Source of the DNA: Stutzerimonas balearica DSM 6083
GTDB lineage: Bacteria > Pseudomonadota > Gammaproteobacteria > Pseudomonadales > Pseudomonadaceae
DNA: 64,000 nucleotides
NCBI RefSeq assembly: GCF_000818015.1
Contig: NZ_CP007511.1
Coordinates: 620,001 to 684,000, forward strand
Reading direction: 5' to 3'
A program made the translations under genes and the position numbers. Each line of letters starts with the position of its first letter. The first letter of the stretch is position 1. The notes under the pieces are model-generated. The model had not been told where the DNA came from, made no database searches, and saw only the letters and a program-made list of their open reading frames with translations. Shown piece after piece: positions 1-64,000 of the stretch.

Positions 1-2
1 TC

Positions 3-1584
<1,582 letters not shown>

Positions 1585-1590
1585 GCGCGG

Positions 1591-2571
1591 TCAAGGCGTT
1601 GTCTGCTTGTCCAGCCAGGCGCGGACGCGCCGGTAGAGTTGCTCCTGCTCGGCCGCCGCGTCGGCGGGTAGCCGCTGCAGGATGATCTGGCGATAGTTCG
1701 GATGGCGCGCCCGCTGGCTGGCGTCGAGGCGCTCGCGCGCTTGCGGCGAGCGGGTCCCGGTTTGGCCGTAGATGAAGTCCGCAGTGGGCAGCGCCAGTTC
1801 GCTCAGCAGATCGGCGAGCGGCTTGTCCTGTTCTGCCGGACGCCTGGGCTCGATGAGCACCAGGCCGCCGACGTCTTTCGCACCGCTGTTTTGCAGATAG
1901 CGGGCGGCCCAGTAGGCGCCGGTGCCGTGCCCGACGAGCACGACCGTCGCCGCGCCACTGCTGCGCGCTTGTGTCAGGGCGGCCTCAAGGCGGGCCTCGA
2001 TTCGCTGTGCCTGATTCACCGGCTCGGCTTTGGGCTCGGCGGCCGGTGCTTGCGGCGGTTGTGCGTCGTCGAGCGGCGGTGCGGTCTTCTCCGGCAGATA
2101 GCCGGCCTCGCTGGGGGCGCCGTCTGCAGGCGCGGCATCCGCCTCGGGCGCGGTGCCTGCGTCGGGCGCGGGCGCGGCCGGCTCGGCGGCGGGCGGCGCC
2201 GGTGCCGCATCCGGCAGCGTCAGGCTGAGCGTCTGCCAGCCGGCATCCGGCAACTGACGGCGCAGCGGCCCGATGACTCTGGGCCAGTCGGCGCTTTCGC
2301 CATCACCGGGTAGCAGCACGATGACGCCACGGCTCTGCCCCAGGTTCGAGGGCAGCTGCAGGCCGACAAAGGTTTCTTCGCCCGCCTGCAGTTCGAGGGC
2401 CTGACGCGGAAAGCGCTGGGCAAGGGCCCGGCCGAGCTGTTCGCTTCGTTCACCGGCAGCGACCCGCACCGGCTCCGCAGGCGGCGCTTCGGGAGGCGCC
2501 GGGGGCGGCTCCTCGCTTCTCGCGATCGTTGGCAGCAGCAACAGGGTGGCTAGTAGCAGGCTCGGCAGCAT
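1591..2571 (-). CDS. DUF3530-family periplasmic alpha/beta hydrolase-like protein
   Basis: The 326-residue protein begins MLPSLLLATLLLLPTIARSEE, a clear signal peptide. This start has GGAGAG 8 bases upstream, so the longer upstream frame is not used. A Pro/Ala/Glu-rich low-complexity stretch lies near residues 145-200. It is followed by VVLVGHGTGAYWAARYLQ, which resembles the GxSxG nucleophile elbow of alpha/beta hydrolases but reads GHGTG, without the usual Ser. The function is unknown and catalysis is doubtful. It is convergent with djlA, with only 6 bp between the stops. Confidence 0.75.
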   Translation of the reverse strand: MLPSLLLATLLLLPTIARSEEPPPAPPEAPPAEPVRVAAGERSEQLGRALAQRFPRQALELQAGEETFVGLQLPSNLGQSRGVIVLLPGDGESADWPRVIGPLRRQLPDAGWQTLSLTLPDAAPAPPAAEPAAPAPDAGTAPEADAAPADGAPSEAGYLPEKTAPPLDDAQPPQAPAAEPKAEPVNQAQRIEARLEAALTQARSSGAATVVLVGHGTGAYWAARYLQNSGAKDVGGLVLIEPRRPAEQDKPLADLLSELALPTADFIYGQTGTRSPQARERLDASQRARHPNYRQIILQRLPADAAAEQEQLYRRVRAWLDKQTTP

Positions 2572-2689
2572 TCCGTCTCTCCAGGCGCGACCCTCAGGGT
2601 AGCGGCGCTGCTCGCGCATGGCCAGCGGTGGCCACGCCGGGACCGGGCTCGGGTAAACTGCCGCCTTTTCGCTGCTCAAGAGGTGCGCC

Positions 2690-3364
2690 ATGCAGCCTTT
2701 CGCCATCGCTCCGTCGATTCTCTCTGCCGATTTCGCCCGCCTCGGACAGGAGGTGGACAGTGTGCTCGCTGCGGGTGCCGACATCGTTCACTTCGATGTC
2801 ATGGACAACCATTACGTGCCCAACCTGACCATCGGCCCGATGGTCTGCAGCGCCTTGCGCAAGTACGGCATCACCGCGCCGATCGATGTGCACCTGATGG
2901 TCAAGCCGGTCGATCGCATCATCGGCGACTTCCTCGAGGCCGGCGCCAGCTACATCACCTTTCACCCGGAAGCGTCCGAGCACATCGATCGCTCGCTGCA
3001 GCTGATCCGCGACGGCGGCGCCAAGGCCGGGCTGGTGTTCAACCCGGCCACGCCGCTGGACTGCCTGAAGTACGTCATGGACAAGGTCGACATGATCCTG
3101 TTGATGAGCGTCAACCCCGGATTCGGCGGCCAGAAGTTCATTCCCGGTACGCTCGACAAGCTGCGCGAAGCACGCGCGCTGATCGACGCCAGCGGCCGCG
3201 AGATTCGCCTGGAAATCGACGGCGGGGTGAACGTGAAGAACATTCGCGAGATTGCCGAGGCCGGCGCCGACACCTTTGTCGCCGGCTCGGCGATCTTCAA
3301 CCAGCCGGACTACAAGGCCGTGATCGACACCATGCGCGGCGAGCTGGCGCAGGTCCGCCGATGA
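2690..3364 (+). CDS. rpe: Ribulose-phosphate 3-epimerase
   Basis: The 224-residue TIM-barrel enzyme starts [19 protein letters not shown], the family N-terminus. It carries [26 protein letters not shown] and the C-terminal [15 protein letters not shown] motifs that bind metal and phosphate. It interconverts ribulose-5-phosphate and xylulose-5-phosphate in the cytoplasm. The stop overlaps the gph start by ATGA, so the two are coupled, as in other pseudomonads where gph and trpE follow. Confidence 0.96.
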
Positions 3365-4062
3365 ACCGGCTGCAGCGCCTGTTCGACGGCGAGCTGCCGC
3401 GCCTGGCGATGTTCGACCTGGACGGCACGCTGATGGATTCGGTACCTGACCTGGCGGCGGCGGTCGACAGGATGCTGATGCTGCTCGGCCGGCAACCTGC
3501 CGGCATCGAGCGGGTGCGTGACTGGGTCGGCAACGGCTCACGGGTGCTGGTTCGCCGCGCCCTGGCCGGACACTACGAGCACGCCGGCGTCGGCGAGGAC
3601 GAGACCGACGCGGCGCTGGCGCTGTTCATGCAGGCCTATGCCGGTGCGCATGAACTGACCAGCGTGTACCCCGGTGTCGTCGATTGCCTGGACTGGCTGC
3701 GCGAGCGCGGTGTCGCACTGGCGGTGATCACCAACAAGCCGTCGCAGTTCGTCGCGCCGTTACTGGAGGAAAAGGGGCTGGGCGGCTATTTCCGCTGGCT
3801 GGTCGGTGGCGATACCCTGCCTCAGCAGAAGCCCGATCCTGCCGCGTTGCACTGGGTCATGCAGCAGGCCGGCGTAACCGCGGCCGAAGCGCTGTTTGTC
3901 GGCGACTCGCGTAACGACGTGCTGGCTGCTCGCGCGGCCGGCGTGCCCTGCGTCGCGGTCAGCTATGGCTACAACCACGGTCGACCGATCGACGAGGAGG
4001 AGCCGGAGCTGGTGCTCGACGACCTGCGCCAGCTGGTTGCTTCGCCTGAGGGGCTGCGCTAG
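3361..4062 (+). CDS. gph: Phosphoglycolate phosphatase
   Basis: The 233-residue HAD-superfamily protein has motif [11 protein letters not shown] (residues about 18-27), a helical cap domain, motif II VITNKPS, the motif III Lys in QQKPDP, and motif [13 protein letters not shown]. It removes phosphate from 2-phosphoglycolate. The ATG at 3361 overlaps the rpe stop. A non-coding leader of about 180 bp with Trp-attenuation features separates it from trpE. Confidence 0.94.
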
Positions 4063-4127
4063 TGTGGCGAGGTTTTCCTCCTGCCCGCCGAAGAGATCAG
4101 ATCGTGGTGGTGACTCGCAAACAGTGG

Positions 4128-4172
4128 ATGAAGGTCATCAAGGCCCTGGCGCGCTGGCGCTGGCGCGCCTGA
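4128..4172 (+). CDS. Putative trp leader peptide
   Basis: A 14-codon frame encodes MKVIKALARWRWRA with two Trp codons just before the stop. Three in-frame GTG codons at 4104, 4107 and 4110 could serve as earlier starts and would add a third Trp codon (TGG at 4125). A purine-rich GAAGAG lies upstream of the GTGs. The position in the gph-trpE gap fits a Trp-sensing leader peptide of the kind reported for Pseudomonas trpE. The start choice is uncertain. Confidence 0.7.
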   Translation: MKVIKALARWRWRA

Positions 4173-4244
4173 GCTCCCTGTGCCGGCATCTGGCCGGCCC
4201 CTGTTTGCGAACCGTTCCAAGCCCCCTCAGACCACGAGGCTGAC
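4173..4244 (+). promoter_or_regulatory. Probable trpE attenuator region
   Basis: Just after the leader stop lies a GC-rich inverted repeat, GCCGG...CCGGC, around 4182-4200. It is followed by a C/T-rich stretch and the trpE ribosome-binding region. The arrangement of Trp codons, stop, hairpin and trpE is what attenuation needs. I cannot compute the alternative foldings, so assignment of terminator and anti-terminator stems is inference. Confidence 0.5.
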
Positions 4245-5738
4245 ATGACCCGCGACGAATTTCTGCGTCTGGCCGCCGAAGGCCACAATCGCATTCCGCT
4301 GTCCTTCGAAACCCTGGCCGATTTCGACACCCCGCTGTCGCTCTATCTCAAGCTGGCCGATGCACCCAATTCCTACCTGCTCGAGTCGGTGCAGGGCGGC
4401 GAGAAGTGGGGCCGTTACTCGATCATCGGCTTGCCCTGTCGCACCGTGCTGCGTGTCCATGGACAGCGGATCAGCGTGACCACCGACGGCGTCGAGCAGG
4501 AACGCGCCGAGGTCGAGGATCCGCTGGCCTTTGTCGAGGCATTCCAGCAGCGCTATCGCGTGGCGCCGGTCGAGGGCCTGCCGCGCTTCAACGGCGGGCT
4601 GGTCGGCTACTTCGGCTACGACAGCGTGCGCTACGTCGAGCAGCGCCTGGGCCGCTGCGAGGCACCCGACCCGCTGGGCACGCCGGACATCCTGCTGATG
4701 GTCTCCGACGCCGTGGTGGTGTTCGACAACCTGGCTGGCAAGCTGCATTGCATCGTGCTGGTCGACCCGGCCGCGGCGGATGCCTACGAGCAGGGCCTGG
4801 CCCAGTTGCGTGCCCTGCGTGAGCGCCTGCGCCAGCCGGTCGTGCCGCGCCTGGGGCTGGACTTCGAGACCGGGGCCAGGGGCGAGCCGGTGTTCCGCTC
4901 GAGTTTCTCGCGCGAGGACTTCGAGGCGGCAGTTTCGCGCATCAAGGACTACATCCTCGCCGGCGACTGCATGCAGGTGGTGATCTCCCAGCGCATGTCG
5001 ATCCCCTTCGCCGCCGCGCCGATCGACCTCTATCGGGCGCTGCGCTGTTTCAACCCGACGCCCTACATGTACTTCTTCAATTTCGGCGACTTCCACGTGG
5101 TCGGCTCCTCCCCGGAGGTGCTGGTGCGCGTCGAGGACGGCCTGGTTACCGTGCGGCCGATCGCCGGGACCCGTCCGCGCGGCGCCACCGACGAGGCCGA
5201 CCGTGCCCTCGAGGCCGACCTGTTGTCCGATACCAAGGAGCTGGCCGAGCACCTGATGCTGATCGACCTGGGCCGCAACGACGTCGGCCGGGTCGCCGAG
5301 ACCGGCTCGGTGAAGCTCACCGAGAAGATGGTCATCGAGCGCTATTCCAACGTGATGCACATCGTTTCCAACGTCACCGGGCAGCTCAAGCAGGGGCTCT
5401 CGGCAATGGATGCGCTGCGCGCCATCCTGCCGGCGGGCACCTTGTCCGGTGCGCCGAAGATCCGTGCCATGGAGATCATCGATGAACTGGAGCCGGTCAA
5501 GCGCGGCGTCTACGGCGGTGCGGTCGGCTACCTCGCGTGGAACGGCAACATGGACACCGCCATCGCCATCCGTACCGCGGTGATCAAGGACGGCGAGCTG
5601 CACGTGCAGGCCGGCGCCGGCATCGTCGCCGACTCGCAGCCGGCACTCGAGTGGGAAGAAACCCTGAACAAGCGCCGCGCGATGTTCCGTGCCGTCGCCC
5701 TGGCCGAACAGACCGCCCCCGAACAGTCCGAGCGCTGA
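4245..5738 (+). CDS. trpE: Anthranilate synthase component I
   Basis: The 497-residue protein has the N-terminal Trp-binding LLES element ([15 protein letters not shown]) and the chorismate-binding C-terminal domain. That domain shows [49 protein letters not shown] and the [21 protein letters not shown] active-site region. With TrpG it makes anthranilate from chorismate and glutamine, the first committed step of tryptophan synthesis. Its leader suggests control by tryptophan. trpG starts 11 bp after the stop, so trpE and trpGDC form one cluster here. Confidence 0.96.
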
Positions 5739-5749
5739 GGAGCCGAGCC

Positions 5750-6343
5750 ATGCTGCTGATGATCGACAACTACGACTCCTTTACCTACAACGTGGTGCAG
5801 TACCTCGGCGAGCTGGGTGCCGACGTGCACGTGGTACGCAACGACGAACTCGACGTCGCGGCGATCGAGGCACTCGCCCCCGAACGCATCGTCGTCTCTC
5901 CCGGCCCCTGCACGCCGAACGAGGCCGGCGTATCGCTCGAAGTGATCCGCCATTTCGCCGGCAAGCTGCCGATTCTCGGGGTCTGCCTTGGCCATCAGAG
6001 CATCGGCCAGGCCTTCGGCGGCGAAGTGGTCCGCGCACGCCAGGCCATGCACGGCAAGACCAGCCCGGTGTTCCACCGCAACCAGGGCGTGTTCGCCGGC
6101 CTCAACAATCCGCTGACCGTCACCCGCTACCACTCGCTGGTGGTCAAGCGCGAGACGCTGCCCGATTGCTTGGAGATCACCGCCTGGACGCAGCTGGAGG
6201 ACGGCTCGGTCGACGAGATCATGGGCCTGCGGCACAAGACGCTGAGCGTCGAGGGCGTGCAGTTCCATCCCGAATCCATCCTCACCGAACAGGGCCACGA
6301 ACTGTTCGCCAACTTCCTCAAGCAGACCGGAGGCGCGCGCTGA
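5750..6343 (+). CDS. trpG: Anthranilate synthase component II (glutamine amidotransferase)
   Basis: The 197-residue class I amidotransferase begins [14 protein letters not shown]. It has the nucleophile Cys in [12 protein letters not shown] near residue 79 and the His-Glu pair in [10 protein letters not shown] near residue 170. It supplies ammonia from glutamine to TrpE. AGGAG lies 5 bases before the ATG at 5750. The stop overlaps trpD (TGATG). Confidence 0.95.
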
Positions 6344-7389
6344 TGGAGATCAAGGAAGCGCTCAACCGGATCGTCGCTCAGCTGGACCTGACCACCGACG
6401 AAATGAAGGACGTGATGCGCCAGATCATGACCGGGCAATGTACCGATGCGCAGGTCGGTGCCTTCCTCATGGGCATGCGCATGAAGAGCGAGACCATCGA
6501 TGAAATCGTCGGCGCGGTGCAGGTCATGCGTGAGCTGGCCGCGCCGGTCGCCTTTGACAGCGAGCGGCTGGTCGATACCTGCGGCACCGGCGGCGACGGC
6601 ATGAACATCTTCAATGTCTCCACCGCGGCGGCGTTCGTCGTCGCCGCAGCAGGAGGCAAGGTAGCGAAGCACGGCAACCGTGCAGTGTCCGGCAAGAGCG
6701 GCAGTGCCGACCTGCTGGAGGCGGCGGGGGTCTACCTCGACCTCGCCCCTGAGCAGGTGGCGCGCAGCGTCGACGCGGTGGGCGTGGGCTTCATGTTTGC
6801 CCCGGCACATCACGGCGCCATGCGTTTCGCCGCGGGCCCGCGGCGCGAACTGGGGCTGCGTACGCTGTTCAATATCCTCGGGCCGATGTCCAACCCGGCG
6901 GGTGTGAAGCATCAGGTGCTCGGCGTGTTCAGCAAGGCGTTGTGCCGACCGATGGCCGAGGTGCTGCAGCGCCTGGGCAGCAAGCACGTGCTGGTGGTGC
7001 ATGCGCAGGATGGCCTGGACGAGGTCAGCCTCGCCGCGCCGACCCATGTGGCCGAGCTGAAGGATGGCGCGATCCGCGAGTACAGCGTGCAGCCGGAGGA
7101 CTTCGGCATTCGTAGCCAGAGCCTGATCGGGCTTAACGTCGAAGACGCACAGGGTTCGCTGGCACTGATCAAGGATGCGCTCGGGCGCCGGCAAACCGAG
7201 AACGGTCAGAAGGCTGCCGACATGATCGTGCTCAACGCTGGCGCTGCGCTCTATGCCGCGGACCAGGCGTCTTCGTTCAAGCAGGGCGTGGAACTGGCCC
7301 ACGATGCGCTCAGTACCGGCCTGGCGCGCGACAAGCTCGAGGAGCTGGTGTCCTTTACCGCCGTGTTCAAGCAGGAGAATGCCCGATGA
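6343..7389 (+). CDS. trpD: Anthranilate phosphoribosyltransferase
   Basis: The 348-residue enzyme has the PRPP-binding [17 protein letters not shown] motif near residue 80, [15 protein letters not shown], and [19 protein letters not shown]. It transfers the phosphoribosyl group of PRPP to anthranilate. The start at 6343 lies inside the trpG stop, and the gene overlaps trpC by 4 bp, so translation is coupled along trpGDC. Confidence 0.96.
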
Positions 7390-8219
7390 GCGTGCCAACC
7401 GTGCTGGAGAAGATCGTTGCCCGCAAGGCCGAGGAAGTGGCCGAGCGCCGCGCCCGAGTGGCGCTCGACGAGTTGGCGCGGCAGGCCGCGGCTGCCGATC
7501 CGGTGCGCGGCTTCGCCGACGCGCTGATCCGCCGCGTGCGCGCCAAGGAGGCGGCAGTGATCGCCGAGGTGAAGAAGGCCTCGCCGAGCAAGGGCGTGCT
7601 GCGTGAGAACTTCGATCCGGTGCAGATCGCCCGTAGCTACGAAGCCGGTGGCGCGGCCTGCCTGTCGGTGCTCACCGACATCGATTTCTTCCAGGGCGCC
7701 GATGCCTACCTGCAGCAGGCGCGTTCGGCCTGCAGCCTGCCGGTGATTCGCAAGGATTTCATGATCGACCCCTACCAGGTGGTCGAGGCCCGGGCCCTGG
7801 GTGCCGATTGCATTCTGCTGATTGCCGCGGTGCTCGATGACGGCCAGCTGGCCGAGTTGTCCGCCGAAGCGCGTTCGCTGGGCATGGACGTGCTGGTGGA
7901 AGTGCACGATGCCAGCGAGCTTGAGCGGGCGCTGAAGCTGGAGACGCCGCTGTTGGGGATCAACAACCGCAACCTGCACACCTTCGAGGTGAGCCTGGAA
8001 ACGACGCTCGACCTGTTGCCGCGCATTCCGCAGGACCGCATCGTGGTCACCGAGAGCGGCATTCTCAATCGGGCCGACGTCGAGCTGATGGAAATCAACC
8101 AGGTCTACGCCTTCCTCGTCGGCGAGGCCTTCATGCGCGCGGAACAGCCGGGCGCCGAGTTGCAGCGCCTGTTCTTTCCCGAGCGCCGTCAGCGCACGGT
8201 AGCCGCCGATCCACAGTAG
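7386..8219 (+). CDS. trpC: Indole-3-glycerol phosphate synthase
   Basis: The 277-residue TIM barrel has [14 protein letters not shown] (catalytic Lys), [31 protein letters not shown] and TESGIL. It closes the indole ring from carboxyphenylamino-deoxyribulose phosphate. It is last in the trpEGDC cluster. A bidirectional terminator follows at about 8239, shared with vfr coming from the other side. Confidence 0.96.
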
Positions 8220-8238
8220 GGTCGGCCTTCGTCTGAAA

Positions 8239-8280
8239 CGAAAAGGCCGGAGTCGCGTCGCCGCGGCTCCGGCCTTTTCC
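8239..8280. terminator. Bidirectional intrinsic terminator between trpC and vfr
   Basis: A long inverted repeat, AAAGGCCGGAG ... CTCCGGCCTTTT, lies between the convergent trpC and vfr stops. The GC-rich stem is bounded by A and T runs on both sides, so it can end transcription from either direction. Confidence 0.9.
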
Positions 8281-8293
8281 TGCTCGGGCGCGC

Positions 8294-8938
8294 TCAGCGC
8301 GTACCGAACACCACCATCGTCTTGCCCTTCACGTAGACCAGCCCCTGAGCCTCGAGGCTCTTGAGTACCCGGCCTACCATCTCCCGCGAACAACCGACGA
8401 TACGGCCGATCTCCTGGCGGGTGATCTTGATCTGCATGCCGTCGGGGTGGGTCATGGCGTCAGGTTGCTTGCACAGGTCGAGCAGGGTGCGCGCGACGCG
8501 GCCGGTGACGTCGAGAAACGCCAGGTCGCCGACCTTGCGCGTGGTGGCGCGCAGGCGATCGGCCATCTGGCTGCCCAGCGCATAGAGAATTTCCGGGTCC
8601 TGCTGGGTCAGTTCGCGGAACTTCGTGTAGCTGAGTTCCGCCACCTCGCATTCGGTCTTGGCGCGAACCCAGGCACTGCGTTCCTTCTCGCTGCCCTCCT
8701 TTTCGAACAGGCCCATCTCGCCGAAGAAGTCGCCGGCGTTGAGATAGGCGATGATCATTTCGCGGCCGTCATCGTCTTCGATGAGGATGGTGACCGAACC
8801 CTTGACGATATAGAACAGCGACTCGCAACGATCCCCTTGGTAGATGATTGTGCTCTTGGCCGTGTAACGGCGTCGGTGGCAGTGCGCCAGCAACTTGTCG
8901 ATGTTCTTTACCTTGGGTGTGAGTGTGATAGCTACCAT
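8294..8938 (-). CDS. vfr: CRP-family transcriptional regulator Vfr
   Basis: The 214-residue protein has a cAMP-binding jelly roll with the phosphate-binding cassette ([21 protein letters not shown], residues about 70-92). A C-terminal winged HTH carries [21 protein letters not shown] near residue 170. Vfr is the Pseudomonas CRP homologue that controls virulence, motility and quorum-sensing genes. The start MVAITLTPK matches the family length of 214. Longer upstream frames lack family similarity. Confidence 0.95.
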
Positions 8939-9161
8939 GCTCTGAGTCCCGGGATAATGCTTGGATAAATGTTGGTTCTTATTGTTTGAATTCATCATGT
9001 CCGCAGCTCTTTTGGCCAGCCAACCCGGAGGGTAAGCGGTCAGACATAACCTGCGATACATTTTTGCGGTGGGTCAACGCACCTTTGGTCGGGTCCGCTG
9101 TCCGCAGCGGCAGAAGTCCACATGTTAAGCTATTGCTCCTTTCAAATTGTGGAGCCAGTTG

Positions 9162-9584
9162 ATGAAAGCGCGCATTCAATGGGTCGATGGCGCCATGTTT
9201 TTAGGTGAATCGGGCAGTGGGCACGTCGTGGTGATGGATGGGCCGCCCGAAGCCGGAGGGCGTAATCTCGGGGTACGACCCATGGAAATGCTGTTGCTTG
9301 GCCTCGGCGGGTGCAGCAACTTCGATGTGGTGAGCATCCTGAAAAAGTCCCGACAGGCGGTCGATAGTTGCGAAGCCTTCGTCGAGGCCGAGCGTGCCAG
9401 CGAGGACCCCAAGGTCTTCACCAAGATCCACCTACGCTTCGTGGTCAAGGGGCACGCCCTGAAGGAGCCGCAGGTCAAGCGTGCCGTGGAACTGTCGGCG
9501 GAGAAGTACTGCTCGGCCTCGATCATGCTGGGCCGCGCCGGCGTCGAGATCACCCACTCCTACGAGATCGTCGAGCTGCAGTAA
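9162..9584 (+). CDS. OsmC-family protein
   Basis: The 140-residue protein has the OsmC core PMEMLLLGLGGCSNFDVVSILKK (reactive Cys near residue 50) and the second conserved Cys in SAEKYCSASIMLG near residue 115. Proteins of this fold reduce organic hydroperoxides through the Cys pair, but the substrate of this subgroup is not established. The start at 9162 has GGAG 11 bases upstream. Its position between vfr and speD matches other Pseudomonas genomes. Confidence 0.88.
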   Translation: MKARIQWVDGAMFLGESGSGHVVVMDGPPEAGGRNLGVRPMEMLLLGLGGCSNFDVVSILKKSRQAVDSCEAFVEAERASEDPKVFTKIHLRFVVKGHALKEPQVKRAVELSAEKYCSASIMLGRAGVEITHSYEIVELQ

Positions 9585-9780
9585 GCGCTTGGCGGTCGGC
9601 GACAGCCGCTGGTGAGCGCATCGGCCGCCCAGCATGGCGTGCGCTCGGTTGCCCCGGGCGATCACGTCGATCACGCAATTGCCTAACCTCCGCGCGTAGA
9701 GAGGCCCGGCGTCCGGGCGGCGGGGTTTCGTCTGCCGGTATGCTCAGCACCTGGGCAGGGCCGCACGCGAGAGATCTTCA

Positions 9781-10578
9781 ATGGCGACAAGCAAACTCAA
9801 GCTCCACGGGTTCAACAACCTGACCAAGACCTTGAGCTTCAACATCTACGACATCTGCTATGCGCAGACGCCGGAAGACCAGCAGGCGTACGTCCAGTAC
9901 ATCAACGAAGAGTACGATGCCGAACGCCTGACGCAGATTCTCGGCGATGTCGTCGACATCATCGGCGCGAACATCCTCAACATCGCCCGCCAGGACTACG
10001 ACCCACAAGGCGCCAGCGTGACCATGCTGATCTCCGAGCAGCCGGTGACGCCGACCGACAGCCAGATCGAGGAGTCGCCCGGGCCGCTGCCGGATACCGT
10101 CGTTGCGCACCTCGACAAGAGCCACATCACCGTGCATACCTACCCGGAAATCCATCCGGACGACGGTATCGCCACCTTCAGGGTCGACATCGACGTCTCG
10201 ACCTGTGGGGTGATCTCACCGCTCAAGGCGCTGAACTACCTGATTCATCAGTTCGATTCGGACATCGTCACCGTCGACTACCGGATACGCGGGTTCACCC
10301 GCGATGTCGAAGGCAGGAAGCACTTCATCGACCACGAGATCAATTCGATCCAGAACTACCTCTCCGACGACACTCGCGCGGCGTACCAGATGACTGACGT
10401 CAACGTGTATCAGGAGAACCTGTTCCACACCAAGATGCTGCTCAAGGACTTCGCGCCGGAGAACTACCTGTTCGGCGATGCCACGCGCAACCTCTCGCCG
10501 CCGCAGCGCCAGCAGGTCGAAGCGCGACTGCGCCACGAGATGCTGGAGATCTTCTACGCACGCAACATGTCGAGCTGA
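9781..10578 (+). CDS. speD: S-adenosylmethionine decarboxylase proenzyme
   Basis: The 265-residue protein is of the enterobacterial class. It has the autocleavage site [13 protein letters not shown]: Ser114 would become the pyruvoyl group of the alpha chain after cleavage at Lys113-Ser114. C203 in the [15 protein letters not shown] region and the catalytic His are also in place. It makes decarboxylated SAM for spermidine synthesis. Confidence 0.93.
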
Positions 10579-10591
10579 CGCGGCCCTTCGC

Positions 10592-11479
10592 TCAGGCTTT
10601 CTTCACCACTTCCTGCGGGTCGGCGTGTACCAGCACCTCGGCGCGTGGGTAGTGCGCCTTGATCGCCGCCTCCACCTCGTCACACAGCGCATGCGCGCGC
10701 GACAGCGACAGTTCGCCGGGCAGCTCCAGGTGCAACTGGACGAACCAGCGTGTGCCCGATATCCGCGTGCGCAGGTCGTGGCAGCCGAGCACGCCGGGCA
10801 CGGTGCGGGCCAGGCGCTGCATGTCTTCGCCGATTTCCGGCGAGAGCTCGGTATCCATCAGCACCGCTGCCGCCTCGCGCAGGATGCTCGCCGCGCTCCA
10901 GAGAATGTAGAAGGCGATGGCGATGCCGAAGACTGCATCCAGCCGCGCCCAGCCGTAGCTGGCCAACACCAGCGCCAGCAGGATGCTGAGGTTGAGCAGC
11001 AGGTCGGAGCGATAGTGCAGCGAGTCGGCGCGAATCGCGGTCGAGCCGGTGAGCCTGACCACGTGTCGTTGGTAGGCCAGCAGCGCCGCGGTCAGCAGCA
11101 GGGAGACGATGATCACCACGATGCCCACCAGGGGCGCGCCCAGCGGCTGCGGATGCAGCAGCCGATCGACCCCTTGCGCCCCCACGAGCAGGGCGCTGAC
11201 GCCGATGAACGCGGCCTGGCCGAGGCCCGCCAGCGCTTCGGCCTTGCCGTGGCCATAGCGATGATCGTCGTCAGCCGGGCGCAGCGAGTAATGCACGGCG
11301 AGCAGGTTGATCAGCGAGGCGGCGCCATCGAGCAGCGAGTCGGTGAGCCCGGCGAGCAGGCTGACCGAGCCGCTCAGCCACCAGGCGACCGCCTTGCTAA
11401 GGGCCAGGAACAGCGCGACGGCCAGCGCTGCGCCGGACGCGCGACGCAGCAGGCGGGCGTGCTCTGCGCTGACGCTCAT
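10592..11479 (-). CDS. fieF: Cation-diffusion-facilitator efflux protein (FieF/YiiP type)
   Basis: The 295-residue protein has six predicted membrane helices. The site-A motif is D47-x3-D51 in LTDSLLDGAASL, paired with HYRSDLLLNL in helix V. A C-terminal cytoplasmic domain carries HDLRTRISGTRWFVQLHLELP. FieF-type proteins exchange cytoplasmic Fe(II) or Zn(II) for protons. It lies 7 bp after the lipoprotein gene and is likely cotranscribed with it. Confidence 0.88.
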   Translation of the reverse strand: MSVSAEHARLLRRASGAALAVALFLALSKAVAWWLSGSVSLLAGLTDSLLDGAASLINLLAVHYSLRPADDDHRYGHGKAEALAGLGQAAFIGVSALLVGAQGVDRLLHPQPLGAPLVGIVVIIVSLLLTAALLAYQRHVVRLTGSTAIRADSLHYRSDLLLNLSILLALVLASYGWARLDAVFGIAIAFYILWSAASILREAAAVLMDTELSPEIGEDMQRLARTVPGVLGCHDLRTRISGTRWFVQLHLELPGELSLSRAHALCDEVEAAIKAHYPRAEVLVHADPQEVVKKA

Positions 11480-11486
11480 CGGCCGC

Positions 11487-11915
11487 TCACGCCGCCGGCC
11501 GCAGGCCGAACGCCGCGAGCTGGTCCAGGCTGCCCTGGTGGCGAATCAGGCGCGGGTCGTCCAGCGGCAGGCTGCGGCCGGTTTCGGCCTCGATGATGGC
11601 CTTCAGGCGAGCCTGGTCGATCTGGCCGTCGGCGCCGATGGCTTCCTGCAGCTTTTGCGGAGCCACCGAGTACTCGTCGCCCGGCAGGTAGATGGCGCCC
11701 GTGGCGAAGTCGATGCCAAAGGCGATCAGCCCGGGAATCACGTAGAACAGCAGGCCGACCGCGTCGAGCACGGCGATGGCCGGGTCGATACGGCCTTCGA
11801 TCTGGCCACGGCGGTCCGGGTAGAACAGCGTGCCGCAGGCCGACAGCTGGGTGACCAGCGTGAGGGTGAGCAGGCCGCCAAGCAGACGGGAGCGGGGAAG
11901 CGATCGGGTAACCAT
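11487..11915 (-). CDS. Predicted lipoprotein of unknown function
   Basis: The 142-residue protein begins with a lipoprotein signal ending in TQLSAC, so Cys27 would be lipidated. The start at 11915 has GGAGG 7 bases upstream. A second hydrophobic stretch, AVLDAVGLLFYVIPGLIAFGIDFATGAIYLP, follows, and the C-terminal half is charged. I recognise it only as a conserved Pseudomonas hypothetical of the polyribonucleotide-free lipoprotein type; no activity can be assigned. Confidence 0.75.
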   Translation of the reverse strand: MVTRSLPRSRLLGGLLTLTLVTQLSACGTLFYPDRRGQIEGRIDPAIAVLDAVGLLFYVIPGLIAFGIDFATGAIYLPGDEYSVAPQKLQEAIGADGQIDQARLKAIIEAETGRSLPLDDPRLIRHQGSLDQLAAFGLRPAA

Positions 11916-12069
11916 GCGTACCTCCGGAAATAGTGGCGCAACTATACAAGGGAGCGATGATGTTTTCTCGACATCAGACCGCGATCCGTGGCGACCTGTT
12001 CGTTGCCGCGCTCGACGCCCACTGCCGCCGCCGGGCTGCCTATAATCGCGGCCTGAAGCGGAGTAGCCC

Positions 12070-12450
12070 ATGATCTCACTGCCCATCGACGAAGCCCTGC
12101 CGGCCCTGCGCCGCGCGTTGCATGCGCGTGACGAGGCGGTTCTCGAAGCGCCGCCCGGCGCCGGCAAGACCACCCGCGTACCGCTCGCATTGCTCGACGA
12201 ATCCTGGCTGGCGGGGCAGCGCATCATCGTGCTCGAACCCAGGCGTCTGGCCGCTCGCGCCGCTGCCGAGCGGATGGCCGATGAGCTGGGCGAGAGAGTC
12301 GGGCAGACGGTGGGCTATCGCATCCGCCTGGACAGTCGTGTCGGACCGCAGACGCGCATCGAGGTGGTGACCGAGGGGATCCTCGCCCGCCGTCTGCAGG
12401 ACGATCCGGCGCTCGAGGGCGTCGGCCTGGTGATATTCGACGAATTCCAT
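12070..12450 (+). pseudogene. hrpB: hrpB, 5' fragment left by island insertion
   Basis: The first 127 codons of the host ATP-dependent helicase HrpB are intact. They include Walker [11 protein letters not shown] (residues about 28-37), motif Ia, [12 protein letters not shown] and the start of motif II, DEFH (residues 124-127). The host sequence stops right after the His codon at 12450, and 28 foreign codons follow before a stop. The rest of the gene is at 53906, 41.5 kb away. A TATAAT at about 12041 may be its promoter. Codons are GC-rich, like the backbone. Confidence 0.93.
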
Positions 12451-12465
12451 GTTTTGCTAAATGCG
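12442..12465. repeat. Left attachment site of island 1 (attL)
   Basis: The sequence has TTCCATG from the host motif II codons, then TTTTGC, then AAATGCG. The right end at 53880-53904 has the same order, ATCCATG ... AAATGCG, with a spacer 2 bp longer. GCAAAA in the right copy is the reverse complement of TTTTGC in the left copy, giving an inverted element as expected of recombinase arms. The exact crossover is not determined. Confidence 0.7.
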
Positions 12466-12561
12466 CAGGAAGTCGCATTGTCTTGTCAGAAAAGCCAGCC
12501 ACGTCTCGCCTCAGGCTTTGGTAGCTGCCAGTAGGTGGAGTCGGGTAGGTGCTATTGCGCA

Positions 12562-13161
12562 CTACTCAATCTCCTTGGCAGCAAAGCGCAATGCCGACCG
12601 CATCCACTCCGGCATCTTGCAGGCCCGGAGCTTCATCAGCTCTTCGCCGCTCAGCGCACTAACAATCTTGGAAACCACATTAGCGGACAGCCCTTCTTTC
12701 CCGATGTAGTAGAGAGCAGTAAGCGCCACACCTACCGTCGTGCCGGCGTGCTGCAAGCGGTCCTTGGATACGTGGCGGAGGCGAACCACCGCATTGCCAA
12801 CCTTGATCTCGCGAGTAGATCCGCTGGTGTAAAAGGTCGGCAACACCTGCATCTGTGTGCTGAGGCCCAACCTCCGAACAGCCTCCGCGCCGTGTATCTG
12901 GATCGTCTCGCCGTTCGCCTTCGTGATGACCTCCACGACAGCCAGCGGACTCGGGCGCACCACCCTGCCGGTGTACTTGCTCATTTTGGGGCGCATGTAG
13001 ACACCGCGAGCGACTCGCTCCAGCGTGCCTGATTGCACCAGCCTAGAAAGCGCTTTATTAATCGACGCACGGGAACCGACCTGCGCGAACACCGCGCCGG
13101 CAAATGGCCTCCCCTTTGGCATGTGCTTGACTCGATTTAAAATAGCTTGCGCGACGGACAT
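12562..13161 (-). CDS. DUF6088 / AbiEi-like antitoxin-type protein, unpaired
   Basis: The 199-residue protein has an N-terminal winged-helix region (SVAQAILNRVKHMPKGRPFAGAVF ... GSRASINKALSRLVQSGTLERVARGVYMRP). This matches the AbiEi-type antitoxin domain, where the wHTH represses its own promoter. A second domain with AVRRLGLSTQ and FYTSGSTREIKVG follows. AbiEi normally sits beside an AbiEii nucleotidyltransferase toxin, but none is visible on either side. It is either an orphan regulator or half of a decayed type IV system. It lies 100 bp inside the left island end. Confidence 0.65.
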   Translation of the reverse strand: MSVAQAILNRVKHMPKGRPFAGAVFAQVGSRASINKALSRLVQSGTLERVARGVYMRPKMSKYTGRVVRPSPLAVVEVITKANGETIQIHGAEAVRRLGLSTQMQVLPTFYTSGSTREIKVGNAVVRLRHVSKDRLQHAGTTVGVALTALYYIGKEGLSANVVSKIVSALSGEELMKLRACKMPEWMRSALRFAAKEIE

Positions 13162-13327
13162 ATGAGCCCCAAAAAGTCAGAATCCACATATTTTCTGACG
13201 CCCACAAAAACTATAAGCCCTGCCAAAAACAGGACCTCCAGGCCAGCCACTGGGGACAGAGGGACAGCAAGATCAACACTCACTGTGCGGCCACGGAACC
13301 GGCCCCTCACACAGCCTCGCTGAGTAA

Positions 13328-13618
13328 TCAGTCAGGTTCGACTAGAGCTCTCAACTCCTCACCAACCTTCTCCAGGAGCTGCTCAAAACTTTCAGGAGCT
13401 TCGGATCCAAGCAAGTAGGTCAGGGCCAAGAGGGTGACAGGGTGAGTGTCGAGCACCGTGCAGAGGCTATCGAGCTTTTCGAGAGTCGGGCTCGTTGCCC
13501 CGCGCTCCAGCATGCTGACGAAGGTACGACTGCTAACGAGCGAGAAATCTTCCTGTGCCAGCCCCCTACGCTGCCGCACGAGCCTCAACGCTTTCCCGAA
13601 CGAATCCCGGACTTCCAT
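13328..13618 (-). CDS. XRE-family helix-turn-helix regulator
   Basis: The 96-residue protein has one HTH_3 domain: FGKALRLVRQRRGLAQEDFSLVSSRTFVSMLERG (residues about 6-40). A short acidic tail follows. I chose MEVRDSF at 13618 because GGAG lies 7 bases upstream and the HTH begins there. It is divergent from the hypothetical gene at 13723, so the shared 100 bp may be its operator. Confidence 0.8.
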   Translation of the reverse strand: MEVRDSFGKALRLVRQRRGLAQEDFSLVSSRTFVSMLERGATSPTLEKLDSLCTVLDTHPVTLLALTYLLGSEAPESFEQLLEKVGEELRALVEPD

Positions 13619-13722
13619 TTTGCTGCTCCGCAAAATGGAACGATGAAGCGCGATTGAACAATATATGACTACAAAATATATTGTTCATCAATCAAGTACA
13701 ATTATCATTAGGAGATTGGCGC

Positions 13723-14169
13723 GTGTTCAAAACCAGTCGGAATGCGGAACTGCTTCCTGGGCTCTCAACAGCGCCAGATGGCGTGCAGTTCTGGTCATAT
13801 GTCGAGCTAGAGATGACCTGGCCCTGGTTCTACCTGCAGATCGTTGAGGACGATGGAAACGCGGCCTTTCGAAGCATGCTAATGGTTCCGTCGGTTCCAT
13901 TGCTGGAACAGGTCATAGCTGCGCAGACCGAGCACGCCTGGCTGGAGCAGGCGTATCTTGTGAGTCCCGGGCATATGAACGAGGTGGGTCGCTGGTTGAT
14001 GGAGCCGTTACTGGAGATCCTTTCAATTCGTGATGCACAAGGTAGCGAGCTTGGGCACCAGTACCGAGTGGAGGGAGATCGCACGTACTCAACCTCAGCG
14101 TGTCAGTCTCTCGGCAGTCGAATTAGTAAACACGTGATCTTCTCTGCTGCATTACATCTGCGAGGCTAA
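13723..14169 (+). CDS. Hypothetical protein, 148 residues
   Basis: I do not recognise this protein. The GTG at 13723 is preferred over a TTG at 13681 because AGGAG lies 7-8 bases before it. It has no signal peptide or membrane span. Trp/Tyr-rich stretches (FWSYVELEMTWPWFYLQI) suggest a compact soluble fold. It is divergent from the XRE gene, which may control it. Codon use is less GC-biased than in the backbone. Confidence 0.5.
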   Translation: MFKTSRNAELLPGLSTAPDGVQFWSYVELEMTWPWFYLQIVEDDGNAAFRSMLMVPSVPLLEQVIAAQTEHAWLEQAYLVSPGHMNEVGRWLMEPLLEILSIRDAQGSELGHQYRVEGDRTYSTSACQSLGSRISKHVIFSAALHLRG

Positions 14170-14727
14170 CGCCCCACTTCCTACCCGTATCCATAGTCCC
14201 ATCTGAACCGAGCTCAGTTGTCTTTCCAGAATTCGCTCCGCTGCACAAGGCCGAACTCATCGCCAGTCCTATCGGGATTCTCGTCGAACATGGTGTTGAC
14301 CATACGCTCGCGGCGGAGACCACTCAGCGCTCGGAAAAAGCAGGCCTCACAGAGATGCACCTCATAACGCTCGCCATCATGCAAACACGATTTGCTGTTG
14401 GATGAGCATCACTTCGACGATGCCACCGATGACCGCGTCCGAGGAGAACTTTCAGAGCTCTTGCCCAACCAGGTCTACGAGGTAGAACGGCAACCTTTTT
14501 TGGGCCTGATGAGCGGATTGACCAACTACACCATGGCTGACGAGTTTCGCGTAAAGCAGGCGCTCGATATCGCTGTTGCGACCGGTGATTTGCTGGCGGT
14601 CGGTAAGGATGGCAAGACCAGGCGTCGCAAGGGCACTAGCATCAAATCCAGTGATATTCTGATAGCTCCCCCGCAGAGACCCATCTTCTTCGTGCCACAG
14701 CTGAAGAAATCCAGCTCGGAGAACTGA
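14170..14727 (+). pseudogene. Decayed gene of unknown family
   Basis: Two open stretches in different frames follow each other. The first runs from about 14177 to a TGA at about 14402 and includes HGVDHTLAAETTQRSEKAG. The second runs from 14368 to 14727 and includes GELSELLPNQVYEVERQPFL and ALDIAVATGDLLAVGKDGK. Neither has a good start. Read together they look like one gene broken by a frameshift near 14390. I cannot name the family. A 90-bp gap with nothing recognisable separates it from copR. Confidence 0.4.
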
Positions 14728-14817
14728 GGTTCGGCACCGCTCCTTGCTCGGTGGCTCGCCTTAACCGCATCGGTACCGGTAGCTTGGCCCATCGCGTGAA
14801 ATGCCGAGCATTTCGCT

Positions 14818-15498
14818 CTAGGGGTCTGGCGCGTCGATCAAATAGCCCATCCCACGCGCGGTTTGTATGAGCTTAGGTTCGAACTCATCATCGATTTTTG
14901 CTCTCAGCCGTCGTACCGCCACCTCAATCACATTGGTATCGCTGTCGAAATTCATGTCCCATACTTGGGAGGCGATAAGGGACTTTGAGAGCACTTCCCC
15001 GCGACGCCGAAGTAATAGCTCAAGAAGTGCGAATTCCTTTGCAGTTAGGTCTATTCGTTTCCCCGATCGCGTAACTCGACGCCTGAGCAGATCGACCTCA
15101 AGGTCGAGGAGTTTGAGTATTGTTTGGTTGGGGACATTATTGCCGCGGCGAAGCAACGTACGGATCCTGGCTAGCAATTCGGAGAAGGCGAACGGCTTGA
15201 TGAGATAATCATCAGCGCCCAACTCCAATCCCTTTACTCGATCCTGAACCCCGTCTCGGGCGGTGAGAAAGAGCACGGGAACCTCATTACCAGCAGCGCG
15301 GACTTTCTGTAAAACCTGCCACCCATCCAGGCCAGGCATCATCACGTCTAAGATGAGCAAGTCGTATGTGGTATGAAGCGCGTGCTGAGCAGCATCGGTC
15401 CCGTTTTCAACTCTATCGACTGTGAAGCCTGCCTCTGAAAGCCCCTGCTGTAGGTAGGTGCCTGTTTTCGGCTCGTCTTCAGCAACAAGAAGCTTCAT
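14818..15498 (-). CDS. copR: Copper-type response regulator (CopR/CusR family), orphan
   Basis: The 226-residue OmpR-class regulator starts [20 protein letters not shown]. It has the acidic pocket ED8-9, phospho-acceptor D51 ([12 protein letters not shown]), K in YLIKPFAF, and a C-terminal winged helix with [27 protein letters not shown]. The sequence matches CopR of copper operons. No CopS kinase is next to it: the cop block runs the other way. It may rely on a chromosomal CopS or on CzcS at 23967. A TTACA-N5-GTAAT box lies 62 bp upstream, so it probably autoregulates. Confidence 0.88.
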
Positions 15499-15559
15499 GA
15501 AAGTATTCCCTCCGGCATTTGGAGCAGTGTGCCGATTGTCAGGGCGTGCAGCCAGTACC

Positions 15560-15574
15560 TTACAGAAACGTAAT
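15560..15574. promoter_or_regulatory. CopR-type box upstream of copR
   Basis: TTACAGAAACGTAAT fits the TTACA-N5-GTAAT pattern repeated across this island. It lies 62 bp before the copR start, in the 424-bp gap between the divergent copR and the PtrA-like gene. The rest of that gap holds a T-rich stretch near 15690 and the palindrome at 15786. Confidence 0.7.
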
Positions 15575-15785
15575 GCTCGCATCATCTGTCTGACAGCTTG
15601 TAGCGTTAACGTCTACATCAGCAGTTGCTCCCACACTCTGCTTTTTGGCCTTTTCCATGCTCCTTTGGCCTATCGGCGCCTAGATGGCGCCCTTTTTTTG
15701 CCCGCTGGAAACAAGACCTATTTGCCTGAACGAAAAGGCACCATGCACGCTACCTGCGCTTTCGCTTGGGCTCACTGCTTTTATG

Positions 15786-15807
15786 CATTACTGACGAAAC
15801 CGTAATG
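15786..15807. promoter_or_regulatory. CATTAC-N10-GTAATG palindrome upstream of the PtrA-like gene
   Basis: This inverted repeat has 6-bp arms identical to those of the other boxes but a spacer five bases longer than the arms of TTACA-N5-GTAAT allow. It lies 116 bp before the PtrA-like start. It could be a variant CopR site. The spacing makes that less sure. Confidence 0.45.
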
Positions 15808-15922
15808 TCTAAATCAGGCTTCTGACAGGAACGCTCGGTTAGCTTAGACACAGGACCAAGCCAAAGCCCCTATTTATGGAGCTGCGCTGGGTCTCCCATG
15901 TCTTCGAACGAGGTAACAAGTA

Positions 15923-16132
15923 ATGAAATTCTTCAGATCCGTTTCTGTACTGCTCGCCATCGCAGCAAGCTCTTCCTATGCAATGGCAGAAGGTGGTGGT
16001 GATCGTACCTTTGCTCGTATGGAGCAGGCTCGCCAAATAGCGATCGCTAGTTATCAGGCTGACCAGAAGGACCAAGCCCAGGAGGTAGCCTCAAAAGCAA
16101 CTTCAGCGAAGCACGCCCACGCTAATTGCTGA
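15923..16132 (+). CDS. PtrA-like small periplasmic peptide
   Basis: The 69-residue product has a signal peptide, MKFFRSVSVLLAIAASSSYAMA, followed by EGGGDRTFARMEQARQIAIASYQ. That matches the PtrA N-terminal domain family found beside copRS in pseudomonads. PtrA of P. aeruginosa is a small copper-induced periplasmic protein important for copper tolerance. The tail KHAHANC could bind Cu(I). It is divergent from copR with boxes between, so copper induction is likely. Confidence 0.75.
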   Translation: MKFFRSVSVLLAIAASSSYAMAEGGGDRTFARMEQARQIAIASYQADQKDQAQEVASKATSAKHAHANC

Positions 16133-16281
16133 AGCGAAACCTTACGCAACTGTGACCATGCACCTTGAGTATCGTTGCAACCGGATCCTTGCACGGAAAT
16201 CAAAAGCCATTGCGCAGCTTCCACCTGGAGATTGACATGCTCACAGGCGATTTTTTGGGCGATTTCTGAAGCGCTTTAAGC

Positions 16282-16296
16282 TTACAAAAATGTAAT
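16282..16296. promoter_or_regulatory. CopR-type box upstream of copA
   Basis: TTACAAAAATGTAAT is the cleanest copy of the box and lies 154 bp before the copA start. The 317-bp gap between the PtrA-like gene and copA holds no other recognisable element, so the cop operon promoter is probably here. Confidence 0.75.
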
Positions 16297-16449
16297 CCCG
16301 CGTCTTTCTTAGGCATGCCATATTTACGATTAAAGGCGAGTCGCTTGATAAGACAGACCGTGCGCGAGTTTCTAAGATCAATTAACGCTGGCAACACCAA
16401 CCTTACGGCTGGTTTCGGCTTGGCTCCTTAGTTTGATTGGAACCTACAC

Positions 16450-18291
16450 ATGCAACGTAAAACCTCTAGGCGAACCTTTGTTAAAGGCTTGACTGCCGCA
16501 GGCATCCTTGGCGGTCTTGGCTTGTGGCGAGCTCCGGTCTGGGCAGTGACTAGCCCAGGCCAGCCCAGCGTACTAAGTGGCACGGAGTTCGATCTGCTGA
16601 TTGGGGAGACGCCGGTCAATATCACCGGCGCGGCCCGGACAGCGATGACTATCAATGGGACCATCCCAGGGCCGCTTCTACGTTGGCGTGAAGGGGATAC
16701 CGTCACGCTGCGAGTCAGAAATAAGTTGAGCGAAGATACATCGATTCACTGGCACGGCATGATCCTGCCGGCCAACATGGATGGCGTGCCTGGATTGAGC
16801 TTCCACGGCATCGCTCCCGATGGCATGTATGTCTACAAGTTTCAGGTTAAACAGAACGGTACCTATTGGTACCACAGTCATTCAGGCCTACAAGAGCAGC
16901 TTGGTGTCTATGGTCCCTTGGTCATCGATGCGAAGGATCCCGAACCGTTCAGCTATGACCGCGACTATGTGGTGATGTTGACTGATTGGTCCGATGAGGA
17001 TCCCGCTCGAATCCTTTCTAAGCTCAAGAAGCAGTCCGATTATTACAACTTCCACAAGCGCACTGTCGGAGACTTCATTAACGATGTGAGCGAAGACGGC
17101 TGGGCCGCTACGATTGCGAATCGGAAAATGTGGGCTCAGATGAAAATGAGTCCCACCGACCTCGCCGACGTAAGCGGCTACACCTATACCTATCTAATGA
17201 ACGGCCAAGCACCCGACGGGAACTGGACCGGCATCTTTAAGCCCGGCGAGAAGCTTCGTCTGCGGTTCATCAACGGCTCGGCCATGAGCTATTTCGATGT
17301 CCGCATTCCAGGGCTGAAGATGACTGTAGTCGCAGCCGATGGCCAATACGTCAACCCAGTTAGCGTCGACGAATTCCGCATTGCCGTGGCAGAAACCTAC
17401 GATGTGATTGTCGAGCCTGCGACCGAGGAGGCTTACACGATCTTCGCCCAATCGATGGATCGCACAGGATACGCCCGTGGCACGCTAGCGGTTGCCGAAG
17501 GGCTGAGCGCTCCTGTTCCAGAAACCGATCCTCGACCACTAATCACCATGGACGACATGGGGATGGATCACGGCAGCATGGGCGGTATGGCGGGCATGGA
17601 CCATGGCGGCGACATGGGCGCGATGGACCATAGCAACATGTCCGGCATGAACCACGGTGACATGCAAGGGATGGGCGACATGGGCGCAATGGCCGGCATG
17701 GATCACAGCAAAATGGGTGGGATGTCCGGGATGGACCACTCTGGAATGGCTGGGATGAGCGCAGGTATGCAATCGCACCCGCCCTCAGAGTCCAATAACC
17801 CACTGGTGGACATGCAGACCATGAGCCCAACTCATAGGCTGAACGATCCCGGTATTGGCTTACGAGACAACGGCCGCCGAGTCCTGACCTATAGCGACTT
17901 GAGAAGCACTTTCCCCGATCCGGACGGCCGTGAGCCCAGTCGGACGATCGAACTCCATCTCACCGGCCACATGGAGAAGTTCTCCTGGTCATTTGACGGT
18001 ATAGAGTTCTCTGATTCGGAGCCCCTGCGGCTCAAATATGGCGAGCGGGTACGCATCACTTTGGTCAACGACACCATGATGACCCATCCGATTCATCTGC
18101 ATGGTATGTGGAGCGATCTTGAAGATGAGAATGGAAAGTTCATGGTTCGCAAGCACACGATCGACATGCCTCCAGGTTCGAAGCGCAGCTACCGCGTGAC
18201 AGCCGATGCGCTCGGGCGTTGGGCTTATCACTGTCACCTACTGCTTCACATGGAAATGGGCATGTTTCGTGAAGTCCGAGTGGACGAGTAA
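16450..18291 (+). CDS. copA: Copper-resistance multicopper oxidase CopA
   Basis: The 613-residue periplasmic oxidase has a Tat signal (SRRTFVKG, Arg7-Arg8). Cupredoxin domain 1 carries SIHWHGMILP and TYWYHSHSGLQ. A Met/His/Asp-rich insert (MDHGSMGGMAGMDHGGD and similar, residues about 365-435) follows the second domain. The C-terminal domain has HPIHLHGMW and the HCHLLLHMEMGMF type-1/trinuclear cluster. It oxidises or sequesters Cu(I) in the periplasm. It heads copA, Met/His-rich peptide, copB and cytochrome c, all closely spaced and on the same strand. Confidence 0.95.
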   Translation: MQRKTSRRTFVKGLTAAGILGGLGLWRAPVWAVTSPGQPSVLSGTEFDLLIGETPVNITGAARTAMTINGTIPGPLLRWREGDTVTLRVRNKLSEDTSIHWHGMILPANMDGVPGLSFHGIAPDGMYVYKFQVKQNGTYWYHSHSGLQEQLGVYGPLVIDAKDPEPFSYDRDYVVMLTDWSDEDPARILSKLKKQSDYYNFHKRTVGDFINDVSEDGWAATIANRKMWAQMKMSPTDLADVSGYTYTYLMNGQAPDGNWTGIFKPGEKLRLRFINGSAMSYFDVRIPGLKMTVVAADGQYVNPVSVDEFRIAVAETYDVIVEPATEEAYTIFAQSMDRTGYARGTLAVAEGLSAPVPETDPRPLITMDDMGMDHGSMGGMAGMDHGGDMGAMDHSNMSGMNHGDMQGMGDMGAMAGMDHSKMGGMSGMDHSGMAGMSAGMQSHPPSESNNPLVDMQTMSPTHRLNDPGIGLRDNGRRVLTYSDLRSTFPDPDGREPSRTIELHLTGHMEKFSWSFDGIEFSDSEPLRLKYGERVRITLVNDTMMTHPIHLHGMWSDLEDENGKFMVRKHTIDMPPGSKRSYRVTADALGRWAYHCHLLLHMEMGMFREVRVDE

Positions 18292-18303
18292 GAGGAACTT
18301 TAT

Positions 18304-18606
18304 ATGGGAAATTTTACGAAGCGTAAAACTCTTATCGGCAGCGCGTTAATGTTCAGTCTGCTGGGCGTAATGAATATGTCAGCTGCGTTTGCAGAGCAAA
18401 AGCATGATCAGCACAAGCAATCATCGGCTTCATCGCAGAATCCAGGCAACAAGCCGGCATCTCAGACACAAGGCACCTCTAACTCAAAAATGAACCACGA
18501 CGACATGGATCATGGCTCGATGGACCATGGAGAAATGGAGCACGGCAAGATGGATCATGACCCCAAGGCCACTGATACTGAGGTGGATTCGCACCATGAC
18601 CACTAG
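18304..18606 (+). CDS. Met/His-rich periplasmic copper-binding peptide
   Basis: The 100-residue product has a signal peptide ending near AAFAEQ. The last third is built of [19 protein letters not shown] repeats, which are typical Cu(I)/Cu(II) ligands in copper operons. It lies 12 bp after copA and overlaps the copB start by 11 bp. It looks like a free-standing copy of the CopB N-terminal Met-rich segment. No family name is certain. Confidence 0.7.
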
Positions 18607-19594
18607 ACCTTCTCGCTTTGCTCTGATTGCGCTCGGAGTTTCGTTGAGCGCAGCGGCTGGAGGGACAGCCAACGCTGCCGAGATGATGGATCATTCGATG
18701 CATCAAACCCCTCCTGCTGAGGCAGCTCAAGCCCCTGCATCTTCAGCGAAGCCCGCAGCTAAGAATCATGGCTCCGGTGGGCAAACGGACCATTCTGCGA
18801 TGGGTCATGGTGCGATGGACCATAGCACGATGAACCATGGCCAAATGAAGCATGACGATACGCTCGAAATGCCCGGCATGGTTCATCCCTCGTTCATTCC
18901 AGTATTGACCGATGCGGATAGAGAAGCGGCTTTCCCTGGTCTTCAAGGTCATACAGTCCATGACAAGTATCTGGCCTGGTTCCTTCTGCTAGATCAACTT
19001 GAGTACCAGAACGCAAATGAAGGTAGCACCCTCAGTTGGGAAGCTACTGCCTGGGTTGGTGGCGATATCAATCGGTTCTGGTTTCGCTCGGAAGGTGAGC
19101 GAACGAATGGCGTTACTGAAGATGCGGAAATTCAGGCGCTCTACGGGCGTGCCATCAGCCCCTGGTGGGATGTGGTAGCAGGTGTTCGCCAGGACTTTAA
19201 GCCCGAGTCGCCGCAGACGTGGGCGGCTTTAGGCGTCCAGGGGATGGCTCTGTATAACTTTGAGGCGGAAGCCACCGCCTTCGTCGGTGAAGGTGGGCAG
19301 ACAGCAGCACGTTTTGAAGGCGAGTACGACATTCTCCTCACTAACCGGCTGATCCTCCAACCGACTGCCGAGCTCAATTTCTATGGCAAGGACGATCCTG
19401 CGCGCGGAGTAGGCGCTGGTCTCGCAAACACAGAGGTGGGGCTCCGCCTCCGATACGAAATCGTTCGTGAGTTCGCACCGTACATCGGCGTCACGTGGAG
19501 CCGGGCATACGGTAATACCGCCGATATGGCGAGAGATGAAGGCGAAGACGTAGATGAGGCGCGGTTCGTTGCTGGCATCAGGCTTTGGTTTTAA
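18596..19594 (+). CDS. copB: Outer-membrane copper-resistance protein CopB
   Basis: The 332-residue protein has a signal peptide (ending ANAAEM), a [26 protein letters not shown] metal-binding stretch (residues about 25-95), and then a beta-rich domain starting [15 protein letters not shown]. It ends in RLWF, an outer-membrane C-terminal signature. CopB binds copper at the outer membrane. The start at 18596 lies within the preceding gene's end, so the two are coupled. Confidence 0.93.
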
Positions 19595-19603
19595 GGACCC
19601 TAG

Positions 19604-20413
19604 ATGAAAAGAATAATTATTAGCTTCGCTGCCTTCTGCGCACTAGGCCTGTTGGTGGTGGCCGGTGTTGTTTTCTCGGGACTAATAAACGTTGCCGCGG
19701 ATGATCCTCATACGGGAGTCGTGCACGCATTCCTGGAAACTGCTCGCAATCGCTCGATTGAGGTTCGCTCCGAAGACATAGTCGTGCCATCTCTCGACGA
19801 TGAAGACCAAATCCGCGCCGGGGCGGGGAACTACGACTCGATGTGTGTGGGTTGTCATTTGGCGCCAGGCATGGCTGAGACCGAGCTAAGCAATGGCCTT
19901 TATCCCGCTCCACCCAGCCTGGCTGAAGCGGGGCCATACGATGACCCAGCAAAAACATTTTGGGTCATCAAGCATGGCATTAAGGCCACTGGGATGCCCG
20001 CGTGGGGTAAAAGCATGGCTGACCCGTACATCTGGGGAATGGTGGCTTTTCTGCAGAAGCTTCCTGAGTTAGATGAAGGAGCGTATCGAGCACTCGTTGC
20101 GTCTAGCGGTGGTCACCAGCATGGTGGTGGGGAGACCCCAGCTGGGCATAGTGAGCAACACGGCGAGATGGCCTCGGGCGACCACCATCAGGGCGACAGT
20201 GGCGGCTCGGATCACCATGGCTCCAGCAGCACAGGTGGAGCATCCGGCCAATCAGGCTCCGGTCATCATGGTAATAACGAAAGCGATGACCATCATGCGT
20301 CCGAGGAGCCCCAGGCGGTTGAGCACAGCAATGGCAGTGACAGTGCCGATGCGGAAGGCAAATCCCCTTCAAAAAACCATGTGCACGCAGACGGGAAGCA
20401 ACACGAGCACTAA
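19604..20413 (+). CDS. Membrane-anchored cytochrome c with long His-rich tail
   Basis: The 269-residue protein has an N-terminal signal-anchor (residues 5-30), one heme site CVGCH (residues 81-85) and a GMPAWG axial Met. From about residue 165 to the end the tail is dominated by His, Ser, Gly, Asp and Glu (GHQHGGGE, DHHQGDSGGSDHHG, HHGNNESDDHHA). The tail is unlike ordinary cytochromes and probably binds copper. It is the last gene of the cop block, 9 bp after copB, and may pass electrons to or from CopA. Confidence 0.8.
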   Translation: MKRIIISFAAFCALGLLVVAGVVFSGLINVAADDPHTGVVHAFLETARNRSIEVRSEDIVVPSLDDEDQIRAGAGNYDSMCVGCHLAPGMAETELSNGLYPAPPSLAEAGPYDDPAKTFWVIKHGIKATGMPAWGKSMADPYIWGMVAFLQKLPELDEGAYRALVASSGGHQHGGGETPAGHSEQHGEMASGDHHQGDSGGSDHHGSSSTGGASGQSGSGHHGNNESDDHHASEEPQAVEHSNGSDSADAEGKSPSKNHVHADGKQHEH

Positions 20414-20753
20414 CATCCGGTATATGTGTGCCTATGCGGTTCTGATCGAGGCTCTAAGAAAGGCGGTTCAGCAAGCAGAGGATCGGCCCTAGGCCATCCT
20501 AGTCGACGCAACGGTACCGGAGGGCTTTGCAATTGCTTCCTTCCTAAAAGTTAGGCCGCAAGGCCAGTAACTTACCTAGTTAAGCGGCTTGCGCTCCGGC
20601 CGTTCCCCAACGAATGCTCCCAGTCGTGGCGACAGGGAGCTCCCTCATTTTCAACTCAATCATCTCGAACAGACTAGCGAAGCCGTACAGGCAATCTGAC
20701 GGCCACATCGCCACCAACTGCGCCCGCAGATCCCCGGTGCGGTTGGACTTACC

Positions 20754-20768
20754 TTACAACATTGTAAT
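20754..20768. promoter_or_regulatory. CopR-type box upstream of the copper-storage gene
   Basis: TTACAACATTGTAAT matches the island's box pattern and lies 124 bp before the gene at 20892. The rest of the 478-bp gap from 20414 shows only a weak inverted repeat near 20477-20500 that could end cop transcription. Confidence 0.7.
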
Positions 20769-20891
20769 GAGGTTTTTCGAAACGGGCTCGGTAGGAGCGT
20801 GTCGTAATTCAGTGTCTGCTAACAGGCTGATGAGCCATATCGGCCAGTAACCAAACGACGAAATACAACTATCGAACCCTGGAGAACGTAA

Positions 20892-21221
20892 ATGACAAAC
20901 TCAATGTTCGCATCCTGTATCCAAGCTTGTTCGAACTGTGCCCTAGTGTGCGAAATGTGCGCCTCTGCTTGCCTACGCGAGGATGATGTAAAAATGATGG
21001 CTCGCTGCATCGAGCTTGACCGCGACTGCGCGGACATTTGCAGGTTGGCTGCCACACTGATGAGCCGCGAAAGTGAATATGCTAAGAAGTTCTGCGCCCT
21101 TTGCGCCAAGATCTGCCGTGCATGCGGAGAGGAATGCGCGAAGCATGAAATGGATCATTGCCAAGAGTGTGCGAAGGCGTGCATGAACTGCGCTGAGGAA
21201 TGTGAGCGTATGGCAGGATAA
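20892..21221 (+). CDS. Four-helix-bundle copper-binding protein (Csp / DUF326 type)
   Basis: The 109-residue protein contains 15 or more Cys in CxxxC-like spacings along amphipathic helices (CIQACSNCALVCEMCASAC, CALCAKICRACGEEC, CQECAKACMNCAEEC). This is the pattern of Csp proteins, which fill the core of a helical bundle with Cu(I). There is no signal peptide, so it would store copper in the cytoplasm. It has its own copper box upstream. CTCTGGCACT...AGTGTCAGAG at 21238-21268 may be its terminator. Confidence 0.88.
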   Translation: MTNSMFASCIQACSNCALVCEMCASACLREDDVKMMARCIELDRDCADICRLAATLMSRESEYAKKFCALCAKICRACGEECAKHEMDHCQECAKACMNCAEECERMAG

Positions 21222-21599
21222 CATCCGTAACTCACTGCTCTGGCACTACTAAATTGGGAGTGTCAGAGCCCCTCGAAGAATAAGAAAAGCCATGGTGCGC
21301 TTAATGTTCGCGCCTCCATGACATATCGAAAAAGTGCGTACGATACCCGCAACTGCCAAGAGCGAATCAATCCCTGTCCAGCAGCATTTCATTCCAAAGC
21401 GAAATACGATAGTTACGCGCTAGCAACTCTTACTTAGCCACCGATGATCGCCACCGTAACGGTCTATTCTCTTGCCACTGTCTCCCGATTGAGCGCTGAA
21501 AACTAATTGAGTGAATTAGCATGAAAGCTCCTGGCAAAAAGGCGGTCCAACAACAACCAAGCGGGCCATGCGACCTTATTTTGCTGGGAGAAAACGAAA
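21222..21599. other. Non-coding gap after the Csp gene
   Basis: I see no gene in this stretch. At 21238-21268 there is a 10-bp stem with one G-T pair, not followed by a T run, that could be a weak terminator. Nothing else stands out. Confidence 0.4.
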
Positions 21600-21839
21600 A
21601 TGGTTTTGCGAATATTCCCATCGCAGCGATTGGCTTTGCTGCTAGTACTGCTCGCCGTTCTGCAACTCAGTGGCTGCGCCGTTTCCCCGCGCCTGAAACC
21701 AAGCGACCAGCCAAGCGTTGCTCGCAAAACCTTTGTCATCACTGGTGCCTCCAGTGGCTTCGGCCGCGGCGTGGCGCTCAAGCTTGCCGCTCTGCAAGGC
21801 GACGTGGTGCTAGCGGCCCGCCGGACCGACGTGCTCGGG
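21600..21839 (+). pseudogene. Short-chain dehydrogenase gene truncated by IS3 element
   Basis: Eighty codons remain. They encode a hydrophobic N-terminus with a possible lipobox (LQLSGC), then the Rossmann motif KTFVITGASSGFGRGVALKLA (TGxxxGxG) and VVLAARRTD. The frame runs into the IS at 21840 and about two thirds of a normal SDR is missing. No continuation is seen on the far side of the IS, so sequence was lost there. Confidence 0.8.
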
Positions 21840-21841
21840 TT

Positions 21842-22702
21842 CTACCCCATTTCCACGGACGGTTTTGAAAAGGCTGAAAACTTCAAATCTTGCCGGGCGA
21901 CTCTACGACGCATTCGTGGGTTATGAAACCGCTCGATGTAGTCGAATAAATCCGCCCGAGCTTCGTCACGTGTTCGATACGACTGATGGGAAACGCGCTC
22001 CCTTTTCAGCTGACCGAAGAAACCCTCACAAGCAGCGTTGTCGCCGCAATGACCGACGGCACTCATGCTGCAGACCAGCGTGTTGCGATTCAGAAAGCGC
22101 TGGTAGTCAGCACTGGTGAATTGGCTGCCGCGATCCGAATGCAGGATCACTGACCAGTGACCCTGGCGCTGCCAGACCGCCATCTCCACTGCTCGAATCA
22201 CCATCTGCCGATCCTGTCGGTGATGCATCGACCAACCGATCACCAGCTTGCTGTACAAGTCGAGCACCACGCATAGGAAGAGTTTGCCTTCCAGCGTGGC
22301 TATCTCCGTGATGTCCGTGACCCACTTGCGCTCCGGTTCCGGCGCGCTGAAGTCGCGCTCCAGCAGGTTTTTCACGCCTGCTGGACGACCGCTGGCGGCT
22401 CTTCCAAAGCCACGTCGTTTCCGGCGTGGCCAGCCTTGAATCCGCTCAGCCGCCATCAGGCGAGCAACGCGATTCAGGCTGACGGTTTCGCCCTCGTCGC
22501 GCAGATCCTCGTGCATGCGTGGCGCTCCGATCACACCACGGCTGTCTTCGTGAATCTCCCGAATGCGCCTCACCAGGCGCGCATTCTCTTGAGCACGTGA
22601 GCTTGGATCGCGATCCTGCCAGGCGTAGTAGCCACTGGCAGAAACCTTCAGGCAACGGCACATCAGTCGTACCGGGTACTCGTTGCGGCAGCGCTGGATC
22701 AC
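21842..22702 (-). CDS. IS3-family transposase OrfB (DDE integrase)
   Basis: The 286-residue protein has the HTH_21 region ([31 protein letters not shown]). The integrase core carries the DDE residues in [17 protein letters not shown] and [14 protein letters not shown] (35 residues apart), and the tail FHNPRMRRR. It overlaps orfA in another frame and would be made as an OrfAB fusion by -1 frameshifting, as usual in this family. The stop lies in the terminal repeat. Confidence 0.9.
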
Positions 22703-22995
22703 CGTGTACCGCTCGATGACTCCTTGGCAAAGTACGCTGCCGCGTCTCTTAAAAAATCACGTTCCTTGGTGACCCGGGCCAACTCGCGCTTGAGGCGGGC
22801 AAGCTCCTCATCCCGCGGGCTTCCCGTTCCAGGGAAGGCTTTCTCAGTGCCTGGTTGCGCCTCCCGCACCCAGCGTGTGAGCAGGTTGGGGGCAACGCCA
22901 ATCTCCAGGGCTACCTGCCGGCAGCTCGCCCCTGAACGACGAACCAGCTCGATGGCTTCCCGCTTGAATTCGGGGCTGTATTTCTTGCGCTTCAT
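22699..22995 (-). CDS. IS3-family OrfA (HTH protein)
   Basis: The 98-residue protein starts [22 protein letters not shown] with an HTH ([22 protein letters not shown]). A leucine-zipper-like coiled coil, [28 protein letters not shown], follows. This is the DNA-binding half of the transposase. It overlaps orfB by 4 bp. Confidence 0.9.
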
Positions 22996-23058
22996 GAACA
23001 CTCCTTCAGCTCGACATGAGCTTACTCGAAAGTGTCCGTACTAACGGGGTAGAACCCG

Positions 23059-23347
23059 TTTTCTGAAGAGTGGCGCCTAGCCCTAACGTCGCCAGCTTTT
23101 TGGTTATGGGCTCAACGGCACTGTCATGCATGACATCTAACCGACGGTCCGACAGATCAAAAGTCAGCTTCCGAACTCCGTCCAAACCATTCAGCGCCAA
23201 GCGGATCATTCGCTCTTCTGATGGACAATCCATCTTGGGCACGGCGTAAACACTGACCCATTGCCCCGTCGTATCGGAAGGGTTTTGCATATCGGCATCA
23301 GCGGCTGGTGTCGCATCGCAGCCGCAGGGACCATCGGACTTGCTCAT
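23059..23347 (-). pseudogene. HMA-type N-terminus of a CDF cation transporter, truncated by IS
   Basis: About 96 codons remain. They encode a Cys-rich start (MSKSDGPCGCDATP), then a ferredoxin-like metal-binding domain, YAVPKMDCPSEERMIRLALNGLDGVRKLTFDLSDRRLDVMHD. The protein of this family normally continues into a CDF efflux domain. That domain is missing because the IS begins at about 23054. It is divergent from cadR and would be its target gene, so the cadR unit has lost its efflux pump. Confidence 0.75.
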
Positions 23348-23388
23348 GATACGGCTCCACTTGAAATCGAAGATGGGATCATTAAAAG

Positions 23389-23407
23389 CCTTATAGCTAC
23401 TATAAGG
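23389..23407. promoter_or_regulatory. MerR/CadR-type operator
   Basis: CCTTATAGCTACTATAAGG is a 19-bp near-perfect palindrome in the divergent gap between the truncated transporter and cadR. Position and symmetry fit a MerR-family site lying in a long promoter spacer. Confidence 0.75.
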
Positions 23408-23439
23408 TCAATAACGCAGAGCCGATGAGGATTCACACG

Positions 23440-23844
23440 ATGCGCATTGGTCAGTTAGCAAGGCTAATAGGGATTGATACACAGACGATCCGCTTCTATG
23501 AGCAGCAGGGCTTGTTGCCACCGCCTGATCGCCAGGCGAACGGCTATCGTGTCTACACCGAGAAGCATGGCGAGCGGCTAGCTTTCATCCGGCGCTGCCG
23601 AATCTTGAATCTGTCACTTCCAGAGATTCACGCACTCCAAAGCTACCAGGATGACCCTCGCCAGCCTTGTACGGCCGTCAATGCCTTACTCGATGATCAC
23701 ATTTCTCAAGTCAGATCCCAGATAACCGCTCTGCAATCACTCGAACGACAACTCGTTTCACTGCGGGCTAATTGCAACGATGGGCGGGAAGTTGAGGCTT
23801 GCGGCATTCTCGCCGGAATTAGCGAGGACGCATGCATTAAATGA
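23440..23844 (+). CDS. cadR: MerR-family Cd/Pb-type regulator (CadR/PbrR-like)
   Basis: The 134-residue protein starts MRIGQLARLIGIDTQTIRFYEQQGLLPPPDRQANGYRVY, a typical MerR winged helix. A dimerisation helix follows, with candidate metal-site Cys at C77 (QPC), C115 (NC) and C123 (EACG). The His-rich tail of some CadR proteins is absent. The start at 23440 has GAGGA 9 bases upstream. It controls the divergent promoter with the palindrome at 23389. Confidence 0.8.
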   Translation: MRIGQLARLIGIDTQTIRFYEQQGLLPPPDRQANGYRVYTEKHGERLAFIRRCRILNLSLPEIHALQSYQDDPRQPCTAVNALLDDHISQVRSQITALQSLERQLVSLRANCNDGREVEACGILAGISEDACIK

Positions 23845-23966
23845 ACGGCGTTGGGGCTTGCGGGCCTGGTTACCCGGCCAACGCGCATGCCCTCGAAATG
23901 GTTGTTTGTCCCTGTGGTTTTTGCCCCTTCGTAGTGATGGCTGTCTCCGTGCGGTATCACTTTGAG

Positions 23967-25340
23967 TCAGGCCTGCCGAGGAAACGTGAGTTCAAACGTG
24001 GTCCGACCGTCTTTGCTGGCGACGGCCACGTGGCCTTTGTGGAGGTTCATCACTGAGCGGACAATCGCTAGCCCCAATCCTGCCCCGCGAGGTTGTATGC
24101 CGTTAACGCGGTAAAAGCGGTCGAACAGATGTGGGAGATGATCCGATTCGATAGTCGCGCCATGATTGGTGACAGCCAGCGAGACGATGTCTACGTCCTC
24201 CTCAAGGATCTTAAGTTCGACCGTACTGCCAGTATTTGAATGCCGCAGCGCGTTGGATAGCAGGTTGGAAATGGCCCGCTGGACCATAAGTCGATTTCCC
24301 AAAATCATGGCATCGCCCGTTACTGTCGTAGCGACTCCCGCTTCTTCGGCAAGGACTTCGAAGTATTCACATACGCGCCTCGCCTCGCTTCCTAAAGATA
24401 ATTGTTCGAGCTTCAGTGCTGGGCTGGCGTGGCTGGCCTGGGCGAGAAACAGCATGTCTGACACGATTCGATCCATGCGTTCGAGTTCTTCAACCGACGA
24501 CTCGATCACCTCCCGATAATGCTCCTTGCTTCGCTCACGCACCAAAGTCACCTGCGCCTTGCCTATCAGGTTGTTCAGCGGAGTTTTTAACTCATGAGCC
24601 ACATCGTCCGAGAATTGTGACAGTTGCTGAACGCCGTCATCGAGTCGATGAAGCATTACGTTGAGGCTGTGCGCCAATGCCTGGAGCTCTTGCGGAAGCC
24701 GATCGGTGCGGATTCGAGGTGATAGATCCTGTGTAGATACCTTAGTCGCCAAGGCCCGGAACTTGCGAAGCGGCCGCAAGCCATTTTGGGCGATTAGCCA
24801 TCCAGCCAATCCGATCAATATCAGTAGCATCGGCACGGTCACTAAGGCCGAGCGCAGGAATGCAGCCACCAGCCGTTGATCGGCACTGCGATCTTGCGAA
24901 AGTAAAAGCGTCATTGGAGCCAGTCCCGGGACTTGGATTTGCTTGCGCCCGGTTAGCATCTGCACGCCATCTTTCGTTGTCCAGCCAAGATAGTCGCCGT
25001 CCCTGCTCACGAGATCCAGCTGCTGCGGCGCATTGGCGAATCGGCCGATACTGAAAATGGGTGATTTCGCTGTATCGCCGATGACCGTAATCGAAAGGTT
25101 GTCATGGCCGAGTACGGTATCGCTCAATGCGTGTTGCCAGGAGCGGCCCATACGGGCTTTGGTGTCTTCGAGGAGTCCATGATCGATCTGAGAGAGCTTG
25201 GCCGTCACTTCCTCCTGGGCGCGCAGTTCCAGTTGGCGCACCAGTACCCAGTAGCTCAGTGCAATCAGCAGCGCGACCAAAGCGGCGCCGGTCAGTGTGA
25301 TTTGAAGCGCGAGACGCGATGCGAGGCTGAGTGGCTTCAA
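23967..25340 (-). CDS. czcS: Heavy-metal sensor histidine kinase (CzcS/CopS type)
   Basis: The 457-residue protein has TM1 (residues about 10-35) and a periplasmic sensor domain. TM2 (LVTVPMLLILIGLAGWLIAQ) and HAMP follow, then the phospho-acceptor H249 (DDVAHELKTPLNNLIG), and the N, G1 (GAGLGLAIV) boxes. I chose the TTG at 25340 because GGAGG lies just upstream and it overlaps the czcR stop (TTGA). Longer frames upstream read through czcR. It pairs with czcR and could also serve the orphan CopR. Confidence 0.85.
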   Translation of the reverse strand: MKPLSLASRLALQITLTGAALVALLIALSYWVLVRQLELRAQEEVTAKLSQIDHGLLEDTKARMGRSWQHALSDTVLGHDNLSITVIGDTAKSPIFSIGRFANAPQQLDLVSRDGDYLGWTTKDGVQMLTGRKQIQVPGLAPMTLLLSQDRSADQRLVAAFLRSALVTVPMLLILIGLAGWLIAQNGLRPLRKFRALATKVSTQDLSPRIRTDRLPQELQALAHSLNVMLHRLDDGVQQLSQFSDDVAHELKTPLNNLIGKAQVTLVRERSKEHYREVIESSVEELERMDRIVSDMLFLAQASHASPALKLEQLSLGSEARRVCEYFEVLAEEAGVATTVTGDAMILGNRLMVQRAISNLLSNALRHSNTGSTVELKILEEDVDIVSLAVTNHGATIESDHLPHLFDRFYRVNGIQPRGAGLGLAIVRSVMNLHKGHVAVASKDGRTTFELTFPRQA

Positions 25341-26011
25341 GGCCGCGCCTCCAGCACGTAGCCCACACCCCGGATGGTGTGTATCAGGCGATCGCCGAAG
25401 GGTTCGTCCACTTTCATCCGCAGGCGACGAATCGCAACATCCACCACATTGGTATCGCAGTCGAAATTGATGTCCCACACCATGGCAGTTATTTCCGTAC
25501 GCGTGAGGACTTCGCCAGTCCGGCGCATGAGCAGATGCAATAACGCAAATTCTTTGCTGGTGAGGTCGATACGCTGACCGCTCCGGTAAGCCCTATGCCG
25601 GGCCGGGTCCAGTTCGAGGTCGGCTACACGCAGGTTGCTCGGAAGTGTGACTGCCTCGCCTCGCCGCAACAGTGTCCGGATACGGGCAAGCAGCTCGGGG
25701 AACTGGAACGGCTTGACCAGATAGTCGTCGGCGCCCGATTCCAAGCCGCGGACTTTTTGCTCTAAGCGGCCATTGGCAGTCAGCATGATGACGCGTGTCT
25801 GCTTACGCCGCCTGATGAGTTCGAGAACCTCCCACCCATCCATGGTTGGCAGATTCACATCTAGCAGCACGATGTCATAGTCGTTCTGCAGTGCCAGGTG
25901 AAACCCATCGAGGCCATCACTTACGCAATCGACCAAGTAACCACATTCGATAAGACCCTGCTGCAAGTATTCCGCAGCGTTGATCTCGTCTTCGACAACC
26001 AGGATGCGCAT
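25337..26011 (-). CDS. czcR: Heavy-metal response regulator (CzcR/IrlR type)
   Basis: The 224-residue OmpR-family regulator starts MRILVVEDEINAAEYLQQGL. It has D51 (LLDVNLPTMDG), K in YLVKPFQF, and the winged helix AMVWDINFDCDTNVVDVAIRRLRMKVD ... HTIRGVGYVLE. It sits between czcS (coupled) and the oprD-type porin gene. In P. aeruginosa CzcR activates czcCBA and lowers OprD, and the same gene set is here. The first 15 residues of a longer frame lack a match. Confidence 0.87.
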   Translation of the reverse strand: MRILVVEDEINAAEYLQQGLIECGYLVDCVSDGLDGFHLALQNDYDIVLLDVNLPTMDGWEVLELIRRRKQTRVIMLTANGRLEQKVRGLESGADDYLVKPFQFPELLARIRTLLRRGEAVTLPSNLRVADLELDPARHRAYRSGQRIDLTSKEFALLHLLMRRTGEVLTRTEITAMVWDINFDCDTNVVDVAIRRLRMKVDEPFGDRLIHTIRGVGYVLEARP

Positions 26012-26183
26012 GTTTTGAGGTAACTCGGCAAGGAGGTGCGCGGTAAGCGGAACCAAAAAAATCCATGTAGTAACTAGGTCAAGACGAAAGCGGCTTGGCT
26101 CTAGCGTGAAAGGCAGAGGCGAAAAGATCTGCCCAGGGAAGCGGGAAGCACTTTAACGCGGTAAAAGCCCTGTGAGGGCTATC

Positions 26184-26198
26184 TTGCGAATTTGTAAT
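26184..26198. promoter_or_regulatory. Degenerate metal-regulator box upstream of czcR
   Basis: TTGCGAATTTGTAAT keeps the right half (GTAAT) of the island box. It lies 173 bp before czcR. The left half is poor, so it is a weak candidate for autoregulation. Confidence 0.4.
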
Positions 26199-26244
26199 CT
26201 ACCGGTCATTTGGTTGACCCGCAGCGCGAGCGGGTGCACCAAAC

Positions 26245-26270
26245 GAAAAAAGGCGCCCTGATGGGCGCCT
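26245..26270 (-). terminator. Terminator of the OprD-type porin gene
   Basis: AGGCGCCC and GGGCGCCT form a strong stem with a 4-base loop. Read on the minus strand it is followed by a run of T, 60 bp after the porin stop. Confidence 0.88.
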
Positions 26271-26331
26271 GAAACACATCTTCAAACCAAGGGAGCAAAA
26301 CTAAAGAAGATGTGGTGTTGCTCATGGTGTT

Positions 26332-27651
26332 TCACAAGATCGAGAGAGGGTACTCGGCGATGAATCGGACCTCATCGAGGTCGGACTCGAAAGCAGTCGC
26401 CCGCGTGGTAGCCTGGCGCACCCGCAGAGACAAATCCTTGAGAGAGCCAGTCTGTACAACGTAGCGGGCTTCGACGTCGCGTTCCCAGCGGTTCTGTCCC
26501 GTCAGCGGCGCACCGTTATCGTCTTGGCGCATGTACACCTCGTTCGCGTTGCTGTAATCGGCGCCCCAACCGCGGGCGTAGCGGGTCATGAAAGTAAGCC
26601 CGGGTATGCCGTACTCCGCCATGTTCAGGTCGTAGCGCAGCATCCAGGACTGCTCTTTAGGTGAGTTGAAATCACTGTACTGAATGGAGTTGTTCAGGTA
26701 GATCGAGTCCGCCTGGCGCAAGTAGTCAAAGTCGTTGTTACCGTTGTTTCGCTGATACGACGCCGTGACGGTGTGCGCGCCGAAGGCGACACCCAGGCTG
26801 GAGCTCCAGATGTTGTTGTTGAACTCGCCCAGCAACTCACGGCCTTCGTCGGTTGCCTTGTAATAGTTGAAGCTGGCCAGCAGCGCGACGATATCGGAGA
26901 GCGGATAGGTGGCCGACGCACCGAAGTAATGCTGGTTCCAGGCATCTTTGAGGCGGCTGGTGTACAGGCTAAGACTGATATTTTCATTCACGCTGTAGTC
27001 ACCGCCTGCGTAGCCGAGCCAAGGCGCGTCTACGCCCCCGCCGTAGAAGGTGACGAAGTCTTCGTTCATGTTACTGGTGTTGGGCTGGCTCATCGCGTGC
27101 AAGCGGCCTCCCTGAAGGGTGAGGTCGTCCAGCGAGTTGTTCACAACGGTGACACCCTTGAAAGACTCCGGCAGCAGCCGAGAGTCGCCGAAGTGCACGA
27201 CAGGTGTAGTGGGAAATACATCGCCGGCCTTGATCTCGGTGTCCAGCAAGCGTGCTTTCACCGCGCCCCCCACCCGTGTGAAGTCATCCTCAGGATCGCC
27301 AGCGCTGTCGTGGGGAAGCAGGTCGATGCTGCCGCCCACACCGGAGCGCCCCGAACCGGAGTCGAGCTTGAGGCCGAGCATGGCGAAAGCGTCGAAGCCA
27401 ATCTCTACCGAGCCTTGGGTATATCCGGACTCGAAGAAGGCCATCAATCCGTGGGCCCATTCCTCGGAGTAGCCATTGCCGGCGGCACTCTCACCGTCGC
27501 GAAAATCCCGATTGAAATAGAAGTTGCGATTTATCAGCGATAGCGTGCTGCCTTCGATGAAGCCCTCGGCTGTTTCCGATTGGGCAAAGACCGGGGCGCT
27601 GCCCAATGCCAGTGAAAGGGCTGTCAGCGAAAAAACGGCCTTTTTGCTCAT
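26332..27651 (-). CDS. OprD-family outer-membrane porin
   Basis: The 439-residue protein has a signal peptide (cleavage near VFAQSE). The family start FIEGSTLSLINRNFYFNRDFRDG follows, and it has beta-strand-rich repeats and the LRYDLNMAEYGIPGLTFMTRYARG segment. OprD-type porins take up basic amino acids or small organic acids and often lie next to czcRS. The C-terminus ends YPLSIL, with an aromatic-to-aliphatic change at the last residue. The substrate is unknown. Confidence 0.88.
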   Translation of the reverse strand: MSKKAVFSLTALSLALGSAPVFAQSETAEGFIEGSTLSLINRNFYFNRDFRDGESAAGNGYSEEWAHGLMAFFESGYTQGSVEIGFDAFAMLGLKLDSGSGRSGVGGSIDLLPHDSAGDPEDDFTRVGGAVKARLLDTEIKAGDVFPTTPVVHFGDSRLLPESFKGVTVVNNSLDDLTLQGGRLHAMSQPNTSNMNEDFVTFYGGGVDAPWLGYAGGDYSVNENISLSLYTSRLKDAWNQHYFGASATYPLSDIVALLASFNYYKATDEGRELLGEFNNNIWSSSLGVAFGAHTVTASYQRNNGNNDFDYLRQADSIYLNNSIQYSDFNSPKEQSWMLRYDLNMAEYGIPGLTFMTRYARGWGADYSNANEVYMRQDDNGAPLTGQNRWERDVEARYVVQTGSLKDLSLRVRQATTRATAFESDLDEVRFIAEYPLSIL

Positions 27652-27764
27652 GATGATGCTCCTTATGTACGGCAGGTCAGTGCTCGAATGACGCCTTTCG
27701 CCTTTTTGTTTTTAGCGCTTGGCCATGTTCTTCCCCTAGAGATGACGGCAGGATTAGCGGCAAA

Positions 27765-27824
27765 TGACTATTTTGTAATCTGAGGAAGCCCAATCGCGCA
27801 CTCCTTCGATTACAGATTTGTAAT
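27765..27824. promoter_or_regulatory. Two metal-regulator boxes between the porin and czcI
   Basis: TTACAGATTTGTAAT at 27810-27824 is a good TTACA-N5-GTAAT site. TGACTATTTTGTAAT at 27765-27779 is a weaker one on the same helical face region (45 bp apart). They lie in the 400-bp divergent gap, about 115 bp from the porin start and 230 bp from czcI, so they could control both. Confidence 0.65.
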
Positions 27825-28051
27825 GTTGCGGTCACCAGGTCGTTATCCACACTTATTTAAAGTCACCACCCCATAGCCATCAGCTATCTCGCCGGCTTGG
27901 CAAGGCTGATAAAAACGCTTTCGTGTATTTGTCTACTAAATTCAGGGCGAATCACTATCGCAGTAGAGGCGCATGTGTTTCGCGTCTTGGCGGGGGTAGT
28001 TCTTATGATTGGATTCGACATCTAAACCAGGAAGTCATCGTTTTGCCTTGG

Positions 28052-28432
28052 ATGAGAAAAATAGTTTTGCTGATGTTGCTAGCCTTGTTCCCATTGCAAT
28101 CATCATGGGCAGTTGTTAGCACGAGCTGCAGTCATGAGGATGGTTCGGCAGCAAATCATCTTGGACATCACGAACATCCGCACGAGTCTCTGGGTACTGA
28201 CGAGGAAGGATCGTCAAAAGCCGCAAAAAAAATCAGTCTGGATGGAGACTGTGTCTTTCATGGCGACCATATCAAGCCGCTTATAACGAAAGGGATCTGT
28301 CCTGGTTCGGTATTATCAATGAGCTTGAAACCGTTTCCTTCTGCTAGCTACGCATCGGCTGAAGCGGGGCGTCCTGAGAAACCTAATTGGCGCATCGGTG
28401 CAAAACCGGTGGGACGCCAAAGTAACCAGTAA
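28052..28432 (+). CDS. czcI: CzcI-like periplasmic peptide
   Basis: The 126-residue product starts MRKIVLLMLLALFPLQSSWAVV, a signal peptide with the FPLQSSWA core typical of CzcI. A His-rich stretch, HLGHHEHPHESLG, and a Cys (GDCVFHGDHIK) follow. CzcI-type proteins precede czcCBA and are thought to modulate the efflux pump. A TTG at 28043 has the better ribosome-site spacing (AGGAAG) and may be the true start. The ATG matches the family. Confidence 0.75.
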   Translation: MRKIVLLMLLALFPLQSSWAVVSTSCSHEDGSAANHLGHHEHPHESLGTDEEGSSKAAKKISLDGDCVFHGDHIKPLITKGICPGSVLSMSLKPFPSASYASAEAGRPEKPNWRIGAKPVGRQSNQ

Positions 28433-28490
28433 GCGCCATTTATCTGTATCTGACGTCTCACCGAACCTTCCCTTTTTTTAGGAGATTTCG

Positions 28491-29798
28491 GTGCGAAAAG
28501 CTCTTTTCTCGCTGGGGTTGACGACGTTGTCGTGCAATCTCGCCTTTGCGCAACCCTTAGAGTTGCCGACCTTCACACAGACCTTACCTGTCAGTGTGTC
28601 AAATACCTTCCCCGTTGAGTCTGTCGACTCCATAAGCTTTGTACGCGCCTTGGAACTCGCTAGCTCTGCAAGCCCTGAACTGGCTGCTGCAAGACGTGAG
28701 CTGGCTGCTTCTCGCGCATTGATTAGCCAAGCAGGAGCACGTCCGAATCCAATATTGTCCGCTAGCCAGGAGGGAATCCGGGGCGATGCCCCGGAGACCA
28801 CGCTTGAACTGAGCCAAGAAATAGAGCTGGGTGGTAAACGTTCGGCTCGTATTGAGGCAGCGCAACGCGCCATGGACGTAGCGGCCGCCGACCTACAGGA
28901 CGCCCAAGCTCGACTGAGGGGGGCAGTGATGGGTGCATACTACGATGTGCTTACTGCTCAAGAACGGCTGGACCTCGCTCAGGCTGCTTCAAAGCTTGCG
29001 AAGCAAGCTGTGAACGTTGCCAATCGACGTGTGAGGGCCGGCATGGTCTCTCCCGTAGAGGAAACCCGGGCGCGGGTTGCGGCTACTGGAGTGCAAGTAG
29101 AGCTTGCCCAGGCCACAGCTGAACTCGAAGCTGCGCGCACTCGGCTGGCGGCCAACTGGGGAAATCCACAGCCACGCTTTGAGCGAGTAAAAGAGCCGGT
29201 AGAGGCAGTGCCTCCTCTTCCCGAGCTAGCTGAGCTTTATAGCCGTTTGAACGATTCCGCCCAACTAACCCGCGCGCGTCGGGAGGCTGAAAGACGTCGG
29301 GCTGCGTTGGAGCTGGAAAGGACGAATCGCTTTTCTAACGTGACGGTTAGCGTAGGTGCCCAACGCTCAGATGAATATAACGGCACGCTGGGACTGGTGA
29401 GTATCTCGATGCCCCTGCCGTTGTTTGATCGAAACCAAGGCAACATCGGAGCAGCACAGGAACGGGCCTACCAGGCGCAGGACGAGCTTAACGCCGTCCA
29501 TATACGCCTGAAAAGCGAACTTTCCCAAGCGCACATGCGGCTGCGCACTGCTCGCCAGCAGTTCGAACTGTTGCGCAACGACATGCTCCCCAGTGCCCAA
29601 AGCGCTTATGAAGCTGCCAGCAAGGGGTTCGAACTAGGAAAGTTCACCTTCCTTGACGTACTGGATGCTCAACGCACGCTTTTCCAAGCCCGCTCTCAGT
29701 ATCTGTCTGCGCTCTCGCAAGCTAACCAGGCGGCGGCGGAAATCGCCCGAATCGTCGGCGATGGGTCGGCCGTTATCACCTCGGCCACTCAGCCATAA
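28491..29798 (+). CDS. czcC: Heavy-metal efflux outer-membrane channel CzcC
   Basis: The 435-residue TolC-family protein has a signal peptide and two repeated outer-membrane-efflux domains of long helices (SFVRALELASSASPELAAARREL ...; AQLTRARREAERRRAALELER ...). A GTG start at 28491 follows TAGGAG. It forms the exit duct of the CzcCBA pump. It is 9 bp from czcB. Confidence 0.92.
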   Translation: MRKALFSLGLTTLSCNLAFAQPLELPTFTQTLPVSVSNTFPVESVDSISFVRALELASSASPELAAARRELAASRALISQAGARPNPILSASQEGIRGDAPETTLELSQEIELGGKRSARIEAAQRAMDVAAADLQDAQARLRGAVMGAYYDVLTAQERLDLAQAASKLAKQAVNVANRRVRAGMVSPVEETRARVAATGVQVELAQATAELEAARTRLAANWGNPQPRFERVKEPVEAVPPLPELAELYSRLNDSAQLTRARREAERRRAALELERTNRFSNVTVSVGAQRSDEYNGTLGLVSISMPLPLFDRNQGNIGAAQERAYQAQDELNAVHIRLKSELSQAHMRLRTARQQFELLRNDMLPSAQSAYEAASKGFELGKFTFLDVLDAQRTLFQARSQYLSALSQANQAAAEIARIVGDGSAVITSATQP

Positions 29799-29807
29799 GG
29801 AATCCAT

Positions 29808-31154
29808 ATGAAAAGTAAATCGAATACATCTTCCTTGGCTGGTCACAAGAAGCAGATTTTTTGGATCGTCGTCATATTAAGCGTGGCACTTGTGCTTGGC
29901 GGATTGCTTCTTCGCAGTAGTCCAGCTGTGCCCGAAGCGGGCGACGCACATAGCGAGCATGGTGACGCATCGGAGCAGGAGGATGAAGGGCATTCGGATG
30001 AGGATGCTGAAGCCGAAGGAGATCATGGACATGATGAAGGAGGCGCCGATAGCGATCACGAGGTCGGTGCGGCAGAGAAAGATGAGCATGAAGATGAGCC
30101 CGAGGGAGCGGAGCACACTGAAACAGCAGAGGTAGAACTCTCAGAGACACAAATCCTAGCCGCCGGCATTTCACTGGCAACTGCTGAGCCCGCAAAGATA
30201 CAAAGCGCAATCGAGCTGCCAGGTGAAATTACGTTTAACCAGGATCGTACAGCGCAAGTTGTGCCTCGTCTCTCAGGTGTCGTTGAAGCGGTCAAAGTCG
30301 ATTTGGGCGAACAGGTGAAACAGGGGCAAGTGCTTGCTGTGATCGCGAGTACCGACCTGTCGGAACGTAGAAGCGAGTTCTACGCGGCACAAAAACGTCT
30401 TGCATTGGCTCAGAAAACCTATCGACGCGAAAAGGAGCTGTGGGAAGAGCGTATTTCTGCAGAACAGGATTATTTACAGGCACAACAGGCTCTACGGGAA
30501 GCAGAGCTGACGGTTGCGAATGCAAAAGCACAGCTACAAGCGCTTGGTAGTGATGCTGGCAAGCCAGACGCATTGAGCCGCTACGAACTCAGGGCGCCGT
30601 TCGATGGGATGATCGTTGAGAAGGACATCACGCTCGGTGAGTCAGTCAATACCGACGACCAGATATTCATCATTTCCGATCTCTCTACCGTTTGGGCAGA
30701 TATCAGCGTTCCTGCCAATGCACTCAGCGCGGTACGAGTCGGCAGCAACGCGGTTATCGAAGCCACAGCATTCGAGTCCAGTGCCAATGGCACCGTTTCT
30801 TATGTCGGCTCACTTGTTGGTCAGCAAAGCCGCGCCGCTACCGCCCGGGTCACGCTTCCGAACCCGGAAGGTGTTTGGCGTCCCGGCCTGTTCGTCAAAG
30901 TGCGGGTAGGCTCTGGCGGAGTGTCCGTGCCGGTTGCAGTCAAGCCCGATGCGATCCACACGTTGGAAGATAATCCGGTGGTGTTTGTACGGACCGACCA
31001 TGGCTTTGCTGCTCAGCCAATCGTGACTGGTCGCGGCGATAGTGAAGCGGTTGAAATCAAGGAAGGTCTTCAGGCCGGAGTGCGCTATGCCTTGGCCAAC
31101 AGTTTCATCATTAAGTCCGAGCTTGGCAAAGCCAGCGCCTCGCATGCTCACTGA
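29808..31154 (+). CDS. czcB: Heavy-metal efflux membrane-fusion protein CzcB
   Basis: The 448-residue protein has one N-terminal membrane helix (residues 16-37). A very acidic His/Glu/Asp-rich segment (about residues 45-105, including DHGHDEGGADSDHE) likely collects Zn or Co in the periplasm. The barrel-sandwich (PRLSGVVEAVKVDLGEQVKQGQVLAVI), a helical hairpin and a beta barrel follow. It links CzcA to CzcC. Confidence 0.92.
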   Translation: MKSKSNTSSLAGHKKQIFWIVVILSVALVLGGLLLRSSPAVPEAGDAHSEHGDASEQEDEGHSDEDAEAEGDHGHDEGGADSDHEVGAAEKDEHEDEPEGAEHTETAEVELSETQILAAGISLATAEPAKIQSAIELPGEITFNQDRTAQVVPRLSGVVEAVKVDLGEQVKQGQVLAVIASTDLSERRSEFYAAQKRLALAQKTYRREKELWEERISAEQDYLQAQQALREAELTVANAKAQLQALGSDAGKPDALSRYELRAPFDGMIVEKDITLGESVNTDDQIFIISDLSTVWADISVPANALSAVRVGSNAVIEATAFESSANGTVSYVGSLVGQQSRAATARVTLPNPEGVWRPGLFVKVRVGSGGVSVPVAVKPDAIHTLEDNPVVFVRTDHGFAAQPIVTGRGDSEAVEIKEGLQAGVRYALANSFIIKSELGKASASHAH

Positions 31155-31170
31155 TACGGAGTTATAGACT

Positions 31171-34100
31171 GTGTTCGAACGTATCATTCGCTTTTCTATA
31201 GAGCATCGCTGGCTGGTTTTGCTAGCCGTGCTTGGCATGGCAGCGTTAGGAGCTTACAGCTACCAAAAGCTGCCTATCGATGCTGTCCCTGATATCACCA
31301 ACGTACAGGTGCAAATCAACACTGCGGCCCCAGGTTATTCCCCGCTGGAAGTGGAGCAGCGCATTACCTACCCGCTCGAGACGGTAATGGCCGGGTTGCC
31401 CAAGCTCGAGCAGACCCGTTCCTTGTCTCGATATGGACTTTCTCAGATCACAGTTATTTTTGAGGAAGGCACTGACATCTATTTTGCCCGCCAACTTGTG
31501 AATGAGCGCTTGGGAGGGGCCAAAGATCAGCTTCCGGAAGGCGTCACTCCAACACTTGGCCCTATTTCCACTGGGCTTGGCGAAATCTATTTTTGGACGG
31601 TTGAAGCTGAGGACGGTGCCACCAAATCGGACGGTACGCCTTATACCTCTGCTGACTTGCGTGAGATTCAAGATTGGATCATCAAACCGCAAGTCCGCAA
31701 TGTACCAGGCGTAACTGAGATCAATACGATCGGAGGATATGCAAAGGAATATCAGATCGCCCCCAACCCAGACACTTTGCGGTCGTTTGGACTAACACTA
31801 CAAGATTTGATCGAGGCGGTTGAGCAAAACAATAACAATCTAGGTGCCGGATATATTGAAAAACGCGGCGAGCAGTATCTTGTTCGTGCTCCAGGACAAA
31901 TGCAATCAGTAGAGGACATCCGCAATACCCTTATTAGCAACGTTGACGGTACCCCAGTACGTATCCGCGACGTTGCGACGGTAGAGGTTGGAAAGGAGCT
32001 CCGTACTGGCGCAGCCACCGAGAATGGCCGCGAAGTGGTTCTAGGTACGGCTTTCATGCTTATCGGTGAAAATAGCCGGGTAGTTTCTAGGGCTGTCGAT
32101 GACAAGATGAAAGAGATAAACCTTTCGCTTCCAGAGGGCGTAAAGGCGATTACTGTCTACGATCGAACTGTACTCGTAGACAAAGCTATATCCACCGTTA
32201 AGAAGAACCTCACTGAGGGTGCCATTCTTGTTGTGGTTATACTTTTTCTCTTCTTGGGCAATATCCGTGCGGCGATCCTAACCGCACTTGTTATACCGCT
32301 GGCGATGCTCTTTACGTTCACCGGCATGGTAGCCAACGAGGTCAGCGCCAACCTGATGAGCTTAGGCGCATTGGATTTCGGCATCATTATCGATGGTGCC
32401 GTGGTGATTGTTGAGAACTGCGTGCGTCGACTTGCTCACGCTCAGTCCCATCACGGGCGGGCATTAACGCTGTCCGAACGGCTTCATGAAGTGTTCGCTG
32501 CGGCAAAGGAAGTGCGTCGGCCTCTACTCTATGGGCAGCTGATCATTATGATCGTATATCTGCCGATATTCGCCCTTACAGGGGTAGAAGGTAAGATGTT
32601 CACGCCCATGGCGTTTACCGTAGTGACAGCGCTATTCGGGGCGATGATTCTCTCGGTGACGTTCGTCCCGGCAGCCGTTGCGCTCTTTATCGGCAAGCGT
32701 GTTACAGAGAAGGAAAACTTTCTAATCCGCAATGCTAAACGGGCCTACGCACCTGCATTCGATGCGGTGATGTCCAACAAGCCAGTAGTGCTCACCTTTG
32801 CCGTTGTTGCAGTTGTACTTTCCGGCCTCGTAGGGGCACGTATGGGCAGTGAATTCGTGCCTAGCCTCAACGAGGGGGACTTCGCTATCCAAGCCCTTCG
32901 TGTACCGGCTACCAGCCTTAGTCAGTCTGTCGAGATGCAGCAGCAGCTGGAGCGAAAGCTCATGGATGAGTTTCCGGAGATCGAGCGGATTTTTGCGCGC
33001 ACAGGCACTGCGGAGGTGGCATCCGATGCCATGCCTCCAAACATCTCTGACGGGTACGTCATGCTGAAGCCACAAGAGCAGTGGCCGGATCCAGGCAAGT
33101 CGCGCGACGAACTCTTAAGCGAGGTCCAAGCATCCGCCGCTGAGTTACCGGGCAATAACTACGAGTTTTCCCAGCCTATTCAGCTGCGTTTCAACGAGTT
33201 GATTTCCGGTGTTCGTGCCGCTGTAGCCGTGAAAATCTATGGTGATGACATGGAGGTTCTTAACAGCACGGCGGCGGAAGTGTCCGAGGTGCTAGGACAA
33301 GTACCAGGCGCCTCCGAGGTTACGGTCGAGCAAACGACTGGCCTTCCTATGCTCACGATTGATATCGATCGCGATCAAATCGCACGATACGGCCTGAGTT
33401 TAGATACTGTACAGCAAGCGGTTGCAGTAGCCATCGGGGGCCGAGAGGTAGGCACCTTGTTTCAAGGAGACCGGCGTTTCGATATCGTAGTTCGTTTACC
33501 GGACGAGATACGAAGCGATCTCGCCGCAATTGAGAGGCTCCCAATTGCCCTTCCAAGGGAATTAAACAGCGCCATAAGTTATATCCCCCTCGGCGAGGTG
33601 GCCACTCTGGATTTGGCCCCCGGTCCGAATCAGATCAGTAGAGAGGAAGGGAAACGGCGAATTGTCGTTAGTGCAAACGTCCGTGGTCGGGACATTGGAT
33701 CATTCGTATCTGAGGCAGAACAGAAAATCCAGGCCCAGGTAGATATCCCGTCAGGTTATTGGATCGACTGGGGCGGTACCTTTGAGCAGCTTGAATCTGC
33801 AACGAAGCGGCTGCAGATTGTCGTCCCTGTGGCGCTGCTCCTGGTGTTCATTCTGCTTTTCATGATGTTCAACAATGTCAAAGACGGCTTGTTGGTGTTT
33901 ACAGGGATTCCATTTGCGCTCACCGGAGGCATTGTTGCGCTGTGGCTGAGAGATATCCCATTGTCCATTTCAGCAGGAGTTGGCTTTATTGCTCTGTCGG
34001 GCGTCGCCGTTCTAAATGGCCTGGTAATGATCTCCTTCATCCGTAGCCTACGGGAGCAAGGTTTACCTCTGGGCACCGCGATCCGCGAGGGCGCTCTGAC

Positions 34101-34341
34101 CCGGCTACGGCCGGTATTGATGACAGCCTTGGTGGCTTCACTCGGGTTCGTTCCGATGGCCTTGAATGTGGGTACCGGTGCAGAGGTACAGCGCCCCCTT
34201 GCGACGGTGGTGATCGGGGGGATTCTCTCCTCAACGGTGCTAACGCTATTGGTACTGCCGTTGCTCTACCAGCTGGCTCATCGGCGCGAAGACGAATTGG
34301 AGGAGCAAGAAATCGCGTTGGCCGCTGACAGAACAAGCTAG
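31171..34341 (+). CDS. czcA: Heavy-metal RND efflux pump CzcA
   Basis: The 1056-residue RND transporter has twelve membrane spans. It starts MFERIIRFSIEHRWLVLLAVLGMAALG (GTG start). The proton-relay motif in TM4 reads DFGIIIDGAVVIVEN with D402, D408 and E415, the Zn/Co/Cd (HME1) signature. It exports divalent cations from periplasm and cytoplasm using the proton gradient. It is last in czcICBA, 17 bp after czcB, and is followed by a terminator. Confidence 0.95.
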   Translation: MFERIIRFSIEHRWLVLLAVLGMAALGAYSYQKLPIDAVPDITNVQVQINTAAPGYSPLEVEQRITYPLETVMAGLPKLEQTRSLSRYGLSQITVIFEEGTDIYFARQLVNERLGGAKDQLPEGVTPTLGPISTGLGEIYFWTVEAEDGATKSDGTPYTSADLREIQDWIIKPQVRNVPGVTEINTIGGYAKEYQIAPNPDTLRSFGLTLQDLIEAVEQNNNNLGAGYIEKRGEQYLVRAPGQMQSVEDIRNTLISNVDGTPVRIRDVATVEVGKELRTGAATENGREVVLGTAFMLIGENSRVVSRAVDDKMKEINLSLPEGVKAITVYDRTVLVDKAISTVKKNLTEGAILVVVILFLFLGNIRAAILTALVIPLAMLFTFTGMVANEVSANLMSLGALDFGIIIDGAVVIVENCVRRLAHAQSHHGRALTLSERLHEVFAAAKEVRRPLLYGQLIIMIVYLPIFALTGVEGKMFTPMAFTVVTALFGAMILSVTFVPAAVALFIGKRVTEKENFLIRNAKRAYAPAFDAVMSNKPVVLTFAVVAVVLSGLVGARMGSEFVPSLNEGDFAIQALRVPATSLSQSVEMQQQLERKLMDEFPEIERIFARTGTAEVASDAMPPNISDGYVMLKPQEQWPDPGKSRDELLSEVQASAAELPGNNYEFSQPIQLRFNELISGVRAAVAVKIYGDDMEVLNSTAAEVSEVLGQVPGASEVTVEQTTGLPMLTIDIDRDQIARYGLSLDTVQQAVAVAIGGREVGTLFQGDRRFDIVVRLPDEIRSDLAAIERLPIALPRELNSAISYIPLGEVATLDLAPGPNQISREEGKRRIVVSANVRGRDIGSFVSEAEQKIQAQVDIPSGYWIDWGGTFEQLESATKRLQIVVPVALLLVFILLFMMFNNVKDGLLVFTGIPFALTGGIVALWLRDIPLSISAGVGFIALSGVAVLNGLVMISFIRSLREQGLPLGTAIREGALTRLRPVLMTALVASLGFVPMALNVGTGAEVQRPLATVVIGGILSSTVLTLLVLPLLYQLAHRREDELEEQEIALAADRTS

Positions 34342-34361
34342 AGATTGGATGGCGGCACACA

Positions 34362-34397
34362 ACGCCCCGTTCTTGCTAGCTCGCGAGAACGGGGCGT
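34362..34397 (+). terminator. Terminator after czcA
   Basis: ACGCCCCGTTCT and AGAACGGGGCGT form a 12-bp perfect stem around GCTAGCTCGCG-type loop sequence, followed by GTTGGTTT. It begins about 20 bp after the czcA stop. Confidence 0.8.
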
Positions 34398-34607
34398 GTT
34401 GGTTTCGGAGTGCTAAGATTCAGCGGCGGCGCAGCGGGCAGCAAAGCCTTTATAGCGTAGGTCTAATGCATCTAAACGGTGAATAGAAAGGGTGCTCAGC
34501 GCTTAGTGCGTATGACTCCGCGCTACATACGCCTCCTCGGCTGATGGCTTTCACCCACGGTGAGCTGACGAAAGATTATGCAAGCAGCGGCTGACCTGCC
34601 CCGGGCG

Positions 34608-34775
34608 GCAGCACGGGCGATAGCTACGAAAACGCCCTGGCTGGAACGATCAGCGGGCTTTACAAGGCCGAGCTGACACCTTCAATCATGGACGAACCGC
34701 GAGGCCGTTGAGATGGCGACCCTGACGTGGATGCGTTGTACGCCACCAGCGTCTGTTCAGCTCAATCGGATATGC
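34608..34775 (+). pseudogene. IS3-family transposase remnant
   Basis: Broken frames encode STGDSYENALAGTISGLYKAEL and, after frameshifts, EAVEMATLTWM. These match the integrase-core end of IS3-family OrfB proteins (GDSYDNALAETINGLYKAE ... EAVELATL.W). No start, no ends and no complete gene remain. The rest of the 640-bp stretch 34342-34980 holds only the czcA terminator and the terminator at 34890. Confidence 0.7.
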
Positions 34776-34889
34776 TCTTGCGAACGCTAATAACAGACAG
34801 ATCAGGCGATAGCGGCCTGACTTAACGAAACGGCCTATAAAGGCCGGGGCGATTCGCTGGTAGCGATGTTGCGGGCAAGTGATGGACAC

Positions 34890-34912
34890 AAAAAAGCGCC
34901 CCGAAGGGCGCT
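34890..34912 (-). terminator. Terminator for the small gene at 34981
   Basis: AAGCGCCC TTCG GGGCGCTT, read on the minus strand, is a stable tetraloop hairpin followed by TTTTT. It lies 70 bp after the stop of the minus-strand gene. Confidence 0.88.
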
Positions 34913-34980
34913 TAGAGTACAACTGCTTCCAACGGTGCTTGGAAGCTGCCGGCGGCGGATATCGTTCAGATATTAAGCGG

Positions 34981-35211
34981 TTAGTCAGCTTTGGTTTCTT
35001 TCTTAATTTCCGTGTTGTTCTGATCTTGGCGAATATCATTAACCTTCAACTCGTTTGCTTTTTTTTCGGCGGATTCGGTTCCGTGAATTCGCTTTTGATC
35101 TGCTCGGAATTTTTCATTAAATTTCATTGAACGGTCGTATCCATCTCCTGCATAAGACGATGCGGAGCCGAAAATTACCAAACCAACAACAATAGCTTTC
35201 AACAGATTCAT
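34981..35211 (-). CDS. Small secreted protein, metal-island hypothetical
   Basis: The 76-residue product has a signal peptide, MNLLKAIVVGLVIFGSASSYAG. A charged helix (DGYDRSMKFNEKFRADQKRIHG ... KKANELKVNDIRQDQNN) follows. The layout resembles the PtrA-like peptide at 15923: a signal, then Gly-Asp, then a charged helix with Met/Arg. GAGGA lies 8 bases before the ATG. A palindrome and a metal box lie upstream, so metal control is likely. The function is unknown. Confidence 0.65.
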   Translation of the reverse strand: MNLLKAIVVGLVIFGSASSYAGDGYDRSMKFNEKFRADQKRIHGTESAEKKANELKVNDIRQDQNNTEIKKETKAD

Positions 35212-35318
35212 AGGGCAGTCCTCGCTAAATTCAAAGGTGGCTTGCTGAGCTTTCTCGGTGAGCTCTACAGGTTCGAATGAATTTTGCCTGACTGAAGCTA
35301 ACAGCAGCATGAGCCAAG

Positions 35319-35341
35319 CATTACATTATTGAAATGTAATG
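35319..35341. promoter_or_regulatory. CATTACAT-N7-ATGTAATG palindrome
   Basis: Perfect 8-bp arms flank a 7-base spacer, 108 bp upstream of the small secreted protein gene on the minus strand. The arms share ATTACA/TGTAAT with the other boxes, but the spacing differs. Confidence 0.5.
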
Positions 35342-35442
35342 CTTCCATTGTGGAGTGACATGAGCGCCTTGCTTCGTCATTGCAGCAACAAGGCGCACCA
35401 ATCTGCAAGGGGCTTGAGCCTACGACAAAATTGATTGGAAGA

Positions 35443-35457
35443 TTACATTTTTGTCAT
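35443..35457. promoter_or_regulatory. CopR/CzcR-type box between the small gene and czcD
   Basis: TTACATTTTTGTCAT differs from TTACA-N5-GTAAT at one base. It lies in the 494-bp divergent gap, 249 bp before czcD. Apart from this box, the palindrome at 35319 and a weak open frame I reject, the gap shows nothing. Confidence 0.6.
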
Positions 35458-35705
35458 CTTCAGATCATGGCACCGCATAATCCATATCATTAGCGAGCAA
35501 CGTCGTTTATCGTTTGAGAGAGATCGACCTGTTGTCGGCGAGTTAAAGACGATAACGCACGAACTCGCTCGAGGGTGGTCGCATTTTCTGTCAGTGTGGC
35601 TTGGAGGGCCAGATGGTATAGGCGCTAGTATTTTTATTATCTCTTATGGGCGGTCGTTTGGCTCCCCTATTTTTCTTACGCTAGTTTTTAAGGAGCGGTA
35701 AAAAT

Positions 35706-36626
35706 ATGGCTCACGAACATAACCATAACACCGAAGCCATGGGTGATAAGCGTTTAATCGCAGCTATTGGCGTTAATACTGCACTAACTCTGGCACAAGT
35801 TGTTGGCGGGATACTTTCTGGGAGCTTATCGCTCATAGCGGATGCACTACACAACTTGAGCGATGCTGCATCACTGGTTATTGCGCTCATCGCACGTAAG
35901 ATCGGCCGCAAACCGCCAGATGCTTTTAAAACCTTTGGCTACCGACGCAGTGAAACCATAGCGGCTTTGATTAACTTGGTCACGCTGATTATCGTTGGTC
36001 TCTACCTCATCTACGAAGCTATAGGTCGGTTTTTTTCCCCACAGCCCATTGAAGGATGGACAGTGGTCGTGGTGGCGGGAATAGCCTTGATTGTAGATAT
36101 CGCTACGGCCTTGCTCACCTACACAATGTCTAAGAATAGCATGAATATAAAGGCGGCATTCTTGCACAACGTGTCGGATGCGTTGGCCTCCGTCGGCGTT
36201 ATTATTGCCGGAACATTGATCCTCCTGTATGGCTGGTATTGGACAGATACTGTCCTGACGCTGATGATTGCTGGTTACGTGCTATGGCAGGGCTTTAGCA
36301 TGCTACCTAAAACCATTCACTTGTTGATGGAGGGCGCGCCAGAAGGAGTTTCCATCGCCGACATAATCAATATCATGGAACATGTAAACGACGTTGTGAG
36401 TGTTCACCACGTACACGTATGGGAAATCGCTGAGCATACAATCGCACTGGAAGCACATGTTGTCATCAAGAAGGCTAGCCTGCCCGATATTGAACGAGTA
36501 AAGACTGATTTAAAACGAGTACTTCATGAGCAATTCAAAGTCAGCCACTCGACACTTGAAATGGAGCTAGACGGCAGTGTTTGTATCGACACCAGGCAGG
36601 CCGACAGTCATCGCAGCGAAGCATAA
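35706..36626 (+). CDS. czcD: Cation-diffusion-facilitator CzcD
   Basis: The 306-residue protein has a His-rich N-terminus (MAHEHNHNTEAMGD) and six membrane helices. The Zn-site motifs are ADALHNLSDAASL (HxxxD, TM2) and AAFLHNVSDALASVG (TM5). A cytoplasmic domain carries VHHVHVWEIAEHTIALEAHV. CzcD exports Zn, Co and Cd from the cytoplasm and backs up CzcCBA. AAGGAGCGG lies upstream of the ATG. Codons are AT-richer than in the backbone. Confidence 0.93.
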   Translation: MAHEHNHNTEAMGDKRLIAAIGVNTALTLAQVVGGILSGSLSLIADALHNLSDAASLVIALIARKIGRKPPDAFKTFGYRRSETIAALINLVTLIIVGLYLIYEAIGRFFSPQPIEGWTVVVVAGIALIVDIATALLTYTMSKNSMNIKAAFLHNVSDALASVGVIIAGTLILLYGWYWTDTVLTLMIAGYVLWQGFSMLPKTIHLLMEGAPEGVSIADIINIMEHVNDVVSVHHVHVWEIAEHTIALEAHVVIKKASLPDIERVKTDLKRVLHEQFKVSHSTLEMELDGSVCIDTRQADSHRSEA

Positions 36627-36840
36627 GCCTGCTTTGCGCTCAACGCTGTTGCTAGACAGTTATCTCGATATCAACGGAGTGAACTTGCGACATCACTCGT
36701 TGGCGCTATGTCTTCGACCAGAGACATGCTAGCGGCATGTGGCCAAAGCAGCTCGTCACGAGGAGATCAGGCTAGGTCGTGGCACCTTCGGCAGGCTGCC
36801 GCGACGAGCAAGCCCCGCCAGTCGCTACCGCCGCGGACGC

Positions 36841-37302
36841 TCAGAGCCAGCGGCGGACTCGTGCACGGTAGCGGGCAAATGATTCGCCGAACAATGTTTC
36901 CAGCGCCCACTCTTCGGCTGGGATCTGGAAACGGTTCATGTACAGCACGAAAGCAACTACGCCAAGCAGGGTTAGAGGCGAGGCCAAGACCAGCGCCCAA
37001 GCCGCCAGGATAATGGCAAAGCCTAAGTACATGGGGTTGCGGCTGTACCGGTAGATGCCAGCCTCCACTAATGCAGAAGCCTGCTGCGGCTGCAATGGAT
37101 TAACCGTAGTACGCGCGCGGCGAAACGACAGGACGCCGGCGAGGCACACGCCGAGCCCCAGGAGCAGTATTGGCAAAGCGAAGGTCAGGCGCGCGGTCCA
37201 TGCCAGTTCGAAACCCGGCAATTTGGTTCCCGACAAACCCATCAGCACAGCGATCAGGCCGGCCACGAGCAGCGGTGGCACGCGGTTTTCCAGCGCGCTC
37301 AT
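36841..37302 (-). CDS. Isoprenylcysteine methyltransferase-like membrane protein
   Basis: The 153-residue protein has four hydrophobic helices and the C-terminal ICMT/PEMT motif (LVEAGIYRYSRNPMYLGFAIILAAWALV ... IPAEEWALETLFGESFARYRARVRRWL). These small proteins probably methylate a lipid or thiol substrate, but the true substrate is unknown. They are common in metal-resistance islands. The start is 5 bp from the end of the DsbA-like gene, suggesting one operon dsbB-dsbA-ICMT. Confidence 0.78.
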   Translation of the reverse strand: MSALENRVPPLLVAGLIAVLMGLSGTKLPGFELAWTARLTFALPILLLGLGVCLAGVLSFRRARTTVNPLQPQQASALVEAGIYRYSRNPMYLGFAIILAAWALVLASPLTLLGVVAFVLYMNRFQIPAEEWALETLFGESFARYRARVRRWL

Positions 37303-37306
37303 AGTG

Positions 37307-37987
37307 TCATTCTCGTGCCTTGGCCACTTCGCTGTTCACCAACTGGCGCAGCGGCTCCGGGCCAAACTCGCTGAGCGCACGACCATTGACAAAAAAAGTC
37401 GGCGTGCCACGAACCCCAACGGCTTTAACGTCCTGCATGTCCGTTTCCAGCACGGCGTTGACGCCAGGCGTATGCATGTCCTGGCGGGCCTGTTCCAAGT
37501 TCAAACCGACGCGCTCTGCAGCAGCCCATGCCTGCGTTACCTTGGGGTCGTCGTGCCAACCGGGTTGGGCTTCCAGCACAGCCCCCAACACTTGTTCATG
37601 GAGATTTTGCTTACGCGCCGCCTCCAGCATTCGCGCCACCTCTTCGGAGCCTTGATGGAACAGTACATAGCGCAGCACCAAACGCACGTCTTCCGGGTTC
37701 TCGGCGAGGATCTGCTTCACATAGGGGTGGAAGGCGCGGCATGCCTCGCAGGAAGGGTCAAAGAATTCGACGATGGTCACTGGCGCTTGCGCCGGGCCGA
37801 ACACTGGTGAGTGGAAGCGAACCAACTGGCCGCCGTTCTGTTTGGGTTGTGTCGCGGTCTCTTGGGCTGTCGAACCGGGAGCCTGGGCCTGTTGAGGCGA
37901 TTGCGAGGGGGAATAGAAGAATGCGGCGGCAGCAAAGACGGCCAGGATCACGACACTGACGATCAGGACCACGGAACGGCGATTCAT
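37307..37987 (-). CDS. DsbA-family thiol-disulfide oxidoreductase
   Basis: The 226-residue protein has an N-terminal membrane anchor (VVLIVSVVILAVFAAAAFFY). A Gln/Ala-rich linker leads to a thioredoxin-like domain with FFDPSCEACRAFHPYV (CxxC near residue 81) and the cis-Pro GTPTFFVNG. It would form or exchange disulfides in the periplasm. It overlaps dsbB by 4 bp, so the pair is a self-contained oxidation couple. Confidence 0.85.
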   Translation of the reverse strand: MNRRSVVLIVSVVILAVFAAAAFFYSPSQSPQQAQAPGSTAQETATQPKQNGGQLVRFHSPVFGPAQAPVTIVEFFDPSCEACRAFHPYVKQILAENPEDVRLVLRYVLFHQGSEEVARMLEAARKQNLHEQVLGAVLEAQPGWHDDPKVTQAWAAAERVGLNLEQARQDMHTPGVNAVLETDMQDVKAVGVRGTPTFFVNGRALSEFGPEPLRQLVNSEVAKARE

Positions 37988-38418
37988 GGGGTGGTTCTCC
38001 GACGGATGATTATGAGCAGGATGGCGATAAGGATAAAAGCGAACAAGGCGAGTGCCGGCAGGGGCACCACGCCGAAGAGGGTCATTCCGGCGCCTGAGCA
38101 GGATGGACCAGTGGCCGTGCAGGGCTGGATCGGCTGTGGAATCAGCCCTGCATAGAGCAGCGTGTGAACAAATGCCAGTGCCGCACCGATAGCGGTCAGC
38201 GGCAGGGCATAGTGCCAGACGGTGAAATCCGAGCGGTAGCAGGCGATGGCCAGGATCACCGCCAGCGGAAACATGAAGGCACGCTGGAACCAGCACAACA
38301 CGCAGGGTGCCTGGCCCATCACCTCACCAATGAACAGCGCGGACAGGGTCGATACCAGTGCGACCAGCCAGGTTAGCAGCAGCAGGTTCCAGGGCATGCC
38401 TGAAGGTTGAGGATTCAT
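37984..38418 (-). CDS. dsbB: Disulfide bond formation protein B
   Basis: The 144-residue protein has four membrane helices, CVLCWFQR after the second helix, and a periplasmic loop Cys pair (QPCTATGPSCSGAG). DsbB re-oxidises its DsbA partner using quinone. It is first in the minus-strand dsbB-dsbA-ICMT unit. This small DsbI/DsbB type is often found beside a DsbA-like partner on islands. Confidence 0.88.
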   Translation of the reverse strand: MNPQPSGMPWNLLLLTWLVALVSTLSALFIGEVMGQAPCVLCWFQRAFMFPLAVILAIACYRSDFTVWHYALPLTAIGAALAFVHTLLYAGLIPQPIQPCTATGPSCSGAGMTLFGVVPLPALALFAFILIAILLIIIRRRTTP

Positions 38419-38627
38419 TGCGGTTAACTCCTGGCGATGGCGAGCACTTGCCTCAGACCCGCCATCCAGTTATTTCGAAACATCATGCATCCTCTTATCG
38501 GCAGGACTTGTTAGGACCGTTGCGGACTTCGCCCAACGGCAAAGCGAAAAGCAACCAGCCTCAACGCTGGGTTAAATCCGATGCCAGTGGGAGAATGTCG
38601 CCCTTGCGCAACAAGGGAAGATATCAG

Positions 38628-39587
38628 ATGTCGCGGGACTGGCTGGAAGAACACCAGATAGCATTTTATTTCGCGGCGGTGGTGGCCGCTGCCATTGCAG
38701 GCCTGAGCTCTGCGCAATTCACCGGACTGACGGCCATGGCCATCACACCGGCGATTGCCGTGCTGATGTATGCCATGTTTCTGCAGATTCCTTTTTTGGA
38801 GCTGCGAGAAGCTTTTGCCAACCGCCGCTTCGTCGGTGCCTTGTTGCTGGCCAACTTCCTATTGGTGCCATTGATGGTGTGGCTGGTGACGTGGCCGCTC
38901 TCATCGAACAAGGCCTTGTTGGTCGGCGCGCTGCTTGTCCTGCTGACGCCTTGTATCGATTACGTGGTGGTCTTCACCCACCTGGGCAAAGGGGACTCTC
39001 GTCTGGTGCTCGCGGCGACGCCATTGCTGCTGTTGCTCCAGCTTCTGCTGCTGCCCCTCTACTTGCGGCTAATCCTTGGCCCCGAAGCCGGCACAGTGAT
39101 CGAGCTGTGGCCCTTCGCAGAAGCCTTCCTGTTACTGATCGTCCTACCCTTGGTAGCGGCTGTGCTCACCGAATTTGGCGGACGCCGATCTCTGCTGCTT
39201 CGCGCATGGAGCGCAGGTTGGGCCTGGCTGCCAGTGCCTGCAATGGCCCTGGTTCTAATCGTGGTGGTGGGTTCGCAGATCGCGGCTGTCGTGTACCAAC
39301 TCGACATCCTGGCGCCGTTGCTTCCGGTATACGGAGCGTTTCTACTACTCGCTCCGGCCCTCGGCGTACTCAGCTCCCGGCTATTTGGCTTGGAGGCTTC
39401 TGCCGCACGGGCAGTGGCCTTTAGCTCAGGCACTCGCAACTCGCTTGTAGTGCTTCCCCTGGCCCTAGCGCTCCCGGAGTCCATTCGCGCGCTGGCCGCG
39501 GCGGCTGTGATTACTCAGACACTCGTAGAACTGATTGGTGAATTGATCTACTTACGGGCGATTCCAGCCATGGTCAGAAACAGTTGA
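38628..39587 (+). CDS. Arsenic-resistance / bile-acid symporter-family transporter
   Basis: The 319-residue protein has about ten membrane helices (for example LTAMAITPAIAVLMYAMFLQIPF and ALLVGALLVLLTPCIDYVVVF). It includes the GTRNSLVVLPLALALP stretch seen in ACR3/BASS proteins. LTPCIDYV is like the conserved TPCxxY with the reactive Cys of ACR3. It may export arsenite, but no arsR or arsC is nearby, so the substrate is uncertain. The start at 38628 has AAGGGAAG upstream. Confidence 0.75.
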   Translation: MSRDWLEEHQIAFYFAAVVAAAIAGLSSAQFTGLTAMAITPAIAVLMYAMFLQIPFLELREAFANRRFVGALLLANFLLVPLMVWLVTWPLSSNKALLVGALLVLLTPCIDYVVVFTHLGKGDSRLVLAATPLLLLLQLLLLPLYLRLILGPEAGTVIELWPFAEAFLLLIVLPLVAAVLTEFGGRRSLLLRAWSAGWAWLPVPAMALVLIVVVGSQIAAVVYQLDILAPLLPVYGAFLLLAPALGVLSSRLFGLEASAARAVAFSSGTRNSLVVLPLALALPESIRALAAAAVITQTLVELIGELIYLRAIPAMVRNS

Positions 39588-39612
39588 GCCTCGTCGAAAT
39601 CGGCGAGAGCGC

Positions 39613-39975
39613 TCATGCCTCGTGCTGTGGAGCAAGATTGATCAGCGGCGCAATGATGAGCTGAGCGGAGCGCGCCCAAGAAACCAGTGCCTCAAGATCC
39701 ATCTGTAGAGATTGGGCTTCTGTCCAGATACAAGCACTCTCGGCAGGCACCGTAAGAGCGATGCCCTCAACTATCGTCAGAGCCATCGCATGCAATCTCA
39801 GTAGCTCGTCGCGAATGGAGGTGATTCCACCCAGTTCCACCAAGCAGACGTCCAAGCGATCAACCAGCCGGAGCAGTTGAGAGGTGTCGAAGCTGTCGCG
39901 CAGGTTTTCCAACGCCACGGCGTCCACTTCGCCGTACGGTGTAAGGCGGAAGGATGCGGGAGGAATGTTGATCAT
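39613..39975 (-). CDS. tnpC: TnpC-like transposase-regulator protein of a Tn4652-type transposon
   Basis: The 120-residue soluble, mostly helical protein (RLVDRLDVCLVELGGITSIRDELLRLHAMALTIVEG) has the length known for TnpC of Tn4652, which regulates transposase level post-transcriptionally. The ATG overlaps the stop of a truncated upstream frame that looks like the end of TnpA, as expected for tnpA-tnpC. The family call rests on size and context and is moderate. Confidence 0.55.
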   Translation of the reverse strand: MINIPPASFRLTPYGEVDAVALENLRDSFDTSQLLRLVDRLDVCLVELGGITSIRDELLRLHAMALTIVEGIALTVPAESACIWTEAQSLQMDLEALVSWARSAQLIIAPLINLAPQHEA

Positions 39976-40145
39976 GGCGTTTTCTCGGTATCTAGCTGGC
40001 TAGGTCTGATCACCCGCAGCGAGCCGGCAGCTTGTTGGAACACCGAGTCCTTGATCCAGGGCTCCGGTGGCCGGTTTAGCTTGAGGTTGAATTCGCCGAA
40101 GCGCTTGAGGTTGCTGGTCAGGTAGAGTGGTTGGGCCCCCTTCAG
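39972..40145 (-). pseudogene. tnpA: 3' remnant of a Tn3-family tnpA
   Basis: The last 55-60 codons of a minus-strand frame encode PLYLTSNLKRFGEFNLKLNR PPEPW and end TGA inside the tnpC start. The LT..LKRFG...L pattern resembles the C-terminus of Tn3-family transposases. Upstream of about 40145 the similarity stops, so the transposon is truncated. No Tn3-type terminal repeat is visible. Confidence 0.55.
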
Positions 40146-40190
40146 CATACATAGCGGAACTGGTGTAGACGACTAGCCCTGAGCTAGGCC

Positions 40191-40460
40191 TTGGGCTTTC
40201 AAGCAGCTCCAATGATCGGCACTGAAGTGCTAGGGAGCGGATTACTTCTAAAATTCTGGCTAACACGCTCACACTTAAAAACGCTTCTGGATATGCTGGA
40301 AAAAGGCAAGCCAAGCAGGCGAAAAATTGACACTAACTACTTTCAATACAATGGTTATTTCTTGGGATATAACTCTTCTAAAGATAATGCCGGTAAATAC
40401 GGATTTGAAGAAAGCCCTGCTGAAATCAAGCAAAAAGTGAAAGAGCTTTTACTAATCTAG
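40191..40460 (+). CDS. Doubtful small open frame
   Basis: The 89-codon frame reads LLKFWLTRSHLKTLLDMLEKGKPSRRK and then IDTNYFQYNGYFLGYNSSKD. The second part is AT-rich and looks like real coding sequence. The first part overlaps decayed transposon sequence. It may be the 3' end of a lost gene. I cannot name it. Confidence 0.3.
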   Translation: MGFQAAPMIGTEVLGSGLLLKFWLTRSHLKTLLDMLEKGKPSRRKIDTNYFQYNGYFLGYNSSKDNAGKYGFEESPAEIKQKVKELLLI

Positions 40461-40615
40461 CTCGGTCGAACAAACTAGGTCTATTGCTCGTTGAGTGATC
40501 GTCTCTGAGCATTTTAACTGCTGCCGTTGCTGGCAGCCATGAGTCAAAAATTGCACTCAACGACAGGCAGCTTTTGGCCGACAGGTGCCTGTCGTCACCG
40601 GCTGCAATCGGCCGA

Positions 40616-40772
40616 GGCTGTGTAAAAACGTTTTCGAGCGCGACAGGTACTCAAAACCGGACTGGAAATCGCGCATCTGGGCGAAATCCACATCTGCTGA
40701 GGTGCCGAAAAATTTCAGATTTCACGTAGACGCGCGCACTTCAATTTTGACGAAGCGTTTTTACACACTCTG
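40616..40772. repeat. MITE-like element or IS remnant with TGTGTAAAAACG ends
   Basis: A 150-bp segment is bounded by TGTGTAAAAACG on the left (from about 40619) and CGTTTTTACACA on the right (to about 40769), a perfect 12-bp inverted repeat. It extends imperfectly inward (TTTTCG / CGAAG). There is no gene inside. Size and structure fit a non-autonomous miniature element. The parent IS is not in the window. Confidence 0.6.
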
Positions 40773-40938
40773 GGCCAAAAGCAGGCATTAGATGTGACCA
40801 CGGCACTCGAGGTGATTCAAAACTGCTCTAGACGTTCGTCTTCAGCTGATAGCCATATGGACAGCACACACCACCCAAGGTACGGTTCATTTGCCATGGT
40901 AATACGCCATTATCAAGCGATGCCTAGAGGGATTTAGA

Positions 40939-42597
40939 GTGCACGTTAAAGCCATCAAGCTGATCAACTTCAAAAAATTTCGCGACGAACTTCTAGAATT
41001 CAACGACGACGTCAATATTTTCGTCGGCGACAACAATGCTGGTAAAAGCACAATCTTGGAAGCGTTAGAAATTGTGCTCAATTACAATCATCGTGGACGG
41101 CCCTTCAACGGCGAGTTCTCCCCTGATCTTTTCAATCAGGATGCCGTCACGCGGTTTCTCGCCTCTGACTTGAGCTCCAAGCACCTGCCCAGCCTTATCA
41201 TCGAAGCCTACATTGACGGTGTGCCTGAGTACCGAGGCTCGAACAACAGCCTCAAGGCTGACGCCCAGGGCGTCTTGGTACAAGCCTGTTTCGACCCGTC
41301 GCTGGAGGCCGTATACGAGAGCCACCTGCTGACCAAGCCGAACATCACCAGCATTCCGATCGAATTCTATAAGGTGGAATGGCTCGATTTCGGTTGGAAT
41401 CCGATAAAACCGATCGCTAAGAAGTTTAAGGCGCTGTACATCGACCCCACACGTATCCACCCAACCATGGGGAAGAACCAGTACATTTCGAGCATTCTCA
41501 ACACCGCATTGGCGAAGGAAGAGCTCGTCAAGCTGACCCTCAATTATCGTGAAAACCTGCAGGTGTTTAACAACTCCGGGGAGGTCAGGACGGTCAATGC
41601 CAGCCTTGATGCGGGTCACCTTATCACCGATAGCAAGCTCACCATTGCAGCAAGTACGTTACCTGCGGGCTCCATCCAGACCGGCCTACAGCTTGAGGTC
41701 GATGATGTGCCTTTTCACCTCATCGGCAAGGGTGAACAGAGCAATGTGCAGATTAAACTGGCCATTCAGAACAAATCCCACGACATCGATCTGGTGATGA
41801 TGGAAGAGCCCGAAAATCATCTATCTCACACCAATCTGAACAAGCTTGTGCACTACATCGAAACCCAGCGAGGAGACAAGCAGCTGTTCCTGACCACCCA
41901 CAGCTCGTATGTGTTGAACAAGCTGAGTATCGACAAAATTTGCCTTGTGCAGTCAGGGTACAAAAGGCTGCACACGCTAGACGCTAAAGTGGTGAAGACC
42001 CTCAAGCGTCTTCCTGGCTACGACACCTTGCGGGTGGCACTGTCGGGCAAGGTCATCCTGGTCGAGGGGCCGTCGGACGAACTGGTGCTCAAGAAAATCT
42101 ACCAACGAAAACACAACCGACTGCCTGAGCAGGACGGGATAGATATCATCGTGGTACGCGGTGTAGGTTTCAAGACGTTCATCGAAGTCGGTAAAGAGAT
42201 CGGCACCAAGATCCATGTGCTCAGGGATAATGACGGCGACTATAACGGTAACGTTGTACAAGGACGTCTGGAATACGCTGCGTTTCCTAACATCAAGCTG
42301 TACTCGTCGATGAACGACGCCGAATTTTCGCTTGAGCCAGCGATGATTTATGCCAACGCAGTTGACATTAAAACCCTTGACGCTTTCGCAAAGGAAGTCT
42401 TGTCGACGGAAACCTTCAATATCTACAACGCAGAGGTCTCTCTGGAGGATCGAAGGGAAAATTTGATCCGTTGGTTCAAGAGCGTAAAGGGCAACGGTAA
42501 AGGCGCTCGCAAGGTCGACTCTGCGGTCAAACTGTTCGATGGCGCACTGGACTTCAAGTACCCAGCCTTTCTAGACGAGGTGCTCGATTTTGCCTAA
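40939..42597 (+). CDS. gajA: Gabija GajA, OLD-family ATP-dependent nuclease
   Basis: The 552-residue protein (GTG start after AGAGGGA) has an ABC-type ATPase with Walker A GDNNAGKST (residues 30-38), EEPENHLSHTN as Walker B, and TTHSSYVL as H-loop. The C-terminal TOPRIM nuclease has E376 in ILVEGPSDE and D430/D432 in LRDNDGD. GajA nicks phage DNA when nucleotide levels fall and acts in a complex with GajB. It overlaps the next gene by 8 bp. Length fits the family (about 560-580). Confidence 0.88.
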   Translation: MHVKAIKLINFKKFRDELLEFNDDVNIFVGDNNAGKSTILEALEIVLNYNHRGRPFNGEFSPDLFNQDAVTRFLASDLSSKHLPSLIIEAYIDGVPEYRGSNNSLKADAQGVLVQACFDPSLEAVYESHLLTKPNITSIPIEFYKVEWLDFGWNPIKPIAKKFKALYIDPTRIHPTMGKNQYISSILNTALAKEELVKLTLNYRENLQVFNNSGEVRTVNASLDAGHLITDSKLTIAASTLPAGSIQTGLQLEVDDVPFHLIGKGEQSNVQIKLAIQNKSHDIDLVMMEEPENHLSHTNLNKLVHYIETQRGDKQLFLTTHSSYVLNKLSIDKICLVQSGYKRLHTLDAKVVKTLKRLPGYDTLRVALSGKVILVEGPSDELVLKKIYQRKHNRLPEQDGIDIIVVRGVGFKTFIEVGKEIGTKIHVLRDNDGDYNGNVVQGRLEYAAFPNIKLYSSMNDAEFSLEPAMIYANAVDIKTLDAFAKEVLSTETFNIYNAEVSLEDRRENLIRWFKSVKGNGKGARKVDSAVKLFDGALDFKYPAFLDEVLDFA

Positions 42598-43774
42598 CGA
42601 ACTCTGGGTCGCAGGCGCCGGATCAGGGAAAACGCACAAGATCATTACTGAAGCCATTGAGACCATCAAGGCTGGTGGACGTGTGCTTGTAGTCACCTAT
42701 ACAACCAATAATCAGGCAGAGTTGCGCTCTCGTTTTGTTGAGTTGTACGGTGCTAGCAGTGAGCACTTCGTCGTCAAGGGGCTGTTCTCTTTTTACCTGG
42801 AAGATATGGTGCGTCCCTATCAGAGCGAGGTATTTCCAGATCGGATCACGACTATCTCGTTCACTGAGAACAACCCTCACTTAATATCGGGTACAACCTA
42901 CTACATTGAAGGCAGAGCTGAAAAATCGGAAGATGGCACGATCAATCCACTGCATTACCTGACGCCCTGCAAAACAAAGGCGTACTCCGGGTTTTTGGCA
43001 AAGCTTGCGACCCTCATTGCGAAACTATCCAAAAATGCCCCTGCCAAGCGGTTGAAGGAGATTTATCAAAGGGTCTATTTTGATGAAGTGCAGGATTTGG
43101 TCGGTTGGGACTACGACGTGATCAAATCACTCAACAAGGTCATGGTCGACTCGATCTGTTGTGTGGGCGACTTTCGACAGACAATCTACACAACGACGTT
43201 CGGCCATAAGGCTCCGCAGACGCCTCAACAGAAGGTCGATTACTTCGTCGGGAAAATGAAGTTCGAAAAGCATTCGATGCCGAAGAATCGCAGGTGCATA
43301 CAAGAAATCTGCGACCTCTCCGACACGATCCACCTGGGGCTGTATGACAAGACGGTAACAGGTGTCGAGAAAGTGCCAGACGAAATATCGCATCACCATG
43401 GCACCTTCATAGTGAAACAATCTCAGGTGAGCGATTACTTGGCAGCGTTTCAGCCTCAAGTACTGCGCTGGTCGTCCACCACCGGCACTGGATACCTACC
43501 GGGTAACCTTATCTGTTATACGTTCGGTTCCTGCAAAGGCTTAGGCTTTGATCGAGTGCTTGTGATCCCGTCAGATAAACATCTGAAGTTCATTGGCGGA
43601 AATGCCAAAGTGTTCGACAAGGATAAGACGGAGGAGTCGCGAAACAAGCTATACGTCGCGATTACCCGCGCGCGCTATAGCCTGGCCTTCCTCGTCGAGG
43701 ATAAGAAGGTGAAAGGGCTCCCTTACCCCATATGGGATGGCTCTGGCGCGCTCAATGCAGTGATCGAAAAGTGA
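42590..43774 (+). CDS. gajB: Gabija GajB, UvrD-like helicase
   Basis: The 394-residue protein (TTG start, GAGG 8 bases upstream) has Walker A GAGSGKTHK (residues 8-16), VVTYTTNNQAELRSRF (Ia), YFDEVQDLVGWDYDV (II), VGDFRQTIY (III) and NKLYVAITRARYSL (VI). It is the superfamily I partner of GajA and senses DNA ends. It is about 100 residues shorter than the Bacillus GajB, mainly from insertion subdomains. The overlap with gajA supports a working pair. Confidence 0.86.
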   Translation: MPNELWVAGAGSGKTHKIITEAIETIKAGGRVLVVTYTTNNQAELRSRFVELYGASSEHFVVKGLFSFYLEDMVRPYQSEVFPDRITTISFTENNPHLISGTTYYIEGRAEKSEDGTINPLHYLTPCKTKAYSGFLAKLATLIAKLSKNAPAKRLKEIYQRVYFDEVQDLVGWDYDVIKSLNKVMVDSICCVGDFRQTIYTTTFGHKAPQTPQQKVDYFVGKMKFEKHSMPKNRRCIQEICDLSDTIHLGLYDKTVTGVEKVPDEISHHHGTFIVKQSQVSDYLAAFQPQVLRWSSTTGTGYLPGNLICYTFGSCKGLGFDRVLVIPSDKHLKFIGGNAKVFDKDKTEESRNKLYVAITRARYSLAFLVEDKKVKGLPYPIWDGSGALNAVIEK

Positions 43775-43847
43775 GGCGGAGAGGCTGACGACTCATGTTG
43801 AGTGACGAGAAGCCGCCTCTCCCCGCGGACATTTCAGGAGCAATACC

Positions 43848-44126
43848 ATGACGATGGCCCATGAGCGCACCCGTAGCGTTGTTCAAACACGGGACTTCCT
43901 ACAGGAGCTGGCTAGGGACACGAGCCTTCCTGAAAACGTACGGTACCAAGCAAATAATCTACTTCGGCATTACCCGACAGCAGAAGCCGTCTGGTTGGCT
44001 GGTCGAGTGGAAGAGCGATCCAAGCAAGAGCTTTCCCTATTGGCCGACAAGCATGGACCTCTACATCCGGTGTTAGTCAGCTGGCTGTTAAATGATCCGA
44101 TGTTTTCGGATCACGGAGCCAGCTGA
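43848..44126 (+). CDS. BPSL0761-type small hypothetical
   Basis: The 92-residue protein starts MTMAHERTRSVVQTRDFLQELARD, a pattern I recognise from small proteins on proteobacterial islands. Helical segments (VRYQANNLLRHYPTAEAV) follow. CAGGAG lies 7 bases before the ATG. It has no known activity. It follows gajB by 73 bp and could be a late member of that operon. Confidence 0.6.
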   Translation: MTMAHERTRSVVQTRDFLQELARDTSLPENVRYQANNLLRHYPTAEAVWLAGRVEERSKQELSLLADKHGPLHPVLVSWLLNDPMFSDHGAS

Positions 44127-44338
44127 GCCGGGGCGCAACACTGGCAAGAGGATCCCCCTCGTCAGGTGTTCAAGGGGCAGATGCTGGCTGTGGCCTTGAT
44201 GTCCATCATGCCGTTTAAATAGGCCCCGTTTATCTCTGAGCGGCCCGAAGGGAGCCGTGCACTGGGCGTGATTGACATACCGCCGTGCCGTAACAGCTTC
44301 CCTCGTATCTATAATTGGTGGCTCAGCTAGGAGCCATC

Positions 44339-46864
44339 ATGAGTTTGTTGCCGATTGAATCTGTTTTGCCCGCTTTAAGAGATGCCTTGTCTGCACGTAA
44401 TGAAGTTGTACTTGAGGCAGCGCCGGGGGCAGGCAAAACAACGCGAGTACCAATAGCGCTGCTGGAAGAGCCTTGGCTGGCCGACCAGACTATTGTCATG
44501 CTCGAACCACGTCGACTAGCTGCCAGAGCCGCAGCTGAGCGACTGGCGAGCGAGCTGGGAGAAAGCGTTGGGCAAACAGTCGGCTATCGAATTCGCTTGG
44601 AGAGTAAGGTCGGACCACAGACTCGAATTGAAGTAGTGACTGAAGGCATTCTTACTCGTCGGCTTCAAGACGATCCTGCCCTAGATGGCGTTGGGCTGCT
44701 CATATTTGATGAGTATCATCTGCGTAGTCTCGATGCCGATCTGGCGTTGGCCTTGTGTCTCAACGGCCGTGAGTTGTTGCGCGACGAACCGCCGCTGAAG
44801 GTGCTGCTGATGTCCGCCACGCTGGAAGGCGAGCGCCTGTCGCGCCTGCTGGACGAGGCGCCTGTGGTACGCAGCGAAGGTCGCATGTATCCGGTGGAGC
44901 AGCGTTGGGGGCGGCCGAGTCAGATCGGCGAGGCGCTCGAACCCCGGGTGGTACAGCCCATGCTCCAGGCCCTGGCCGATGAACCTGGCAGCCTGCTGGT
45001 GTTCCTCCCCGGCCAGGCGGAGATTCGCCGCGTCGCCGAGCAGTTGGCCGAGCGCCTCGCTGGCCGGTCAGAGATCCTGCTCTGCCCGCTCCACGGTGAA
45101 CTGGACCTCGCTGCCCAGCGCGCGGCCATCGAGCCGGCACCGGCGGGCAAGCGCAAGGTGGTGCTGGCCACCAACATCGCCGAGACCAGCCTGACCATCG
45201 ATGGCGTGCGCGTGGTGGTGGACGCGGGCCTGGAGCGTGTACCGCGCTTCGACCCGGCCAGTGGCATGACTCGCCTGGACACCCAGCGTATTTCCCGCTC
45301 CTCCGCGACCCAGCGTGCCGGCCGTGCCGGCCGTCTGCAGCCGGGTGCCTGCTACCGGCTCTGGTCTGAGGCCCAGCATGAGCAACTGGCCGCCCACGGG
45401 AGCGCGGAAATCCTCCAGGCCGACCTTGCCGGACTGGCGTTGCAACTGGCGCGCTGGGGGATTGGTGATCCCAATGAACTGGCCTGGCTCGATCCGCCGC
45501 CCACGGCTGCCTACGCCCAGGGCCGTGACCTGCTGCAACGCCTCGGCGCACTGGCCGACGATGGCAACTTGACCCGCCATGGCCAGGCCATGGCCGAACT
45601 GCCCGCCCATCCGCGCATTGCCCACCTGCTGTTACGTGGCCACGCCCTGGGACTCGGCGGCCTGGCCTGTGACCTCGCCGCCCTACTGGGCGAGCGCGAC
45701 ATCCTGCGTGGTGGCGGTGCCGACCTGCACAGCCGCCTCGCCTTGCTGGCCGGTAACGACAAGGCAGCGCGTGGCGCTCGTGGCGGCGTGCAGCGTGCTC
45801 GCCAGCTGGCGCGGCAGTTCCGTTCCTACCTGCGTGGCCCGGCCAGCGAGCCGGTGGCCGATCCGGATCACCCGCGCTGGCTCGGCTGCCTGCTGGCGTT
45901 CGCCTACCCGGACCGCATTGCCCAGCAACGTCGTGCCGGAGGGGCCGATTATCGGCTGGCCAATGGCCGTGCAGCCACCTTTGGCGAGCCGGATGCGCTG
46001 ATGAAGGAGCCCTGGTTGGTGATCGCCGATCTCGGTAGCCGCCAGGGCCAGCGTGAAGAGCGCATCTATCTCGCGGCCGACCTTGATCCCGCACTGTTCG
46101 ACGGCCCTCTGGCCGAACAGGTAAGGTGCCAGGACCTGCTCGACTGGGAAGAGCGCGAAGGTGTGCTGCGCGCCGAACGTCAGGTGAAAGTGGGTGAGTT
46201 GGTGCTGGCCCGCGAAGCCCTTGCCGAACTGGATGACGAGGCCCGCTCGCGTGCGCTGCTCGGTCTGGTGCGACGCAAGGGGCTGGAGCTGCTGCCGTGG
46301 AGTGCGGAGCTGCGCCAGTGGCAGGCGCGGGTGGCGCTGCTGCGCCGACTGGACCTGGCCGACACGGGCAGCAGCGAATGGCCAGACCTCTCCGACGCGG
46401 CGCTTCTGGCCAGCCTGGAGGAGTGGCTGCAGCCCTGGCTGGGCAAGGTCAGCCGCCTCAGCCATTTCGCCAACCTCGACCTCGCCGGCATCCTCCATGG
46501 CCTGCTGCCCTGGCCGCTGCCGCAACGCCTCGACGAGCTGGCGCCGCGTACGCTGGAAGTGCCCTCCGGCTCGCGCATCCGCCTCGACTACAGCGACGAG
46601 ATGCCGGTTCTCGCGGTGCGCCTCCAAGAGCTGTTCGGCCTCGCCGACACTCCGCGCATCGCCGGTGGCCGTCAGGGCGTCAAGCTGCACCTGCTGTCCC
46701 CGGCCCAGCGCCCGGTGCAGGTCACCCAGGACCTGGCGAGTTTCTGGCGCAATACCTACGCGGAAGTGAAGAAAGATTTACGAGGTAGGTACCCTAAGCA
46801 TTACTGGCCTGAGGACCCGCTTGTGGCCCAGGCTACAGCTAGAGCTAAGCCGCGAAAATCGTAG
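44339..46864 (+). CDS. hrpB: Complete ATP-dependent helicase HrpB carried by island 1 (mosaic)
   Basis: The 841-residue DEAH-type helicase has Walker [14 protein letters not shown] (residues 124-127), SATLEG, ETSLTIDGV, QRAGRAGR and the HrpB C-terminal domain ending RYPKHYWPEDP. It aligns end to end with the disrupted host gene. The first 380 bp are about 50% GC with many silent differences from the host 5' fragment. From about 44760 to 46765 it is GC-rich, Pseudomonas-like and about 75-80% identical by eye to the host fragment. The last 100 bp are again AT-richer. Motif II continues HLRS where the host has HERS. TATAAT at 44310 and AGGAG before the ATG give it its own promoter. It probably replaces the broken host gene. 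Confidence 0.9.
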   Translation: MSLLPIESVLPALRDALSARNEVVLEAAPGAGKTTRVPIALLEEPWLADQTIVMLEPRRLAARAAAERLASELGESVGQTVGYRIRLESKVGPQTRIEVVTEGILTRRLQDDPALDGVGLLIFDEYHLRSLDADLALALCLNGRELLRDEPPLKVLLMSATLEGERLSRLLDEAPVVRSEGRMYPVEQRWGRPSQIGEALEPRVVQPMLQALADEPGSLLVFLPGQAEIRRVAEQLAERLAGRSEILLCPLHGELDLAAQRAAIEPAPAGKRKVVLATNIAETSLTIDGVRVVVDAGLERVPRFDPASGMTRLDTQRISRSSATQRAGRAGRLQPGACYRLWSEAQHEQLAAHGSAEILQADLAGLALQLARWGIGDPNELAWLDPPPTAAYAQGRDLLQRLGALADDGNLTRHGQAMAELPAHPRIAHLLLRGHALGLGGLACDLAALLGERDILRGGGADLHSRLALLAGNDKAARGARGGVQRARQLARQFRSYLRGPASEPVADPDHPRWLGCLLAFAYPDRIAQQRRAGGADYRLANGRAATFGEPDALMKEPWLVIADLGSRQGQREERIYLAADLDPALFDGPLAEQVRCQDLLDWEEREGVLRAERQVKVGELVLAREALAELDDEARSRALLGLVRRKGLELLPWSAELRQWQARVALLRRLDLADTGSSEWPDLSDAALLASLEEWLQPWLGKVSRLSHFANLDLAGILHGLLPWPLPQRLDELAPRTLEVPSGSRIRLDYSDEMPVLAVRLQELFGLADTPRIAGGRQGVKLHLLSPAQRPVQVTQDLASFWRNTYAEVKKDLRGRYPKHYWPEDPLVAQATARAKPRKS

Positions 46865-47370
46865 GCTGTTGCTCAATGCGGGCGTGTGAACCGGAACCCA
46901 GTGTTGCCTCGAGAGCAACGCAGGTTGGCTCTCTGTTGAGTGTGCCAGTCAACCGGCGTACTAGGGCCGTGCGAGTTTTACCGTATTGCCATTCGTAGAG
47001 TCGACGTGCCCGTTTTTTGCAGATTTCGGCCCTTTGTAAATGTGTGCTCCGGAACTTAAGCGACGGTTCACCCTTGACACCCTAGTGGAGGATCATAGAT
47101 GTCGTGGACTTTGGCGGCATCGACCATGCATTCCTGGTTGATCACAACGGCCAAGTGATCTTCAGCCTTGACAAGGGTCAGGTGATGACGAACCTCAAGG
47201 ACATCTATCCGGACAGAGCCCTACGGATTGAGTCGGGCATTCAGGATGCCACCTTGCACGGGCAGGAGCGGATTGTCTCTTTCGCCCCAGTGAACGACCG
47301 GTAAACGTCGTCGTCATTAGACACGCGCTTTATGGACGCTTCGGCAGTGAAGCGAGTTGTATCGCAACAT
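46865..47370. other. Gap with a decayed sensor-domain fragment
   Basis: At 47086-47304 a frame without a start encodes DFGGIDHAFLVDHNGQVIFSLDKGQVMTNLKDIYPD. It resembles the periplasmic Cache-type sensor of chemoreceptors or diguanylate cyclases. It is a remnant of about 73 codons. GTTGCCTCGAGAGCAAC near 46907 could be a weak terminator for hrpB. Nothing else is visible. Confidence 0.5.
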
Positions 47371-48840
47371 TCAAAGGTGGTTATGCCAATGCTCCCAGCT
47401 TTTGACTGACTCCGTATTCTCTTCCTCTTCCTCTTCCTTTGTCTCTTTCTTGAGATCTTCTTGCCGAAGTTGCTTTAGCTTCTCCAGTTCACGCACGTAC
47501 TCGTCAACTGGCATACCATTTTTTAATGCGTTCAGAAGTAGCTCCTCGGCCTGGTCATATATACGGTTAGTCCTGATTATATGGGCAGATGAAACGATGT
47601 CTTCGTATCCATCAAGTTTGGCGAATGCAAGATGAATATACCGTTCTACCGAGAGGGGATCTTTGTGGCCAGTCCACAGCATGACGTCGTAAAGAAACTT
47701 TTTGCTATTAAGCAGGGCGCTTCTGAAGTCGTCCTTTTGCTTGAACTTGTGTCTTTTGATTAGGAGTACGAAAAGATTGGTGATGAAAGCATGGCGGAAC
47801 ATGTGTGCACAGACTTTTTCTTCGATGCCGGCGTGACTTCTAAGTTGAATCATTTCATTCGTAATACTGCAGGCACCGAGCGGCTTACCAGTCTTTTCTT
47901 GAACAAAGAGTCTGTCGTGATCCGTGTCCTTGAAGTTGCGAAGAGATATTCTGCGGGCAAACTGAATATATTTCTTAGCTTCGCTTAGTACCACTCTTGA
48001 AATCGGGATAAAACGCTCGGAATAGGTTCCACGTTTCAAGGTTCGCAGACGTAGCAATGGGAACGACATGTTCATGGCATTACGTATGTCCGAAACGGTA
48101 ATTTCAATTATCTCGCTGCGTCGAGCGCCCGTATGCTCAAGCAAGGAAATCACCAGATTCCGTCGAAGTTGAAGGTGTCTCGATGGGTGGATTTTGTTTG
48201 CTGAATCTCGCAAAAGCTTTATATGTTCGCTCGGGATCGGATCGCGCGTGTGGTAGCGCGTTCCAGATACATGAAGAGAGTGGTGATGCAGATAACTCCG
48301 CTTTATCGTTCTTCCTGAGCGCGTTGTGATAGTAAATGTTTTCATTACGGCGCGGATGGTTCCATTCTCTGATACAAATGCATCGTCGCCATAAAGACGT
48401 CCTACGAATTGCAAAAAATCTAGACAGATCCTACCAATTGCTAGGAGTGTAGTTTCGGTGCGCCTATTTACAGTGGGATCGTTGACAGATCGCTCCTTTC
48501 TTAATTCGTCAATGAAGTCTGAGAACTGTTGGTCAGACAGTCCTATAAAGTCAGTTCGGTATCTGAAGCAGTAGCGAACTAGTGGGCTTATTTTGGATGC
48601 ATACTCCCCAATGCTTCCGCCTTTACCGCCGTGCCTTGATAGGCCTTTTCCACCTCGGCCAGGGCGGTCACGTAGTGCGAGCATGTAGAGATTTGCGACG
48701 TTATTGGGCGTGCCATCAGGCCAACAGCAAAACGGCAGGCCAGAACCATCTTTTGTTATAGTACTTCCATGCGCATGGTAGCTAAAGAGTGTTAGCTCTT
48801 TAAGTGGTTTAAATAGTTGTTGGCGAAGGTGGTTTGTCAC
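47371..48840 (-). CDS. Tyrosine recombinase with complete active site (island 1)
   Basis: The 489-residue integrase has box I TGARRSEI (R240), box II AHMFRHAF (H346, R349) and GHKDPLSVERY (His, then Tyr401). All expected catalytic residues are visible, so it probably performs strand exchange. The C-terminus is very acidic and Lys-rich (ETKEEEEEENTE). It is the last gene of a four-gene minus-strand operon and overlaps the coiled-coil gene by 4 bp. Size and site match GinA of the second island. Confidence 0.88.
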   Translation of the reverse strand: MTNHLRQQLFKPLKELTLFSYHAHGSTITKDGSGLPFCCWPDGTPNNVANLYMLALRDRPGRGGKGLSRHGGKGGSIGEYASKISPLVRYCFRYRTDFIGLSDQQFSDFIDELRKERSVNDPTVNRRTETTLLAIGRICLDFLQFVGRLYGDDAFVSENGTIRAVMKTFTITTRSGRTIKRSYLHHHSLHVSGTRYHTRDPIPSEHIKLLRDSANKIHPSRHLQLRRNLVISLLEHTGARRSEIIEITVSDIRNAMNMSFPLLRLRTLKRGTYSERFIPISRVVLSEAKKYIQFARRISLRNFKDTDHDRLFVQEKTGKPLGACSITNEMIQLRSHAGIEEKVCAHMFRHAFITNLFVLLIKRHKFKQKDDFRSALLNSKKFLYDVMLWTGHKDPLSVERYIHLAFAKLDGYEDIVSSAHIIRTNRIYDQAEELLLNALKNGMPVDEYVRELEKLKQLRQEDLKKETKEEEEEENTESVKSWEHWHNHL

Positions 48841-49445
48841 TTGCGATACTCCTCCAGTCGCGTAACTCGCCCGTCTCCGGAAGAAGGGGAGGGGGGGGGT
48901 GGCTGTTCTGGAGGGAGGCTCAGTAGAGCAGTAAGTGCCTGAACGGCATCGCTTGCCCGCTTTTCAAGTAGAGCGGGATCTAGATTGCTACGTATATTTC
49001 TTAACTCGTTAATTGCCAGGCTTAATCCCTGGAGGAGGACCATGTTGGCGCAGCGCTGCTTATCAAGTCTCTCCTCTAGTTCAGTTACTAGTCGCGAAAG
49101 TCCGGACTTAGTGCGTTTTGTTGAAGTGGCCTCTTTGCTGCCATTGACCTTCTCAATGGCCCTCAATGCCGCTAGGCGGAGGGTATCAAGTTCCTTAAAT
49201 CCTCCCTTGAACTGTAAGTTGGCGTGAGATTTTAAAGTGTTGATGCTCATTGGGGATTTTGACTTTATAGCCCCTGAGTCCTCGAAATTGAATTCGAGCT
49301 TGGCTAGCGCTCCTTGGCTTCTGAGAGCCTTTAGAATGTTCTCGTTTTTGGAAAAATAGTCAGGATTACGGTAGATTAGCTTTAAAAGTTCACTGGTTAT
49401 TAATGTGGCGCTAGCATGTGGCTCTAGGTCGGAGATTTTTTTCAT
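48837..49445 (-). CDS. Coiled-coil accessory protein of the island-1 recombinase operon
   Basis: The 202-residue helical protein has SGLSRLVTELEERLDKQRCANMVLLQGLSLAINELRN as a coiled coil (residues about 115-155). A Pro-rich tail, PPEQPPPPSPSS, is coded by a tract of nine G at 48891-48899. It has the place and character of GinD in GInt elements, though it lies third rather than last. It starts one base after the preceding stop. Confidence 0.65.
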   Translation of the reverse strand: MKKISDLEPHASATLITSELLKLIYRNPDYFSKNENILKALRSQGALAKLEFNFEDSGAIKSKSPMSINTLKSHANLQFKGGFKELDTLRLAALRAIEKVNGSKEATSTKRTKSGLSRLVTELEERLDKQRCANMVLLQGLSLAINELRNIRSNLDPALLEKRASDAVQALTALLSLPPEQPPPPSPSSGDGRVTRLEEYRK

Positions 49446-51543
49446 TTAGTCTGTGCTCTGAATTTTTACTACCACGCGCATATGTTGGCCGGTTTCGTCT
49501 GTGAAAAACTCTGGCTCAATCTGGACTTTCCCTGTCTTTATCATGTCGGTGATTGCGTCTTCAAGTTCAGCAGTGTCTACTAGAGCAAAATTATCTGTGT
49601 TGTAACGAATTTTTAGTATTTCGGCTAGATCTTCGTAAGCAGTGATATCGCCATTATGCAAGCTTTCTGCTATGAACTGAGCCTTAGCGCTACGCAAAAC
49701 TGCACCATCAGTGGACTCAGTAATGTAATTCCAAACATGCTGCATGTCGGTGTGCCCGAGCATCCACTGCAGTGTCTCCAGTCCTCCAAAACTGCTCGAG
49801 TGGAAGAATACCATGGAGAAAAAGCGTCGAAGTTGATGTTGTCGGATATAGTACCTTTCTCCTTTTGAATTTAGTGGTAGTTCGAAATAATCGCACAACA
49901 AGTCTAGGTTTCTATTGTAGGCATACATTGTTTGCTGACTAAGCCCGGCATTTCCGAGGAGTCCGGGGGGGGGCAAAGAGGCTAGTCATTTCAGTTATGA
50001 ATCCGCTTTTTAAAAGTCTCTGCTGCATGGAAATTAAGTTTTTAATCATTTTTACGGCAATGGGTTCGATTGGGCGTGCTTGGCGTTGTCTTATGCCGAA
50101 CAGGTTGGATGTGCTTTTTCTATTTAAGAAGATCAACCATCTTTCGCTTTTATCTAGGCAGTCAGTCGAGTGCAAATCGAGCATTTCTCCTATTCGGCGA
50201 GCCATGATTGTTCCAACTACCATCTGGACACATCCAATATAGATGCGTAAGCACTCAATCAGTCCCACATTATTTCTGAGTTCTATGAAGTAATTTGACT
50301 GCTTTCTCAGTGCGCCGTGCCTAATAGACACCGTTTGACATACAAGCCCAAGCTTCCTAATTCCCATGTCGATAAGCTCAGGGGGCATAATGTCTTGTAA
50401 CTCTCCATTGGTAAGTTGCGTAGGGGCAATTCCATTGAGGTTGCAATGCTCTGCCATGCGGCAGAAACCTTCTATTAGAAGTTCTCCATACTTGAAATGG
50501 TACTCGATTGATTTTCTGAAGGCGTCTCTCACTATTGGGTACGGCAGCGTCCGAAACCGAGCAGCTTCAGAGAGTGATGGTTCATAATCAAGTATCTGCT
50601 TCAGCTCTGATACTTCGGGAGCTGGAAGCCCAATTTCATGAAGAATTCCAAGGTTGTATGTTAAAAATCTGTAGGCGCGAAATGGACCGGATGTCATTGC
50701 TTCATGGTCACCTGTCCTGACCGATGAACCGGGATACTCTCTCGATATTATTTCTCTCTCATTATCAGTATAGAATTCTAATGAGCTTAATGTTTTTAGT
50801 TTTAGATGCCCGCCTTTCAGTGTGTTGGCATAAAGCGATTTCGCTAGCTGCAAGGTGTTAGGGGTGCGGACTCCAGCAGTTGATCTTTTTTTATAATATC
50901 CATGCAAATGCAAGGCAGCTCTTGCATAAGGTATTAAATCAAAAGGTATTTCCAGGTGATGCTCATCTAGTTGTTCGTCAGTCACAATGCGCATTCGTGG
51001 ATATTGATCTAGAATGCTATCGAGTTCGATAGAACTGGAAGTGTTTATTAAGCTTAAACAAAATTTGCTGATAGTCTTGGTCCACTCGTAAACCGACTCT
51101 TCCGAACCGTTGACGCTTGAGAAGACGTCTAGCATTCTCTTCATGTGATGGCTGTTGATTCCAGCCAATCCGAATCTGGATAGCTGATATTCTTTTGCAT
51201 TCAGAAGAATGTAATCGGCAACGTGAATGGCCCTGTTAAACATCGTCATCTGTGCGGCTAGTGAACCTAATTCGATCGCCGATCCTCGAACAGAACGTGT
51301 AGATGTTGTTAAAAAATACTTTAGCCCGTCTAGTAATGGCTTGTTTTTTTGGGCAAGCAGAGAAGTTTCGTCGTCTAATGTAATGTCCCAGTTGATCGTG
51401 TTGGGGGTCGCAAAATTGAAATCATATTTCCATATGTGCAAGTCGAAATCACTCAGCAACCAACTTGATTTTTTGTATTCTGTCCTAGGGTCGGTGTAGA
51501 ACGCTTTTAGGAAGTCTAGCTCTGCTGGTAATTCAACATTCAT
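49446..51543 (-). pseudogene. Tyrosine-recombinase-like protein, frameshifted in a 9-G tract
   Basis: Two frames cover one protein of about 700 residues. The 5' part (51543 to about 49970) holds box I-like VGTIMARRIGEMLDL. The 3' part (about 49976 to 49446) holds RQHQLRRFFSMVFF and MLGHTDMQHVWNYI (box II and Tyr). The frames join cleanly as SLFAPP/PGLLGNAGLS at the G run 49965-49973. One base more or less would restore the gene. It may be a true mutation, phase variation or an assembly error. The start overlaps the preceding gene's end by 11 bp. Confidence 0.75.
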
Positions 51544-53815
51544 ATATCAACTTCTCCATTCTGCGGGGGTTACACCTCTGCTCGGCGACATAAAGGTGGT
51601 CTTTCAGTAGTGCGTCATTATCCCTTCTGATCTCGGCAACAACGGCCTTCGTTAGATCTGCCCAGTATCGTGCTACTCCTGTCACTTCTTCGGGTCGTTC
51701 CGCTGTAGCCACTGCTTTCTCTAATGATACGAGGGCGGTCATTATCCCTGGATCCACTGAGATGTAGACCTCTGAGTACTGATTCGCTGAATAGGGTTCA
51801 GTTGTTTGAGTGTTCTCCGGGTTGACCAGGTGGTCAGGGATGTCTTTTAGTGCATGGTTCTTAAGAAATAGATTTAACTCTTCCATTGTCTCGAAGTCTG
51901 CGGCCTCTATGAGGAAGCTGCTATCTTTCATCGCGTCACAGATTAAGCCGCGCTGAAAAATTCTTATCCAGCGGGCTTGGAAGAAGGCTAGTATTGACTC
52001 GGGCAGGTAGTGAGAAAGTTGCAGGCAGTCGTGGTTTGCGTGGCCGAGCGCTTTGGACATGGCTTCGACGCTTTGGGTTTTTAAATATACCTCTACCCCA
52101 CATGAGGCTCGAAGACTAGAAAGGGTGACTCGAGATAAGAAATTTTTTAGTTCAGTACCCCTCAAGGAAGTATGATTTGAAAATTGTTGTGCAAGTCGTT
52201 CAAAAATCCGTGTGTGTTTATCGAATAGCGCTTTGTTCCAAGTCGGAATTACAGCGCTCCGCGGGTGACCGAAACCCTTCCCGCAGGTCAGGAATAACTC
52301 CTTCCATCGGCTGTCGCCAATTCCCTTGAGATATTTTCTTAACGGTGCTGTGATCTTTATTACTTCGAAGATTCGCTTTGTTGAGTTCGCGTTTAGTTGT
52401 ATTTTCTGCTCGCTTAGCTTTCCACCTCTTCTATCCTTGAAGCCGACCAACTGATACCCGGTGTCGGTTTTCACAAAGCCGGATCTTCTACCTTTGTCGT
52501 CATACAAACGAAAATTCTTAAGGAAAGATTCTGTGATCTCATTGTGCTCTGCTACCAGTAAGCATTGGTAGGGATAAAGAGTGCCAGCAGCCGGAAGTCC
52601 AAGTATATTTGCGACATCAGCAGATAATATGGTGTATCCGTATTGGTGTTCGAAGTCCATGCGCGAGGATGGAAAGCCGTTGCTTTGAAAAATCGCGCAA
52701 ATTGATTCGTGATCGTAACTCCGACGCTGCCAGCCTTTTCGAGGTTTGATTTCCGAGGAGTTTATCCGTGTGGTTGCGAGTATACGAAGTTGGACTCTCG
52801 AGTAAAGTTCATTGGCTTGTTCTGTTGCCCAGGATTTTACGGTTTCGATGTCTTTGTGGATACTTTTGAATAATATTTCTATTGCCTCGTTATCAGTTAT
52901 TTCGAGAGGGACTCTAGTGATAAGTTTTTCATGGATTTCCACCCCCTCATCAGACACGGACACTCTTGTTTGCGCTCTGTGTTGTTTGGGGCGGATGGGC
53001 CGTGGTAGTCCATCCCCAAAAGGGGTTGCCCAAACTCCTGATTGTATAAAGGCCTCTTCGCAGTTCGATATGAACCTGTTCCACGTTTTTATCTGGGTTG
53101 GTATATTTAGATTTTCTCTATATGCGGTTAAGAAGTGCTCCTTCATGAAGTGCAAAAAGAATGATTTTATATTTTCTGGGTTTTGGAAGGTTGTAGTTGG
53201 CCACTCCAAAGAGTTCTTCGATAAATAGCTGGCCAGCTTGTTGCACAATGTGGTGTTGCATCTTGCTTGCTTGGCCGAAAAAGTCTTCCATGTCCGGTAG
53301 TACTCTTCTGTAAACTCAGGGCCATGGGAGTGCCATAGTTCTCCCAGCGCGAGAAAACTTGGTACTCCTTTTAGGGAGTCGACTTGCCATCCGTTCCAAT
53401 AGCGCAAGGCCAATGGGTTCAATTTTTTCTGCTGGGAATCCCAGAGTTCTTTCCCTTCTTCGAGGTCGGCCATCAAATAGTCGAAATTGGGCATGCCTGG
53501 AATTTCGTCGCGCAGACTTGTAAGTGTTTCTACGAAACGTCGAGCCCAGCGAATCCGAACAGGCTCTTTGCTATCGGCCAAAGTTCTTGATCGCAATGCA
53601 CCGACAAAACCGATGATGATCGGCTCGCAGCTTCGACTCGACAGATGGACGTAGGAGAGTTCTGCCTCGATGAGTTGGAGGTAGCACTCGAGCAGCTTCA
53701 GCGGAACGTTAATCAACTCCGACGACGCGTGGGTTTGAAAGGCCTTGGCTAGGGGCTCCGAAATTTTTCGGAATGGATAGTTGGGTAAGAACAGGGTGCT
53801 GCTGATGATTGTCAA
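51533..53815 (-). CDS. Large recombinase-like protein, probably catalytically degenerate (island 1)
   Basis: The 760-residue protein has a C-terminal catalytic-domain-like part: LSSLRASCGVEVYLKTQSVEAMSKALGHANHDCLQLSHYLPE, with box II Arg, LGH and a late Tyr. Box I appears as LGLPAAGTLYPYQCLLV, with no Arg at the usual place. It is first in the island-1 operon and begins 90 bp inside the right end. It likely helps bind ends rather than cut, like the poor-motif members of recombinase trios. Confidence 0.7.
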   Translation of the reverse strand: MTIISSTLFLPNYPFRKISEPLAKAFQTHASSELINVPLKLLECYLQLIEAELSYVHLSSRSCEPIIIGFVGALRSRTLADSKEPVRIRWARRFVETLTSLRDEIPGMPNFDYLMADLEEGKELWDSQQKKLNPLALRYWNGWQVDSLKGVPSFLALGELWHSHGPEFTEEYYRTWKTFSAKQARCNTTLCNKLASYLSKNSLEWPTTTFQNPENIKSFFLHFMKEHFLTAYRENLNIPTQIKTWNRFISNCEEAFIQSGVWATPFGDGLPRPIRPKQHRAQTRVSVSDEGVEIHEKLITRVPLEITDNEAIEILFKSIHKDIETVKSWATEQANELYSRVQLRILATTRINSSEIKPRKGWQRRSYDHESICAIFQSNGFPSSRMDFEHQYGYTILSADVANILGLPAAGTLYPYQCLLVAEHNEITESFLKNFRLYDDKGRRSGFVKTDTGYQLVGFKDRRGGKLSEQKIQLNANSTKRIFEVIKITAPLRKYLKGIGDSRWKELFLTCGKGFGHPRSAVIPTWNKALFDKHTRIFERLAQQFSNHTSLRGTELKNFLSRVTLSSLRASCGVEVYLKTQSVEAMSKALGHANHDCLQLSHYLPESILAFFQARWIRIFQRGLICDAMKDSSFLIEAADFETMEELNLFLKNHALKDIPDHLVNPENTQTTEPYSANQYSEVYISVDPGIMTALVSLEKAVATAERPEEVTGVARYWADLTKAVVAEIRRDNDALLKDHLYVAEQRCNPRRMEKLIYEC

Positions 53816-53879
53816 CGAATTCTTGTCCTTGCTTTGGGGTGGAAGATCCCGTATTTGCTGGGTTTAGGTATCTAATGAT

Positions 53880-53904
53880 AAATCCATGCGAATGGCAAAA
53901 TGCG
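53880..53904. repeat. Right attachment site of island 1 (attR)
   Basis: AAATCCATG, nine bases, then AAATGCG, directly before the host codons GAG CGC AGC that continue HrpB motif II. It is an imperfect direct repeat of 12442-12465. GCAAAA lies in the position where the left end, read in reverse, has TTTTGC. Confidence 0.7.
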
Positions 53905-53905
53905 T

Positions 53906-55972
53906 GAGCGCAGCCTCGATGCCGACCTGGCGTTGGCCCTGACGCTCAATGCCCGCGTCTTGCTGCGCGACGAGCCGCTGAAGGTGCTGCTGATGTCCGC
54001 CACGCTGGAGGGCGAGCGGCTCTCGGCGCTGCTCGCTGACGCGCCGCTGGTGCGCAGCGAAGGGCGCATGCACCCGGTGGCGGTGCGCTGGGGCGCGCCT
54101 TGGCGAGCAGGCGAACGCGTCGAGCCCAGGGTGGTGCAGACGGTGCTGCAGGCGCTCGACGAGGAGGCCGGCAGCCTGCTGGTGTTCCTCCCTGGGCAGG
54201 GAGAGATCCGGCGCGTTCACGAGGCCCTGCGCGAGCGGCTGGCCGAGCGGCAGGACATCCTGCTCTGCCCGTTGCATGGCGAATTGCAGCTCAACGATCA
54301 GCGTGCCGCCATCGAGCCGCCCCCGCCCGGCCGGCGCAAGGTCGTGCTGGCGACCAACATCGCCGAGACCAGCCTGACCATCGAAGGTGTGCGCGTGGTG
54401 GTCGATGCGGGGCTTGCGCGGGTACCGCGCTTCGATCCGGCCAGCGGCATGACGCGCCTGGAAACCCGGCGTATCTCGCGTGCCTCGGCAACCCAGCGAG
54501 CCGGTCGGGCCGGGCGCCTGGAGCCGGGTAGCTGCTATCGGCTCTGGTCGGAAGACCAGCATGCGCAGCTGGCGGCTTTTGGCGAGGCGGAGATGCTGCA
54601 GGCCGATCTCGCGTCGCTGGCCTTGCAGCTGGCGCGCTGGGGAGCGGAACCGGCCGAGCTGAGCTGGCTCGACATGCCGCCGCCAGCCGCCTATGCCCAG
54701 GCGCAGACACTCCTGGCCGATCTCGGCGCGTTGCAGCGCAACGCGCGCGGTGGTTGGCAGATCACGGCGCACGGCCAGCGCATGGCGACGCTGCCGGCGC
54801 ATCCGCGCCTGGCGCATATGCTGCTGCGCGGGCATGCCCTCGGCTGGCCTGGGGTGGCCGCGTCGCTCGCCGCCCTGCTGGTCGAGCGCGACATCCTGCG
54901 AGGCGCCGGTGCCGATCTGGCGTTGCGCATGCAAGCACTGGAGGCCGGGCGCGGCGCGGACGTCCAGCGCGTGCGCCAGCTCGCCCGGCAGTTCCGTAGC
55001 CTGCTGCCGGCCGATACCGACCTGCCAGCGGCGCCGTTGAGCGAGGCGCAGGCGCTTGCGGCACTGCTTGCCTTCGCCTATCCGGATCGCGTCGCCCGCC
55101 AGCGCCAAGAGGGCGGCGGAAGCTATCGGCTGGCCAACGGTCGAGCGGCGCAGTTCGTCGAGCCTGACGGGCTGATGAAGCAGCCCTGGCTGGTGATCGC
55201 CGAGCTGGGCAGTCAGCAGGGCCAGCGCGAAGAACGCATCTATCGCGCCGTGGCGCTCGATGCGGGATTGTTCGATGGCGTGCTCGGCGAGCAGGTGCGC
55301 CTGCATGATGAACTCGACTGGGACGAGCGCGAGGGCGTCCTACGTGCCGAGCGCCAGCGCCGGGTCGGTGAACTGGTGCTGGCACGCGAGCCGCTGCCGA
55401 GCCTTGACGAACAGGCGCGCGGCCAGGCGCTGCTGGCGCTGGTCCGGCGCCGTGGCCTGGCCTTGCTGCCCTGGACGCCCGAGCTGCGCCAGTGGCAGGC
55501 GCGCATCGCCCTGCTGCGACGGTTGGAGGTGGAGCGCCAGGGCGAAAGCGCCTGGCCCGAGCTGAGCGATGCCGCCCTGCTGCAGCGCCTGGAAGAGTGG
55601 TTGTTGCCCTATTTGGGCAAGGTTTCGCGGCTCTCCCACTTCGCCCAGCTCGACCTGGCGCCAATGCTGGCTACCCTGCTGCCCTGGCCGTTGCCGCGCC
55701 AACTCGACGAGCTGGCACCGGTAGCCATCGAAGTACCGTCCGGCTCGCGTATTCGCCTGGACTACAGCGAAACCCCGCCGGTGCTGGCGGTGCGCCTGCA
55801 GGAGCTGTTCGGGCTTGCCGAAACCCCGCGCATCGCCGGCGGCAGCCAGCCGGTCAAGCTGCATCTGCTATCGCCGGCCCGTCGGCCGGTGCAGGTGACA
55901 CAAGACCTGGCGAGCTTCTGGGCCAATACCTATGCCGAGGTGAAGAAGGACCTCAAAGGCCGCTATCCCAAA
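53906..55972 (+). pseudogene. hrpB: hrpB, 3' fragment of the host gene
   Basis: This part continues the host HrpB from ERSLDADLALAL to RYPK without a stop over 2.07 kb (SATLEG, ETSLTIEGV, QRAGRAGR). It directly completes the 5' fragment at 12070-12450. The frame runs on to 56032 through a foreign tail (LFHKLDPWVESLNNKKIDR) supplied by island 2. An ATG at 53900, in island sequence, could start a 710-residue product. Without Walker A and DEFH it could not act as a helicase. The intact frame means the split is recent or the fragment is kept. Confidence 0.92.
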
Positions 55973-56086
55973 CTATTCCATAAGTTAGACCCTTGGGTTG
56001 AATCGCTTAACAACAAAAAGATTGACAGGTAGCGATTGTAAACTGACGCATAACATATAGGATTGACTGATTCATCAGGGGGGCGA

Positions 56087-57553
56087 ATGTCCTACACCAA
56101 TCCGCGTCACGAAGGTCGTCTGATTCTCATCCCGAATTTGCAGGATGCCTTCGCTATCCTGCATGTCAGTGAAGCGCCTCGCGGCTCTATTGAGTCAGCG
56201 CTTGAGGGGGCTGAATCCAATCTGCTTTATAAATGCGATGAAGTCGGTTCAGGGAATGACCGTGCCCTGTTCAATTTCCCATTTTTGTTTAGTGCTAATG
56301 GCAACCCTTGGCACGAAGCGAACGACTACTTGCTGAGTCTCATGCGTGATAGGGCTCCTGCAAGTCGACGCACTGATGATGTTAGGCGTCGTGCCAGTAA
56401 ACTGTTGGATTACCTCCTATTCTGTGAGGATAACAATCTGGATTGGCTCGACTTTTCCGGTGCCCGTCCTTCGCTTCGCCCGACTTACAAGTACTTCTAT
56501 CACCTGATTAAAGAAGGCCGTCGCAGTAATCAGGTCATCAATCAATATACCGCTGCGGTCTATCACTTTTATAAGTACGTTTCCGAGCATTGGCATTACC
56601 TCGATCTAAAGCGTGTTGATACGATCAAGCAAGTGCGGCTTATCGTGCAGAGCCCAAAAGGCGCGAAAATCATCGATGCTGAAAAGCGCAGCCAAACGCG
56701 GCGTACGCCGCCTAGTAGCTCCGTTCCTTTGGGATTCGTGCGTGAAGATGGCGAGGATCTTCGACCTCTCTCCAATCTTGAGTTAGGCGCGCTTTTGGAG
56801 GCCATTAATGAAAAGAAATGGTCAACGATTGAGCGGTTGATTCTTCTCACGTCTCTGATGACTGGAGCTCGTAAGCAAAGTGTTTTGACCATACGCTTGA
56901 AGCATTTGAAAGGATTTACAGAAGACAAACTAGTGCCGGAATGTGCCTATAAATTGCATGCCGGCCCGCGCACAGGCATTGATACGAAATTTGACAAAAC
57001 TCAAGTTCTGTATGTTCCAAAGCAACTTGCTGAAGAATTGGTCACGCTTGCACGTAGTCCGATGATGAGGAGACGGCGGGAAAAATTTCGTGCTCAATTA
57101 GAAGTCAGTCATCCCGGTCTGTTGATAGAAGAGGACGATATGTATTTGTTTCTCTCCGATCAAGGCAATTGTTATTACATGGCTTCAAATGATCCGCGTT
57201 ACGCAATTGTTAGGTCGCCACAGACAGGGCAGGTGACGGAAACAATAAAGCGAAAATTGCAGAGTACAGCTTCTAGCCAATTTCCAAAAGATTTTACATA
57301 TCACTGGCTGCGAGCGACTTTTGCCTATCAACTCTACCAGCGCCTGCAACCGTTGGTTCAAGAAGGCGTTTTGAAATTAGGGGAGGATATTGATTTTATT
57401 CAAAAACGTATGCATCACGAGTCTAGGGAAACAACTGAAAACTATCTAAAGTTATTCAATATGACTCACGAAAAAGTCATCGCCCAAGAGGTGTGGGAGA
57501 AGAAATTGTTTAACGGTAACTACGAAGTCATGAAATTGACGGTCCAAGAATGA
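56087..57553 (+). CDS. ginA: GInt tyrosine recombinase GinA
   Basis: The 488-residue integrase has R262 in MTGARKQSVL, H406 and R409 in YHWLRATF and Y453 in MHHESRETTENYLKLF, so the catalytic set is complete. The start at 56087 follows a G-rich AGGGGGGCG site; an upstream TTG is less likely. It heads ginABCD, which overlaps by 4 bp at each of its first junctions. GInt elements need all four genes for integration and excision. Confidence 0.88.
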   Translation: MSYTNPRHEGRLILIPNLQDAFAILHVSEAPRGSIESALEGAESNLLYKCDEVGSGNDRALFNFPFLFSANGNPWHEANDYLLSLMRDRAPASRRTDDVRRRASKLLDYLLFCEDNNLDWLDFSGARPSLRPTYKYFYHLIKEGRRSNQVINQYTAAVYHFYKYVSEHWHYLDLKRVDTIKQVRLIVQSPKGAKIIDAEKRSQTRRTPPSSSVPLGFVREDGEDLRPLSNLELGALLEAINEKKWSTIERLILLTSLMTGARKQSVLTIRLKHLKGFTEDKLVPECAYKLHAGPRTGIDTKFDKTQVLYVPKQLAEELVTLARSPMMRRRREKFRAQLEVSHPGLLIEEDDMYLFLSDQGNCYYMASNDPRYAIVRSPQTGQVTETIKRKLQSTASSQFPKDFTYHWLRATFAYQLYQRLQPLVQEGVLKLGEDIDFIQKRMHHESRETTENYLKLFNMTHEKVIAQEVWEKKLFNGNYEVMKLTVQE

Positions 57554-59478
57554 GTAGTCGGCAGCTGTTAGAGCATCGCGAAAATACAAAAATTATTACG
57601 CTAAATGAGTTGGTTCAGGAGTTTTCCGAACCTGAGCGTTTGCGATTGCAGCTGACCGTTAAGGTTAAAAAGAAGCCGTTAGATATTGGTAGTTTTGCAT
57701 ATCTCATTCGTGGTAAGAATAAAAGTGTTCATGATGATCGCGGGACGCCATTGGTGATTGAGTCGTTCGTTGAAAGTCGTCGTGAGCTGATTGTGAGAGT
57801 TTTGGAGTCTTTTGTCGGTCTGCGTGATAAGTCAGTCTTGGCAAATTTCTTCCATACCGAATATTTTATTGATTGGTTGAACGCTGAGGGTTACCGAGAA
57901 ATATTTTCCAGTAGCGTGGATGCTCAAAAGGCATATCGAGATTATACAGCGCATCTAAATCAAAAAATATCCGATAAAAAGCTGAAGCCCCGGACCGCGT
58001 CAAGCTACCAAACTAGAGCATCCAGCCTGATCAAATTACTTTATCCAGATAATAGTGTCCATATTCTTGCTGGTGCAGTAAGGATTGTTCCAGATAGAGG
58101 TTCTGCAACAGCAGGCGCTGCTCATGTCGAGTTGTATAGAGATGTTTGCTTTGCCATTGCCCAGCAGTGCAGTGATTTTATCTTGAATAAAAAACCTTAC
58201 CCGCTCGTGGTTGGAGTTAGAGATTATGAAGTTGTTATATTTCCGTCCAACCGAGGCGCGAGCAGCCCATTTAAGGATGCTGCTCCTTCATATAACTCAG
58301 CTGAGCGGCGAATTGCTACGGCCGAAGAATACTTCGCGGCCTTCGAGAGGCTTGGCCGAAAAAAGCCGAGAAATTATAATGTCGCGCGCGAACTAAGAAG
58401 CTCCCAGGCATCTTTGGATGCGGCTAATGAAGATGGGCGCAACTGGCATCGTCTTAATCTAGCGAGTCTTGCGGCGAAAGCCTATGCTATCCTTTTTTTT
58501 ATGATTACAGGTGCCACTCCGGCTGAATTTGAGCAGTTTAGTTACGAAGACGCACTCAAAGTTGAAAAGTCCCCTCTCAAGAAAGAGTTGTCGGCTGTGA
58601 AATTTCGGGCTGGCGGAAAGTCAACGCTTTACAACATTGGGCGGGGCTCGGGTTTGTCGCTGCTGAAAGAGTATTTAAAGCTGCGTGCGTGGATTTTGGA
58701 TGGTGCGAGACATGAGCGACTATTCTTTGCAATGCCTACGTCTGGTCAGCTTAGAACTTGCAAAAGCTTTGGTGATCTTAACGTGACAAGCTCCTTAGAA
58801 AAATTTTATGAGTTTATTAGCGGGGTCTTTCTTGATCCGACTGTACCAAGACTTTCAACTCGTAAAATACGCAAGCACAAAAGCACTGAAATGCACTCTG
58901 CACGTTTGTCGCCGTCCACGGTAGCGGCATCCCTCAATCACACCGAAGCGGTGAATCTTTCTACCTATGCAGAGGCAACACCTGAACAGCAGCAATCCGA
59001 GTTCAGCCTGTTTTGGGATGCAATACGCCACGCTGCTCATGTTGTGCGTGAGCGAAGCCGCAAGGCTGTAGCAAGTAGTGTCGCAATAGCGGCGGGTCAC
59101 TGCGAGGATTTCAATAAGCCGACGTCTGCCACTGATGTGGGATTGATTATAGAGCCGAACTGCCGCACCCAATATGGTTGTTTGTACTGCGAAAACTATT
59201 TATGTCACGGCGATGAGGAGGATCTGCATAAAATTCTGAGTTTGCAATACGTGGTCAATGCCGTGCGTAAATCGGCCCCCGATGCAGCGCATACTGAGGC
59301 ACTTTTCAAAGAGTTATCTATCCGGATCGAGTTTATAGTCGATGCTCTTAGTGAGCGCTCTAGCTCGGTGAAACAGACAGTCGAAAAGGTTAAAGCTAAG
59401 GTGTTTGAATACGGCGAGTTAACTAAGTTTTGGGAAGTCCGGTTGGGTCGCTATGAAAAAATGGGGATCGTATTTTGA
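57550..59478 (+). CDS. ginB: GInt recombinase-like protein GinB
   Basis: The 642-residue protein has the recombinase layout, but box I reads ITGATPAEFEQFSYEDAL without the Arg. The C-terminal box reads MHSARLSPSTVAASLNHTEAVNLSTYAEA, with a shifted His-Tyr. A Cys cluster (NCRTQYGCLYCENYLC, near residue 535) could bind Zn. It is probably a structural partner rather than a cutter. It overlaps ginA and ginC by ATGA-type junctions. Confidence 0.83.
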   Translation: MSSRQLLEHRENTKIITLNELVQEFSEPERLRLQLTVKVKKKPLDIGSFAYLIRGKNKSVHDDRGTPLVIESFVESRRELIVRVLESFVGLRDKSVLANFFHTEYFIDWLNAEGYREIFSSSVDAQKAYRDYTAHLNQKISDKKLKPRTASSYQTRASSLIKLLYPDNSVHILAGAVRIVPDRGSATAGAAHVELYRDVCFAIAQQCSDFILNKKPYPLVVGVRDYEVVIFPSNRGASSPFKDAAPSYNSAERRIATAEEYFAAFERLGRKKPRNYNVARELRSSQASLDAANEDGRNWHRLNLASLAAKAYAILFFMITGATPAEFEQFSYEDALKVEKSPLKKELSAVKFRAGGKSTLYNIGRGSGLSLLKEYLKLRAWILDGARHERLFFAMPTSGQLRTCKSFGDLNVTSSLEKFYEFISGVFLDPTVPRLSTRKIRKHKSTEMHSARLSPSTVAASLNHTEAVNLSTYAEATPEQQQSEFSLFWDAIRHAAHVVRERSRKAVASSVAIAAGHCEDFNKPTSATDVGLIIEPNCRTQYGCLYCENYLCHGDEEDLHKILSLQYVVNAVRKSAPDAAHTEALFKELSIRIEFIVDALSERSSSVKQTVEKVKAKVFEYGELTKFWEVRLGRYEKMGIVF

Positions 59479-61523
59479 GTGCTGCTGTTCAGTCGATAGG
59501 TAGTCTTTTTTCTAGCGGCCAGTTTCCAGTCACCAGCCAGCCAGATAGTGCGGCTCAGCTGTATGGGAAGCCCGCGTCGGATTTTGTTATCTGTCGCACT
59601 GAGTATGGCAATGCAACGGCAGTGTACGGCGAGTCTGTATGGGACTTTAACCCGTACAGGCTGAGTGCAAAAAAAATTGGCCGAATACGCTTCGATATGG
59701 TGTTCGGTGATTATGGTCATGATCAGCAAGCGCTGATCGAAGAAGCCAAATATCTTCTGTATTGTCTTATTTATTTCGCTGGCGGTGGGCGGATTGGTAA
59801 GCTGAGTGCATCTACGATTATTTCATATTGGGTTGTGCTGCGCATCGCTATGAAGTTCTGCTATGCGCAGAAAAAGAAGTCAATGGTTGGTGTGCTGTCC
59901 TTGCAGCAGCTTTTTACCGTGCCTGTTTATCTAGCGGCTTTTGTTAGTGAAAGTAATTTTGACAAGACGGTTCTTAGTGGGATATTGCACGGATTGATTA
60001 GTGTGGGCGAGGAACGCCTAGGGTATGTTGTGCTGAATCCAAGAGTTTTTGATTTGAGAAGACCTGATTCTAAACAGCATCCGGTAATTCCGACACGCCT
60101 TTATTTGAATTTAATAAATATTTGTGGCGACCTGCTCGATCATCTTTACTTGGGTGTTGGGAATATTGATTCATTTATATCGTGCTTTGCTGATGAGTAT
60201 TTCGGTCTTACTCCGCACCGTCAAAAATCTTTGGGGGTTGGTGGTAAGTCGCGCTATCGCCCCGGTATTCAGCAAGCAATAGAGGAATATGGTCTGGCTG
60301 CGGTTTTTGTCGGTGAGTTTGCCTGTTCCGAAAAGAGAAAGCTGCAGCGAGTCCTTCTCAAGATGCAGTATGTGGTGAGAATGGTGATACACCTATATAC
60401 CGGCATGCGTGATCAAGAGGTGATGCGTATGTCTTATAACTGCTTATCTGATCAAGTCGTGAGATGTTCAGTGGTTGATGATCAAGGTTTTATGCGCGAT
60501 CAACCGCAATCAGTACACATATTATCGACTACCACGAAGTTTAGCGGTTACAAGAAAGAAAGCGCATGGTTCGCGGCAGGCGAAGTCGTCAAGGCGGTCG
60601 AGGTTGGCCAGGCGATTTGTCGTGGTTTAGCCCGGCTCTATAGGATTGAACTGGATGATCGTTGTCCGCTATTCATCAATCCGTCCGTCCTGTGTAAAAC
60701 GAAGAATTGTGCAGAAGTTGGTGTAACAGACTTTACATTGAGAGCAACGATGGGCAGTGCTTTGAAATCCTTATCGATTCAATCAGAGGATTTACAAGAG
60801 TTGGCTCAGAGCGACCCTTCTCGTGACTTTTACAATGAGCCAGATTTTGCAGTAGGCCAGCCCTGGCCGCTGACTAGCCATCAATTCCGACGTTCGTTGG
60901 CCTTCTATGGAAGCAGTAGCGGCTTTCTCTCGCTACCGACTCTGCGAGCGCAGTTCAAGCATATGACCATTCAGATGGCGCGCTATTATGCGAATGGCTT
61001 TGATAACTTGCGCACCATTTTTGGCTACTATGACGAGAAGAAAAAAGACTTCGTGCTACCATATAACCACTTTGCTTTCGAGTTCCAGATGGCCATGCCG
61101 ATGTCGGTGGCCAATCAGTTGATTGCAGATCTGCTGTTCAAAGAAGAACCGCTGTTTGGTGGCACCGGTTCATACATGCAGAGGCAGAAAGAACGTGTTG
61201 AAGCTGGCGAGATAAAGATTGAAGATATTCGTGCCGATACAGAGCTTCGGGTGAAGAACGGTGCAATTAGCTATCGGCCAACGCTACTCGGTGGTTGCAC
61301 CAAGGTGGGCCGCTGCGATTCCTTCATGCTCGGTGACTATACTGAATGTTTGTCCTGCGAGGGTGCGATTATCAAGCCCTCCAGGTTAAGTGCGGCCATT
61401 GAGGATGCGAAAAACGAGTTGTCAAACTACGCAGAAGACTCAGGCGAATATCAAATTGTGAAGGGCGATATTGAGCGCCTAATGGTTTTCAAGACTCGCC
61501 TGATCGACACTGTGGAGCTTTAG
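59475..61523 (+). CDS. ginC: GInt tyrosine recombinase GinC
   Basis: The 682-residue integrase (TTG start overlapping the ginB stop) has R312 in TGMRDQEVM, H469 and R472 in SHQFRRSL, and Y504/Y505 in MARYYANGF. The catalytic set is complete. A C-terminal Cys motif (GGCTKVGRCDSF ... TECLSCEGAI) suggests a Zn ribbon. It is third in ginABCD. Confidence 0.87.
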   Translation: MSAAVQSIGSLFSSGQFPVTSQPDSAAQLYGKPASDFVICRTEYGNATAVYGESVWDFNPYRLSAKKIGRIRFDMVFGDYGHDQQALIEEAKYLLYCLIYFAGGGRIGKLSASTIISYWVVLRIAMKFCYAQKKKSMVGVLSLQQLFTVPVYLAAFVSESNFDKTVLSGILHGLISVGEERLGYVVLNPRVFDLRRPDSKQHPVIPTRLYLNLINICGDLLDHLYLGVGNIDSFISCFADEYFGLTPHRQKSLGVGGKSRYRPGIQQAIEEYGLAAVFVGEFACSEKRKLQRVLLKMQYVVRMVIHLYTGMRDQEVMRMSYNCLSDQVVRCSVVDDQGFMRDQPQSVHILSTTTKFSGYKKESAWFAAGEVVKAVEVGQAICRGLARLYRIELDDRCPLFINPSVLCKTKNCAEVGVTDFTLRATMGSALKSLSIQSEDLQELAQSDPSRDFYNEPDFAVGQPWPLTSHQFRRSLAFYGSSSGFLSLPTLRAQFKHMTIQMARYYANGFDNLRTIFGYYDEKKKDFVLPYNHFAFEFQMAMPMSVANQLIADLLFKEEPLFGGTGSYMQRQKERVEAGEIKIEDIRADTELRVKNGAISYRPTLLGGCTKVGRCDSFMLGDYTECLSCEGAIIKPSRLSAAIEDAKNELSNYAEDSGEYQIVKGDIERLMVFKTRLIDTVEL

Positions 61524-61525
61524 TC

Positions 61526-61954
61526 ATGAAGTCTGGTGAAGGAATAAGCAAGGGGGTTGGTGCCTGTCAGGAAGCTTTGCAGCGCCTTCTCGATGGGAAG
61601 CCTTTTATGCCCGAGCATGTAGGGCTAGACCTATCCAAACTTACCGCGAGCATCGTCAGTCATGAGGCTGGATTTGACCGTGGTTATCTGAAAAAGTCTC
61701 GCAAAACACATTTGCCATTACTCGCAAAGATCGAGGCTTGTCGTGCTGAGGCTGACAAGGGCTGCGGCTCATCAAGTGGTAAAAGCATTAAACGTTTAGC
61801 AGATAAAGTTTTGTTTTTAGAAAAAGAGCTGGCGATGGTCAGTTCGCAGCGTGATCGAGCGCTTACACAGAACCTCCAGCTATGGGCGCGCGTGAGAGAA
61901 CTGGAACTAGCTGAGCGTCAGAACAAGTCACGCCGGGTTCGGCTACATCATTGA
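61526..61954 (+). CDS. ginD: GInt accessory protein GinD
   Basis: The 142-residue basic protein has a helical DNA-binding-like N-terminus (SIVSHEAGFDRGYLKKSRKTHLPLLAKIEA) and a C-terminal coiled coil (KRLADKVLFLEKELAMVSSQRDRALTQNLQLWARVRELELAE). It lies 2 bp after ginC. The GInt literature describes a small fourth gene of this kind as essential for movement. Confidence 0.8.
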   Translation: MKSGEGISKGVGACQEALQRLLDGKPFMPEHVGLDLSKLTASIVSHEAGFDRGYLKKSRKTHLPLLAKIEACRAEADKGCGSSSGKSIKRLADKVLFLEKELAMVSSQRDRALTQNLQLWARVRELELAERQNKSRRVRLHH

Positions 61955-62086
61955 TAGATTTACGCCTCCTCGACAGCATCACAAGCGTCGGGGAATGTTC
62001 TAGCTAGTAGTCTGGATAATGAGGTTAGGGCCGACAGCATTAATGCAATTTCAAGCCTTCTTGAGCGCCAGCGTCGATCAGGTGGG

Positions 62087-62308
62087 CTAAAGCTCTGACG
62101 CCTGAGGCAGTAGGCCGCATGGATCGCATGCAAGCACGCTTGCGATGCGATACAGCTTCTCGACGGTGATGTTGACCTCGCCACGTTCGATCCGCCCTAC
62201 GTAGCTGCGGTCGATATTGCACGCCAGCGCCAGTGCATCCTGGGAAATCCGGCAGGCCTTCCTCTGCACTCGGATGCGTTCCCCTAACGCTTTCGCCAAC
62301 TTATCCAT
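62087..62308 (-). CDS. XRE-family regulator
   Basis: The 73-residue HTH protein reads LGERIRVQRKACRISQDALALACNIDRSYVGRIERGEVNITVEKLYRIASVL and is nearly all DNA-binding domain. It resembles controller proteins of restriction or defence units. It is divergent from the gene at 62413 with a 14-bp perfect palindrome between, so it likely controls the downstream cargo. The 130 bp between ginD and this gene show nothing. Confidence 0.85.
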   Translation of the reverse strand: MDKLAKALGERIRVQRKACRISQDALALACNIDRSYVGRIERGEVNITVEKLYRIASVLACDPCGLLPQASEL

Positions 62309-62365
62309 GACCGTCTCAATTCAACTTGAGGCGGCACTATCGTGCGTTTGCGGACGCACAGGTCA

Positions 62366-62379
62366 CGGATTATAATCCG
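62366..62379. promoter_or_regulatory. Palindromic operator/-10 region
   Basis: CGGATTATAATCCG is a perfect 14-bp palindrome whose centre contains TATAAT. It lies 34-47 bp before the ATG at 62413 and 58 bp from the XRE start. A regulator bound here would cover the -10 box of the plus-strand gene. Confidence 0.7.
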
Positions 62380-62412
62380 CATTTCTTTCGCGCTAACTCT
62401 TCTGGTGCCTCA

Positions 62413-62991
62413 ATGAAATCGGCCTCGTTTATCTTCGACAGGCGTCTGTATGAGCTGCTTCAGGAGCCAGGGCGTACAACCTTTACGACCCGTGAACTGC
62501 GCGATGCCTATGCTGCTCGCCTGAATGGCACACATTTCCGTATCGCCGATGTGCGACGCTATGTGTATGAGCAGATCCGTCGACTAGTGCGCGCGGGCTG
62601 GGTTGCACTGGACGAGGACCGTCGTGTCCGAGGACAGGTCTACCACCTGCAGCCGATTCCGGCACACCTACAACTGGAACTGATCGACAACGGTTTTGAG
62701 AGCAGCCTTATGGCTGCCGGAGTGCCCGAACCAGACACGGCGGTACGCGACGTGGAGGCTTTGCCGGCCAATACGGATTTGCAGTTGGAGGCGCTCCACA
62801 AGGAAATCCGCTTGGACTTTCTCACTTCAATGGGCGAGGCAGAGCGATTCAAGCTGCTTCTGGACGAGATGCCGCATTTGCGCGACAAGGTTGAAGGCGA
62901 TTACCTGGAGGCCAGGGATCGCAGTTCTCGCCTTCTGGGCCATTTACGCGCCATAGAAAAGACCCTCAAAACGCTCGCAGCGCCACGATGA
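62413..62991 (+). CDS. Winged-helix-like hypothetical, partner of the downstream helicase
   Basis: The 192-residue protein starts MKSASFIFDRRLYELLQEPGRTTFTTRELRDAYAARL. The N-terminal half looks like a winged helix (FRIADVRRYVYEQIRRLVRAGWVALDEDRRVRGQVYHL). The second half is a long charged helix. The ATG at 62413 is preferred because the family-like part begins there and the promoter palindrome lies just before it. It overlaps the helicase by ATGA. I do not recognise the family. Confidence 0.65.
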   Translation: MKSASFIFDRRLYELLQEPGRTTFTTRELRDAYAARLNGTHFRIADVRRYVYEQIRRLVRAGWVALDEDRRVRGQVYHLQPIPAHLQLELIDNGFESSLMAAGVPEPDTAVRDVEALPANTDLQLEALHKEIRLDFLTSMGEAERFKLLLDEMPHLRDKVEGDYLEARDRSSRLLGHLRAIEKTLKTLAAPR

Positions 62992-64000
62992 GCAGATCGC
63001 TACGCAGCTGGCAGAACAGCTGCATCACCAAGGCGTTGGAGCACCTTACCGTCACGCAGCACTTCTTCTGCCAGGCAACGCCGGGAGCCGGGAAGACGCG
63101 CATGGCCGCGGAGCTGACCAGCCGACTGCTTCAGCAGGACAGAATTGACCTGGTGCTGTGCTTTGCGCCGTCCTGCCAGGTCGTGGAGGGTTTTCGTTCG
63201 ACTTTTTCGGAAGTGCTAGGCAGACGTCTCGATGGCCAGATGGGTGCCGTGGGGGCGGCCTATACCTATCAGGCCATGGAATACCGTGATGAGGGATTCT
63301 GGCAGCTTCTTGATGACTACCGGGTGCTTGTGGTCTTCGATGAAATCCACCATTGCGCCGGCCACGATCCGCTCCTCAGCAATGCCTGGGGGCAGCAGAT
63401 ACTGCACCGGATACAGGATCGCGCTGTCTTCACGTTGGCCCTGTCTGGCACGCCCTGGCGTTCGGACGACAAGGCCATCGCATTGGCTCGCTACTCTTCG
63501 CCCGAGGGGCATCTGATCTGTGATTACCGTTATGGCTTGAAAGATGCCATTGCCGACGACGTGTGCCGATCACCTCGCATTGTGTTGCTCGACAATCAGA
63601 AGGTGAAACTTACGGAAGAGCTTGGCGCGAATAGCTCCGTGAGGCTGTTTCCCAGCATCGCCAAGCTTTTAGGGGAGTCACCTGTCACCTATGAGGAACT
63701 TCTGCGTCATGACGAGGTGATCAATCCAATCCTCGATCTTGGCTGCAGCAAGCTGAACGAGCTACGCCAGATCAAACCTGATGCCGCTGGTTTGGTGGTG
63801 GCCACAGACATCGAACACGCCCAGCAAGTTGCACTGGCTCTAGAAGCAATGGGTGAAGAATGCCGCATCGTGACCAACAAAACCCAAGATGCGCAGCAGG
63901 TGATCAATGCATTCCGGAGCAGCGCCTGCCGCTGGATTGTGGCCGTCGGAATGATCAGCGAAGGCACCGACATTCCCCGCCTGCAAGTGTGCTGCTATCT
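62988..64000 (+). CDS. DEAH-box superfamily II helicase, N-terminal part (runs off window)
   Basis: At least 337 residues are visible. They include a Q-like RSWQNSCITKALEH, Walker A QATPGAGKTRMAAELTS (near residue 30-45), motif II VVFDEIHHCAGHDP, motif III TLALSGTPWRSDD, and the second domain with VVATDIEHAQQVALALE and GMISEGTDIPRLQVCCYL. This resembles the helicases of restriction or other anti-phage systems. The C-terminal effector, if any, is outside the window. It is translationally coupled to the preceding gene and probably XRE-controlled. Confidence 0.8.
   Translation, partial: MSRSLRSWQNSCITKALEHLTVTQHFFCQATPGAGKTRMAAELTSRLLQQDRIDLVLCFAPSCQVVEGFRSTFSEVLGRRLDGQMGAVGAAYTYQAMEYRDEGFWQLLDDYRVLVVFDEIHHCAGHDPLLSNAWGQQILHRIQDRAVFTLALSGTPWRSDDKAIALARYSSPEGHLICDYRYGLKDAIADDVCRSPRIVLLDNQKVKLTEELGANSSVRLFPSIAKLLGESPVTYEELLRHDEVINPILDLGCSKLNELRQIKPDAAGLVVATDIEHAQQVALALEAMGEECRIVTNKTQDAQQVINAFRSSACRWIVAVGMISEGTDIPRLQVCCY

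Follow-up and report, generated by a model that had tools for sequence, protein, structure and literature searches.

An island that splits hrpB in Stutzerimonas balearica carries a full-length replacement hrpB, probably rewritten throughout and later overwritten in its middle by host sequence

The hrpB gene of Stutzerimonas balearica DSM 6083 is split within its DExH motif by an island which carries a second, complete hrpB. The window analysed here is a stretch of 64,000 nucleotides (contig NZ_CP007511.1, positions 620,001 to 684,000 of the forward strand), and its features are listed in Table 1. As a whole, the data are probably best explained by an island that splits hrpB and carries a rewritten full replacement, the middle of which was later overwritten by host hrpB. 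A multi-recombinase island entered the DExH motif and split the gene after codon 127. The complete replacement, which is visible in the anatomy and presumably works, would keep the helicase for the host. Rewriting would originally have extended over the entire gene, HER being replaced by HLR. In the lineage of the window, homologous recombination with the hrpB of another genus in the family then overwrote the middle, as breakpoints and conflicting trees show. A wider reading, which we put somewhat below an even chance, is a natural target-and-rescue arrangement: four-gene recombinase islands break conserved genes, hrpB and yggL and possibly more, and a full replacement for the broken gene comes with each branch, the hrpB replacement being kept uncuttable by an amino-acid change and its mosaic being host DNA that overwrote all but both integration sites.

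Table 1 Features of the hrpB region in the window
Feature	Coordinates	Strand	Remarks
Host hrpB 5' fragment, codons 1-127	12070..12450	+	attL next: host TTCCATG joined to island TTTTGC
Island in DExH motif of hrpB, ~41.5 kb	12451..53905	.	Junctions aligned across 16 split genomes
Replacement hrpB, full-length, 841 aa, island-borne	44339..46864	+	TIGR01970 1218.6 bits; near-identical in 8 other genomes
5' segment of island hrpB, rewritten, low GC3	44339..44780	+	
Integration-site position within island hrpB	44711..44725	+	GAGTATCATCTGCGT; DEYHLR vs host DEFHER
GC-rich host-derived tract of island hrpB	44780..46774	+	Nearest is HOST_G195, other genus
3' tail of island hrpB, rewritten; spans second island site (codon 820/821, ~46798)	46774..46864	+	
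Recombinase gene D, 489 aa	47371..48840	-	Phage_integrase PF00589
Gene C, 202 aa	48837..49445	-	No family match above threshold
Gene B, two broken reading frames here	49446..51543	-	Weak Phage_integrase match in sister islands, where it is 698 aa
Gene A, 760 aa	51533..53815	-	No Pfam or NCBIfam match
Host hrpB 3' remnant, codons 128-820	53906..55972	+	
Foreign low-GC tail replacing host hrpB C-terminus; left end of second island	55973..56032	+	Similar tail in HOST_G060
Four genes, 496/642/682/142 aa, ginABCD layout	56063..61954	+	Layout as in PMC5385486

The island hrpB is followed by the minus-strand operon of genes A to D, with the start of gene A about 90 bp from the right junction. Directly 5' of the replacement gene lies a Gabija-type defence pair (GajA and GajB in PADLOC; 40939-43774), and copper/heavy-metal resistance cargo (a response regulator, a CopA-type multicopper oxidase and a sensor kinase) is found at 14818-25478. 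A tRNA was ruled out as the island target, as none was detected in the window by ARAGORN, and a pattern scan of 44100-44400 found no sigma-70 promoter 5' of the island hrpB.

The island hrpB matches the HrpB equivalog model TIGR01970 over its full length, far above the cut-off of 546.15 bits, and scores 905.7 against NF008662, under the cut-off of 1053. An earlier reading of the letters alone (the sequence-only reading) had described its first ~400 bp as low in GC with many silent changes, which was borne out: GC3 is 0.43 in the island 5' part, compared with 0.80 in the host fragment and 0.80 in the island 3' part, and the first 128 codons comprise 29 identical, 72 synonymous and 27 non-synonymous ones relative to the host. 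The strong divergence of the protein was also seen, but its identity, guessed by eye at about 82 %, is 78.9 % over 128 aa (44339-44722 against 12070-12453).

When a two-breakpoint model of the island hrpB was fitted to HOST_G195 (the nearest host relative of the middle) with codon shuffling as control, the breaks were placed at 44780 (2-log-likelihood support 44747-44788) and 46774 (support 46760-46781), and the three segments in order showed identities of 0.69, 0.89 and 0.69. The log-likelihood gain was 53.9 and was reached by none of 60 shuffles (largest 7.9). The sharp change in identity and GC that was to be looked for along 44339-46864 is thus present. It lies about 60 bp (27-68) beyond the integration point, within the tens of bases that had been claimed, although the break itself is slightly beyond the proposed end at 44765. 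With G156 and G220 as references the breaks were at most 6 bases from those obtained with HOST_G195 (the second being poorly confined with G220), and with HOST_G118 a different pair was preferred because G118 departs from the island hrpB after ~46070. The rewriting had been described for the 5' part only; that the 3' end (46774-46861) is rewritten as well had been missed. The end of the host tract is separated from the second site by 24 bp (17-38), and the 3' tail has codons in common with the replacement gene of another island.

The two parts of the gene also differ in their trees. In the 3' tree the island hrpB is sister to HOST_G195 (support 0.83; 0.955 one node up), and in the 5' tree it is grouped with the replacement genes of G028, G001, G201 and G307, plus G249 (0.858), those of G019, G330 and G162 being placed elsewhere. 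GC3 is uniform (0.48-0.49) along the replacement genes of G028, G013, G001 and G019, and is 0.45-0.69 in those of G201, G307, G330 and G162, with similar values on both sides and no switch at the site. Because other replacement genes lack a GC3 switch, and from the trees, the island hrpB most likely descends from a gene that was rewritten over its full length, with host sequence later overwriting the middle. The sequence-only reading had suggested instead that the island end first rebuilt only the 5' part of hrpB, much as dusA islands supply a new 5' end (PMC4482086), and later gained a donor 3' part. The rewritten 5' part does stop near the site, as such an origin would have it; we nevertheless consider this very improbable, given the full-length genes of other lineages, the 7 kb (the recombinase module) between the copy and the host 3' remnant, and the rewriting of the 3' tail as well. 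What stands of the later capture is that the middle came from a host gene; it was not the whole 3' part, as the tail is rewritten.

The host tract ends just inside both island sites (codons 127/128 and 820/821). The template may well have been a remnant of the host gene that had been cut at the two sites beforehand, as in the window, so that the rewritten ends would not have been convertible. Whether this explains the limits of the tract is, in our estimate, evenly balanced; the same limits would result if restoration of either site were selected against.

The second site is occupied in the window itself. Behind the host hrpB 3' piece the last codons are replaced by a foreign tail, followed by genes in the layout of GInts. 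GInts carry a four-gene operon, ginABCD, at the island end, together with variable cargo and short imperfect repeats (Bardaji et al. 2017, PMC5385486), and all four gin genes were needed for excision and integration in the one GInt for which this was shown (PMC5385486). Changed C-termini, an outward promoter and insertions at the end of a duplicated ribonucleotide reductase gene are also described for them (PMC5385486). The island from 55973 has the ginABCD layout and a gene 3'-end insertion with a changed C-terminus, as judged by comparison with the sequences of G019. In G019 the host hrpB is whole except at the tail site, which holds a Gin-type operon; a low-GC3 full HLR hrpB directly follows ginD, and the displaced host tail is found ~17 kb further on. 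A foreign tail of the same kind is present on the whole hrpB of G060.

The replacement hrpB belongs to the island backbone. Window positions 43800-54000 (the copy and the recombinase module) are 99.8-99.9 % identical over their full length in seven other genomes, and in an eighth (G006) they are matched in two pieces, the module being interrupted. The eight other copies of this group (family 1) all differ from the window copy at the same single base. As the copy is near-identical across islands and the host hrpB remnants of these eight genomes are only 73.6-76.0 % identical to it, its GC-rich part was not taken from the present hosts. Purifying selection is observed on replacement genes where it is measurable, with dN/dS of 0.118 (G028/G001) and 0.057 (G307/G249); few pairs are measurable and the rest are saturated. 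Behind their own replacement genes, G028 and G013 contain broken family-1-like hrpB pieces (L063 4977-5673, L064 4758-5454), a sign of one replacement gene taking over from another.

A search with the island hrpB covered 97 genomes, and split hosts with a full copy were followed in 12 members of the genus, including the window. Among 298 family genomes, the HLR-site pattern matched in 27, six of them outside hrpB, leaving 21. The left-junction pattern gave 25 matches in 23 genomes (19 in hrpB and six in yggL). The hrpB of G001 is also split, with a variant island end which the pattern missed, so that 20 hrpB junctions are counted; further variant ends may be missed in the same way. Both HLR and the hrpB left junction were present in 17 genomes, HLR only in four (G008, G009, G249 and G019), the junction only in three (G032, G223 and G285) and neither in 274.

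This distribution bears on whether the hrpB copy is ordinary cargo with no link to the gene that the island targets. Plasmid-borne copies do exist: two matching plasmids encode hrpB with HER, one with a low-GC start, and neither shows a match to A-D or Gin genes in the 20 kb covered. However, 17 of the 21 HLR genomes have the hrpB left junction (Fisher p 3e-21, the species not being independent), and genomes with yggL islands have a second yggL (see below), so we hold ordinary cargo to be quite unlikely. Spread of the backbone on plasmids was considered and rejected, as 3 of 72,556 plasmid records matched and none over more than 24 % of the query. On a P. aeruginosa plasmid (L337 8956-11475), an hrpB with a low-GC3 start, a GC-rich remainder and DEYHER adjoins TerD genes.

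Recombinase A was matched in 29 of the 298 genomes at 1e-10 and lies beside a split hrpB in 16, nine of which represent one recent spread (family 1). All 16 have an HLR copy, frameshifted in G162; recombinase A is interrupted in G006. The ratio of HLR to HER at split loci is 16/0 where the recombinase is present and 1/2 where it is absent (Fisher p 0.018; 0.055 when family 1 is taken as one case), in a table that leaves out G032, which has no hrpB copy, and for genomes that are unevenly sampled and species that are not independent.

HLR hrpB was also found on 59 contigs of named genome records, 56 of them titled Pseudomonas or Stutzerimonas. An island mark was detected within 2-8 kb in 29 contigs, namely a separate hrpB 5' fragment upstream (13), an A-D match (11) or a Gin match (6), with one contig in two classes; the other 30 had no mark in this stretch, which was shortened in several. 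One record titled as a Planctomycetaceae MAG (L260) contains a family-1 type replacement hrpB and is possibly contamination.

The change from HER to HLR at the target, noted in the sequence-only reading, was confirmed: the island hrpB reads GAGTATCATCTGCGT and the unsplit site of relatives reads GARTTYCAYGARCGN. The host site in the window is split into GAATTCCAT (12442-12450) and GAGCGC (from 53906). HER was found in all 36 aligned host-type hrpB genes (a chosen sample, which includes G285, also a split locus) and at the aligned site of the solved HrpB 6eud. The circle joint predicted from the junctions is GGCAAAA-TGCGTG-TTTTGC, inverted arms around six bases (GGCAAAATGCGTGTTTTGC); that of G330 is GACAAAA-TCGTCG-TTTTGTC, and the right end of G307 has no neat fit to such a joint. 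The six bases of hrpB which match the joint spacer are TCCAYG, the last being the first base of the glutamate codon. A glutamate codon is always GAR, so the spacer-end G and the following A cannot be removed silently. Since CAY GAR always keeps both, an amino-acid change would be needed to make hrpB uncuttable, and both are absent with HLR.

HLR is therefore a plausible masking of the island copy from its own recombinases, an immunity already suggested in the sequence-only reading, as far as can be judged from sequence. The surviving 5' end would leave the island hrpB with no recombinase target, and we lean slightly towards masking as the probable effect of this, perhaps the selected one. Consistent with masking, full HER copies at split loci (G223 and G285) occur only where recombinase A has no match. 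Against it, replacement yggL genes retain the site residues DEFQEL with silent differences only, and HLR is present alone in the unsplit hrpB of G008, G009 and G249. GInts at the tail site also carry HLR copies, which counts against masking because HLR cannot mask the tail site. In a P. veronii record (L259 4777-7334) an HLR hrpB ends at codon 825 and is followed by a ginA match; a rewritten tail is thus no guarantee of immunity.

The competing reading is that HLR is a mark of descent from an old divergent hrpB lineage, carried as cargo and unrelated to the site. The occurrence of HLR on two island types and at the native loci of G008, G009 and G249 fits this, and as no host piece in cis spans the split site, HLR would persist without selection. 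It has to accommodate, however, that the two bases lost are those which silent change cannot remove (a sequence argument), that HER copies at split loci are confined to those lacking recombinase A, and that in the 3' tree certain HLR genes group with HER hosts of genus g51 (0.997), a placement that requires several origins or repeated sparing of the site. HLR copies do not form one clade in the trees, and they may have one origin or several. On balance we give simple descent a little less than even credence, and masking remains the reading that we slightly prefer.

Several loci depart from the common pattern. In G032, hrpB is cut at codon 128, the left half and a tail piece lying ~110 kb apart (L237 and L238), and no other hrpB copy was found in this genome, which shows that hrpB can be lost. 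G223 and G285 have the full HER copy at the split locus. That of G223 retains a low-GC start, and its upstream stretch resembles that of the window copy, so that it looks like a replacement gene overwritten through the integration site. A 9.5-kb part of the island is found at 95 % identity in G042, where recombinase A is not matched. The hrpB of this genome is a hybrid: up to ~45090 it agrees with the window copy except for one mismatch, and beyond that point it matches a host gene at 0.90. The recombinases of G042 appear to have been removed by recombination between replacement and remnant. In the case of G008, G009 and G249, the single HLR hrpB has native flanks.

Recombinases 34-36 % identical to A adjoin other genes. 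In G217, G220 and G156 it is yggL that is interrupted, at a site of the hrpB kind (GAYGARTTYCAR before GAR). All three genomes have a whole yggL in addition to the split one, against a single match in each of the remaining five genomes of the yggL search. The distance between the whole yggL and the left half of the split one is a few hundred bases in G220 and G156 and ~6 kb in G217. In G220 and G156 the recombinases are found on another contig than the left half, and one island presumably joins them. Further islands related by recombinase A lie in an antiporter gene of G306 and, on the second replicon of G032, in a gene of terD type; in G330 (L300), left junctions occur at hrpB as well as at yggL.

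Gene B is broken in the window, G015 and G006 (and is shorter in the latter two), and is open in six of the nine family-1 genomes; because of the broken gene B, this particular island is probably no longer mobile. Gene D matches GinA (hhalign probability 93, E 3.4e-7), and no significant match was obtained for genes A, B and C to the Gin profiles used. None of the four matched a known defence system in PADLOC, and relatives of gene A are named 'hypothetical protein' or 'uncharacterized' in the sources. Identity with a gamma-mobile-trio element was rejected, as the 10 proteins scanned gave no match to the NCBIfam GMT models, which we take as markers of such elements.

If the wider reading is true, a whole rewritten replacement would account for the persistence of islands inside conserved genes and for the odd second copies of housekeeping genes in some bacteria. 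It would also explain island trapping, as in the apparent loss of recombinases from G042 through replacement-remnant recombination.

Sparing of the target by rebuilding one end is known for islands. The dusA islands interrupt a conserved protein gene close to its 5' end and provide replacement sequence (PMC4482086), and the hrpB island resembles them in both respects. In dusA islands, however, a new 5' end is fused to the host 3' part (PMC4482086), whereas the hrpB island brings a whole separate gene, complete and 7 kb from the remnant. In P. aeruginosa, hrpB is likewise named as a target of genomic islands, in one sentence of PMC8373256; the word hrpB was not found in two of the four references given there (PMC4821235 and PMC7809047). 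A search of the open-licence literature, mostly titles and the starts of abstracts, found no paper on an island-borne replacement hrpB or yggL.

The island at 12451-53905 resembles GInts in having three large recombinase-like proteins and a smaller one, cargo, imperfect repeats and a six-base spacer (PMC5385486), with the recombinase operon at one end and the imperfect repeat at the other. It lacks a ginABCD operon in that order: its four genes have other sizes and another order (760, 698, 202 and 489 aa from the junction, unlike GInts; PMC5385486), and D alone matches Gin. The replacement copy of the target is a further difference, as it is without mention in the part of the GInt description considered here (PMC5385486). 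Engineered home-and-rescue gene drives are similar in part, as there too the gene disrupted by the element is supplied anew in recoded form (PMC7968924). The hrpB island differs from these drives in being a natural bacterial island with neither a homing nuclease nor a known inheritance bias; it would offer a natural, testable counterpart to engineered rescue drives.
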